Below are positions 1-64,000 of a stretch of DNA of 64,000 bases, in pieces. Source of the DNA: Tribonema minus (lineage: Eukaryota; Sar; Xanthophyceae; Tribonematales; Tribonemataceae). The stretch's first letter is position 1, and each line of letters starts with the position of its first letter. The notes beneath the pieces were generated by a model, which was not told where the DNA came from, did no database searches, and saw only the letters and a program-made list of their open reading frames with translations. The stretch spans positions 248,001 to 312,000 of the forward strand of contig JAFCMP010000052.1 of NCBI GenBank assembly GCA_017506865.1. Reading direction: 5' to 3'. A program made the translations under genes and the position numbers.

Positions 1-1503
1 CAGCGGTGATGTGAAAGCACATATAGTGTCTTGAGTCGACCGATATGTTGTGGTTGGTGTCAGTGACTGTGTGTTGTAAATAGATGCTGAGAGGAAGGCT
101 ATCTCAATGTGTCAGCGTCATGCAGCCTGGTGCTTTTGCTTGCCTGCACATGAGCATGCCAGTTTGTGCAGCAGACAATAACGCACTGCTTTGCGTTCAC
201 ATTGCGCTTGCAGGTCTTATGTTTGCCTGCGCCAGCGTGTTGGTCCCTGTGCAGTTGTGGCGGTCATTATTAAAATGTTCAGCATTCGTCCATGTGCTTA
301 CATGTAGAGATTGCTGCGCAAGCTGCTTGTGCCAATGTTGTCCAGATGTGGACATGCGAGCGACCGCTTGTACCGGACCGGTGTTTGACAATGGCCTTGC
401 ATACACTGGTGTGGCACGACAATGGCAGTCAGCCGCACCACACTGCTGCATGCCATCAAGTCGGCTTATGCACACGCGGTGCAGATCCATGTGCACTGCA
501 GCATATAACACTGTGATACGTACATGCTGCAACTGATGATCTGCATCGCACTTGCTGGTTACTTACTGCGCTGCTGCGCGGGCCACCATGATGACTAATA
601 TCTTACGCAAGCCATAGCGGCGCTGCCATGTGCCAACTTTTTGTGCATGTGCAGGCAAGCATAATTGGATGCACCCACCAGGTGTACACAAGCATTGCAT
701 CAGTCCTGCTTTTCACGGACCGCGTGCGTTGGAGCTACAGAAGGGTAAAGGTATCATAATCAACTGCTTCAGGATCCTGCGCCAGAAGCTTGAAACATTG
801 CCGCTGATGACCGACCTGCAGCACATGCTTTTGATGGCCGCCAATAAAGACATGCACCATCGATGAAAAGAATCTACAGCATGTGCTGCTGTAGCCACCA
901 TGACCAATCATGCAACGCAGGCAACATAGCAAAACCTGTTGGTTGCCTGCTGCTACCCCCATACTGAGTGTAGGCGCCAAATGCTGTGCCATGTATCTGT
1001 ATGGCGGACCAGGTTACTGCCAGGAATGCTGCATGCAAACCGTGGCAACATGAGCAGCTTGTGATGATGCCAATGCCCGTGACACCACAAAAGTGCCACG
1101 AGCATGCACTTGCAGTTGATGGGATGAGCGCTGTCAGCACAGTGTTTGAAGTCGAAGTTTGGCAGTGAAGCACGCGCAAAATCCAGTGCGGCCTGACAGC
1201 GGTGCAGGCGAGCACGTCCATGGCGTGCAACACTTCTCCTGTGCTCTGCACTGAAGGGATGTTGACGCCTGAGGCCTGATTGCAATGGCACAACACAAAA
1301 GTAATAACAGCGTGCTGTCTACAACGACCAACTGAGATGTTCCAGCAAGGCCAAGCAGCGCACGCGCTTTCACCACAGGTCCAGGAAAAAAATGTACAAC
1401 GCTTGTTATTATGCTATGCGTGTGTGCCCCCCGCAGCGCGTCTCCACAGCTGCTTACCCCTCACCATTCACGTCCCAGAATACAAGCTGCCTGCCATCTC
1501 CAA
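1..1503. other. Left flank, no confident gene
   Basis: Several open stretches here are Cys/His-rich and lack coding character. The only piece that looks like an exon is on the minus strand at 735-821. It is preceded by a TGCAG acceptor and encodes 28 residues ending in DYDTFTLL and a stop. It could be the last exon of a gene whose other exons I could not place. Nothing else is supported. Confidence 0.4.
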
Positions 1504-2924
1504 CTACTTCTGCACCCAGTGGTTCCGCCATTGCCGCCTGGGCCCGCCCCTGAGCCTGAGCACCAGGTGCAATGTGCTTCCATCCTCTAGGTCAAAGTCG
1601 CCGAGCGTCTTCTCGCCTCCCTGCAGCTGCTTCCCGCCGAATATGATGCGCTGCTGGTCGGGGGGGATGCCCTCCTTCTCCTGGATCTTGTGCTTGAGAG
1701 TCTGTGGGGGAGACGGCACGCGGTGCGATGAAATCAGGTGCACGTTGGCGGTTGATGCTGCTGAACCAGCGACTGCGAGAACCAGAGTTGAGAACCATTG
1801 AGTATCCTCGAAATTGGTCAGTGCAGTGATTGAGTACGCCGTGGCGACAGCAAGAATCGTATCAAGGTTGGGACAGCTCAGTTGATTGTCATAGCTTACG
1901 CATGTGCAGAACTAAGTACCCCCCCTTTCCCGCCAAATGCCCCCTGCACTATAGGCGAGCTACGGGGCTTGCAGCGCATGAGCTTTGGGCCAAAACAGAA
2001 AAACGTTAGTTCCCCCAAACCGGCACCAGGGCCTGAAGGTCATTTGCCATGCATATGCGAAGCACGTTTGAGTGCTTGCCAGAGGCGTTGAACACAACGC
2101 AATGTGCAACCTGCAATATATGACATTGCCGCAGGTTGCAGGTCAGCCATAGCAGCAGCGTACTGCTGGACCAGCAGCAGCTGCAGAATCTCGGGCATTG
2201 CAGGAGGTCCGGCCTGTGGACCCTTGCACCAGGAGCCGTGGCATCATTTGTACATACCAACACAAGCGTGCAGGCTACAGCGAACGTGCTGCAATGGTTG
2301 AAAGGTACTGTTCCGTGCCATGCCGGGCTGTGATTGGCAAGCAACAGGGGCTTCGCAAAGCTTATCTTGCCTCGTATATGTCCAGCCAGCTTTCCCCCCA
2401 ACCCTTCCCCCCTGGCGGTGGACGATCACAGCGCCCAAGACGTCATATGCAGACCCACCTGACAGCCACGCCTGTGAGTCGTTTGCCCGGTGCTCGACAG
2501 CAGCACACGCACTCTCACAAACCCTTGCTGACCCCCTCATAGAAGGCACGTGCGGCACACTTGACGGACGCTACAGAGTTCAAAGATAGGTATCGCCTCC
2601 TGTGATGCTGTCCTCGTTGGTGATGTGATTGCCTTGTTGATGGTCAACACAGGGCTGCAGTCAATGGCTTACCTCAATGCTGTCTCCAGGGTCCACATCC
2701 ACTGACACGGTTTTTCCAGTGAGCGTCTTGACGAACAGCTGCATTCCTCCGCGTAGCCGCAACGTCTTGCTGAGGGCGGACCCCTGCTGCGGCGCTGACG
2801 AGAGGTCTCCCATGGACTGCACTTTCCTATAAGCAACACCAGGCTGCTGCAGCATGGCTGAGCCGCCTGATGCCGTCGCCGAGGCCAGGCAGCTCGCCAG
2901 CGCTAACATCAATGACGCCTTCAT
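1504..2924 (-). CDS. Ubiquitin precursor with secretory/plastid-type leader
   Basis: Two exons, complement(join(1504..1701, 2673..2924)), encode 149 residues. Splicing is phase 0 with GTAAGC and CCCACAG sites. Residues 1-20 form a signal peptide (MKAS, then a hydrophobic Leu/Ala core). Residues 21-54 are rich in Ser/Ala/Gln and resemble a transit peptide. Residues 55-60 read LRLRGG, then ubiquitin begins with [12 protein letters not shown] and ends LVLRLRGG at 137. Twelve further residues follow. Lysines equivalent to K6, K11, K27, K29, K33 and K48 are present. The K63 position is Asp, and there is one extra residue near 53-54. In algae with red complex plastids a ubiquitin of this design serves the symbiont-derived ERAD-like import machinery (SELMA) in the periplastid space; that role is inferred here. 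The residue after the predicted cleavage is not Phe, which fits periplastid rather than stromal delivery. An upstream ATG at 2951 adds nine residues; 2924 is chosen because it directly starts the signal peptide. Confidence 0.85.
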
Positions 2925-2951
2925 GCTGTGATGTGCTGCCGCCGCCGGCAC

Positions 2952-3809
2952 AACGACGAAAGGATGACATGCATAAAGGCAGTATCAAGCAGATGCAGCC
3001 ACGAGTGCTTCATCAACACTGCTACACAATACCAGTTGTTGACGCGGTGAGAACTCATGAAGCCCCCCCATCATGCAAACTTGGCGCACTCACACACCAA
3101 GCGGCACTATGACGAAGGACCTCCGGAAACCTGAGCAGCTGCCAGGCGCAGCGTTATTTGCAGCAAGCACCTGGTCCAGTTGGTTTGGCCAAATGGTGAT
3201 CCAACGAGCAATAGTTCTGCATGCACACAAAGCTCTGGTTGGGCAAGAACGCAATTGCTGGTGCTCACCTCAAAACGAACGTCTTGTGATCGTCTTCTTT
3301 TTGTCTTCCTCCTGCTGCTAACTCTCCGTGCCCTCTGTTGTAAGGTGTGTGTCCTCTGTTGCATTGACTGAAACACGTGTTTTTTTCACAGAAGTTCAAA
3401 AAGTAGTTGAAGTTGAAGTGGAGAAACTTTTTTTCTCACAAGTTGGTGTGCACCATACCTGAACGGGGATGGCATCAGCTGCTTCTTGACAGATGCGTTG
3501 CAGTCGATTTGTGCAGGCCTTCCGCAATTGGCAAGCGACGGGCAAGCAATATGTATATACTACATACCTGCCTCGCTGCGATTACTTACTTTGACTGCTC
3601 GCCTGACACATAATCATGCATGTACAACACTGATGTGCTGGTAAGCTGTTGCAGACAAATGTCCTACTGGCACATCTCCTTTGCGGCACTGGCAACCTCC
3701 TGTCTTGTGCAAATTGTCTCTAGTGCTTCAAAACAGAACAGAGGCAGGCAGGCACAAACGCAGACGACCAAGACTAATGGCAGAGGCGAGATTCTAATAT
3801 ATGCTTTGT
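2952..3809. other. Intergenic, nothing recognised
   Basis: No splice-consistent exons were found on either strand. Around 3396-3415 the sequence contains AGTTGAAGTTGAAGT, one of many copies of a short AAGTTGAAG-type motif scattered through the window's non-coding parts. Confidence 0.4.
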
Positions 3810-5501
3810 TCAGTCGCACCGGCATGGGCACCCAGCATCGTGAAGCGCTTTCTTGATGCTGTACCGCCCGCGCGACACAAGGGCGCAGCACTCCGGTGTC
3901 CAGTCTCCCCAGGGACAGCCCTGCTGAGTCGCCCACACGACAAGTTCTGCACTGCTGTCTGAATGACATTCGATATCTTCACTGAGTTGTGGCCATTCTG
4001 CATCCTCACTGCGCAGCCACGCAATCATATCCTTGATGCTGGACAGTTCCGTTCCACCGCTGCCCATGAGCCTGCGCAACATGGTGGTGCCATCCTCACG
4101 GCGCCAAGAGCCTCCCAGGCTTCTCAGCCACTCCATCTGTAATGGAGTCGCGCTGGGTGATATGGCGCGTAAGCTCCACTGGCAAACGCGATCTACGTCA
4201 CACTGGCAGCCTGCCTGATAAAGCCACTGTAGAGCAGTCAAGTGTCCGTTCTCAGCCGCGCATGGCATGGTTACAGGCGTGAATGGCAGCGCATGCTCCT
4301 GACGCAGCCACTGCAAGGCCTCCACGCAGCCGCCTGCTGCAGCCTTATCCATGAGGGTGGGACGGTACCGCCCACCATCGACGGAAAAGGACGACAAGTA
4401 ATGACGTCCAGCGGTCCACTCAGGGCCACGCATGTTTACGGCCGACAAGTCCCATATCAACGGCCCAAACAGCGCCTGTCCGTAGTCTTCGTGAATGAGG
4501 AACTTGAGCGCTGCTAGCTGGCCCTTCTCTGCTGCAGTGTGGCACAATACGGTGCAGAACCACACCGGCCACGGTCGCATCTGTTGCGACAGCCAGATGA
4601 GCGCAGCCCGCTGCTCACCGTCGTATGCGTCAGAAAATGTGCACAGCCCGACAAACAACCACGTGCTGAGCGTCACCTGCTCGCCGCTCCCCAGCGCCAG
4701 GGCGAGCAATCTGTTCATGACGCCCGTGCGCCGCGCGGCGCCGATGAGAGCACCGTCCGATATCGGCATGCCCAGACCGTGCAGGCGCCGCACGACCTCC
4801 ATGGAACCAGATGCGCCAGCCGCGTTTTGCACAAAATAGGCGCGTGTGAGACGCTGCACATTGATGCCGCATGCCAGCGCCATCGCCAGCCGCTCCGGCG
4901 CCTCCACTGCGGCTGTCCCCCAGGTCACGCACACCGACGGCGCACCCTCCCTCTGTGCCGTGACGGACATGTACGCAGTGCGCCAGGAGCGCGCAACTGG
5001 CGTCAGGTAGAGCCAGTGGCCGCACTTCATGAAATTGATGATTGAGGCGAGCAGCTGGGGATTCGCCAGCACAGCCCCCCGGGGCCCGTCGCCCTCCGCT
5101 TCGCTAGGCGAGCCCGCGTTCGCCCTTGCATCGTCGCTGCTGACTGCCTCCATTACCTCCTGCAGTCTTGTCCCCATGGCCTGTACAGTGCATGTCAGGC
5201 TCCGTACGCCACTGTCCGCGGATGGGCATATGTCACCTAACACAAGCAGCATGGCCTCTCGTTCAGCTGCGAGATGAGCCGCCTCCATCGCCGCTGAGCT
5301 CGCTCTGCACATCTGAAACCCGCACCGGGGAGACATGTGAACGGCGAATGCAACGGTGTACAGGGTGACGCTGCATAAGACGTTGAGCACATCGCTGTAC
5401 CCACCTGCGGATGTGCAAGACGTGAGGTCGCATCCAGGCAGTACCCATGGTTTCTTAGCAAGCAGCCGATATAACCCTCCTCTGCAGCATGAGGAACACA
5501 T
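3810..5501 (-). CDS. F-box-like / ankyrin-type repeat protein
   Basis: One long open frame of 563 codons ends at a TGA at 3810-3812. Codon use looks coding throughout the part below 5312. Residues about 145-180 resemble an F-box-like segment: a leucine-rich helix, then HWLYLTPVARSWRTAYM. The second half carries degenerate ankyrin-type units such as AAEKGQLAALKFL and CAAENGHLTALQWLYQAGC, and it ends in GCPCRCD. This layout (F-box-like start, spaced ANK units with LQWL and GCPW) is common in expanded families of brown and yellow-green algae and suggests substrate recruitment or protein binding; no partner can be named. The start is uncertain. ATGs at 5312 and 5288 lie directly after a TTTCAG acceptor-like site, so the first 63 codons may be non-coding or belong to another exon. 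Confidence 0.75.
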   Translation of the reverse strand: MCSSCCRGGLYRLLAKKPWVLPGCDLTSCTSAGGYSDVLNVLCSVTLYTVAFAVHMSPRCGFQMCRASSAAMEAAHLAAEREAMLLVLGDICPSADSGVRSLTCTVQAMGTRLQEVMEAVSSDDARANAGSPSEAEGDGPRGAVLANPQLLASIINFMKCGHWLYLTPVARSWRTAYMSVTAQREGAPSVCVTWGTAAVEAPERLAMALACGINVQRLTRAYFVQNAAGASGSMEVVRRLHGLGMPISDGALIGAARRTGVMNRLLALALGSGEQVTLSTWLFVGLCTFSDAYDGEQRAALIWLSQQMRPWPVWFCTVLCHTAAEKGQLAALKFLIHEDYGQALFGPLIWDLSAVNMRGPEWTAGRHYLSSFSVDGGRYRPTLMDKAAAGGCVEALQWLRQEHALPFTPVTMPCAAENGHLTALQWLYQAGCQCDVDRVCQWSLRAISPSATPLQMEWLRSLGGSWRREDGTTMLRRLMGSGGTELSSIKDMIAWLRSEDAEWPQLSEDIECHSDSSAELVVWATQQGCPWGDWTPECCALVSRGRYSIKKALHDAGCPCRCD

Positions 5502-6820
5502 GTTGCTGGTGCTCTAGGCCCTCGAAGTCGCCCATTAGGCTGTCAAGCGTGTGGAAACACAAGCTTTTCAAGTCAAGCTTGAAGTTGTATATATGTCCTG
5601 GACCGCATGGGTCTTGCAATTAAGCTTGAAGTTCAAGTCAAGCTTGAAGTTCGGTGCCTGTTGGAGTCGGAGTCGGAAATCACATGTGTCGTGTGACTGT
5701 CTGAAAGTGTCTCAATGACAACCATTCGACTTGAACCTGTGTTGCACCTTGTGATGTGCGCGACACACAAGCTTCAGAGGCGTACAATGACACTGACTGA
5801 TATAGTTACCCTTGTATCTATTAGATACAAGGGTAACTATATCACTGACCATGATGGTAACTTTAAAATCACGAAGAAGTAGAAAATTACTGCACGTACA
5901 CGGTACTGAAGTAGGTTTGTTTGCTTCACTTCTTGCTGGAATCCTGACAGCGTGTGACAGCACCCAAACCTCCACTCATGTACTGGAGACATAAATTGCC
6001 AGAAAGCATCTGTTAGTGACTCGAACCGTGTGACTCCCCAAAAGGAAGCTAATACTCATCGCTAGACGATGTGCGTTCTGTGCTTTGGATTTTGGTTTCA
6101 CTACATGACTGTAAAATGTGCTGTATTCACTTCCGCTTGAGGGGCGGACCCCCAGGTGCAATCTTGTGAGACGATGGCGTGAGGGGCATTGCTGACCTCC
6201 ACATACATCTTCCCCCCCCCCCCTCTAGTGCATGTGTCCACCTTGTCATCTGCCATATTTTACTGATTGCATGCAAAGTCAGCAGCGCTGGGATGTGCCA
6301 AGGTACACCTTTGACGCAACAGGACTCAATGAAACATGAAATGCCCGTGAAGAATTGGTCAAAACGAGGGACACAGAGCACGTGTTGAAGTTGGAAAAAG
6401 GCTTACTGCCAGGACATTGATCGCTGCAGCTCCGCTGGTGGCAAGATTGCAGGTCACTCAGCCAAAGAAATGCTGCTTCTCATGTAGATATGCCTGGCAG
6501 CATCAAGGGCACAAATGATGCATGTCCGGAACTCATGTACAGTCTCACTCCGCCTATAGGAGTACTGCCAACCACTGACGCCTTGTTGTCATCCTTATAA
6601 ATTGTTATATCACAGCGATCTCGGTTCTCAGGTACACCCAAGGGTGCCTCACACACAGGCTGATGCGACCACTGTGCAGAGAGCCTACCGCTCTTGCTGA
6701 TGCAACGTCAGAATGTTCTAAAAGCATTGCACATGATGGCAGAGCTCCACGAAAAGCAGATGAGCATCGCTGGGGGGTTGGCTGTTGTATTGCGCATGGG
6801 TGTAAAATATCGTCCTCTGA
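5502..6820. other. Intergenic with simple motifs
   Basis: No exon is supported. The stretch 5560-5655 is built from repeated AAGCTTGAAGTT and its complement AACTTCAAGCTT. A perfect 23-bp palindrome lies at 5798-5844, listed separately. Confidence 0.5.
5798..5844. repeat. Perfect palindrome, 23-bp arms
   Basis: The left arm, 5798-5820, starts TGATATAGTTACCCTTG. The right arm, 5822-5844, is its exact reverse complement, with a single T between. It could form a long hairpin or be the fused ends of a small foldback element. No target-site duplication is evident, although ACTGAC occurs just left and CTGACC just right. Confidence 0.9.
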
Positions 6821-9126
6821 TCAGCCTTTGCTCGCTTCCACGGCTTTCCGCGCTTCCTCGGCTGCTCGCGCCTGCATCTCCCCTTGCATCTTTGCTATCT
6901 GTGGACGGAACACAGGCAGGCGGCAGGAGCGTTACAAATGCCGTTGTGTCTCCGACAGGCAGATGCTTTGATGATACGTTGCTGGATCTGCAATCATGCC
7001 AGGTGTGCCTGTGGCCGTGTCAACATCACGTATCAACATCAACTGAGGCATTGCTAAGGTGTAGTGGGGTCAGTGTGGAAGTTCAAAATGGCAGAGGCTG
7101 AAACGGACATTGCTGAGCATCCATAGATGAGGGGGCATACAATTGTGATAAGTGAAGCGTCAGATTGATTCATTGCTGTAGTCACTTCGGTGTGTGCCTG
7201 AGTAATACAACGATTGTGACAGGCACCATTGGCAGTGTGCACTGACCAAAATTGCAGCAACTTCACCGACATCTCAAAATTCTGCTTGACAATGATGGTC
7301 TCCACGCATTCGCATAAATGCACGTCTGAAGCATGTTGGATGTTGGCCTTGGTAGTCAAGTGTTGCTCTCTGTGTTGTATGATAAGAACTAAGCAGAACA
7401 GGCCACCGATGTGTGGCACTCACATTATCACCAATTTCTGCCTGTTCCTTTGTCTTGGCCTCAATCTGCTTCTCCACCTTAGCCATTTCACCCTGTGGCA
7501 GGAAATGAGCAGTGCACAAATGGTGGGTCATGAGAGCTGGCAAGCGGTGGTGATGATGCTGCAGAATTGCGGTGCTAGCGACACGTAGTGCACATGAGTC
7601 CATCTGGCAGACTTCGTTCAATACCGACTAGATAGGTGCTGGATGGGTCAAGCATGGTCATCGCCTAATGAAATGCCGAAGTGCTTCAGCCTCTGGCCAA
7701 ATGCTTTGAATCATGATTTTGTGTGACTGAATATGCCCTCATGTACAAAAGCCTTCGCCCACAGTGCTAAGCATCTTCACGACACACTGGGAAATTGAAT
7801 GCTGTTTGACTTAGTGTGAAGTGTAAGAATGAGACAAGTGTACAGCAGACATGCACAATGCTGCAGCTCACGGCAGAAGACGCGCAGTGGCGACTTAAGG
7901 GAGGAGCGTCAGATGGCACACCCTCACATTCAGCACATCGAATCCTAGCAAGACATGCATTGGTATATCATAATGTCTGGGCAAGCTGAAAGTTTTCGCT
8001 TAGAGGGAAGTTTACAGCAGCCTTGAGGTCGCCACAGGCACTGTGCAACACGACATTGCCCTTCAAATGGTCAATCGCCCATCTGCCTGAGTCAAGTGAC
8101 TCACCTGGATGAACTCTATTCGTTTAGCCACATTTACTTTTGCCTCGTCCAAGTCCTGCGTGCAAGACCATGCAACAGACCAGGAAGCATTGACATTCAG
8201 CATGCCAGGTAGGTACACGACCTGCTGCGTTTACGATATGCCGCGCGACAGCATGCGAACGTGGTGCAGGCATGTTGTGCATGCAATGTGATCAGACACA
8301 TCATGGTTGGCGGCAAAGATTATGTGTGCACGCACAGAGAAGCTTGAAACCCTACTGGTAGTAGAGGGTTCCCTGTTTTGTCGTCGCCCAATGTGATCGG
8401 TGTGACCTGGAGTGCCAGTTTATGTTGATGCAGCAGGCGTGAAGAACATGATACATTAATATGGCTGTTGGTCACTCCACAATAAGACATGTTGCATCGC
8501 TCCAGCAGCTTCACTTCGCATATGTGACTGATCACCGATGCTCGTCGAACATGGGCATGAAAACAGACTGAGACTCCAAAGCAAATAGCAACCGAACATG
8601 ATAATGTTTGACTGCTGTGACGGCTTGTTCAACAAAATAGCTACATGCACATAAAATGTCGACATCACCTGTCAAGCTCTGACACAAACGGTGCTCCCCA
8701 AGCTCTCACCTGTTTCAGCAATACGGGTGTAATCATCTTGAAGACCTTTGTACCAGGTTTCAGCAGCTCCAGCTCCTGCTTTACCATTCCATTCTCATTG
8801 GCCTGCTGGTACAGCTGATTCCGCACCTGAGAAAATTGGGTCAACTCTGCTGACAGCAAGCAGAGATTGCGGCCGCAGCTGTAGCTTATTGTGCCATGTA
8901 CGCGCAACACGGTGCAGTTAATTTTCAGGCCGTAGCAAGGTAACGAATGAACAAAGGCTCATCAGAGCCTGAGGTACCAGGCAACCTTCGTTCAGAGGCA
9001 AAGTTGAAGTTCTGCAAAAAGGCAGAAAATAAAGCCAACGTGGGTTTGGCACGCACCATCTTGCAGCTCCTGATACCGTTTGAGTTCCACGTCCACTGCT
9101 CGCGTAGGTGCAGGAGACGACGCCAT
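6821..9126 (-). CDS. PFDN6: Prefoldin subunit 6
   Basis: Five exons, complement(join(6821..6898, 7424..7492, 8105..8155, 8710..8846, 9057..9126)), total 405 bp and 134 residues, close to the usual size of this subunit. Splice phases agree (phase 1, then 0, 0, 0). The protein starts MASSPAPTRAVDVELKRYQ and shows the family pattern: an N-terminal coiled coil with QVRNQLYQQANENGMVKQEL, the beta-hairpin segment KVFKMITPVLLKQ, then DLDEAKVNVAKRIEFIQ, and a C-terminal coiled coil GEMAKVEKQIEAKTKEQ ending in AVEASKG. Prefoldin is the hexameric cytosolic co-chaperone that delivers unfolded actin and tubulin to the CCT chaperonin; subunit 6 is one of its beta-type subunits. The gene diverges from the kinase-HECT gene, with start codons only 276 bp apart. 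Confidence 0.92.
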
Positions 9127-9402
9127 GCCGAGCTTTGTCTTGCTGTGTGAAAAAACAAGGGGATTCTTCCCCCTAATGAAACGTCTTTTTTCCCAATGTG
9201 TGTATCTGCGGCACGCCGCTGTTTACCTGGATTGCACGGGTCATTTGCAGCTTGCGGAGCTGCGCGCGAGTAGCGCCGACACGCTAATACCCCTAGCCCA
9301 ATGAGACGCCACAAAAAGGTTAGCGTCGATGGCTTGACGACAGCGCAGACATGTTCTGGCAGGTTCCCTTACACTGCATCCTGGTGCTGCTCCTTGCTGC
9401 AG
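9127..9402. promoter_or_regulatory. Likely shared divergent promoter
   Basis: This 276-bp interval separates the start codon of prefoldin subunit 6 (minus) from that of the kinase-HECT gene (plus), so it probably holds both promoters. The proposed plus-strand ATG at 9403 directly follows CTTGCTGCAG, which looks like a splice acceptor. An in-frame ATG at 9301 exists, so the plus-strand start may lie inside this interval. No clear TATA box was identified. Confidence 0.4.
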
Positions 9403-12400
9403 ATGCCGGTGCGGGAGTCGCCGCCGGAGTGGGTGCTGCTGCAGCTGGAAGCAGGCTGGAATCACCGCTTTGGGCTGCCATCTGATTCGCTGCTGGCAGC
9501 AGACATCGGTGGCAGCGGTGCTGCTGGGAAAGCTGATGCCAGTCCGGAAGCAGGCCCGTTGGCGAGGCCGCAACGAAAGAGGGTGAGCACGACATCACTG
9601 CTGCCAAAAAGTACTATGAATCATGATGACACGGGTGCCAGCAACTTCTGCTATGCTCGACGTGTCGGTGGTGCTCTCATTATCGTGAGCGTTGTTCATC
9701 GTGAGTCCAGCCCAGCACTTATTTGTTCGGTTATGATGTCGACAGAGAGATCCAGGCACAATGTAATGGTCTCCATGCGATGGATTGCCGTTGCTGCTGT
9801 TGTGTGCAGCCGCGCCCAAGACGGAAGTCCCACCAAGAGGACATTGATGCAGCGCCGCAGCATGAACATCCACAGCCGCCAGAGGTGAGTGGTGGGACAC
9901 TTGGTGCGCTGCAGCTTTCCGCCTGTGCGGGGCCCACATCACGGATTTATCAACCGCATTGCTTGCAAGGTACTGCACATTTGACTCACACACAGGCAGC
10001 ACGCGTGCTACTCGCCTAACAGCTGGCAGCACCCAGCTGCATAGAGTCACGCTGACAGGTACACATACTTCCATGTCGCATCACACGCGCCTTGCATTGC
10101 GCAGCAGGGAGGTGATGTGAGCGCCGCAGGCCTGGCGGCACTGGTGACTGCTGGCCTGCACAAGGAGGCGATGCGAGCCTGCCTGTACAGGGAGAAGCTG
10201 CTGCGGCAAGTGGAGGCGGCAGTGGCGGACTGGCCGGAAGAGGACAATCGCGTGCTGGCACATGCGGCCAGGTATGTACCAACAATCAGAGCACAGCGCT
10301 TGCATGCCGCGCATGGTGCTGCATGTCGCCGCTGGCATTACCAGTTGCACACTGTCCCACGCTCGATCAGAAACTGTAGAATTTTGCTGGCGTGGAGGTG
10401 TTGTGATCAGCAGAATGCAAAACGTCAGACTAGAAGCCGGCGTGTTTTAGCTGTTCCTGCTTGTGATGCTTTGCATAGCACCAACTGCCACCTGAAGCGT
10501 CGTAGTGTTGGCCTGGCACAGCTCTGGTCACTGATGCCTCCTGCTCTCCGCTAAGAATGCTGCACACGAGTGTCAGCAGGTTTCAGTGCCATTGCCAGCA
10601 AGCATTCATGGAGCCTTGGTGCGTTGACTGCAATCAGGCTGCCCAGTCATTGCGGACCAAATGTGCGGCGCAGCCTTGCATATGACCAGCGTATGCCCAC
10701 TGACCCACATATACACTTGTGTGCTGGCTGGCTGCCATAGGTTTTTGATAAATGTGAGCGTGGAGCTGCGGGAAGCGGGTGTGAGGTGTGTGGAAAAGGT
10801 GGTGGCGTGGGTGCTGGCATCATCCGCACACCAGGGCGCGGGTGCAGCGGCGGAGCCGGCGCCGTTTATGTGGCTGGGACAGGAGTACTTGCTGAAGGTG
10901 AGCGCATTGCACGTTAATGTAGCAGCTCTGGTAATGCTTGTCAGCGACTGGCAAAGCGCAAGCGGATGCACGTTGGGCCTGTGCGTGACAGTGTACGCAG
11001 CAGAGGGTGGTCCTGATGAGTGCATGTTTCCGTGGTGCTTTCTAAAAAGTGTGAGGCACTCGACATCTGACAGCGATGAGGGGCACTGAGCCTTCAGCTC
11101 GTGGGCGCAGAGGTGGGTAAAGCCAGGCTCAGTATCACATCCACAGGGTATTTGAGGCTGTTGGCACAGCATGTGCCACTATGATGGCGTGGCTCAAGCG
11201 TTGAAGACACGGGCGGCTAGTGTGTTGGCATACATTGAAGGGCTGTGAGCAGGTACTTCTTGTCAGTCGGCTTGTCGACGCCAGGTTGACAAACTTCAAC
11301 GTGCTCAATCTGTGCCTGCGGTTACAGCTGCGTAACCGATTTCTGCACTTCTGGAGCCCCCCAGCCCACCAATCACACATCTGCCGGCACCTGGCTTGCT
11401 CCATGCAGATGCACGTGGATCTGGACTTTGTTTTCAAGACCGTGGGCCCCGACGCCAGCCGCCTCGGCAACTTTGGCCTGGGCAACCCCCTCCTGCTCAA
11501 ACGCAAGGAGCTGGAGGGGGTGACCAAGGGCAGCGGCAGCAGGCAGCTGGGCAGGACCGCCGCCGCCGCCTTCGTGCTGGCGGACCTCGTGAAGCGCAGG
11601 CACGCGCACGGCATCGTGCTGCCGGCGGCGGCCGTGGCAGTGCCTCGGCCGGCGTACGTCGCGCCGGTGACGACCGTGGCTGCTGCTCCCAGTCACGGCG
11701 CGTCCGACGCGGCAGCAGCGGGCGGCGGCGGTGGCGCAGGCGCTGCAGCAGCAGCTGGCGGAGCGGCGGCGCGCGCGGCCGCTGCGGCCGGCGGCAGAAG
11801 CGCGGAAGATCGCGGCAGCGCGGGCGCCGCGCTGCCGCAGCGGAAGCGCGCCGCCGCGCACGGCGCCGCGGCAAAAGGCAAGCCTCCGCAGCAGCAGCAG
11901 CAGCCGCCGCAGCCGCAGCAGCAGCAGCGCGGGAGGCCCAAGGATCAGGTGGCGCGCCACACGGGGGCGGCAAAGCTGCCGCAGCAGTCGAGTGCGCAGG
12001 GCGCAAAGGCGGACAGCGATGCCGGCGAGGCTCGTGTCAAGCCCGCAGCTGCAGCGGCGAAGCCGGCGGCGGCGGCGGCGGCGGCGGTGCCGAGGGCTGC
12101 AGTCAAACGCAATAGCGTCGCTGCGCAGCGACCAGCCGACAGGGACAGGGGCGCACCGCCGCCGCCGCCAGCGCAAAAGCCGCAGCGAGAGGAGGCTGGC
12201 GCAGCCGCTGCTGCAGGTGGCAAGGGGGGGGGTGGCAGCGATAGTGGGAGCACTGAGGGGGCGGGGGCGGAGGCGGGGCGCAGGGGTGCGTCGAAGGCTG
12301 TCGCAGCTAAAGCGAAGGGCGCGCAGGACGGAGCTGCGGCCGTGTCGTTTGAGGCGCCGCAGCGCGTGAAAGATGGCAAGGCCACTCTCAGGTGAGCTTG

Positions 12401-15400
12401 CCATGCGCGAGGCATGTTGCATACTCACAGCGGGTCACTTGATTTGACTTGCTGACCGGGTTGCAAGACGTCTGACTTTAAGGAATGCGCAGCTTTATGG
12501 AAGCGTACAGAAATCACGCAGCAACACATCAATACCAGCCATGCGACCGCATGACAGCACCCCCCTGTGTCCCTCCCCAGTCGCTTGGTAATGCGTCATG
12601 CTCTCCTTGTACATACCTACTGTAATGCGCCATTCCCTACGCATGGCACCCTCTGCCACGCAGCCTGATGGCGACGCACGGCTCCGCCGGCGAGGACTAC
12701 GCGGACCTCTCCCTCACGCCCAAACCGGGCAAGACCTCCAAACCCCCGGGCCTCTACTCGCGTGAGACCATTGAGCCCTCCAAAAGCACCATCGGGGCCA
12801 CCTACAAACGCGCCGACAACGGCGCCGGCGCCAAGCCGGTGGTGCCGCCGCTGTCGTCACCCGCGGCCGCTGTGTCTGTGTCGTTCGGGGGCTTGCATCG
12901 GGTGCCAGCGCCGGCGGCAGAGGAGGGGCGATCTGAGGGGGGAGGGGGGGACACTGAGGGGGCGGTGTACTCGGACGAGGAGTTTGAGGATGGTGATGAT
13001 CAGCATGAGGGGGGGGAGGGGGAGGAGCCAGGAGAGGAGGACGTTGATGATGAGCAGGTGAGGGAGCATTTGAGCAGGGGGCTGTTGAAGTATACTCAAA
13101 TTGTACTCAGAGCACAGCATATCAGCGACGGCTCTTATTACATGAGAGGGTGAGCGAGAGCACTGGAGAGGGGTGCTGCTGTGACTCACTGTGTACTCAA
13201 AGTGTACTCAAAGCACAGCACAGCTCAGCAGCGAGAACTGCTTGTACGTGAGAGTAGGTCACGCAGCAGGTGGTGTCGACTTGCAGTTAATTGCACAGGT
13301 ACTTGTTGCACTTTGGCAAGTCCTGGGCACACAGCAGGTATTGCTTGCATACCGGTTTTCTGATGCAATCCAAGCATGTACACTCCATAATGCTGCGTGC
13401 AGCTGTGTGTGCTTGACATGGCGGCATATCTATTTGGTAAGCAAGTAGCATCTTGAACCGCTTTGAGATCTTGACCCAATTTGAGTTGCTCCAAGTACGT
13501 GAGTGCCTCAGCATCACTCTGAAGGGCATCGGATCATTTCGTTTTTGTCGAGGATGAGGGCAATACGTGCGGCGTCAGATGATGGCATGAGTCATATCAC
13601 ACGTATTATCATGATTGACTACAATGAACGGTCTCGCTGACCCTTGCTGGAGGGCGCCAGCCGCAATGAAGAGTGCATACCAGGCTGATGTGTACTGTGT
13701 GTGACGTGCTAAGAATTAGGGTTAGGGTTGGGGTCAGCGTTCAGGGTTAGGATGAGGGTTACGCAAATGGCTATCTGCACACAGCACTGCCATTGTGCGC
13801 AAGTGCATCGTTTCGCCTGTCTGAGTTTAGCACTCTGTGGCGCTAATCATGATGGCAAAGCCTCGAAAGGAAGATCATGTCAACAGTATTTGGGGCGCTC
13901 TACCACAAATCACCATAGGGCACTGCAGACAACGTACTTTTTAGCGGTCTTGGTGTGCAGTAGTTGGATCAGCAGATGCTAAATTATTCATGACTTCGAT
14001 GTGCGACAGTGGTTCAATCTCTAAAACACTTCCTGTATGCTGATGATTTGGTACTGATGACTCTCACAGGGGGGGCTAGATCTGTATGAAGACCTGGAAG
14101 TCATAGGCGAGGGCGCCTACGGCGTTGTGTACTCTGCAACCAGAGCTGCCAGTGGGGATGCCAAAATGCCTGCTGGCACCAAAGTGGCCATCAAGGTGTT
14201 CAAAGGTATGTAAGAGGAATCGTGAAGTGTTGTGGCGCGCTCGTACAACTGCCATATTGAAGACCATACTGGACACCAGCTGGACATACAACGCGAGCAG
14301 GCGCCCGGTCTGATAGCGCAAATGAGCAAAGTCCCCGGAGGTGCTGGTGGCGATAAGCGTGTTTGCAAGGAAGCAGCATCCACCTTTCAATTGATGCACC
14401 GGCTGAGCTGTGAATTGTCACAGCTTCATGGCAAAGCTGCAGCCACCGTGGTCCAGTTCATGTACACTATGCACATCAATCAGCCTGTTGAAGGCATCAC
14501 ACTACGGTACATACCAGACGCCTCAGTCATCTGGGCTCGTCGAAGCTGAGCTGAAGGACTGGGACCGCCATTGATTGTGTAACTGATCATCAGAGGCGTG
14601 CTCACACTGTGCAGCGTGCGCCTTTTCAGTCAGATCTACTGCTTGGGCTTGCCAACCACACGTGACTTTGGGTTGTGAACATGGCCTGCTTATGGGTGCT
14701 TCTCATGCATTGTGCCACATGAGTGCCGCGTGCCTGCACGTGAGCTACATACATGCATGAATGCTTTGATTCACAGCTCCCGTGATCTCTCTCTTGCTGC
14801 TCACTGATGCAGCTGCCACTCCAGAGGACGCCACTGATCCTGAGGCAAGTCAGCAGCTTGGGGTTAAATGAGTGTTTTGCATGTTCACACGTGGTTCGCT
14901 GCACCGGTTACCACATGCCAGTCACATTATTTGTGAGACCGCCCTGTTGGAGCTGTCAATTAGATGACTCAATATGAGTCATTACTTGCGATCGAGATGT
15001 TTCATGAGGGGGCCGCTGTCGCGTGCACGGTAGAGCAAAACCTCAAACAGTGCAGCGCAAGCTGCCTGATGTGCATCGCCACTTGTGGTCAAGCTGCAGC
15101 AGCCTTCGTGAGGTACGGCATCAAACGACGTGCCGCACTCAAGGGTGCACTTGCCATCGTGCGAGCAGATGCGTCATAATGTCATGCTGATGAAATAGCA
15201 CGACAAGACATTCAGCGGCACCTATTGTTATGATTGTCCATGATATCAATAACATGTCTCAACAATGCTCATCAGGCCTGATTGGCAAATTCGTTGGCCG
15301 CGCAATGTCCCTGGAACATCAGCCAGCACGCACTCAAAGTTTTGAAGCCATCATCCAGTGCGTGACAGTTGGCGTGCAAAAAACCTGGTTCATGCTCAGG

Positions 15401-18400
15401 TTGGCGTATCAGGCACCTTACTGTTGCTGTTATGTTGCGCTCACGTAGCGCGCACCCATATTTGAGTTTGAAGGCAGTGCTTCAACATGCTGCAAACTTC
15501 AAAAGCTGCGTCACATCTCATGATGCTTCTTTGTTTGCTCTGGTATCCTGCAGGCGCTGGCCATGCTAGACCGCTGCAGGCGGAGAGAGCTCGACCTGTT
15601 TGCCAGCGGCACTCTGGAGCATGAACACATTGTGCGCTGCCTCGGCACCTTCACAAAGGCAGGGCTGGAGCACCTGGTGATGGAGCGCCTTCCAGGGAAC
15701 GTTCTTGACCAGGTACACTGTAGGGGCGACACACTGCAAGTTACCATCCTGAGCCTGAAACGGCGAGACGGCATGGTCACCTGCACGGATGGCGCATCAA
15801 TACTGACTTAATTGAACTATGTTTCATTAAGAGTCATGTGTTGGAATCCATTCACCTGGAGTTGGGGTGGTGGCTCGCTCCTATGTGATGCGACACGGCC
15901 CTTCTAGCATTTGACGCAACACATTGTTGACAATGCCTCATCAGCACAAAAGCTGTCCTCACAGGCAACGGAGTCGCGCTGCCGTACTCAGTGTGCAACA
16001 CCAATGGTCATATAAAACAACTGCAGTGCCTGGCATCAGGCGCCTGTCTTGTGGCAATATTATTGAGCAACGTACAAATTATTTTCTGTAGGAGACTACA
16101 TGGACACGTGTTCTCAACTCATGTGCTCACTGTGCCTCTAAATATTATGCTACGAAAGACTAGACACGTGTTCGCAGCTCTAGTGCTCACTGCGCCTTTC
16201 AACGTTGTTGTGCTGCAGGTGCTGCAAGTTGCCCCTACGGGTCTGACCAAGGGCGAGGTCATTCCCCTGGTCAAGCAGCTGCTGCTGGCCTTGCAGCATC
16301 TGCACTCGCACTGCGTGGTACACCGGGACGTCAAGGTGATACTGCATACCTGTGCATGCTTGTCTGCAGCTGCAAGGGCGGTGAAATTCAAAGAAAAAGT
16401 GTGTGATGCGCGTGAGTCGCTTGTTGTTCTCATCTGCTCATTATTGCAGGCATGATCTGCAGTGCAAGGGCAGAGATGTTCGTATTTCAAAGAAAAAACG
16501 TGCAACGCGCATGTCTCACATGTTGTTCTCATCCTCTCAGCACGGCAGGCATGGCCTGAGCCAGTTTATGATGACAGCGCAGTGCTGCTAACCAAGTTCA
16601 ACAGGGTACATATGTAGGCATGAGGAATTGCTGCCATATGCTACTTGGCGTGATGGAAATTTTGGCTGTGCACGCTAGCAATGGCAGCAGAAGAGATCGC
16701 CTCACCGTGGATGCCGTGCCGAACGAGAGTGAATGCTACTCTAGAAAATAGAACTGCAACCGTCATATGCTGGACGTAGCTGCCATATAACGCTAGCTTA
16801 TGAAACACGTCTGAAACGTGCTAATAAACTGCTGGGTCTGAACCGCACACCCCAGCTGAAGCAGGAATGACAACAAGCGCTTGGCCATAGGAAGTGCGGT
16901 CCTGGTCTGGCAGATATGGCGGTGCACAAAATCTCAGACCCTATGTACAACATTGAAGGCGCCTGGTGCCTCCCAACTCTGTATTTTTTTGTCTCTGGTA
17001 TTAAAAGGAAAAGTATCCATTGTGACGCATTTCAGACTCTGGAAAGCAAGCTCTAGCGACTCAATGTCAGGCCCCCGCATGCTGACAGATGTTGATGTGC
17101 ATGACCCTCCGCAGCCTGAAAACTTGCTGGTGGACTTGGCACAGTCTCCGCCTCTGCTGAAGCTTTGCGACTTCGGTGCCTCAAAGCCGGTGGACGAAGT
17201 CCAGATTGACGCCACAGCCACAACCGACAGACGCCTGACAATGAGGTGACTGCCTTGTGGTAGCAGCTGCGTCTGGCTTCCTGATCAGTTCTGGGCTTTC
17301 TTACTTGAGTTGCCCTTGTGCTGGCAAGCCAGACGTCAGCATCCTGCACAGCTCTATCCTGCTTTTCGAGATTCAGCGCGTGTGCAAGGATATATTCAGA
17401 CGGTGCTTGCCCTCAAAGACAGGCTTGATTATTTTTCCAGGCATGGCCAATGGTTTGTAAGATTTGAGTGGCGGTGCTCACGGGCAGGGCACATACCATA
17501 TTTGTGCTTGCGCTTGCCATCAATGCCGACGCCTTGCGAGCAGATTGGTGGAAGTTCCAGGTTATAGCGTCCATAGTCGTGCGCAATGTGGCCGACATCT
17601 TTGAACAACACTGCATGCAATCCTCCTCTTCAGCAGGCCGCACAGCTGTGCAGTGAATGATCAGCCTACAGGTGGATGTGTAAGCAATGACCAGGATGTG
17701 TGCCCCCATGCTGGCGGCTGAGGTGATTGTGTACCCGCTGCCAGCAAGACGCGAAGCAACACAGGCCACAAGTGAAGCAACGGCATTTACTGCGCCTGCC
17801 GTGTCCATCGCCAGCATGTGCAGCACCGCACCTTGCGCCACGCACTTGAAAGTACATGGGTGGTGTGCTGGGCACTGTCGTTACGAGGCATTGCACACTG
17901 AGCTTCACCACCTGTGCTGACATGATGTCTTCACCACCTGTGCTGACATGATGGTACTTCCCCCCTTGCTGCACCACCCCCCCCTCCACATTGTTTTCCT
18001 TTGCACCAGGGCGACGGCCCGTGACATGACGCAGTACGTGGGTTCGCGGTGGTACCGTGCCCCTGAGCAGCTGGCCTATGGCCCTCGCTACACGTCCAAG
18101 GTATGTTGCCTTCATTTACTGCTGATGAGGCACGCCTCGTGCGCTCCCCGCATGCTGCACGGTGCTTTCATGGCTCACGCAAACGTGATTGCACTGCAGA
18201 TTGAACATTGCAATGGTTTATGTTGAGAGTGCCTGCTCAAATCAGCACACGCGACGACCCAAGACACCGCAGCTGACGCATCTCAGATTCAACGGGTTCA
18301 TTCAATGCTGCACTACGCTGGTGGTGGTGTGCAGGTGGATATCTGGGCTGCAGCATGCCTCCTCTCCGAACTGGCCACGGGGCAGCCCCTCTTTGACGGC

Positions 18401-21400
18401 GAAGACGAACGTGAAGTTGCAAGGGCGATGGTGACGCGCCTCGGCCCTGCTCCGCACAAGCTCATGGTCACCACCTGGCGCGATCTGCTGGAGCCTACGG
18501 ACGACGACCATGTGAGCACTGCTGCTTGACGTCATACCTAAGCCATTGATGATATCCATGTTGTTGAACTTCATTGGAGAGTCTCAACTGGCTGCAGGCA
18601 TATGCAGCCTCGACATCCAAGGTTGACGTCATCAAGTGGATGCAGTAGCCAGCATGCCAGCCGTGTGCCGGACATGGACTGGACACTATTCATGATGATC
18701 TGTTTCTGTGCCTTCCATGACGTCCTCGGCTGGTTTAGTTGCACTATCAGCAGCTCACAGACCATGCGTGCTGCTCGCGTCTTATGCACAGGTCTTGCCT
18801 GTCCGAGAAGGCCTGCTGCAGCTGGAACCGCTGCTTCATGGCAGAATCGGCAGCTCCGGGGTGGAGCTCATGAAGGGCATGTTGGATTACCGCGTCTTCA
18901 ACCGCTTCACAGCACAGCAGTGCCTCGACCATCCGTTCTTTGATACAACATCCCCCCACGAGCGCAAGAGCTCGGATCAGACAGCCACTGAGGTGAGCCG
19001 TGTAGTTGACAGGCATCACGTCAGGAAAGAAATGCTTAGATTGCCTGCGTCAGGCATCTTTGTTTGAAGAGCAATTTCCAATGATCATTTTTTTTCAATT
19101 GGCCAAGCGCAAACTGCTATTTGTGTCTGCTGAGCATGATGTGCGTGTGGATGTGCAAAAGGTCTACACAGCGCCACATGATATTTTGAAGCCATTTTAA
19201 ACTGAGCAGCAAGCATCCCACATTAAATTTCAGCAAGCACTGCTTGCAGCAAGCAGTGACCTCAGGTACAGCCAGTCATACCCAAGGCCAACAAAAGGCA
19301 TGTGTTCTGGAGTGATTGACTGGGCTGAACAGTATTCTGTTGTACCGTCTACAATCTGCCATTGCGCTGCCAACAGCAGCATACACTATACTCGCTTTGT
19401 GTCTCCTAGTATGAACGCTGCCAACAGCAGCACTTCATTCACAGTGCTTGGTTTGTGTCTCGTAGTGTGAATGCAATAGTGAGACCTCATTGTGTTTACT
19501 TAGAGATTTGAGTGATGAGATGCTAAGCTGTTTTCAACTTCAACCTGACCACGTGCGCAGGAGCCCGCTGCCGATGAACCGTACGACGAAGAGAGCAGCT
19601 TTGAGGAAGAGGAGGAACGGCCGCCATCAGATGCTCAGCAGCAGCGCTCCCCACCACAACCAGCAGCGAATCAGGCTGCAGCACCGGTACTGCCCGCTGC
19701 GGCGTACGAGTCGGCTTGGGAGCAGCTGCCAAGCTGTGCGGCGACCGTAAAAGCCAACATTGCCGCTGCCAGAGAGGGCAGTGCAAAGAGCTGTGGCGCC
19801 GCCCTGGAGGTCATGCTGACGTCCGCCGACATTCAGCAGCACCACTGGGAGGCGTTCGGCCGGCAGCTGTGCGCAGCAGTGCTCGCCGCTGCAGGTATGT
19901 ATACTTCAAGTATTTTTTTCTCTGCAAAGATACATGGTGCATTATATGGAATGCTGAGCAGTGATGGTTGTCCGCGCTGCGCGGCGCTGTGCTGGCTGCT
20001 CCTGGTGGTGTGTATGTGTATATGTACTTGGCTTGCACAACAACAATGCAACACTCTGCTGTTTGTCCCGGATTGCGTCCGCTGCTTAGCGCGCCCCCTT
20101 GCCGGCTTCCGCTGCACCGCCTCCGCAGGCGCCGCCGCCTCCGCCGACCAAGTCGCGCTGCCCCTGCCCCTCACCGCCATCGTCCACCACCTCGATGCGC
20201 AGCTGTCCCCCGCCCTGTCCGCCATCACCAAGTGGGCCTCGGGGGGCACGCGGCGCGGCGTTGACGCGTGCGCCGCCGCCCTCGCGCGCGCGCTGCCGCC
20301 GCCGAGCGCTGCCGCGAAGCGCGCTTTCAACAGCGCCTCAGCAGCGCTCAGGGGATTCCTGAGCGCTGCCACGTGCGTGTTGAGCGCGCCGCGTGGTGCC
20401 GAGCGCGGCAGTAGCGGTAGCGGTGGCAGCACTGCGGCGCGGGGCGCAGGGAGTGTGGGGGTGCGGCGGGCCGTGACTGGTGCGGTGGCGGTGTCGGTGC
20501 TGAATCAGGTGTGTGATGGCGCGCTGAGCTGATGGATTGCATGTGCTGTCAATATGGCTCATTGGTGAACTGACTGACAGGGCAAGATGCTTTCGTCAGG
20601 GTTGCTTATTCTAGTGATGGGGTGCACTGTGGTTGTGGCCTAATCTCCTTCATTACGAGAGCAGGGCTAGTGGCATGATCATCTGGGTCACCATAACTGC
20701 AGGAATCTTGACAGATTGCATTTAACCCATGCACCACGTGCTAAGAGAGTACTATTACTAGTGAAGCAAATGCATCTAGCTCATGTCATCATTCCCTTCC
20801 GTGCCTTGCTAGATGATGGCGGAGCTGGCCCCGCAACTACTTGATGCAGGCAGCAGAGCTGATGAACAGCTTCACCACCTGGAAAGCTTGCTGGTCGCAC
20901 TTGGCCTCGAAGCTGCAGGTGGCAGCGCAGCAAAGGTCAGTGGTCCCACTGCCAACATGCATGTTTTCACATGGACTTGCAAGTGCGCATCCATGAGGGA
21001 GCATCAAACAGAGCAGTGACACAATGCACGCTGTGTTTACGCTGCCCAGTGCGCTCTATGAAAAGCAGTGTTGATGCATGTGTCTGCATACTGATGAGTA
21101 TAGTCAATGCGCTTGGTCTTGCTGCAATGCTGGCGCTACCATGACGACATGCGCTCAAACGCCTGTGATTTAATGTTGCCGAGCAATACTTAGTTGTTTC
21201 GCTAATCACTGACATCAATGCACATTTGCTGATCAGTACAACATACTGCTGGTGCACTCCCACTCAACTGAAATTTGGCAATACCAACATGCTTTTTGTC
21301 TGACACGTCCACTGCCGCAGGCCGCCTACCCTGTGCTGTCCGTACACGGCCACCTCTTCACGCCCGCCAGCAAGGCCTGCATTCTCTACCCCATACTGAC

Positions 21401-24400
21401 GGCTGCGGGGGTGCAACGGCTGAGCGTTGTAGTGGAGCGCCAAGACGCGCTGGCGTGTACGCTGCGCGCCATGAAGGCGGCAGGGCACCTGGGCGGGCCT
21501 CATGACACGCACGGTACGTACCGCTTGTTCTGCATTCAAATGATCTTCAACATGCAAGAAGAGGGAAATATGCTCATCGACCTTTTTTTTTACAGGGCTG
21601 TTGCAAGTAAATGAATTTCAGTTCTATGGAATTCATCAATGAACTATTTCAGTTGTTCAATTTCATTAGAATTTCAAAATTTTTATCTTTTGAGACGTGA
21701 CATATGTCATTTTCTTAATTTGATTTTTGGTTCATGTACTCGGGAGCAAGTGCAGCAGGGGAGTGGTAGACTACCCGTGATTGTTTTGTGGCAAGAGGTG
21801 ATGCGCTACTCTAGCGCATTGGTGAGCATGTCTCGCGCCAGCGTGGCAGCATATTTGATTACTGCAGGTGGTTAGGCTCCTTGTGCCGGTAAGACAAAAT
21901 GGCATGCGCGACCACATGAAGTAGCGCGCATGATGCTATGCTGCGCGATGCCCCGCGACCTGTCAGCGTCTGTGATGGCGTGTTGAACTGCGGCCATACG
22001 GTGTGTGTGTGTGTCTGTATACCCTCCCAAACCTCATTTTTACCTATGTCACAAACATTGCAGGACCCAAGGCAACCTACGTCATGATGTTTGTCCATGC
22101 TCTGCGTTTCTGACACTCTTCTTCCTGCGTTCTGCCCATCTTCCGCAGGCAACAACGGCGCCGCAGTCCTCCTTTGCCCGTACTTTGCGAGTAGCTATGG
22201 CAGCAAGCGCGTGCAGGGGGTTACCGTTGAGGAGGGGGAGGGGCTAGGCCCCAGAAAAGAGCTCTTTGCTCTGCTGGCGGAGCAGATGGCCTCCAAGTGG
22301 CGGCCTGTCACACTTGATCCTCCAGGTGGGCGGTGGTTCAGTCAGCAGAGAATTGTCCTTCACGTATTGCAGAGTTATGCACATCATACTTGATGGGATG
22401 TATTGCCATTCAGTCACCCCGTGATTGTTGCTGGCTTTTCTGGGTCACGATGCATGCTTTTTCCTGCAGACTGCTTGTAGGCATGCAGCGGTACTGTAAG
22501 CATGACGTCAGACGGCCATCGCCTGACACGAGGCTGACATCAGTGCTTTGACATCAATGTCACACTGTCACAGGGTGATCGTGTGTGTCAAAATACCTCT
22601 GCATGTCCAGTGATGTCATCATTGTGCAAATGTCATGACCTGAGCTGACCCCCAAAAACTAAATTATGGCGCCTGGGGTGGCACGTGCACTGTTATTGTG
22701 ATGCAGGAGACTCTGTGGTTGCAACAGCCAAGCAGGGAACTGCTGAGGTGGAGCTACAGCTGCACAACACCTCCGCCAACGCAGCGGTGCAAGTGCAGGA
22801 GGGCTGGCGCCTTCGCACCAGCTCGCAAGACTTTGTCATTACCATGGTACGTCAGCGACCGATACGGCACTAGGATGTCATGCAGCACACGCTTCTTCAC
22901 ATTCCATGTGTTACTCTCGTTGCACCGCGCTGCAATTGTCTGCACTATCAAAATCGAGCAATGATGAATGTATCTTGCACGCCAGTTTGCCAAGCCCCCC
23001 AAAACGTTTTTCATTTGCCAGTGCGTAAAAGAAAACAACAGTGAAATACGACCAGCGCAGCTGCTGTTGGCTGCGGTGTGCCTATCTGCCTTCTGTACAC
23101 CACTTTGTGTGAAACTTTCCAGTGCAGGCATTGGTCATCAATCGCTCATGGTGTACCCACTGCCTACCAATAACTTCGCCCTCATATACAGCAAACTAAC
23201 CTCCAGCACCATTTGTTCACGCTGACCCGCATGACCTCTTCTCACCATGCACTGCCTCACTCCCCGCCGCTCCACCCCCACCAGGTTCTGCAAGACAAGC
23301 GCGCATCATCATCACCAACGCCGCGCGCCACCCCCCCCCCCAGCGGCCACCCCCTCGGCACCCTGAGAGTGCGCGTGGACGCCCTCTGCCGCGCCGCCCT
23401 CGCGCGCGAGCCCTGCACGCTCATGCGCCCCAGCGACTGCGCGCTGCTGCAACGCCCCAACGCCGCGGCGCTGTGGCTCAATGGCGGCCTCGACCGGGAA
23501 GACGCGGACCAGTTGCGGTTACTGGGGGCCCTCATGGCGCTGGCGCCGCACAACCAGTGCGCGCTGCGGCACGAGGGGCCGCCGCTCGCGCCGCTGCTGT
23601 TCCGGCTCGTCATGGCGCGGGAGGGGGAGGGGGGGGGGGCAGTGCCCCCCGGCGGGCTGCAGTTGAGCGACCTGGAGCAGGTCGATGCGGATCTGGCATT
23701 GGCTATGAGGTGAGCTGGTGATGTCTGGTTACACCACAATCAGACGTGTAACCTCCTTTGCCTTGAAAAGGCCGGCTGGTTTCGATACACTGAGCATGGA
23801 AGGGTCAATTCGGCGAGGATGGGCTGTTGCTGGGCAGGTACGCGCTGGCGACGGTGTTGTGATGCCTCACTGCACATATTGCTCGACTGCGATGCAATAG
23901 GCCTACGATGCCACTCACCCGCATTTTCCAATGCTGCATATGATGCAGGCGCGTGGCAAGCATGGACGCCAAAGCCTTCCAGGCACTGCTCAACGCCGAC
24001 GGAGAGTCACCCACCACCTCCAAGGGCAAGTACATGGCAACAGCTGTCAGGGAGGCCCTAGGACTGCGCCTACAGCTGGCCACTGGTGATGCTGCCAATG
24101 CGCCTACTGCCAAAGAGCAGGCTCAGCTCGACAGCGCCGAGTACTGGTCGGACTGGCAGCTGCGCGCGATACGGGAGGGGTTCTACAGGCACATGCCGGC
24201 GTCTGCCTTGACCTGTGAGTGCTGGTGGTGCAATGTGACGTATTTTATGCCTGCGCCGGTTTTGCAATGATAGCCGTGCTAGGAAAATGGCCAATCACCA
24301 AAGCTATTGAGTATATCAATGGGCACGGACCGCGCTTTGACGCACAAGAGATCGTATACCAGCATCAGTTTTTTGCAAGCAAATGGCAACTAATCACACA

Positions 24401-27400
24401 AAGATGCAATAATGTCACAGGGTCATTGCTTGGTTGTAGCTTTGCTTGGCATCAACCGCATAATTTTAATGACGAGACTTGATCAAATGTGCTGTATGCG
24501 TGTGATGCAAAATGCTATGCTGCACTTCTGACACGCACTGCACTTTTGAGTGAATTTCATGAATCATGGCAATACCTGCAAATGACCAATGCACTGCGCT
24601 TTGCGCTCTGACAGTGATGTGTATGACGCTAATAGTCCGGTGTACCTTTTGATCTGGCCCCTTTGTCATCCTGTGACGGCAGCGCCCATGGTACTACAGC
24701 CTGTGGAGCTTGCCGACATGGTGTGCGGGCCCCCTGGGGATGGCTCCGCCTCGGACTTCAACTTCAGAGAGACCTTCCACATCACAGAAGACTCCGACTT
24801 TCAGGATGTGCACGAGCTGCGCGATGCCTTCTGGGAGGTGGTGGACACAATGATGGTGCAGGTGGGCCATCATTCATTGCGTGCACTGTAGTTGCTTGTG
24901 CAGTAGAAGTGAAAAATTGCTACTGCGAGACAGCGACAGCGACAGCTTTGGGCACTGGCATGTCCAGTGCAGGTCGGCGAAGTGGCGCATGCTCCACTGT
25001 GCGTCATGCAGTGATGGTGACACATACACATGGGATGAGATGTATGGTGTTGCAGAAATGTTTTGTTCCCGCAACTCACGTTGACACTGTATCAGTCGGC
25101 CAAGGCAGGGCATGCACGTAGCGGCATGACACCTTGGCAATGCAAGGCCGATGTGCGCTGGTGTCAGGCATTGTGGGCCTTTACTGCAACAAATCGTACA
25201 CACTGGTTACTTATTTGAAACCAACCGTCAAAGCGGAGTTACCTGACACTTCAACCTTTGCTGCGCGCAGGAGAAATGGGGTCTGCTGCTCTTCATCACC
25301 GGCGTGCGCCGCCTCCCCCCTCCCAAGACGGAGCTCATGGCCATAGAGCTGCAGTACATGCCGCCAGAGGCACGCGCGGGCTCCAACCGCAGCGCAAGCG
25401 CCAGCGACGCTGCCCAAAGCCTTCTGGGCAGGGTGCCATGCGCGCACACGTGTGACAACGTGCTTGAAGTTCCTGATTACTGGACGGCCTTGGTGACTGA
25501 GGCCGGCTTTGACCCCAAGCGGGGGCTGCCGGCGTCGGCCAAGCTCATGGGAGACCTGAGGCAAAAGGTGCGCGTGGTTGTAGTATGTGTATTGGGTATG
25601 GGCTTGAGCGGCATGCATCCTGTTTGTGTGCAGGCGTGTATCAGCGCTTGGACATATGCATTAGCGCATGAGATGCGGGCTACTAGCCCAGTAGCCAGCA
25701 CTAGCCCAGTCAGCTCATTGCTTTATGACGGAGCTGTAGTATACGTTGCTGCACGTGGAGCAACTAGGTGATATTGCTGTCATATTGCCATGTCTCCACG
25801 GTGCCAGCTTTTGCCGTGTCTCCATGGTGCAGCTGTTGCATGCTACTGCAGCACTGGTGCATGGACATCTCAGGTGGGTTTACAAATCTGCTGTGACTCA
25901 AAGGTGCTGTTTGTATCATGGGCTCATGTAAGCGCACTATTGCACACCCCATCAATGTGGCTGCACATGCATCTAAGAGCCTGCGAGTTGCCTGTTGGGA
26001 GATCAGCGGTTAGGTCTTGAGTGCCACCCATGAGCCATGAAATGTGCCCCCCCTCTTCATATCCGCTGCAATTTGCAGGTCCAGATCTCAGCATGCAAGC
26101 ACAACTCACACTATACAAGGACAACAAAAAATTAGATGCATCCGCCTTCAATAAAACATGAGCGTGCCATTGCATCAGCCACTGCTACACACCATGTGTC
26201 AGCGCTAACTGCACTCACGCTTGTGTGCATGTTGCTCTACGCTACGTCTTGCAGCTGCGCAAGCATTTGCGAGACAAGCTGCTGCTGGCGATCGCCAACG
26301 CTCAAGGATACGGTCTAGATGGCATTTCCTCATCAATGGGCGATGACAATTCTACATCTGCTGTTCATGAAGGCAAGTCCAAGATGACTTGCCCACACAT
26401 GTGCCGTCTACTGAGATCCTTTGTCAAGATTGTGCAGCATGCGCACATGAATCAATTCCCCCCCTTTTTCTTCACACACAAACTCAAGGAGTCGTGTTGA
26501 ACAACAGTGTACATGCTTAAGTGTTGGAACCATGCTCTTATCCATGCCATCGGAGATCCGATTCAATGATACTTGGCATGCCAGACCTGTGACCCCAATT
26601 TTATGCAGATGTTTGCCGGATCCCTTTATCATGAAGTATGCATTAAGAAAAGGCAATCCGCTACCCAACCCTTAGCACGGGCAATGATGGCACTTACGGG
26701 CTTTGCCTCATCCGCACCATCTTGTAATACTGTGCTTGCGTGTGCTGGCAGGTCTTCGGTTGTATGACTCCGCCAGCTTGTCGGATGGCCTGTCAATACC
26801 GGACCTTGGCGATCGCGACCAGTATGTGCAATCGCCTCTCAGGTAACTAATGATTCCCGGCGCTGTTGTCATGGCACCTGGTGCTAGGCTCACTGCGCAG
26901 TGCCTGGTGAAACACTTCAAGAAGTGCATGTGGTCAACTGTGAGGCAGAACACTTTGAGACTTTGACATGGAGTGCAACTTATGCCATTGATGCGTACTT
27001 CTGCGCACGCGACGCTCACTCAGCCTGAAGGGCACCTGAGCACCTCGCGCTTCTTGGCTCGAGGCAGACTGAGTAAGCTGAGTGTTGCGTCAATCCCCAT
27101 CTCACAGTGCAAATGTCGCACATATTTTTAATCTACCACATCTGTATGACCTCAATGAGGTTGGCTTGGCTCCTCAGGCACCAGGCACTGTGCCGAGCGT
27201 CAAATCATCTTGAGCTCAGTCGGTGTATCCTCCTTTTGTAGAAGTGGTAGTGTGGGTTTGCAGGTACGAAGTAGGGCTGCTACCTGCTGCATTGAAGTAT
27301 CATGATTCGTCAACACAAGCCAGATGAGACTGCTGCATAAATTCACGCGTCCGCGGTCAGGTACGTGGTAGCACACAGCTTGTTGGAAAGCCATGCTGCA

Positions 27401-29830
27401 ATGTGTTGCCTTAGCCACGCTGCTGCCATACAAACAGCGTTTTGAAGCTTGTGAACTCACATGACGGTGACCATCAAGGAGTTCTGTCACCAAATACCAG
27501 TAAAGCTGGTACTAAAAAGCTGTGCATGGGTGAGGTCGTTGCACAACAACCCGGGATAACCAGCAGCGTGCGGATGCACCTTTGCATAGTCTCACCACGT
27601 TCTGCCAACATTTGAGGCGAAATGGCTATTAGTCTCAACGATCATTATGCCATGCTAAGACTGATGCTAATGGAAAACAAAACGGTTCCTTCATCTCGTC
27701 GGAGCACTACTCATCAATAAACTTACAATGTAGTGCTCATGGCGATGTTTTTGATTTGTCCCTTGCAAGTGGCACTGACTGTTGTCCATGTGTGTTGTGC
27801 TTCTGTTTTGTGGTTCAGTGCTGGAGCTACCACGCACACACCGTCTTCATCGGGCAAGGTGAGCGAGCTGGAACATGACAAGTTCAACGGTCAGACGTTC
27901 AAGCCAGTCAAGCAAGTTCCCACTGATAGGGAGGCATAAATCATGTGCTAAAGTGCCCAATGCCACCCTCCAATTATTATCGACGTCTTCTAAAATTGTG
28001 CGCAGCGGCATGCATCTTCAGGATGCAATAAGATGACAGCTCACTCACACATGCAGTTCGTCACATGTCCCCAGCCTGCTGAGAGCATGCGATGACATGC
28101 TGAAAAAATATGCCCCTCACATTGAGCAGCTGATGCGTCGCAGTGATGGCACCTTGTAGTGAAGCACAACCAATGACACTGGTGCTCTGACTGATGCTGC
28201 TGCCTTCCCAAACAGACATCCCCAGTGCCTACGCCACGTGCCTCTGGAAGCCAGCAGCCGCTGGGGTCTGCTGACAAGTTGAGGCAGGCAGCTGAGGCAG
28301 CAGCGCAGCAGACAAGTGGGCCGCAAGTCACTCAACGCTCAAGTGTGGGCTCCAAGGATGTTGGCCCAGAAGAGGCGCCGGCAAAACGGACCAGCAAAGG
28401 CAAGCCTTCGATTCAAGTCAATTCAATCTAAACACTTGATGACAGCATTTATACAACTACATTACACGAAGCATATTGTCGTATGTATTGCTGCACACCG
28501 TCTTGGGTGCGCCCTCTTCACTTGTCATTACATGCTTCAATCTGGGTAGGTAGCATCGGCCGAAGTTGGGGACGACAGGAAGCGAGTCGCGCTTTGAAAG
28601 TTTGGTGGTACAGTCCATCGCAAAATCTTTGTTATTGATGTTGCGTCTGCAAAAGCATTAGGAGACGTGCCTCTAGCTATGTTTACGATATCCTCATGAC
28701 CCATGTCAACCATGCCTCGCACACAGCTCTCAATCGGAGTTAGACCAAGAGCCTCGGGAAAGCAAGCATTGCATTGCATGCCAGCATTGCCTGACTGGCA
28801 TCAGGGGCACCATGGCACACTGCCCCCAACACCTCCTTGTTGACTTAACACAATCCTCTTGATCCGTGTGGCCTGAGAAAGTGGCGCACTGTCCCTCACC
28901 ATCAAGTTTATGCGTTTGCCCATTGCAGGCCCGCAGAAGCGACAGAGCACACAGTTCGCCGATCGCACGCAAGTGAGCCAGCATGAGCAGGAGGAGGCTG
29001 TGGAAACCCTGAGCTGTCAGTTTGAGAGCGACTCAGATGATCTGGACGCCTTCTTTGGCCTTGGCTCAGGTGAGCTCAGAAAAAAAAGGCTTGATTGCTG
29101 TGCGTGCTGAGTGTGATATATATATAGCTGCGCGTGCCAAGCACATCCATCGTTCAGTAATGATGGTCGGAAGCGAGGAGTCAAGTGGCAGCATGAAGCG
29201 TGAGAGTATGTACTTCAAGTATGAAGCGTGAGAGTATGTACTGTAGATGTAGTATGAAGCGTGATAGTGTATAGTGCAATACTCACACACACGCTAGGCC
29301 AGCGTTCTTTTGCCAATAGAGACATACTTTGGCAGTAGGTACTTTGAAGTATTGGCGATGAAGGTGTGCTGAGTCTCGAACATGACACCACGTTTCTGCG
29401 AGTATGCCTGCACTGGCAATCATGGAGATGTGACAGTGACAGCATAGTCGGTGGCGCATTGCAATACATTCAACTTCACACGAACCGCGTCATGAGCGCC
29501 CACAAAAGCAATCATGGCAGCCTCCACATTGCGAAACGAATGAAATGACATATGTCAATGACTGCTCTGTTGCGCATGCCATCATATGCAGGCGCACCAG
29601 ACGCGTTCGCTGATGATGACAATGAGGCACAAGAAGCGGGCCACGAAGAGCAGGCGCAGGATGCACACGTGTATGCAACCCTGGATGACGAAGAACCCGA
29701 CACCTCTGACAGAGAGGATGGGGACTTGTTCGCTGAGAATCCGGCGCACGGGCAGCATGCCGATGGGCAGACAGACGATGATGGGTACGGTTTGAGCGAC
29801 GACTTTGAGACAGACGAGCTGGAGAGTTGA
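9403..29830 (+). CDS. Giant protein kinase-HECT ubiquitin ligase fusion
   Basis: Thirty exons join in frame to 2,108 residues: 9403..9582, 9810..9884, 10105..10271, 10741..10897, 11409..12391, 12664..13057, 14070..14205, 14813..14844, 15554..15712, 16219..16335, 17115..17245, 18010..18100, 18335..18511, 18792..18992, 19561..19894, 20129..20508, 20813..20935, 21321..21513, 22149..22325, 22707..22846, 23285..23709, 23949..24214, 24683..24861, 25271..25567, 26255..26372, 26752..26842, 27819..27858, 28216..28399, 28929..29069, 29592..29830. Residues 1-652 are unrecognised: helical early part, a long Ala/Gln/Pro/Gly-rich linker in exon 5, and an acidic end. A CMGC kinase occupies 653-about 985, an acidic linker and helical region run to about 1340, HECT is at about 1340-1862, and an acidic Ser/Gln-rich tail follows. 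The kinase and first HECT-side exons have in-frame stops just upstream and no own ATG, and junction phases match, which favours one gene. Two or three separate genes remain possible. It presumably phosphorylates and ubiquitylates targets; substrates are unknown. Confidence 0.7.
13713..13760 (+). repeat. Degenerate telomere-like tract in an intron
   Basis: ATTAGGGTTAGGGTTGGGG is followed by degenerate pieces (TTCAGGGTTAGGATGAGGGTT). The tract lies in the 1-kb intron between the acidic linker exon and the first kinase exon of the large gene. TTAGGG is the telomere repeat of stramenopiles and many other eukaryotes. Interstitial tracts like this can mark old break repair or fusion. Confidence 0.75.
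16101..16565 (+). repeat. Imperfect tandem duplications within kinase introns
   Basis: GACACGTGTTCTCAACTC begins at 16103 and recurs as a variant at 16163 (60-bp period) just before the exon at 16219. In the next intron a segment of about 98 bp starting TTCAAAGAAAAA at 16387 is repeated from about 16485, each copy containing TTGTTGTTCTCATC and a GGCAGGCATG-like end. These are local duplications with no coding role visible. Confidence 0.6.
17903..17955 (+). repeat. 26-bp tandem duplication
   Basis: CTTCACCACCTGTGCTGACA followed by TGATGT occurs twice head to tail in the kinase intron before the exon at 18010. The two copies are essentially identical, so the duplication is recent. Confidence 0.8.
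21321..26372 (+). other. HECT ubiquitin-ligase domain
   Basis: Eight exons of the large gene show the HECT order. VEEGEGLGPRKELFALL is at about 1371-1386. The N-lobe follows, with LWLNGG, LGALMALA and LQLSDLEQVD. AIREGFYRHMP comes next, then the E2-binding and hinge part with VLQPVELADMVCG and FWEVVDTM. LLLFITGVRRLPPPK leads to the catalytic HTC motif, and KLLLAIANAQGYGLD closes the C-lobe. The active cysteine is C1800, codon 25451-25453, in VPCAHTCDNVLEVPDY. The residue after it is Asp where most HECTs have Phe. A Gly/Ser-rich insert of about 20 residues precedes the active site. HECT enzymes take ubiquitin from an E2 onto this cysteine before passing it to substrate. Confidence 0.88.
29190..29275 (+). 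repeat. Short tandem repeat in last intron
   Basis: ATGAAGCGTGAGAGTATGTA and close variants occur three times in a row in the last intron of the kinase-HECT gene. A minisatellite-like slippage product is the simplest reading. Confidence 0.75.
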
Positions 29831-30349
29831 AGCGTGATTGCATGTTGTGTCACAATGACCGCTTTACGAGTCAGCTTAAGTCCACGGGACTCAGTTTTGA
29901 GATTATATACTGCGATGAGAATTTGATGTTTATACATACACCGCCACCTCCACTGTTGTGCGTGTCGTGCTCTCTATCATGTGTGTTTGTTATCGCATGG
30001 TGCATATGCTTGAAGAAGCAACAAAGAAGCAGAGTGTGATCAGTCACAGGATATGCACATTTCTGACCATGTTTGCTTGCAGACAAAGGTTGGCCGTGAA
30101 CTTCTTGAATGCATGATTGACAATTGAGACCTTCAGGATTTAGAGCATTGTATTTGATGCATTTGGCATGACCGAATCTGGAAATCAGCGCATGTTGCAT
30201 GACCACCATGTAGCTGACTACAGAGCTCAAGAATGTGTTGTACGTGCCTTACGTAGGACACTTTTAAATCACAACTGCCTTGCAGCACCGATGCACGGTC
30301 CCAAGAGCCACTGGCACATGCAACTGCAAGCACATTCGCCAAATATATA
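29831..30349. other. Downstream region of the kinase-HECT gene
   Basis: This stretch follows the TGA of the large gene and should hold its 3' UTR. It contains no supported exon on either strand and no clear repeat. Confidence 0.4.
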
Positions 30350-31369
30350 CTGCACTTCATGCTTGTGAGGACCAGATGTTGAGGTTGTGCAACAACCTGG
30401 CTGCAAATCCTCTGTTGTTGGCGGTGATCACTGCTGCAATCAGCGGAGGCATGGAGCCTGCAGTTCTATGCAACAGCATCGGTGCATGTTGCTCAATGCT
30501 GCAAAACAGGGACAAGGACGTACTGTCTCGTGTTCTCTGAGATGGTGTGATGGGTGAGTGCATGGCAAGGGAGCTCCATGCAGATTGGGTGATGTTGTAC
30601 AAAAGCTTGTCGGCCCATGGACTTGCTTGCAGTGCCAGAATTTCGTTGAACGAGCACATGCGCAGGGTGATGCTTGATGGTGGCAGACACGGACAGGTCA
30701 AGCGGCAGGAGCACACCCGGCCAAGCATCAGGAAAGTGCATCAGAGGTCTCATTCAAGACTGCAGTGGTGCTGGCACTGACTTCACTTAAAGGTTTCAAG
30801 CCTCTGTTGGCCTCAACAGCACGCCCCTCGCTAACCAGATCTAGCAGGGGCCATGCCTGTGCCAGGCACCCAGTTTTAATTGCTAAGGATACGCAGGTCC
30901 CGCAGCAATGAGCACGATCTTGATTGGCGCAGGGATGGTCCTGGTACAGCAGTGCTCCACATCGGTGCCAGTGTGGCAGCAGCCTGCAACACACAGCCAG
31001 AGAGCAAGCCGACATCAGCACTGCTCGTCACATGGATAGCGGTACGGAAGGCACATCTGTGCGCCGCTGCACGCTCTGCCTTGTTTCAGAAACATGTGCG
31101 CATGACGGCATTATGTGTAGCTCTCAGCTGTACCGACCGACACATGCACTTTTTCAGACAGCAGATGGCACAAAGCTCACATGTGTGTCAAAGTTCCAAA
31201 CTTTAATGTCCCATCCGCCATGCACAGGAAAGCGTGAAAGAGTGACGGTTTGCACACAGGATATGGATGCCTGCCAGCATGGCATCAGCATACATCACAA
31301 GATCACTGTGCCTGTTTACAAACGTATTTCTTGAAGAGATTGTTAACATGAAGGCGGACTGACCTACGG

Positions 31370-33590
31370 GATGTGCACCGGAGGAAGGGGGCTGGTGGAT
31401 GCTGATCGAATCGCCAATGGCCATCGCGGGCGCATGGGGGGAAGGGGGGGGCAGTAAGAGCCCAACGTATGCCTCATTCCAGTGCAGGTCGCCAGTGCGA
31501 ACGTGCAAGAGCCCTGCCATTACAAACGGCGCACAGCCAGATTAGTGAGACAATGTTGTCAAGATGCGTGGCAGGTTCGTGGAACTCTGTCTCTGGGTAC
31601 TACTTTTGTCACACATTGCTGAGCGATATCAGCCTTGTGGCCTTTCTAGGCATGCCACTGGCCTCCAAATTGACGTCTTCGCTATTGACCTGGCATCATC
31701 TTCTGGCTCTACATGTACGAATGTGTGGGTCGTTGTGTAGCGGAATGTGCCCGCTTTGTACCAGGCTGTAAAGCCTGCATGCGAGCTTACCTGCAAGCTC
31801 CATTCTCCTGCTGCCATACTGCACCGCTCTATATCTTCCATGGGCATTGGCATTGCCATGCTTGCACCTTCAGGTAGCGTGCAGTACATCACTGAACGCG
31901 CATGCTACAAGTGCCTCCAACTTGCTACTGAATGACGATACACCCCTGCACAGTTCACCTGCAGGACACCATGACAGCGAGCACTTTTGCCTCTCGGCAA
32001 GCAGTGCGCGCACTTGTGTGTGGTGTACACTAAGCCTACTGTTGCACACCACACACAAGCACACACGGACAGCCGAGCAGTAGAGCACAGTAAACACCAA
32101 GACGAGCAACCGGCATACCCAGCCAGGTAGTGGGAAGCAACGCGAGACCGCTGCGGCGGCACACTCGGACCGACGAAACTGACCAGTTTAAGGCCTGCTC
32201 TGGTGTGGCCAGAGCTGTTGCGAACACCGCCATCAGTGCCAGTCAAAGCTTCGCGTTGCACGTGTTTAGCCCATCCTGACCGGTAACAGCCGCAACACGA
32301 CGTTGCCCTCCTATCTGTGACACTATCCTCTACCGCTGCAACTGCCCATGTGTCATCATGGGTACGTATAGGCAGAGCCTGTGCAGGCTATACGGCCAGA
32401 CAGCAACAATACGCTAGACGACGCCCTTCTCTCTCACACAGTAGCACCATATCGCCATGGCAGCAAAATTCTGCCTCAGTGCTCAACCACTCCCTCTCTG
32501 TGTCATCGCATGTACATACATACTGTTACAGCATGCGCGGTCAGCAGCACAGTCAGACAGCACTGTCCACCTCTGACTTACCTCATGCAGCAACTTCGCG
32601 CCAGTCGTTGAGGGATCGTCCATCACTTACCTCATGTAGCAGCCCTTCAGGAATTTGTGCATCGGTCACTGATCACTCACCTGTTCTGTGTCGCCTGCAC
32701 TGCAGCTGATGCTTTCACGAGCCGCTTGGAAACTCGTGTGAAAGGCAAACCATCATCATCGTATACTCTGAACAGCCCTCTTCCGAACTGCGCCGCCATC
32801 TGAAGCTTCTACAAAAGCGTTCACCTACTCTAAAATTGTACAAGTACATAGGACACTTATCTGGTAGTCGCCAGCCGCGTGCGTCCAAAGCAGATGACAG
32901 GGTCGATCCGAGGGCAGGTGTATGCCACTGGGGTCACCCTGGTGGAGGTGCTTGCCATTCTGGAGCTGGCTTAATGATGGCCCGTGTGGTCTGGGCCGTC
33001 AGTAATCTGTACAGACACCAAAGTGGGCAGAATTTCTGTCACAGATCAGGAACAAAAACGATGTAAATCCATGGCAGAGAGCTGCAATCAATGGTGACAT
33101 GCACCCTGTCGACCGAAAATGGTGACATGTCTCCGACTACAATCGATTGATGGCACTGTAGACTGGGCACACACACAGGGCACAGCACAGAATTGTGAGA
33201 TGACACTGCAGACGTCACCAACAGTTGCAGCAGTATGATGGTATGGACAGTGCTGGTGATTTGCCACCCATTATGCAGTCCCTTCCGTTTGCAATACGCC
33301 CTGATGCGTCGCCATCACTTACTCAGATTCTTGAATGCAGCAACTTTGTATGCGTGTCAGTGGAATACCACTAAGCTAAGCATTGAGCGATTGCTGCACT
33401 GATGTACAGGGCTTGCGGTGTAAACACAGCAAACTCTCAGAATTCGTTGTCCTGCATATGATCCACCCTGACAAGCACTGCATTGACATAGCGTGCGATA
33501 ACTTGAGGTACAGAACGCAGACGTGGGCTCATGTCACGAGTGTCTTGTTCGATGCCAATGACAGCAGCACAAGCACAGTGCACTAATGGA
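31370..33590 (+). repeat. Tandem unit A
   Basis: First copy of the 2.1-kb unit. Shared landmarks are CACCCCTGCACAG followed by GGACACCATGACAGCG (here near 31943), the CATCATGGGTACGTA block near 32355, and GGGTCACCCTGGTGGAGG near 32933. The block around 32150-32250 is nearly identical in units A-D. Confidence 0.75.
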
Positions 33591-35700
33591 TTAGGTAAGC
33601 GGACCAACCTTTGTTCGACCGTGACGGTCTGGCTGAGCGCTGATGCCATGTACTTCTGTCTTGTGGTGCGCTGTCCTCTGTAGGCACGTCACTGCTGAAC
33701 TGGTAGTTGCACCCTGTGCCACGCACAAACAGCAGAAAGAGGGAGCGACAATGAGTCAGTATGTGAAAATTCAACAATGAATACAATGCGGCATACTGGC
33801 CATTGAAGTTTGCGGGCGCCTGACAAGCCAACTGTAAGTGGGGTCACATAACACCGCACAACTCGTGCAAATTGCAAGTACCATGGCTGAATTGCTGTTG
33901 TGCTGCAAATGGTTAACGCTCGCATGCCATCGTACCTGCAAGCTCCATTCTCCTGCTGCCATGCTGCACAGCTTCAGATCTTCCATGCGCATTGACAATG
34001 CCATGCTTGCACCCTCAGGTACAGTAGCGTGCAGTACATCACTGAACACGCGTGCTTTAATACCCTAAAGAGGCCACTGAATGACAGTACACCCCTGCAC
34101 AGTTCACCTGCAGGACACCATGACAGCGCGCACTGTTGCCTCTCGGCAAGCAGTGCACACACTTGCATGTGGTGTACACTAAGCCTACTGTTGCACGCCA
34201 CACACAAGCACAAATTGACAGCTGAGCACTAGAGCACAGTAAACACCAAGCCGAGCAACCGGCATATCCAGCCAGGTAGTGGGGAGCAACGCGATACCAC
34301 TGCAGCGGTACACTCGGACCGACGAAACTGACCAGTTTAAAGCCTGCTCTGGTGTGGCCAGAGCTGTTGCGAACACCGCCATCAGTGCCAGTCAAAGCTT
34401 CGCGTTGCACATGTTTAGCCCATCCTGACCGGTAACAGCCGCAACACGACGTTGCCCTCCTATCTGTGACACTATCCTCTACAGCTGCAACTGCCCATGT
34501 GTCATCATGGGTACGTACAGGTATAGGCTGTGCAAGCCATACGGCCAGACAGCAACAATATGCTAGACGTCCTTCTCTCTCACACAGTAGCGCACGTCGA
34601 CAGCAAACTTCTGCCTCAGTGCTCCACCACTTCCTCCCTATGTATCACAATATAGCACCCCCGGTCAGCACAGTCAGTCAGCAGCGCGCACGTTTAGACT
34701 TACATCATGCAGCAATACTGCGCCAGTCGTGGAAGGATCGTCCATCACTTACCTCATGTAGCAGCCCTTCAGGTATTTGTGCATCGGTCACTGATCACTC
34801 ACCTGTTTTGTGTCGCCTGCACTCCAGCGGACGCTTGCACGAAGCGCTTGGAAAAGTGCAAACACGAACCCATCATCATCACATACCCTGTACAGCCCTC
34901 TTCCGAACTGCGCTGCCATTTGAAGTTTCTAAAAAGGGTTCGCCTACTGTAGAATTGTACAAGTACATGGGACACTTATCTGGTTGTCGCTGGCAGCTTG
35001 CGTCCAAAGCAGGTGACAGGGTCGATCCGAGGGCAGGTGTATGCCACTGGGGTCACCCTGGTGAAGATTGTTGCCACTCTGGTGCTGGCTTGATGATGGC
35101 ACTTGTGGTCTGGGCTGTCTGCCATCTGTACCGACACCAAAGCGGGCAGAGTAACGGTCATAGATCAGGAACAAAGACGGGCGGCAACAATAGCAGAGAG
35201 CTACAATTGATGGTGTCAGGCGCAATATCGACCGAATATGGTGACATGTCTCAGCCTACATTCTATTGATGGCACTGCCAGTGACCATGCACAGAGCACT
35301 GCGTAGAAATCTGTGGTCAAACTGCAGACCCGTGACGGACAGTGGCAGCAGCTTGTGCAATGCAGTGGTACGACATGTGCAGGCAACATGCGTCCCATCT
35401 TGCATTGTATTGCCATCACTGGAACGCAACTAATATGCATGTCAGTGGAATGCCAAATGGCAGCCAGGACATGATGCACTGACGTAGCACGCTTGGGAGG
35501 GAATACAGCAAACTCTCAGAAGGCATTGAATACTGGCTCCTGCAAATAATGGATCCTAAAGAGCACACTGTAAACATGCACACGAAAGACACAAATCTGA
35601 GGTCTTATGTCATCAACGACTCCTCCATCACCAATGTCAGTAGCAGAATAGCAGAACACAAATGTGAGGTAAGCGGACCAACCTGTGCGCACCATGAGAG
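33590..35700 (+). repeat. Tandem unit B
   Basis: Second copy, offset by roughly 2.1 kb from unit A at every landmark (near 34089 and 35052). On the minus strand a short segment around 34821-34917 is open as MAAQFGRGLYRVCDDDG in this copy and in unit C, followed by a GTGAGTG donor-like site. This is the best hint of former coding content. Confidence 0.75.
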
Positions 35701-37200
35701 GCTGGCTGAGCGCTGATGCCTTATGCTTCTGTCTTCTGGCGCTGTCCACTGTAGGCACGTAACCGCTGCACTGGTAGTTGCACCACCCCTGTCGGACTCA
35801 CAATCAGCAGAAAGAGAGAGTGACAATGAGTCAGTATGGTGCAACTTCAAAATTCAAGTTGAAGACGATTCTGGTACAACTGCCATTGAAGTTCGAGGGC
35901 CCCGATGTCTGCAGTCAAAGCAAGCCAAACGTAAGTGGGCCACAACTACTTATGAGAGCGTACCATTCGTGCAAAACTGTAATTACCGCTGCCAATTTGT
36001 TGGCGTGCTGCAAATGGTGTTCATGTTGACGCCTGCATGCCATCTTACCTGCAAACTTCATGCTCCTGCTGCCATGCTGCACCGCTCTTTATCGTCTACG
36101 GGCATTGACAATGCCATATTTGCACCTTCAGGTACAGTAGCGTGCAGTACATCACTGAACACGCGCGCTAGAAAAGTCTCAAGTTGTCACTGAATGACAG
36201 TACACCCCTGCACAGCATGCCCGCCGGACACCATGACAGCGAAGCACTTTTGCCTCTCGGCAAGCAGTGCGCGCACTTGTGCGTGGTGTGCACTAAGCCT
36301 ACTGTTGCACACCACACACAAGCACACATTGACGGCTGAGCACTAGAGCACAGGAACACCAAGATGAGCAACCGGCATATCCAGCCAGGTGGTGGGGAGC
36401 AACGCGATACCACTGCAGCGGCACACTCGGACTGACGAAACTGACCAGTTTGAAGCCTGCTCTGGTGTGGCCAGAGCTGTTGCGAACACCGATGCCAGTG
36501 CCTGTCAAAGCTTCGCGTTGCACATGCAAAGCCCATACCTGACCAGTAGAAGCCGCTACACGACGTTGCCCTTCTATCTGTGACACCATCGTCTACCGCT
36601 GCAACTGCCCATGTGTCATCATGGGTACGTACAGGCATAGCCTGTGCAGGCTATACGGCCAGACAGCAACAATGCGCTTGACGTCCACAGTACCACCATA
36701 TCGCCATGGCAGCAAACTTCTGCCTCAGTGCTCTACCACGCCCTCCCTGTGTATCATCATATAGCACGCGCGGTCAGCACAGTCAGTCAGCAGCGCCCAC
36801 GTTTTGACTCACCTCATGCAGCAATGCCGCACCAGTCGTGGAAGGATCGTCCATCACTTACCTCATGTAGCAGCCCTTCAGGAATTTGTGCATCGGTCAC
36901 TGATCACTCACCTGTTCTGTGTCGCCTGCACTCCAGCTGACGCGTTCATGAAGCGCTTGGAAAAGTGCAAATGCGAACCCATCATCGTCACATACCCTGT
37001 ACAGCCCTCTTCCGAACTGCGCCGCCATCTGAAGCTTCTACAAAAGCGTTCACCTACTCTATAATTGTACAAGTACATAGAACACTTATCTGGTCGTCGC
37101 CAGCCGCGTGCGTCCAAAGCAGACGACAGGGTCGATCCGAGGGCAGGTGTATGCCACTGGGGTCACCCTGGTGGAGGTGCTTGCCATTCTGGAGCTGGCT
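35700..37200 (+). repeat. Tandem unit C (shortened)
   Basis: Third copy, ending where the trailing piece begins. The open plus-strand stretch at 35723-36000 is similar to other copies only in parts. The minus-strand MAAQFGRGLYRVCDDDG segment is kept at about 36928-37030. Confidence 0.7.
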
Positions 37201-39250
37201 TGATGATGGCCCGTGTGGTGGAGGACTTGTGTCATCACGCAGGCAGGGTCGCGGTCACACATCAATGATATTGAGGCTGTGGTCAACAAAGAGCAGGAAA
37301 GTGCAGTTAACGGTTATACGGGCGCTAATGACGACAGATGCTTGTATGTGTCACATCAGGCCGTTGCTGACGCTGCTGATTCTGCGCACGGACAGAAACC
37401 TGTGCAGCAGGCAACGCTGCGCGCAATTAACAGAGAAAGCCCGCAGCAGCATGTGTAACGCAGCAGTGCCGATATGCGTTGTGATATGCGTCGTGTCCAT
37501 GATACGCCCGCTAAATGAGGCACACAGAAACTGTCAATTCGCATAACATCATGAAACTTGGGTAGTCGTGTGCAAGTCAAGTCACCACTATGTAGTAGAA
37601 CCACCAAAGCCAAGCAAGCAAACATCTGCTCACACACGGCTGTGTTTTGCTGTTGGTAGCACTGACTCAAATCAATGCTCGTATGCCTGCACAACATAAT
37701 TCTGCCTTGACATCATTGGCGTGCGCGCCTGCAATATCATTGACTGCATTTGCTTGATGCTGCTTTCACTGTTGGGGTAGGCATGGAGACATTGCGACAT
37801 GGTGTTTCTTTCAGCAACTGCCGCAGTGACCTTGCATGTCCTCACAGTGAAAACAGCCAAATGCGCTGTGCTACAGGTTGCGATCTACCATTGCAGTGGT
37901 CATTTGCACAGCTTACCTAAGCACAACGTAGCTTCGCTTTCCCCCTTGGGTGATTTCTCAGCACCTTCAACGTGGTTTTGGGCAGCGTTGTCTTCTCCTT
38001 TGCCGCCCCTCAGCATTTCGTCAAATGGAGGTGGTTGCCTTCCCTTGATGTCAAGCGCCTTCGCTCCAGGACGGCCCATAGCAGCTGCTGGCTGCGGATG
38101 TTGCAGACCACGAGTTCAGCGCAGCGTAAGTACAGACAGCAAGGTGCCCCGGGGAGAGCGGAGCATTGGATGCGGTTGAAGTCAAAGCCCAGCTCGGCAC
38201 GGAGGACGGGGGGCAGCCCGTGGGCAAATGCGCGTATGAGGCAGCCTTTCATGACTGCACAGCGAACCAGAACGCCGATCAGCCGCCGCTGAGTGAGAGC
38301 GCACGAAGCAGGGCGAAGCGGGTGATTTGATGGTGACTTCCGCCGAAGACAGGATGCGATGCGCAGACTCAGCTGCACACGATGTGCGGAGAGACCATCG
38401 ACAACACAAGTCTGACGCAACTTTTGGCTTACCTCAGCAGTATCCCTGCGTGGCTTGGCTGCTCGCAGGGACGTGCGCTCCGCCCTTGCTAATATGACAG
38501 TTGGAGAATTTTTGGTACCAGCTCAGGGGCGGTGCCTCAACCAGGCCGCTGCCGTCTGCTCGTGGTGTCTGCCCTCGAAGCAGCCAGAGCCTGGCGCCCA
38601 GGCAGTGCCGGTGGCAACGTGGTGGGTATCGCCTCGGAGTGTGTGTGTGTGAGTGATCACTGATCGAGCACCTTCAAGCTCCCCCTTCCCTTGCCCCCGT
38701 TACCCCGTTGTGAACGGTTTGCAGTTACACCAAAGTTCAAATTGGCAGTTGTCGAAAGCAACGAAGTCACCTTGTTTTGCCCATCACAGTTGTTTGATTA
38801 GGGCAGCGGCAGAGACAGTTTGCACATGTTTTCAACAGATTTGTGCAGCACTTGCGCGAGGGTCAGTCAACTCTTGACTTGGGCAGCACTGTCTGGCACA
38901 TGCCGTGCAGGGGAAGGATTAAAGACCAACACAAATGCTGCAACAGGTAGCAAATTGACACTTCGCCGTTTGAGCCACCAACAGCATGCAGAGGTCGCAC
39001 GCTCTATCATGAAAAGGCGCAGCGTCCATTAAGTGACCGTCATGAAAACGCAGCCGGTCCTCGCTTCCGCTAGCAACGCGTCCAAAACTCTCTGCTGGTG
39101 AGGCGTCCAAACGCTCGCCGCGCGCGCGTCTCTGCACGCGGCCTTCTGGCGCAGCATCTCGCGCAGCGGCGACACGTCCGCCTGGCGCGACGGAACGCAG
39201 AGCAGCGAGCAACGCTGCATGTTTCTTCAGGGATACTGTATGGACTGTAT
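37200..39250 (+). repeat. Trailing piece, copy 1
   Basis: The part from about 37950 to 39190 is very similar to 46880-48110, clearly closer than the tandem units are to one another. Short insertions and deletions separate the copies. It contains the possible terminal exon at 39029-39181. Confidence 0.8.
39029..39181 (-). CDS. Possible terminal exon inside the repeat
   Basis: After a GCGCCAG acceptor on the minus strand, 50 residues run ADVSPLREMLRQKAACRDAR and on to RVLDALLAEARTGCVFMTVT and a stop. In the second copy (47934-48086) the last 20 residues are identical and the three base changes in that part are synonymous (TTG/CTG, TTC/TTT, ACG/ACA). This suggests the frame was under selection when the copies arose. 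No upstream exon was found and the family is not recognised. Confidence 0.35.
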   Translation of the reverse strand, partial: ADVSPLREMLRQKAACRDARAASVWTPHQQRVLDALLAEARTGCVFMTVT

Positions 39251-40959
39251 GGCTGATGCTTGCATGAGTTTACGTGAAAGCAGCGTGTTATGAGACAGGG
39301 TAGCAAGAAGGTGGTATGTAGGTATGCTCCAGTCCACGCGACGCGTCGCCGCGCGACTGCACGCAGACCATTGCTCGCAGACGTACAAACAAGCGCTCGC
39401 GTTCACTGCAGCACCGCCAACAGGCACAGGCGGTCGCCTCAGCGCCGCCATTGCGCGCACTCACGATCATCAACAACTTGAACGAAACAGTCTGAGAGCT
39501 GAGCATGCCAGAGCAGTGACACTGCTGGGCACGGTCAGCGGGACCCTGTGTCTGGCGGGCTGCGCTGGTGTTTGACAGATGAATATGTACCCTCCTATGC
39601 GTGTGTCGCCCACAGGCACATGTACCTACTCTGCGCAGTCCGATTGCGGCAGCGCTCGCTCCCCTGCGCTGTCCCTGCCGCCGGCGTCGCCGCCACTCGC
39701 CTTGCTGGCCTGCGCGCGGTTGTAGTAGTCGCGCAGCGTGACCACAGGTGACGCGCGAACGTCCGCCCACACAAACCCCGGCCGCGGCAGCGCAGCGCTG
39801 CTGCCGACGCCGCCGCTGCTGCCGCCGCCGCATACATATATGCGGGTGGGTCAACAGCGCTGACAACGCTTACACGACTGTATGGTAGAGCAGTGACGTA
39901 CCGCCACACACATGCCGGCCACGTCGCTGCGCCTGCTACGCTCCTCACACGTTTCAGACGCGACACACGTATATGTATGGCAACAAATCAAAAGATCGTA
40001 GAGCTCTAGGTGACAAGGAGTGGTTAGCCGCAAGTGCCTTCCAGTGATGGCCGTGGTCGCCGCTGCTGCAGTCATTGGCCACGAGTCAAACGGTGCCATA
40101 TATATATATATGCATATGCGCACGTGCAAACGGCAGCGCACGTGGCCAACAGTGCCGTGCACGCGGCACTCCTGAACGCCCCCCACAAATGCTGCTGCGC
40201 CCTCCTGCTGTGCCAGCAGTGGCTGCTTGATGTGCCCCTCGCCATAGCGCGGGCCGCGCGCCACCTGCCGGTGTGCCCCATTGCGGTCACGTACGACAGA
40301 ATGCGTCAGTGGTGGCAGCTGGCGCCATCAGGGCACCCACACGTACCTACCGCACACCATCAGCGCGGCAAGTGCTCAGAAATGGCTTCGCTCGGTTGCA
40401 CCACTATGAATCAGCGCTGTAGGCATACAGCACATTGACGCATCAAGAAAAAGAGGCATGTGATTGCCACCGCCTGGTCCCCGTGTATATGACAAGCGAG
40501 AAATGTGCAACGGTTTTGCAGGTCAGGGCTCTGGCCTGTACCCAATGAGTCGTTGCCTCAACGCTCAGCGCATATAGAAGTATGCAGCAAAGGCGAGCAG
40601 GTGTTGAACCTTGAGATATTTAACGGTTCTGCAATCAGGGTCTAACTTGTATGTACACAACTGCGTACTCATTAGTGATGCGTCATTGCTTCCATGCCAT
40701 TCTACGTCACCCGTGATACAGGTAGTCAATGCCGCGTGCAAGCTGGGGGGAGACCGGCAGGGCTCATGTTCCCAGAAGTTTGCGTCGCGTGCGTAGGGTC
40801 TTGAAGAGTCACAAGGTGAAGACACCATGCAACAAGTGCAAAAAAGCAAGCTTGCCACCGCTTTGCAAAACAAATTTGCAATGGGTCCTTCAAGTTCAAC
40901 ATTAAGTTCTCTGGCTCTCCCCCGTGTTTTTACAAGCTCGTGACTGATTGAAATGCACA
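39251..40959. other. Non-repeated spacer with one orphan exon-like stretch
   Basis: On the minus strand 39626-39835 reads as a GC-rich exon, including GFVWADVRASPVVTLRDYYN and ending in PQSDCAE and a TAG. Codon use looks coding, but an in-frame TGA lies just upstream and no partner exon was placed. On the plus strand 40126-40310 is open with CQQWLLDVPLAIARAARHLP, also unplaced. A TATATATA run lies near 40097. No gene can be called. Confidence 0.4.
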
Positions 40960-42109
40960 TTGAGAGCAAGCACTCAACGACCATCCTGTCCAAATATTGT
41001 GTTAGCTCCATTCTGTCTGCTCTGCGACTCGATTGCCATGTTACACAGACTGCTGCTGTATTTCACAAACCGCCATGTGGAGCAACAGGGGCATGGCACG
41101 AAGCAAGAGCTGGATGGACGCATTGAATTCATGAACAGAGCAACAGCAATCGAGCTCAGCAGATCGCGTGATGTGGTGACAAAATGTCTGTCGGCCAATG
41201 CCATGACTTGCAACGCCAGAACATGCTTCCAAGAAGGGCGATGCTTGATGGGGCAAACAACAGACAATGACACACCAAGGAGCAGAAGCACACCTCGCCT
41301 AGCCATCAAAAACTGTATCAGCAGTCATGTCATTTAAGGCGGCGCGGTGCTTGCGATGACTTTCGTCCATCGTTTCACGCGTCGGTTACAGCACGCGTTT
41401 CGTTGCACCAGCTCCTGCCCCAGTGACAGGAGCTATCAGCATGTGCCAGGCACCCAGTTTCACGATATGGTCCCTGCTAGGATGCCCAAGTCGTGCAGCA
41501 ATGAACCCGGTCCCGACCAGCGCAGGAATGATGCTTGTACACCAGTGCTCCACATTGGCGCGAGTCTTCTGGCAGCCTGTGACACACAACCAAAGAGCAA
41601 GCAGCCATTAGCATCGGCCCTGCTTGAGCATCAACCAAGGCATATGTAAGTGACCGTTGAATGACGCCCTTACCATGTGAATGTGAGGCCTGTGAGCCAG
41701 CTTGTACACCTGCACGTACGATGGGTACTTGTGTTGAAGGCACCTGAGCAGGGCGTCGCTGCGCGCTGTGCCGTGTTGAAAGAAATGTGCACACGTTGGC
41801 GGCATGCGCAGCGCTCAGCTGTGGCAAACTGACAGGCTAACCAAGCAAGCTGCCTCACTACTTGAGCTGCCTGGCTGTACAAGATTATGCATAGACCAAC
41901 ACGTGCACTCTTCAAATAGCAGATGGCACAATGCTTGTCTGTACGTCAAAGTTCCAAACTTCAATTTCCCATCCGCCATGCACAGGACAGCGTGACAGAA
42001 TGGTGCTTTGTTCGCACACAGGATATGAAGGCGTGTCGGCATGGCAACAGCATACACTGCCTGTTTACGAATGTGTCTGAAGTAGAGCTGATCAAGAAGA
42101 AAGTAGACT

Positions 42110-44400
42110 GACCTGCGGCATGTGCACCGGGGGAAGGGGGGCTGGTTGATGCCTCGTCGATTCGCCAATGGCCATCGCAGGCGCATGGGGGGGGGGGGGG
42201 GGGCAGTCAGAGCGCAATGCACGCCTCATTCCAGTGCGAGTCGCCAGTGTGAACCTGCTCGAACCCTGCCATTACAAGCGGCGCACAGCCAGATAAGTGA
42301 GAAGTTGTTTTTAAGATGCGTGGCAGGTCCGTGGAACTCTGCCTCTGGCTTCTACTTCTGTCCCACATTGTTGAGCGCTGTCAGCTTTGCGGCCTTTCTA
42401 CGGTTGCCACTCGCCTGCAAAGGGACGTCTTCGCTATCGGGCTGGCATCATCTGCTGAGCTCTGCATGTACGAATGTGTCAGGTCGTTGTGTAGCGGAAT
42501 GTGCCCGCTCTGTACAGCCTGTAAAGCCTGCATGCGAGCTTACCTGCACTCTCCGGCTGTCATGCTGCACCGCTCTATATCCTCTACGGGCATTGGCATT
42601 GCCATGCTTGCGCCTTCAGGTACAGCAGCGTGCAGTACATCACTGAACACGCGTGCTAGAATAGCCTTAAGTTGCCACTGAATGACAGTACACCCCTGCA
42701 CAGCATGCCCGCCGGACACCATGACAGCGCGCACTTTTGCCTCTCGGCAAGCAGTGCGCGCACTCATGTGAGGTGTACACTAAACCTACTGTTGCACACC
42801 ACACACAAGCACACATTGATAGTTGAGTAATAGAGCACAGGAACACCAAGACGGGCAACCGGCATATCCAGCCAGGTAGTGGGGAGCAACGCGATACCAC
42901 TGCTGTGGCATACTCGGACCGACGAAACTGACCAGTTTGAAGCCTGCTCTGGTGTGGCCAGAGCTGTTGCGGACACCGCCATCAGTGCCGGTCAAAGCTT
43001 CGCGTTACACATGCAAAGCCCATACCTGACCGGTAACAGCCGCTACACGACGTTGCCCTTCTATCTGTGACACTATCCTCTACCGCTGCAACTGCCCATG
43101 TGTCATCATGGGTACGTACAGGTAAAGCCTGTGCAAGCCATACGGCCAGACAGCAACAATACGCTAGACGACGCCCTTCTCGCTTACATAGTACCGCACG
43201 TTACCAGCACACTCAGTAGGCTGCTGCCTCAGTGCTTTACCACTTCCTCCCCCTGTGTATCATCATATAGCACGCGCGGTCAGCACAGTCAGTCAGCAGT
43301 GCGCACCTTTAGACTTACCTCATGCAGCAATGCTGCACCAGTCGTTGAGGCATCGTCCATCACTTACCTCATGCGACAGCCCCTTCAGGTATTTGTGCAT
43401 CGGTCACTCATGACTCACCTGTTCTGTGTCCCCTGCACTCCAGCTGACGCATTCATGAAGCACTTGGAAAAGTGCAAATGCGACCCCATCATCATCACGT
43501 ACCCTGTACAGCCCTCTTGTGAACTGCGCCGCCATCTGAAGCTTCTACAAAAGCGTTCACCTACTCATAATTGCACAAGTACATGGGACACTTATCTGGC
43601 TCTCTCAGCAGCTTGCGTCCAAAGCAGGTGACAGGGTCGATCCGAGGGCAGATGTATGCCACTTGGGGTCACCCTGGTGGACATTGTTGCCACTCTGGAG
43701 CTGGCTTGATCAGGGCGCGTGTGGTCAGGGACGTCTTTCATCTGTGTAAACACCAAAGCGAGCAGGGTCACGGTCACAGAGCAGTAACAAAAAAAGGTGT
43801 AATTCATGGCAGAGAGCTGCAATTGATGGTGACTTGCACGTTGTCAACCGAAATGGTGACATGCATCAGCCTACAATCGATTGATGACACTGCAGACTGG
43901 ACACACACAGGCACTGCACAGAACTCTGAGATGATACTGCAGGCGGACAGTTGCAAGAGTATGATGATATGCACATATGCATTTGATTTGCCACCCATTC
44001 TGCGTTGCTCCCATTTCGTCTTACACCCTAACGCTTTGCCATCACTTACACATAATCTTGCATGCAGCAACTTTGTATGCGTGCATGCCAGTGGAATGCC
44101 AAGAAGCCGAGCAGTGAGCACATGCTGCACTGATGTATAAGGCTAGCGGCGGAGACGGGGGGAGGGTGGAACCCTTGCAAGACAAATAAACTCGCTCCTG
44201 CACACGCCGGAGCCTGACAAGCACTACGCAACATGCAGGTACTTGAAATACAGAGTTTTGAATATCATGTCATCAGCGACTCATCCATCACCAATGGCAC
44301 TAGCAGAAGAGCAAAACACACATGTGAGGTACACGGACCAACCTGTGCGCACCCTCAGGGCCTGGCTGAGCGCTGATGCCTTGTGCTATTGTCTTCTGGC
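42110..44400 (+). repeat. Tandem unit D
   Basis: Landmarks are near 42688 (CACCCCTGCACAG) and 43670 (GGGTCACCCTGGTGGA). It includes a run of 17 G at 42187-42203. The minus-strand MAAQFTRGLYRVRDDDG stretch (about 43430-43530) corresponds to that of units B and C with several replacements. Confidence 0.75.
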
Positions 44401-46150
44401 GCTGTCCACTGTTGGCACTTCACCGCTGTAATGGTAGTTGCACCCTGTGCGACTCACAATCAGCGGCAAAAGAGAACGACGACGTATCAGTATGGTGAAA
44501 ATTCAACAATGGATACAATGCGGCATACTGGCCATTGAAGTTCGCGGGCCCCGCTGGCAGCAGTCAGAGCAGGCCAAATGTAAGTGGGGCTATCATTATT
44601 TATGAATGAGAGCGTACAAATCGTTCAAACCTGCAAATCCTGTTGCTGATCTGTTGTCGTGCAAATGGTGCTCACTTCAACGCCTGCATGCCATCTTACC
44701 TGCAAATCCACATTCTCCCGCTGCACCGCCCTTTGTCTTACATGTGCACGGACCATGCCATGCTCGTGCCTCCAGGTAACGTGCAGTACATCACTGAACA
44801 CGCATGCTGGAGGACTCTAATGCTCCTGCATACTGAATGACAGTACACCCCTGCACACTTTACCTGCCGGACACACCATGATAGCGAGCACTTTTGTCAC
44901 TCCACAGAGTAGAAAGGCAAACAGTACACGCACTTGCAGGTAGTGTACATCAACTCAAGTGCTGTTGTAGCACCACCCACAAGGACACTTCACAGCCGGT
45001 ATGGTTCGCAAACAGGGTAACCCAACACGTTGACCGGCGTTTCGTACAGGATTAAAGTCACAGATGGGGAGTCACACATCACTTGCGGGCTGGAACCACA
45101 GCAGCGCACACGTGGACTAACCTAAGCAGCTTAAGGTCGTATCTGGAATGGCCACGTATGCATCCACCACTGCCATTAGTGTCAGTCAAAGCATGGTGTC
45201 ACTCACACTTTTTCCATGCATGACTAGTACGGGGCCGCTACACGACGTCAAACGCAGTTTGGGGCCTGAACGCTCTTCCACTCCAAATGTGTACATATCA
45301 TCATGGGTACATACAGGTGTAGTATGTGCAGGCCATACGGCCGGACAGCAGCAACTCGCCGTATCTCCTTTCTATCACACAGCAGCGCACGTCGCCAGCT
45401 CTCGACTAAAGTCTTTGGAAGACAGTCCACACTTACCTCATGTAGCAATCCTCCAGGTGTCGAGCCATGACGCCACTTACTTCAAACTTCAACACCGAAG
45501 CGCGTTGAACCTACCCACCCTGCACTGCGCGCTGTATTGCTCTATGACATCGCTGGCTCTTACCTTGATTGACGGCGCGAAAAAGAGAACAACAAGCCGT
45601 TGCTTCCAACTCGCTGCGTCACCCTGCAGCAACCACTGACCAGTAGTCCATCCACTGCTCTACTGGGGCATGGACCGTATGACATAAAGCCGCACGCTCG
45701 ACGCCAAAGAGTTCTAGACTGTACTACATGGATCACTGATGACTCACCTGTCTGCGCCGCCCCGCACTAGAGCTGCTACATTTGAACAAGGAAGCGCCTG
45801 GACGAGTGCAAATGTGAACCCGTCGTCATCACATACTCTGGACTATCCTCTTCTTACCACACACCTTGTGATCATCGGTCTCACATCCTGCGCTGTGTCC
45901 CTCGTCGTTGCACACTTTTTTGCCACGACAGAACTGCTCACACATAGCTGGGTCATTCCTGCAGTACGTTCTGCGATGCCAAGTTCTGTTAGCCTGCTTC
46001 AGAATCATACAAGCGAAGTGAATACTTATCTGGGTGTTGCCAGCAACTTGCAGCCACGAGAGTGGGGTGACGTTGATGCACGGTCTCTGGCATCACCCTG
46101 GTGAAAACTGCTGCCATTCTGGACCTGCCTTGATGGTCTTGTACAGGCGG
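44400..46150 (+). repeat. Tandem unit E (most diverged)
   Basis: The landmark CACCCCTGCACACTTTACCT lies near 44846, and CATCACCCTGGTGAAAAC near 46091. Similarity to unit D is patchy. On the minus strand, after a CTGCACAG acceptor, this copy alone keeps a clean short frame reading MTRDLHRLYKTIKAGPEWQQ. Confidence 0.65.
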
Positions 46151-48190
46151 TGAAGGTCTCGTGTCATCTGTGCAGACACCAGAGCAGGCAGGGTCGCAGT
46201 CGCACATCAATGAAGTTGAGGTTGTAGTCAACAAAGAGCAAAAAAGTGCAGTTGATGGTAGTATGAGTGATGATGAAGGCAGATGGTGATGTGTCACACA
46301 CCAGCCCGTTGCTGACGCTGCAGATCTGGGCACGGACAGAAGCCTGTGCAGGAGGCAATGCTGCGCGCAACGAACAGAGAAAGCCGCGGACACACGCAGC
46401 TGCATGTGCGACGTAGCGGTGCAAACATGTGAACATGATATGTGTTCATTGCATGTCTGACTTGAAGCATGGGGAAGACAAAACCTGGCATTGCATCCGT
46501 GAATTCGCCACTGCCCGTGGCACCACAGCCAAGCAAGCAAGCACATGCTCACGTACGGCGGGAATGGCTGCTGATAGCACTGGAAAAAAAATTCCTGCTC
46601 GCATGCCTACACAGTGTCACTTGGACTTGAGAGCCGAAAGGACGCATGGGCAGCAATGATGTTGACTGCAAATGCTGCTTTCACTACTGTTGTACGCATG
46701 TAGTCGGACGGGTCGTGGCCTCACCGACTGCTGCAGTGACCTTGCATGATCTTGCAATCCAAGAAGCGCACGTGCGCTGTGTGAACATGTCGTCATTTAC
46801 CATTACAATGTGAATGTGCACAGTTTACCTTAGCACAGCGTAGCTTCGCTGTCCTCCTTGGGTAACTCCTCAGCACCTTCAACGTGGTTTTGGGCAGCGT
46901 TGTCTTCTCCTTGTCCGCCCCTCAGGGTTCTCTCACATCGCAGCGGTCGCCTTCCCTAGGTGTCCGGCGCCGTCGCTCCACGAGGGGCCAGAGCAGCTGC
47001 TGGCTGCGGATGTTGCAGACCACGAGTTCAACGCGGCGTAAGTACAGACAGCAAGGTGCCCCGGAGAGAGCGGAGGCTCGAAGTCAAAGCCCAGCTCGGC
47101 ACGGAGGACGGGGGGCAGCCCGTGGGCAAATGCGCGTATGAAGCAGCCTTGCATGACTGCACAGCGAACCAGAACGCCGACCAGCCGCCGCTGAGTGAGA
47201 GCGCACGAAGCAGGGCGCGGCGGGTGATTTGATGGTGACTTCCGCCGAAGACAGGATGCGATGCGCAGACTCAGCTGCACACGATGTGCGGAGAGACCAT
47301 CGACAACACAAGTCTGACGCAACTTTTGGCTTACCTCAGCAGTATCCCTGCGAGGCTTGGCTGCTCGCAGGGACGTGCGCTCCGCCCTTGCTAATGTGAC
47401 AGTTGGAGAATTTCTGGTACCAGCTCGGGGCGGTGCCTCAGGCCGCTGCCGTCTGCTCGTGGTGTCTGCCCTCGCAGAGCAGCCAGAGCGTGGCGCCCAG
47501 GCAGTGCCGGTGGCAATGTGGTGGGTATCGCGTTGGTGTGTGTGTGTTTGTGTGTGTGAGTGCGATCTGTCGAGCACCAAAAAAAGCCCCCTTCGCCCCC
47601 CCGTTACCCCGTTGTGAACGGTTGCAGTTCGCAAAGTTCACAATGGCAGTTGGTAGGAAGCAACGAATGTCACTTCATGTTTTGCCCATCACAGTTGTTT
47701 GATTAGGGCAGCGGTAGAGACAGTTTGCACATGCTTTCAACAGACTTGTGCAGCACTTGCGCGAGAGTCAGTCAACTCTTGACTTGGGCAGCACTGTCTG
47801 GCACATGCCGTGCAGGGGAAGGATTAAAGACCAACACAAATGCTGCAACAGGTAGCAAATTGACACTTCGCCGTTTGAGCCACCAGCAGCATGCAGAGGG
47901 CGCACGCTCTAACGTGAAACTGAACAGCATCCATTAAGTGACTGTCATAAAAACGCAGCCGGTCCTCGCTTCCGCTAGCAACGCGTCCAGAACTCTCTGC
48001 TGCTGAAGTGTCCAAATGCTCGCCGCGCGCGCGCCTGTGCACGCGACCTTCTGGCGCAGCATCTCGCGGGGCAGCGACACGTCCGCGGCGGGACGCAGAG
48101 CAGCGAGCAACGTCGCATGCTTTGAGGGATATGGACGACTGCACGGCTGATGCTGTGCACGCAGTGAGTGTACTTGAAAGCATTGTGTGC
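46150..48190 (+). repeat. Trailing piece, copy 2
   Basis: Counterpart of 37200-39250. The stretch 46985-47235 is open on the plus strand and continues where copy 1 is interrupted; it includes GKCAYEAALHDCTANQNADQ. Two of the four codon differences from copy 1 in that part are synonymous. Its coding status is unresolved. Confidence 0.75.
47934..48086 (-). pseudogene. Second copy of the possible terminal exon
   Basis: It encodes ADVSLPREMLRQKVACTGAR and the same last 20 residues as the copy at 39029-39181. The base context upstream lacks the CAG acceptor found in copy 1, so this copy probably cannot be spliced in the same way. Confidence 0.3.
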
Positions 48191-48194
48191 ACAT

Positions 48195-48216
48195 GGTGTG
48201 TGTGTGTGTGTGTGTG
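48195..48216 (+). repeat. (GT)n microsatellite
   Basis: A GT run of about 11 units is followed by GATCACGCATGCATGCATGC, just outside the trailing piece of segment 2. Confidence 0.9.
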
Positions 48217-49205
48217 ATCACGCATGCATGCATGCACGTATGGACTTGTATTTATAAAGGCCCAAGGGAGGCCGGGTTGCCTATGCAATCGAAAAGCTTG
48301 CGTCAACGCAGCAGCCTAGTCTGCGCTGTGCCCTAGGAGTTTGGATACCGGCGCCGCAACACAGCCCAGCATTCGCGCTCCACGTGTGTATGCCATGACG
48401 CGCTCCGCCAACTCCCGCGCCAGCGATATGCTCAGCTCAATGTGGATCTGACGCTTAGCATGCATGCACTGCAGAAGTCGAAGTCGAAGCCGAAAGTCGA
48501 ATCTGTCGAAACCGAAAAGGTTCGACGACTCCACCGATCGGCTAAATGTCCGCTCATCGCACAGTAGACGTGATCACGGGGAGCTTGAGGAATCCGGAGC
48601 AGGACACATCCAGGACATTATCCAAGCTTCCGGTAAGCTTCGCAACGAGTAGCCTAGTCCGCGCCGCCTAGTCCGTGTAGGTTGTCCTCATGGTATATCT
48701 CTGCATGCAAATCTTCAGCACCGTATCTCCGGAGCTGAGTACGAGCTAGGTGATTGCTTGACATTTGCAGCGGCCGTTGGTGCAGTACTCTACTTCATCC
48801 TTTTCGCCGTCGTCGCTTCCTCGAGGCACGATCGGCGTGTGATGCTGTGGTATCTTGGGCCAATCCCAATCAGACGACGCGCTCGACTCTTCTTGTTTGC
48901 AGACGGCAAAGAAACGCAAGTACTGCATGCGGCCGGCCTGAGATGCTCGGCGGCTGGCCCTCGCTGGTGTCGTCCTTGTGTGCACAACGCTGTGTTGCTG
49001 CTCTCTGAGAACCAAAGTGCATCTTCAACACTAAAAAGCTCCTGTTGGCAGACACCAACCTATCATACAACAACTCTAAGCTATCATACAACTCTTAGCC
49101 AGCAGCTACTGAATGCTCTTTGCACATGGTTATTCATTTATCAATCAGCCCCGCTTGCGTTGTGCCGGCACACCGCTGCCGTCTGCGTCGCAGACAAAAC
49201 ACATC
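48217..49205. other. Region with ambiguous open stretches
   Basis: On the minus strand 48316-48465 encodes 49 residues starting MHAKRQIHIELSISLARELA; it has coding character but no recognised family. On the plus strand an alternative two-exon reading (48464-48635, GTAAGC donor, acceptor TTTGCAG before 48772) gives a Ser/Arg-rich start and a membrane-like stretch GAVLYFILFAVVAS. The two readings overlap only slightly and neither is compelling. Confidence 0.3.
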
Positions 49206-49415
49206 ATGTCTGAGCCGGTGAAGGAGACGCACCTGGGCGATGGCCACATCATCAAGGCCGTGGGTGAGAGCGCCGTTGGCGCTGCCACCACCGTCACCAC
49301 TGCGGTGAAGGATGCTGCTTCGACTGCGGTGAAAACTGTCAACGAGGCGGCGGCGGCCTTTGAGGCCAAGAAGGAGGCAGAGATGCAGAAGAAGCTCGAG
49401 TCTCATGGCTACTAG
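49206..49415 (+). CDS. Small LEA-like amphipathic helical protein
   Basis: An intronless frame of 69 residues, MSEPVKETHLGDGHIIKAVG to KKLESHGY, has strong third-position G/C bias unlike its surroundings. After residue 20 it is Ala/Thr/Val/Lys-rich with a repeated pattern (TTAVKDAASTAVKTVNEAA) and then a charged helix AFEAKKEAEMQKKLE. This composition is typical of late-embryogenesis-abundant (group 3) and other stress or membrane-surface helical proteins; the function is inferred from composition only. No signal peptide or membrane segment is seen. An in-frame upstream ATG exists at 49113, but the extra 31 residues look non-coding and a GCAG acceptor-like site lies just before the chosen ATG. 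Confidence 0.65.
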   Translation: MSEPVKETHLGDGHIIKAVGESAVGAATTVTTAVKDAASTAVKTVNEAAAAFEAKKEAEMQKKLESHGY

Positions 49416-50645
49416 TTCCACGCCGAGTGCTCATTTTCAGTCTGTACTTATCAGCGGGTTTGTTGTTTTGCCCAGCAGTTCGGCCCTGAGCGCGGTCATC
49501 TACTTAGTGTTTCAATTACCACAGAAGCGTGAGCCGCTTCTTGCACCGCTCTTTCCCTTTGTGAGACATGCTCTATCAGCCTAATGCCGCAGTGCATTCA
49601 AGCAACTACTGTTGCTAGTTTTGTTGAGATACAATGGAGACGGGAATACCGAGATCAAATGCAAGACTTCTGGTTCATCTGCTTGCTTGCCCTGGAATTT
49701 ACTCCAGCACAATGCTGAGGCAGATGCAGCAGCCTGCTTACTGCTCCACGGCAGTGTGACCATTGCATGTCTATTGTTGTGGGGCCAAGCTTGGGCGATC
49801 CAATCAGATTTTCCATGTGGTGCTATATAGCGCACATTTGCGCACTTCATTCTGAGTGATCGCCAGAAAAGCCCAGGGTTGTGCTTGTATCAATTTTCGC
49901 CTTAGGGTGCGTTAAAGCTCAGATGACTACTGCCACGCTTGCTACCAGAGTCTACATGTACCCTAGGCTGGTGATGACATGCATCTCAATGCATATTGAA
50001 AATCACTTGCCCAGGGTTGTGCTGCAAATTGTTGGCAACACCCACCTGACATGCAACAACTTCAGGCCAGTGGTGAATAGCTTCCTCAGGGCACCGCGGG
50101 TGAAAAACGCATCTCACATTTAACGCTCAGAATTGCACCAAAGGCCTAAGTGCCATACATGCGTCACTGACAAGCAGCGCAATTGTGGTCCCAAGCATAA
50201 TCACAGACCATGCAGCGCAAACGCGGCACACATATTGTGTGTCAAAGGCGCTCGAGTTGACACCGAGCCAGGCCATGACACTTTCAGAGCAAGACAGAGG
50301 AGCAGATGCAGCAATCTGAAGCCTGATGATAACAGAACAACAAATGTATTTTGAGCATGTGCGCAGCTGTGGTAATGCACACTCTTGAACTACCTGTCAC
50401 ACATCAAGTTATAAGAGACTCAACAGTGATACCTTCACCTTGACCGCCGTGCTGGGCGGCAAGGGTAGCACACACAATGCCGATGATCATGAAAGGCCTC
50501 GCAGGGGCGCAGAATGACGACCGCACACACTAGCACCTGGCTGAAGGCCAGAAGCAAACTGCAACCATAATGATGGCGCTGCCCCCCCCTTCAGGACAGC
50601 ATCTTGGGCGTCTCCAGGGTGTGCAAGGATCACAAAGATCCTATG
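49416..50645. other. Intergenic, nothing recognised
   Basis: The interval lies between the ends of the LEA-like gene and the transporter gene, which converge. It contains no supported exon or repeat. Confidence 0.4.
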
Positions 50646-53600
50646 CTAGGCATGTTTGAACCATCCCAGAATGCTGGACACCGGCACCATGATCGCAATG
50701 ATGACGCCAAAGGCCACTAGTGGTCGGCAGACCCACGCCCATCGCCCTTCGGGCAGTGCCCTGCAAAAATGCAGTGCGGGTGATTGTGTGAGTTGTGGCA
50801 TATCGCGGCAGCGTAATGATTGGCAGGACAGTCAACCCCCTCGGAGGAGGACTACATGTGACATGTGAGTTGTAGACGAAGAGGAGAATGTCACGAAAAG
50901 TAATGTAGTTGCAAATGCTGCAGATGCTGACGATAGTATGCTGTTGTGATTGCCGTTGAAACAACATAAGATGCATCCATTGACGAGGCCATTTCCTGGT
51001 GCCATTTTTGGTCACAGATCCTTGACTGCTTGCGAGCTCATACGTGGCTGTTTTCATTCATCTGAGTCCAAGAAATCTGATTCCAAGAAACATCGCTGAC
51101 GAATAGGCTAAAAAAAAATGAACTACGGCTGTTCGCTTGCGAAGCTGGCTGGTGTCTGTTGCGCGGCGCAGGAGCTGCATGACGATGTTGCCCGCATAAT
51201 GTTCACCAAGTTGGCGCCTCAGCAGCTGCCTGCGATGGAGGACGCCGTGCTGGAGCACCCCGACGTATAAAGCGTGCTCGACCTCCGCCGCCAGCTCCGT
51301 CCGCACCTCAACGACCAGCAGCAGCGGAGCGACGTTACCAACATCATCAATCTTCACGCCGCCGTCAACGCCAGCCCCTGTGGCCACGCCGACTCGCAGC
51401 TCACTTCCGCTATGCAGTCGACGACGCCCGTCACTGCAGCATATGATGCTATTCACGGTGCCACAACTTTCGGGGCTGCTGCTGCGGGCTCGTACTAGCA
51501 CGAACGACACGCAGGAGCTGCTGGCCGATCTGTTGCGGGGTCGTGTGCAGTGGCGCCATTTGCCAACGTCACCTCCCCAGGACCTGCGCACTGCAGCGTC
51601 TGGAGCGCGGAGGAGCCTGTGTTTGCCAACGCCGCGCGCGACCAGCCAGAACCGTTGCTGCGTTGCCCTTGAGGGAGATGGCGCGCAGCTGGTCGCGCGC
51701 GGCGTGTGCGAACACAGGTTTCTCCGCGCTGTTGAGGCTGCGGTGGGCTGGTCCTGGGGGGGTGACGTTAGCGAATGGCCACACCGCACATGACGCCCGC
51801 AGCAACGACCCCACCAGCAACTCACATCGACCGTGCCAGCACGAACCCGCAGCAGCAGCACCCGACCCATGCGGCACCGTGAACATCGACATGCGCGGCA
51901 GCTGCCGGAACTTGTCGACTGCGCACTGAAAGCGCGCTGCAAGGTCGGCGTGACCGCAGGGGCCGTTGTTGACGGCGGCGTGCAGAGCTACGATGTTGGT
52001 AACGTCGATCCGCTCCTGCTGGTCGTCTACGTGAGCATGCAGGCGGCGGCGGATGTCGAGGCGGTCTGCGCGCCGGGGTGCTGCAGCACGACGTCCTCCG
52101 TCGCAGCTGCTGAGGCGCCACCTCGGTGAACGTTATGCGTGCGACATCGTCGTGCAGCTCCTGCGCCACCAAGCAGACGGTAGCCAGCTCCGCAAGCGAA
52201 CAGCCGCAGGCCGTTTACTTTCACATGTCTGTCAAGTGGACTTGCCATGAAAGCAGGCATGCAACATGATGCCCGGTGACACACCGCAGCAGCTATCGCA
52301 ACAGAGAGCCAATGATGAGCGTTCTGTCGCCAACCACAAATGATCGATCCCTATATTGCAGATGTGGTTTTGGCGTACAAGCTTCTCTTCATCAAGCTTC
52401 TCTTCACCTACCCGTGTTATCCAATATAATGGACACTGTTTGCGATGTTCTAACTGCATGACCAACATGCAGGTCACCTGGCGATCCGTAATATTGCTCC
52501 GTGGCCATCGTTTGCGACTCAGCGAGCTCAGATTTGGGAGCAGCAGTGTCTCAACCGCTGTTTTGCACCGAGGAGGCTCTGTCTGAGCAACTTGTCAGCT
52601 ACGAGGTGTTCTGTCAGCCCCGAGCCCCGAGGTTTCCGCACCACGGAAAAAACAAGTTCAAGTGCAAGTTGAGGTTCGCCCTTCGTGACGCGCCCCTATC
52701 ACGCCTGAGACTCGGTATCGGCCGCCCCTGCATCTGGCCGTTATAATTGCGCGGTCACCCCCCCCACCTTACACTGCCGTGCCGCAAATGCTCGACAGTG
52801 TCCATCATATCGGACAAGAAGACATGTAGTAGCTGCCAAAGCTCACACAACATCTGAACTTGCCTGTAGTATCTACATTGCTTTGATATCAGGATGTAAA
52901 AACAGCATGTGACCCCACTTGTGATCCTCTGCACATCATGACGCGCACACTTCAACCAGAACTGGACGTACGTTGCCAACATTCACACCCCGCTAACGCG
53001 TAGAAAATGACATCAACCCACCTTTTATACATGAGGGCCGGGAGTATGAAGGAGACTATGGAGCCAATGATGCCGCCGCTCAGGTTTAGTATGATGCCAA
53101 AGGCTTCGCCGCTGGCGACACCCGTTGCACTGAGGGCTACGCAGATGGCCACCATCAGCCCCAGCAGCAGTGCTGTGGTCAAAAAAAGCAGTCGGCTCGA
53201 GACCGTCAAGGGAGCCTTCCCGCAAAGCTGCAGGCGCCAGGGACAAGAACAAGAAGTTGAAGTCAAAGAGGGTGAGAAGTAAGGCGTCCACTGGAGCCGG
53301 CAGAAACTTTGGCAGCCGTTGCAACATAGTCGTGGCGTGCATTGATGGGGTGTTTATGAAACTGACATGCTGGGCATCAGTTCAGTTGCTCCTTCACTTG
53401 TACCTCAGCACTTGACGTGAATATGCTGCTCAGCACTGCAAGGTAGAAGTTTCTGGCATAAATCTTCCAACTTGAAACCATCCAGCAGATGAAAGGGGCA
53501 GCCAAGTGTGTCATTGAAGATTCCTCATTAAGCTCACCTGAAACACACTGTGGCGCATGATGACAAACTCTGAAGGAGTGTACCATGCTAGATGTGCTAC

Positions 53601-56600
53601 CTGCAGGTCAAGACAAGCAAAAATACAACATTGTCAGCCTACAGCACACACCTGTCAATATGAACAAGACACCAGGCAAACACCTCGAAACACCAACCAA
53701 TATAGCATTTGGCTGGCGCGGCTGCCGCTTTCGGCACAGGTGGTCCAGGTTTGCACGCAGCGTAATTTAGCGTTTAGCTCACAAGCCCATGCCACCACAA
53801 CTGCTTGGTGATGGAAATCCGCAAGGGCTACACTATATAGGCAAGTAAATCGCATGTGAGAGGCAGGTGCAGTTGACTGAGCTGTGAGCAGAGAAACAGG
53901 TCGTTCTGTCTGGTAAAGCAAGATAGTGCTTCAAGGCACTTCAGTTTGGCATTCTACACAGGACATAATTTCACATGGTGGGATGAGCATTGAGTTCATC
54001 CAGCTGCTGATGTACATGGTGCTGGAATGCAAGAATGCACCCAATAAAAACAGCGCCCGGTAAGCACATCGCTTTTCTCACTGACCTGCATGTCTGTGAA
54101 GTGGCAGTTGTCCTACTCATGAACACTACACGGCCATGCGCTCAACGAGTTGATGAATGATTCACTTGAAGTATGAGCCACCCAAGCAGCATCAGACTTA
54201 TTTAAGCATTTGACCGCAGCTGACAGTACATTTGTCTTACCAGTAGGACGCTGGCGATATCAGACACCACGCCATCGAAATTCTCCAGGATGTTGCCCAG
54301 AGTTGCGCCCCTGGGAGATGAAGTACGCGTGCACATGCAGTTTAGCGTCAGTCGCAGCACACCTGTCCATGCAGCCTACTTACAGCAGCAACAAATCAAC
54401 CTATGCAATCACGGCAAAGCACTTCTAGCACACGCGAGCAATGGCATGTGCAAAGCTAGCATGGCAAGTAGCGAAAGCGGAACAACTGCAACTATGCATG
54501 AGTGACATGGCAATATGTCAGGCAAAGGCACGTCTGACGTGTACCAGGAGAGATATGCAGACGTACAGAGGGACGTGTATGAGCGTGGCACTTGCAAACT
54601 TCAACCAAGGCACCTGGCGGCAAAAGTGAAAGAACCACCATGGCACGCCAGCTTTTGGTGCACATTCCTTTCCAAACACTCGAGGTATTTGCCGCTCTTA
54701 CCTGAAGCTGAGGTAGCCAATAATGCCAGTGGTGTAGCAGACCACTGAACCCACTGCTATTGCGATGCTCACCACCTTGCGCCATTGCTCAGGCGTGCAC
54801 GGCACCAGCCCCATGTAAGCCTGTGGCAATTCACAAGTGAATGGCTAAGATTCATGACAAGGGCATTTGTGACCCCTTGTGCTAATACTTAGTTTGACTG
54901 CCTGTGTCAGCTTTTGTGCATTTGCATGCTGCGATTTAACCATAAATGCAACTTCCCAGTGATAAATTAATGGCTTGCACGCACTCCATGGATGTTCAGA
55001 GACACCAGTACTGTAGTGATCGAGCTTGTGCTTTCATACCGTTTGTGCGGTAAAAGCTGTTTAAAGTGTGACGTGGGCTTTGGTAGTGCTGTTGCTAGAA
55101 AGGTGATGCAGGTCACATGATATTCCGCTCTTTAGATTATGCCTCTGCTCCGCAGCAGCAAAGCCCGCCATGCTAGCCCTCAAACCGACGATATACAGTG
55201 CTGGTGTGTGTTATTATAGGCTGAATGAGAATTTCAAGGCAAGCAAGTGACTGTGAGGTTGATGAGCACTGGAGACGCCATGGTGACTTACATGAAGGGC
55301 GGCCGGCGCAAAGCTGAGAGCAAAGATCACGGAGCCGGCCCGTTCAAACATCTCCAGCCAATTCCACAGCACCAGCGGCTCGCCATCATCCAGTGCCACC
55401 TGTGCAGGAACAGCATGAAAACAGTAGGTGTTTGTCATGGCCATGTGCGCTTGTGCTTGCAGATGCGCATGGTCCACATCTATGCATCGCTACAGTAGAG
55501 GCATTGCCTACCACAGCAGCTTGAATATGCTATGTGCTGATTGCGCCTCAGAAGCATCAAACTGGCCTGACATTACCACCATACTCTGCTCTGGCTGTCA
55601 TTGACGGCACACGCAAGTAAAGCCATGCGTACGCAATAGCGCTCGCAACTACATCATGTTTGAAGGTCTTACATTCCTGTGGCAGCAGCACCAGTCAATT
55701 GCGATGCACATACATCTTGAAGTCATCACGATGATGTGTAAGTCTAACATACACGCATGGGTATGAGTCATCAGCCGCTGAGTCGCAAGCAGTCAGTCAC
55801 CCTCTCTTCAATGGTCGAACGCCAAGTTTCATTCCTGCTCAAAAGGTGCCCTTGTTCTTTGAAGTATGTTGTGCGCAACAGGACCAGTTTTGATGTTACT
55901 GGCGCATGACACCCGTGCAGAGTTGCAATGGTGTAAATCAAACATATATACCTCTGCGCCGCCTGCAGGGCCCACACACATGACCAGCAGCATGACAACC
56001 AGCACCGCGGACAGACCCATGAATGCCAGCCCTGACATCTCCGTGAAATGTCGCACCTAGGCAACAAAATCAGCCACGGCAGGGACAAAAGTCACAACAG
56101 TGCTCAGTAGCTACCAGTAGACCACGCACACTACACCCACGCTCTTTGTGATGCAGTAGGAAAAACCAGAGCAAGTGAGCTGGGCCGGCAGTGAGATGTC
56201 ACGCAGGTGGCACAGCTTACATCCGCCTAACTGTTCCAGGTTTGGTATGTAAAGTTGCTGTCGAGAAAACCTCAAGGAGAGCATCTCTTCATGATGTACA
56301 CAAAATTACCTGAAAAATTTGGTCCTGTATTTAAAGATTCACTAGTAATTGACGATAATGGCACGCTGCCGATACATGTGACCTGTAAATGTTAATAATG
56401 CATGAACGACGGTCACGATGACACAGCAGAAGCGTCTGCGCCCGCAAGAGCACAGTGCAAGCCTCCCAAGTCAGAGCTTAGCAGAATATGGCAAGCAGAG
56501 AGCATGGTGCCCCCCAAGAAGACCTGACATCCGAACAGAGCGCTCTGATAATGCAATATCAAGCACCTGCACCTCTTACAGCTCACCGTCAACTAGCACA

Positions 56601-58696
56601 ACCTGCTACCAGCTACGCTCACAAACACCACAAAGCATTTGACTGAAAGCCATACACAAAAAAAGAGAGTTCGTACGCACCAGACACAGCGGAAAGATCA
56701 CTCCAAAGGAGAGCACCGGCGTGGTGAAGTAGGCATGCGTAAACGGGCTGCCCGTACTGCCTGTCCAGTCCTGCAGGAGGTCGGCGCTGATCGAGCCAAT
56801 GAGCAGAATGTAGGACAGGTTTGCGGCAAAGTTGCCAATGGCTATGACGGCATCAGCTGCGCACCCCCCACTTTGCCCTGCGATGATCGCACGCAAGTTT
56901 GATGGCAGGAGACAGGGCAGGGCAGACATCAATGTGGCGCTGCGCATGTAGTCAATGAGCGCAAGTGTCTGGGGTCTGCTCACAATGGCCGCTGCTCCAA
57001 GTTCATCGATGCTGGTGGTGGGGGTCAGCACAGCTGTGATCAACAGCATGGCCTTTGGACAGAGTCCTGTTGTCAACCAGTGTGTGTAAGGAATTGGTGG
57101 ACCTGTTGCGCTGGTGGCTATTGCTGACAAAGTGAGGATAGCAATAATTCAACCAAAGCCATGTTGCAACCTACATGTTGATGAATTACAACCTGCACAT
57201 CCAGTCGATGTGTTGTCCAAAACACTTCGGCTGGCATGCAACAGACCTTCTGCATGTCTGTGCCACTGCCAAACTCGGTGTAAATTGCATTGCCTTTCTG
57301 CATGGAAAACCCCTAACATCAGCGGTCCTTGTTGCAATTTCTTGCAGCCAAATGGTGAGGCGTTCAACAGCCATGCCAAGCTGCAACACACTTTCATGCA
57401 GCAGTGGTGAGACCACCCTCGCCACAACACATGGTATGTAACAATCCGTAAACGTCCTGATTTGCGACTTGTGGGCTAGCAAGCATCGCAGAGCAACCGC
57501 TGGTTTAACGCAAGCTTCAAGCAAGTGCGCTGCCAGAGCTGCCTGTGACGCTGCATCAAGCGCTCATAACCACAGCTTTCTTCATGCCCAGCACATCAAC
57601 AACGTCGGTGCTGGAGCCCCGTGATGGCCTACGTCAAGGCCCTTCTTCATTCATGAATAAATACATCATGTGTCTGCTGCTTTACGTAGTCAGGTCATTT
57701 CCGACTCTTTCTCGCAAGACTCACCGTATGTGATGGTGGCGACCACGCGGTAATCCAGCTGTGCGCCTACCAGCTGCAGAGCATGCGCCGCTTCAATCAG
57801 CACCACCGAGCCCATCCAAACCGTCACCATGCCGAAAGCGTAAAGCACCGTGGTGGCCGCGATTCCTGCCTCCGCAAACACCTGTGCGCAGTGACATGAG
57901 GCCAGAAAAGAAGACTGGGGTTAAAGTCAGCATTGTGAGGGGATATCAGCTCAGCCTACCAAGGCCTCGACCTCGCGCCTAGATGGCGACACAACAGGTT
58001 GTTCACGCAGGAGGTTTTGTTTTGCACTTCTTGTGTTGCATATGAGCGCGGCGAGATGGAGAGGCGAGGGCAGGTGGACAGGAATGTGACACGCAGTGTG
58101 GTGCGCACTGCCCTCGGAAGAAACTCTTATAGGAATGTTGTAGAAGGTGGTGAGATATGCGCCAGCCGACTGTGCCTGTCTCGCACGTGCACTTGAATAC
58201 CCAGTGACAGGTGATCATCTGGTTTCAATGCTAGTGTTGCCTTCATTCACTGTAAAATGGGTTGACCTAGGACGTCACCATGACCACAGGTGCATCTTCA
58301 GTGGTTTGAGTCAATTCAAAGGCATGCCGATGTAACGGGCCGAAGTCATGTAGTGCAGTGTAGCAGGCCAGTCCTGATCACAAATGGTAGTGCAGTCTAG
58401 CAGGCCAGTCCTGATCACAAATGGTACGAAAAACAGTGAATGCTCACCTGGGCTTGGTTGAGTATACCGCTCCCCACCATGTTGTTGCACACAAGCACCG
58501 CTGTGATTGTTACTCCATGCCGCTTGATGGCACTTGGGGTGGCCGGGTCTGGCCGCACCCCTCTCTCCACTTCGGCGGTTTGATGCAGTTGAAAATCATC
58601 AATCAGGCTGCTTTTGAGGTTGTTGTCCTGTGTGCTCACCACAACAGGCGCAGAGGAGCTCTTTGGTGCCTGTTGCACTGATGTGTGTTCAGCCAT
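50646..58696 (-). CDS. Amino-acid transporter, AAAP/SLC38-like
   Basis: Ten exons, complement(join(50646..50760, 53022..53227, 53538..53600, 54241..54310, 54702..54820, 55292..55399, 55952..56056, 56681..56877, 57725..57881, 58448..58696)), encode 462 residues with consistent phases. A polar cytosolic N-terminus of about 60 residues precedes the first helix, which carries the family signature NNMVGSGILN followed by FAEAG. Later landmarks are IAIGNFAANLSYILLIGSI, SFGVIFPLCL, AVGSVVCYTTGIIGYLSF, GATLGNILENF, and ILNLSGGIIGSIVSFILPAL near the end. The last exon gives a final helix, GVIIAIMVPVSSILGWF. About eleven membrane helices can be counted, as expected for proton- or sodium-coupled amino-acid symporters. 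Substrate and membrane (plasma or vacuolar) are not determinable. The last intron (50761-53021) carries a large inverted repeat. Confidence 0.88.
51120..51645 (+). repeat. Left arm of large inverted repeat
   Basis: This arm is the imperfect reverse complement of 51689-52215 and lies in the last intron of the transporter gene. On the plus strand it reads as a once-coding GC-rich sequence (AQELHDDVARIMFTKLAPQQ, then DVTNIINLHAAVNASPCGHA), with a stop between. The protein family is not recognised. Confidence 0.85.
51689..52215 (-). repeat. Right arm of large inverted repeat
   Basis: On the minus strand it reads AQELHDDVARITFTEVAPQQ and, in a shifted frame, DVTNIVALHAAVNNGPCGHA, matching the left arm. 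The inner ends, CGCGCGCGACCAG at 51633-51645 and its complement from 51689, are exact and separated by 43 bp. Both arms carry damage relative to each other. The intron RNA could fold into a hairpin of about 500 bp. Confidence 0.85.
58351..58424 (+). repeat. 37-bp tandem duplication
   Basis: TAGTGCAGTGTAGCAGGCCA and the next 17 bases are repeated with one change (TGTAG to TCTAG), in intron 1 of the transporter gene close to its first exon. Confidence 0.9.
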
Positions 58697-58925
58697 ACTG
58701 CGGTGATTGGTGCGTACTCACGCCGGCTCCCTCGCTGCTGACTTTGCTGGTGGAGCAAGGGTGCTACTGACCCGCAGGCAGCGCACAACGCTCAATGAGC
58801 GCCACCTGGGTGCGTGTCGTGAGTTGTCATCATCATTGGTCTTTCTTTTTCCGGCAAATTAAACTTCAACATCAACATGAACTTTGGTCCGCGCTCACTT
58901 CCACCTCTCAACAAACCAAGCCTCA
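58697..58925. promoter_or_regulatory. Likely shared divergent promoter
   Basis: Only 229 bp separate the ATG of the transporter (minus) and the ATG of the UBZ4 protein (plus), so both promoters should lie here or overlap the 5' ends. The segment contains AACTTCAACATCAACATGAA near the plus-strand start, another instance of the recurrent AACTTCAAC motif. Confidence 0.45.
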
Positions 58926-61900
58926 ATGTCGGGCAAGAGGGATGCTTTTACTTTGCTGATGCAGCAGCCCCGCAGCATGAAAAAGGCCAAGCTCAGCAGC
59001 GCACCCGCATCTCAAAGCAACACAGGATCCGTGGTGTGCCCTGTGTGCGGCAAGGCGGTAGAGGCAGCATCCATCAATGAGCACCTGGACACCAACTGCA
59101 GCACAGCCAGCGGTAGCGGCAGCAGCAGAAGCAGCAGCAATGGCAGTGCGTGTAGGATACAGGAGGAGAAACGTGAGGTTGCAGCTTGTCCCAGCGCCTT
59201 CAGCATGATGATGGTGGCGAGCGCTGCCAACAACTTCAAGGAGGAAATGTGGCTCATATTTGACGGCCAGTCCTTGCAATGGGGTACGTCATGAACAAGA
59301 ACCTATGGTATTTGACCCAGGCATTGATGACTGCGATATCATGTGTACATGCACAGTATGCTCGCCCCACAATCTAGGTTCGAAGTCCATGTATCAAACC
59401 AGATTGAATCTGGATTTCGACTGCTCTGGCCGAAACACTCCACTGACCTATACCGGCAAGAACAAGTTGAAAAACTGATACGAACATATAATTTCATGCA
59501 GCCTGTGGGCACGACATTTCGCGAACGTTGTATCACACCTCAGTGCGTATCGCTTGTCACGACTCCTGCTGCTTGGGTGACGGTGCTGTTCAATGAGATG
59601 GCCGCTGCTACTATGTCATGGTATGGTGCTGATGCTCAGGCATGCTAGTGCGAAGTGTGCGCCAATACAGCCATGTTGGCACGTTGTCGACCAGGAACGC
59701 GCTGTAGCTGGCTGCGTGGGACGCCACCCACTTCTTGTGTCTGAAGCAACCGGCTGTTGACAGTTGCCGTCAAATTGGAGGGCCTTCACTCACACTTGCA
59801 CCTGCAACATATGGTAACACTGTGCACATTCGCGCACAGGCTGGGCACCAAGTGCTTCTAATCCACAACCTGACGTTGTGCGGGCGTGGTCCAGCACATT
59901 TTCTGTGGCGGGCAAGGGTGGTGGCGGCAAGTGCTGTGTATGGACCAACATGCCGCCGCAGGGGACTGCTGGCACTGCTGCGGCTGTTGCCGTGATGGCA
60001 AAGCACAAGGACAGGCTGAGCAGATTATCAGTTGCACAGGTACAGTACTGTGTTTTGTGTTGAGGTACACTGCCTTTGGGCCCTTTACATTGCAACAAGT
60101 GTGTGATTCTGCATATGATGCGGGTTGTAACGGGGTTATTTGTGCATGGGCCGCAGGATGATGTCTAGTTGTGATGCATGCCGTCAGGAAGCTCATTGGT
60201 GCTGTAACAAGGCAGCCATACTCTGATAGCTTGGCCGTCAATGCTGTGCAATAAGCGTTCCTGTCCACCTATGAGCGGAGAGGAGTCTTGTGGCAAGGAG
60301 TTCATGCACAGTCATAACGCAAAGTAGATGGCAGGCATAGAATGGAAATTGTATTGCTGCTTCACACATTGGGGCAGCAACGGGTGCCACTTTCATTACG
60401 CTTTCGATGCCGGTACTTTATTTGTTGTTGCCATAAGATGGACTAGGGAACAACGCACGCTCAAGCACAGTAGTGTACTGGCTGTATAGCAGCGGTGCAG
60501 TCACTCGCACCATAGTGCGCGTTGAGATGGGGGAGCATGACCGAGATCGCCATGACTTGGCGCCCCCCCCTGTTGATCTGCGTTCTTGCCTTCCTGTTTT
60601 GCTCTTGACGCTGCATGCATCGCCAGCTCAAGAGCATTCTGCAGAAGAACATGAGGCGTGGCCGCGGAGAGGGAGCTGTGCGCTGCGCAGCAGAGCTCGC
60701 CATGAAGAGCTTTGCTGACTTGGTGCGCCGCTTGGGCATCATATGCCTGGAGGACTCTGTGCTGCACCCAGCACTGCCATTGCTCACATGGCTCATGGCG
60801 GCAGCGGGCAAGGGGTACATACCTCCAGAACCTGCTGTGGCTGCCTGCCTGGCTGTGGTGCACGAGGTGAGCGGTTGTACGCTCACTGTTAAGCATGGCC
60901 TTATGTATGCAGTCACTTAGCTTCCGCGATTTATTCCTATTATAGCATGCTTGCACTGGGCACCACCGCAGCAGTACTTGACATGCAAATGCATGTATGA
61001 GCTAAACGGTATACTTCATTTTTGTGTACGTACCTGGCAGCTTTTGAGATAACGCAACTGACCTCTGTTTGTTGTTCTGACTGTTGCAATCACTGCGTGC
61101 ACCTCTTTCTTGAACTCGAAATGGTCCCTGACCCCACGTCCTGCTGGTGGTTTTGAATGTGCAGATTGCAGTATGCCCCATCAAGGACTGTCCAAACAAG
61201 TCAATGAGTCGTTATGGAGATCAGGAAGCTCCACGGCCTAGGGATGTGCTCGCCACGCTGGGTAACGAAACCGAAGGCGTACTATGCCGCAGGTACGAGG
61301 TTGTATGTCCAATGGTTTCTAGGGGGGCTGACAATCGCGTGCGCATTGCGATTTTCGCTGCAAATGCAGTTCTGAATCTTTAGACAAAACGCATGCAATC
61401 TTCCGTACAAGCACAATTGACTCTCTATATTTTTTCAAAGTATACCGTGTTCTGATGAGGAGTGGGGAGGTTGCATTGCAATCATCTACTTGTAAGCATC
61501 TTCAGCGCATTTGCAATGCACGACATGAGTCTTGTGTGTAGCAGCGCATCACTGGTGCCTTCCAAGTGCTTGGTGAGCTGCCAGACAACGTTTTGCCATG
61601 TTTCAAAGCAGGCATGGACCACGCAGTATGTTTCACAAGTGTTTTACACCATGTGTGGACAACCTACATGAACACTTGACACACTCATGATTTGGGTGGT
61701 GGATGACATTCAACCATATCTTTAGATACGAGCAGTTGACATGAACTGCAAGTGTGGCAACTTGTTTTCTTCCATTCATCATTGGCGTCTCACTAAACTG
61801 TGGTCATGCAGCTAGTGTGGTGTTACATTCATCGCTGTGCACTCCAACCCACTTGAAAATGCTAATTGCGATAGCCTATGCCACGTATACGCCAGTGCTG

Positions 61901-62743
61901 TTTTGCAACGCTGACCTTGAGATTATGAGTATGAAGCCGCGTCTTGACCTCATTGTTGTTCCGTCCGCACGCTGCAGCATGCTGCTGCGCATGGCATACG
62001 GCGGCATGCAGTTTGACGTGTGCCTGCTCAAGAGCGCCGCCCTCAAGTGGATGCAGCGCTTCTCCCACCGGGACAGCACCAGTGCACACAGCGTCAGCGC
62101 CTCAGATGGTACGCAGAATCCGTGTGTAAAGAAAGGGGAGGATGGTGAGGCTGCTGGCAACTCATCCAAAAATTTCGATGCGGTAGCTTCACTGCCACTG
62201 CGGTTGGATGGGCCTGCGCCCTTTGGGTACATGTCTCCTGCTGCACATGAACAGTTGGCAACTGCAAGGGGCTGGTTGCACTGCGCCGCCAAAGTGCATG
62301 ACCATTGCGGCATACCTGTTGCGCTGTTGCAGCAAGTGATGGCATACTTTGATTTTGGCGGCTCGCAGCAGCAGCAGCAGCAGCAGCAGGCACGACTGCC
62401 GCCGTTGATACGTGAAGAGGACACTCACATAGCAGGCATCGACTTCCACGTCAGCAACATCTTGGACGATGTATTGAGCAGTCCCAGCACGCTGGCTGAG
62501 GTTCAAGCAGTGCTCAGCACAGGTGCCAGTCGCGTTACCAGTGCTGCGGCTGTCACCAAGGCGATGCGCACTGCCATGTGGAGGTTTAGCAGTGGCGTCA
62601 ACCCACGGACTCTGATTGCTGCACAGGATGCCAGCGGCACGCAAGATGAAGAGAATGAGGTCATGCGTGCTGCATGGGAGGTCATCCGTGCCAGGGTGGA
62701 GGCAGCTGCCCGGCATGTCATTCGCTCCAAGCTGGTGACATGA
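58926..62743 (+). CDS. UBZ4 zinc-finger protein with conserved unknown C-terminus
   Basis: Five exons, join(58926..59283, 59840..60039, 60627..60866, 61165..61292, 61978..62743), encode 563 residues with matching phases. The N-terminus MSGKRDAFTLLMQQ is followed by a RAD18-type ubiquitin-binding finger with C38, C41, H53 and C58 in VCPVCGKAVEAASINEHLDT (C-x2-C-x11-H-x4-C). UBZ4 fingers bring DNA-repair proteins to ubiquitylated PCNA or chromatin. The rest is unrecognised but looks structured: LKSILQKNMRRGRGEGAVRC, LVRRLGIICLEDSVLHPALP, LLRMAYGGMQFDVCLLKSAA, GIDFHVSNILDDVL and AMWRFSSGVNPR. The RRL-x-I-x-x-x-ED part recalls the helical region of RarA/WRNIP1, which also carry a UBZ, but no Walker motifs are present. 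Eight Gln in a row occur in the last exon (CAG tract near 62366). It diverges from the transporter gene. Confidence 0.8.
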
Positions 62744-63164
62744 ACCGCTCATGGTGTTGTAAATACAATACCCTTGTACAGGGAGGTCCATTTCAGATGA
62801 TGTTCTGTCGTGATGCTGCGGCTGCCCCCCCATGGCAATGTCAAGAATTGTGCTACAGTACTACATGCAGGAGGAGGACACAAAGATGCCCAATGAAGCT
62901 GTTCACAATGTCATGAAGGTGGCACCTGGTCAACTTGTTTCTCAACTTGGAGCTTTTGTCAGTTCTCGCTGCTTTGACTGGCGCATGTTGGCGCATATCA
63001 CTACGACAAGGTGCGAAGAACTTCTGCTCGCAGATGGGCTTGTATGGCACAATGACGTGTGGCTGTGAGTCTTTGCAGGCCTTTGAAGTTTACATGTGAA
63101 GTTTCCACAACTTCAACTTCCAGACGGTTGACGAAACGAAGAAGAGCTCAAGCAAAGCAAAGGA
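62744..63164. other. Intergenic between two co-directional genes
   Basis: The 3' UTR of the UBZ4 gene and the promoter of the methyltransferase gene should lie here. ACAACTTCAACTTCC occurs at 63108-63122. No exon is supported. Confidence 0.4.
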
Positions 63165-64000
63165 ATGACTGCAACGGAAGAGGCATCGGACGCGGAACTG
63201 CTGAATGACGCCCTTGCAGGTACCTGCCATTACCGTGCGCCCTTTGCGTGGTACCAGATCGACCCCCAGGAATTGACTGCGTCTATACCCCTAACATAGC
63301 AGCCAAACGTGCCGTTGCCATCGCAGCCATGGAAGAGATGCGCAAGCGTGCACAGCGGTACAGGGAGAAGCCAGTGGATGCGCTGGAGGAGAGCCTGGCA
63401 GCTTTGGACCTGAAGGAAGGGGGGCAAGGCCTGGTGTCCAGGATGCATCAACTGCACGACAAGATCTTCATCGAGCACCCTATAGCTTTGGGCAAAGCCA
63501 TTTCGAGGAAGGAGCGGGACCACCTGGGCAAGGCTGCGTCTTCGACCCTCACATATGGCGAGGTGACGTTCGATGCGTTGGCAGTGGCACTCAGCAAAAT
63601 CAGGCATGTTTGGGGACCGAAGGCGGTCAGCGGGGAAGCAGGTCCATTGCAAGAACCGGGGGGAGTCTTTGTGGATCTGGGGAGCGGAACTGGTAAAGGC
63701 GTCATTGCCGCAGCGTTGTTTCACCGTTTTACTGCCTGCCACGGCATTGAAATTTTGGAAGGGCTATACAAAACGTCCCTCGAAATCAAAAAGTCGTGGG
63801 ATGAGAAGCACAGGGAAGAGGCTGGAGCATCAGCCACGGTAAACTTCTGGCATGGCGATGCAACTGACCTTGGTGTTTTTGACTGGTCAACCGCTGATGT
63901 AGTGTTTGCAAACAGCACCTGCTTCCATGACGCTCTGATGCGTTCCATAGCAGACTGCTGTGCGAGCCTTAGGGTGGGCGCATTTGTCATCACATTCACC
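63165..64000 (+). CDS. DOT1-like SAM-dependent methyltransferase (5' part)
   Basis: Exon 1 (63165..63219) starts MTATEEASDAELLNDALA; an 83-bp intron (GTACCT to TAGCAG) joins in phase to exon 2 (63303 to beyond the window). The frame stays open to base 64000, so the gene is cut by the window edge. TLTYGEVTFDALAVALSKIR leads into the SAM-binding loop FVDLGSGTGKGVIAAALFH (D143), then HGIEILEGLY, FWHGDATDL and DVVFANSTCFHDALM, and GAFVITFT at the edge. This series is that of the DOT1/H3K79-type class I fold, in which the acidic IEIL residue binds the SAM ribose. Many protist proteins of this type are much smaller than animal DOT1L and their substrates are unproven, so histone specificity is inferred. 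Reading straight through the short intron would hit a stop, which supports splicing. Confidence 0.8.

Follow-up and report, generated by a model that had tools for sequence, protein, structure and literature searches.

Positions 9403-29830 of the plus strand hold a predicted gene of 30 spliced exons in the window, the stretch of 64,000 nucleotides of Tribonema minus DNA that was analysed. With each exon end located individually within the part read, 9001-31500, the exons join in phase at all 29 introns and run through 6327 nt to a single stop, encoding 2108 residues. An earlier examination of the bare letters (hereafter the sequence-only reading) had likewise described thirty exons in phase up to one stop. 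Because the analyst picked the splice sites, agreement in phase carries little weight when taken alone. Acceptors are AG at 29 of 29 introns, donors are GT at 26 of 29 and GC at 3 of 29, and intron lengths range from 220 to 1012 nt. This spliceosomal gene structure marks the source as a eukaryote. An extra in-frame ATG lies at 9301, upstream of the model start at 9403.

Coding status was assessed with a leave-one-out codon score, in which each exon is scored after training on the other exons versus introns, with all 29 introns, intron 14 included, as background. In each of the 30 exons the model frame outscores the other two, and the score is above zero in all except exon 25 (-0.06). Domain matches, splice-site scores and the codon score together outweigh the phase agreement, and the domains are the strongest evidence. 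The features of the gene are collected in Table 1.

Table 1. Features of the predicted kinase-HECT gene, numbered from the first letter of the window.
Feature	Positions	Strand	Basis or remark
Exons 1-4, N-terminal region, residues 1 to ~193	9403-9582, 9810-9884, 10105-10271, 10741-10897	+	Without recognised domain
Exons 5-6, low-complexity Ala/Gln/Gly-rich, then acidic, up to the kinase	11409-12391, 12664-13057	+	Translation
CMGC-type protein kinase domain, exons 7-14, residues 658-983	14070-18992	+	PF00069, CDKL5 match
Intron 14, kinase-HECT junction, 568 nt	18993-19560	+	Phase 0 both sides
Exons 15-17, linker, residues 1001-1279, acidic then Ala-rich	19561-19894, 20129-20508, 20813-20935	+	Translation
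HECT domain, exons 18-25, residues ~1280-1861	21321-26372	+	PF00632, NEDD4 alignment
C-terminal tail, residues 1862-2108, end of exon 25 and exons 26-30	26324-29830	+	Stop at 29828-29830
GC donors of introns 8, 25 and 28	14845, 26373, 28400	+	GCAAGT, GCAAGT, GCAAGC

The regions that flank and separate the two enzymatic domains resemble little in the collections searched. A Pfam search up to E 10 returns zero matches for residues 1-263 and zero for the linker, and comparison with solved structures in the PDB yields a single chance-level match for the N-terminal region (E 4.3) and another for the linker (E 0.95). The low-complexity exons 5 and 6 have codon scores of 0.48 and 0.51 nats per codon. 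Intron 15, within the linker (19895-20128, 234 nt), is open in frame; if it were retained, the linker would gain 78 residues.

The kinase domain is full-length, matching PF00069 in Pfam at E 1.2e-50 over profile positions 1-263 of 263, and the claim of a complete CMGC kinase is borne out. CDKL5 is its top PDB match among the best 60 of 2407 (E 1.1e-36, 129.8 bits, with FUS3 at 113.0 bits), a tentative likeness to CDKL over MAPK, CDK or GSK3, drawn from match scores among PDB sequences. An NCBIfam search returned 13 families, every one below cut-off. Alignment to CDKL5 shows that the catalytic residues are kept, namely Lys694, Glu720, Asp798 of the HRD motif and Asp819 of the DFG motif, and these are shared with CDKL5 and the CDKL/CMGC kinases along with the Gly loop GEGAYGVV. 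The activation loop carries a TQY motif at 851, followed by WYRAPE, whereas the crystallised CDKL5 chain has DEE there and the native CDKL5 motif is TEY. Fusion to a HECT domain further separates the Tribonema minus protein from these kinases. On these residues and motifs, the kinase is very probably active.

The HECT domain is less uniform. Its C-terminal half matches PF00632 at E 1.1e-18 over profile positions 158-285 of 306, from exons 22-24 (9.1e-20 in a separate Pfam run), and contains the catalytic cysteine, Cys1800, encoded at 25451-25453 in an AHTCDN motif that aligns with the AHTC site of NEDD4. The E2-binding N-lobe matches the same profile over positions 19-101 at an E of only 0.14, and the first HECT segment, exons 18-20, gives no HECT match in a Pfam search; GVTVEEGEGLGPRKELFALL in these exons, recognised by eye, is presumably the N-lobe signature. 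The complete HECT domain claimed by the sequence-only reading therefore holds in part: the C-terminal half with its catalytic Cys is secure as a sequence assignment, while the domain as a whole is a probable assignment and is divergent. The C-lobe and its catalytic Cys are in common with NEDD4/E6AP-type ligases, but these are distant relatives (top E 5.2e-05, E6AP) and set apart by the weak N-lobe of the Tribonema minus domain, by an insertion past the Cys, seen by eye, and by the tail that follows.

That tail leaves the HECT domain internal rather than at the C-terminus of the model. A C-terminal place is the usual one for a HECT domain, though it does not enter into how the domain is defined by sequence. 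Its 247 residues are acidic (21% Asp+Glu), and the frame codon scores of exons 26-30 are 0.10, 0.08, 0.17, 0.25 and 0.37. If intron 25 were retained, ~58 residues would still lie beyond the HECT domain (16 exon 25 codons and 42 of read-through). A tail in this position is unusual, because HECTs are said to require a C-terminal catalytic site and C-terminal shuffling is described as absent, in the available portion of PMC4327156. The catalytic C-terminal carboxyl may, however, be supplied by an acidic side chain, according to an excerpt of a 2026 review (PMC13196369).

The join between the two halves of the gene, 18992 to 19561, looks like an ordinary intron. Exon 14 ends in phase 0 (GAG/GTGAGC) and exon 15 starts in phase 0. 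Scored with a matrix built from the other 28 introns, the intron 14 donor, GAGGTGAGC, ranks 6 of 29 at 10.8 bits; among the 1181 GT sites that the gene leaves unused, 1 does as well. The acceptor is ordinary, ranking 17 of 29 at 6.1 bits, and has 66 equals among 1260 unused AG sites. Coding signal ends at 18992 and resumes in frame at 19561, and within the intron 23 of 24 window-frame codon scores fall below zero, the remaining one being 0.00, a result that is slightly circular since the background includes intron 14. The intron ranks 21 of 29 in length, counted from the shortest. Its GC content of 0.456 is the lowest of the 29, beside 0.457 and 0.460 for introns 22 and 18 and 0.453 for the 3' flank. 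A bacterial promoter and terminator scan of the junction is uninformative for a eukaryote. Translation continued beyond exon 14 meets a TGA at 19065-19067 after 24 codons, and exon 15 has its first in-frame ATG at 19813 (codon 85). The sequence-only reading had described both phases, a TGA near 19067 and the lack of an ATG near the start of exon 15, all of which agree with these positions. The in-frame TGA that it placed 18-16 bases upstream of exon 15 is likewise present, but at 19546-19548, 15-13 bases before 19561.

Alternatively, this 568-nt gap might separate two adjacent same-strand genes that were misjoined, one for a CDKL-like kinase and the other for a HECT ligase. The gene model was built from sequence only. 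None of the other 28 introns is as AT-rich as the gap, which resembles the 3' flank in GC content and contains one ATTAAA. Terminal kinase exons could also begin, for example, at acceptors at 19054, 19210 and 19272 (scores 5.5-5.9). Such an arrangement has to contend with the strong donor immediately past the last kinase codon and must fit the HECT promoter, 5' UTR, ATG exon and donor into 568 nt, while a start inside exon 15 would lose 84 codons that score as coding. The separate starts scored were those with a single coding leader exon, an intron of at least ~60 nt and a donor that is either GT, whatever its score, or GC scoring over 2 bits. The best of them, 19081-19140, has a donor of 5.9 bits and non-coding composition, and falls 21.0 bits behind joining. 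This split-vs-join score, which is uncalibrated on true gene gaps, places intron 14 at rank 6 of 29 introns and takes the wrong sign at two of them: intron 15 (-33.5 bits), with its 234 nt open in frame, and intron 11 (-1.1 bits). The odds for all readings given here are rough, and on them misjoined genes are very unlikely. One gene encoding a single kinase-HECT protein is highly probable from the predicted structure, and the earlier claim of one polypeptide survives as the most probable reading of that predicted structure.

Proteins that join a kinase to a ubiquitin ligase have precedents. KEG has a RING plus a kinase in one chain. Kinase domains also occur among Medicago U-box proteins, as described in the accessible part of PMC5542650. 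These plant U-box/kinase proteins and KEG resemble the Tribonema minus model in carrying ligase and kinase in one chain, but the U-box or RING has a ligase chemistry unrelated to that of HECT.

The closer likeness is to Leishmania. LmjF35.4000 of Leishmania major is a predicted protein that combines a HECT domain with three TPR motifs and an ePK domain of unique type, and is described, in the excerpt available of PMC1266030 (2005), as Leishmania-specific, with HECT absent from the kinases of the other genomes sampled there. The HECT ligase TKUL of Leishmania mexicana is described as having a regulatory kinase domain built in (PMC13196369, available in part), and we infer that TKUL and LmjF35.4000 belong to the same family. 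TKUL resembles the predicted Tribonema minus gene model in having kinase and HECT in one polypeptide, but the Tribonema minus kinase is CMGC/CDKL-like, and the likeness drawn here is one of domain content. LmjF35.4000 likewise has an ePK and a HECT in one predicted protein, but differs in a kinase that is classed as 'unique' and in three TPR motifs that have no detected counterpart in the Tribonema minus protein. Pfam finds no TPR repeats up to E 1 in the two halves of the protein or up to E 10 in the N-terminal region and linker, in a search where HMMER filters may drop weak repeats. The pairing of kinase and HECT is thus already known from Leishmania, as far as the excerpts of these sources go; the CMGC kinase, the undetected TPRs and the internal HECT differ here.

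To the sequence-only reading, HECT ligases with a built-in kinase domain were unknown from plants and animals. Nothing in the literature consulted contradicts that statement, and Marin's survey of plant HECTs nowhere uses the word 'kinase' in its main text, but the Leishmania proteins, in the excerpts cited above, show that the kind is known elsewhere. 'HECT' is absent from the consulted portion of a Phytophthora kinome paper, and among the matches listed in the literature searched, much of it available as excerpts, no CMGC kinase-HECT protein is named. Searches for relatives gave no confirmed relative of the HECT part in viral and prokaryote contigs and none of the N-terminal region or the first HECT segment in viral contigs. 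The kinase matches 5 loci in viral contigs at 25-26% identity, which are taken as generic kinases. Since the searches covered viral and prokaryotic collections, the lack of relatives with the same domain order says little.

The function of the paired domains admits several readings. The sequence-only reading proposed that the kinase phosphorylates outside substrates, creating degrons that are read and ubiquitylated by the attached HECT. Both enzyme domains do lie in one chain, and the catalytic residues of the kinase are intact. This coupling has no direct support, however: Pfam shows zero phosphopeptide-binding domains in the protein, and TKUL, the only kinase-HECT protein with a described mechanism that was found, is kinase-regulated in the part of the review available (PMC13196369), a precedent that favours a kinase acting on the ligase to which it is fused. 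Phosphodegron writing is therefore rather unlikely. Less likely again is a protein that is mainly a kinase, with a catalytically weak or dead HECT serving as a degenerate ubiquitin-binding module. The weak N-lobe match and the 247 residues beyond the domain are in keeping with such a loss, given the C-terminal catalytic site required in the excerpt of PMC4327156, but the catalytic Cys and AHTC motif are preserved and an acidic side chain can stand in for the catalytic carboxyl (PMC13196369, in part). The HECT ligase is probably active.

The best explanation as a whole is a single kinase-HECT protein whose kinase controls its own ligase, a proposal with about even chances of being right. By analogy with the integrated kinase of Leishmania TKUL, as described in the available excerpt, it is an even call that the kinase acts mainly as a regulator of its own HECT. 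The kinase would switch the ligase on or off within the same molecule, through direct contact or autophosphorylation, and an E2 would hand ubiquitin to Cys1800, from where it would reach substrates selected by the N-terminal, linker or tail regions. Evidence against this explanation comes from the HECT domain not being C-terminal, a position said to be needed for activity in the portion of PMC4327156 consulted.

An enrichment of CMGC sites in the linker or tail, which would support phosphorylation in cis, was looked for and not found. S/T-P sites are not enriched in either region, with 2 seen against 2.27 expected in the linker and 4 seen against 2.72 expected in the tail. The CDKL5 site pattern, RPx[S/T][AGP], has zero matches in the same scan. 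With S/T-P sites not enriched, the kinase may exert its control allosterically instead of through autophosphorylation at many sites.

There is perhaps an even chance that this CMGC kinase-HECT protein with an internal HECT has an origin independent of TKUL, that two lineages separately built kinase-switched HECT ligases, and that HECT domains break the rule of lying at the end of their proteins. If so, a second, differently built kinase-HECT ligase would stand alongside the one from Leishmania, suggesting that equipping a HECT ligase with its own kinase is a solution that recurs, and offering a natural test of the control of a kinase domain over HECT catalysis. The tail past the HECT would test the stated rule of C-terminal HECT catalytic sites.

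Other features surround the gene in the window. Exon pieces on the minus strand at ~9126-6820 have GTGAG donors similar to those of the kinase-HECT gene, and were recognised by eye as what we take to be a prefoldin-subunit-6-like protein. Its putative start lies ~277 nt from the kinase-HECT ATG at 9403, a spacing that, if correct, fits a divergent promoter. Farther along the minus strand, a 299-codon open stretch (4287-5183) matches ankyrin repeats just below cut-off (PF13637, E 1.3e-4). Ubiquitin matches occur at 1534-1728 and 2673-2903, also on the minus strand (PF00240, E 3.8e-18 and 0.025, the latter below cut-off), and their sequence suggests head-to-tail ubiquitin-like units. Downstream of the gene, 31924-43847 contains two repeat families with four copies each of 300-nt reference units. 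The copies are spaced at ~2.1 kb, apart from a later one that lies 6.5 kb farther along, and have 61-92% identity to the reference. The segments at 38178-39072 and 47080-47977 are duplicated ~8.9 kb apart, at 98% and 95% identity over 300-nt units, and are perhaps a recent mobile-element or segmental copy.
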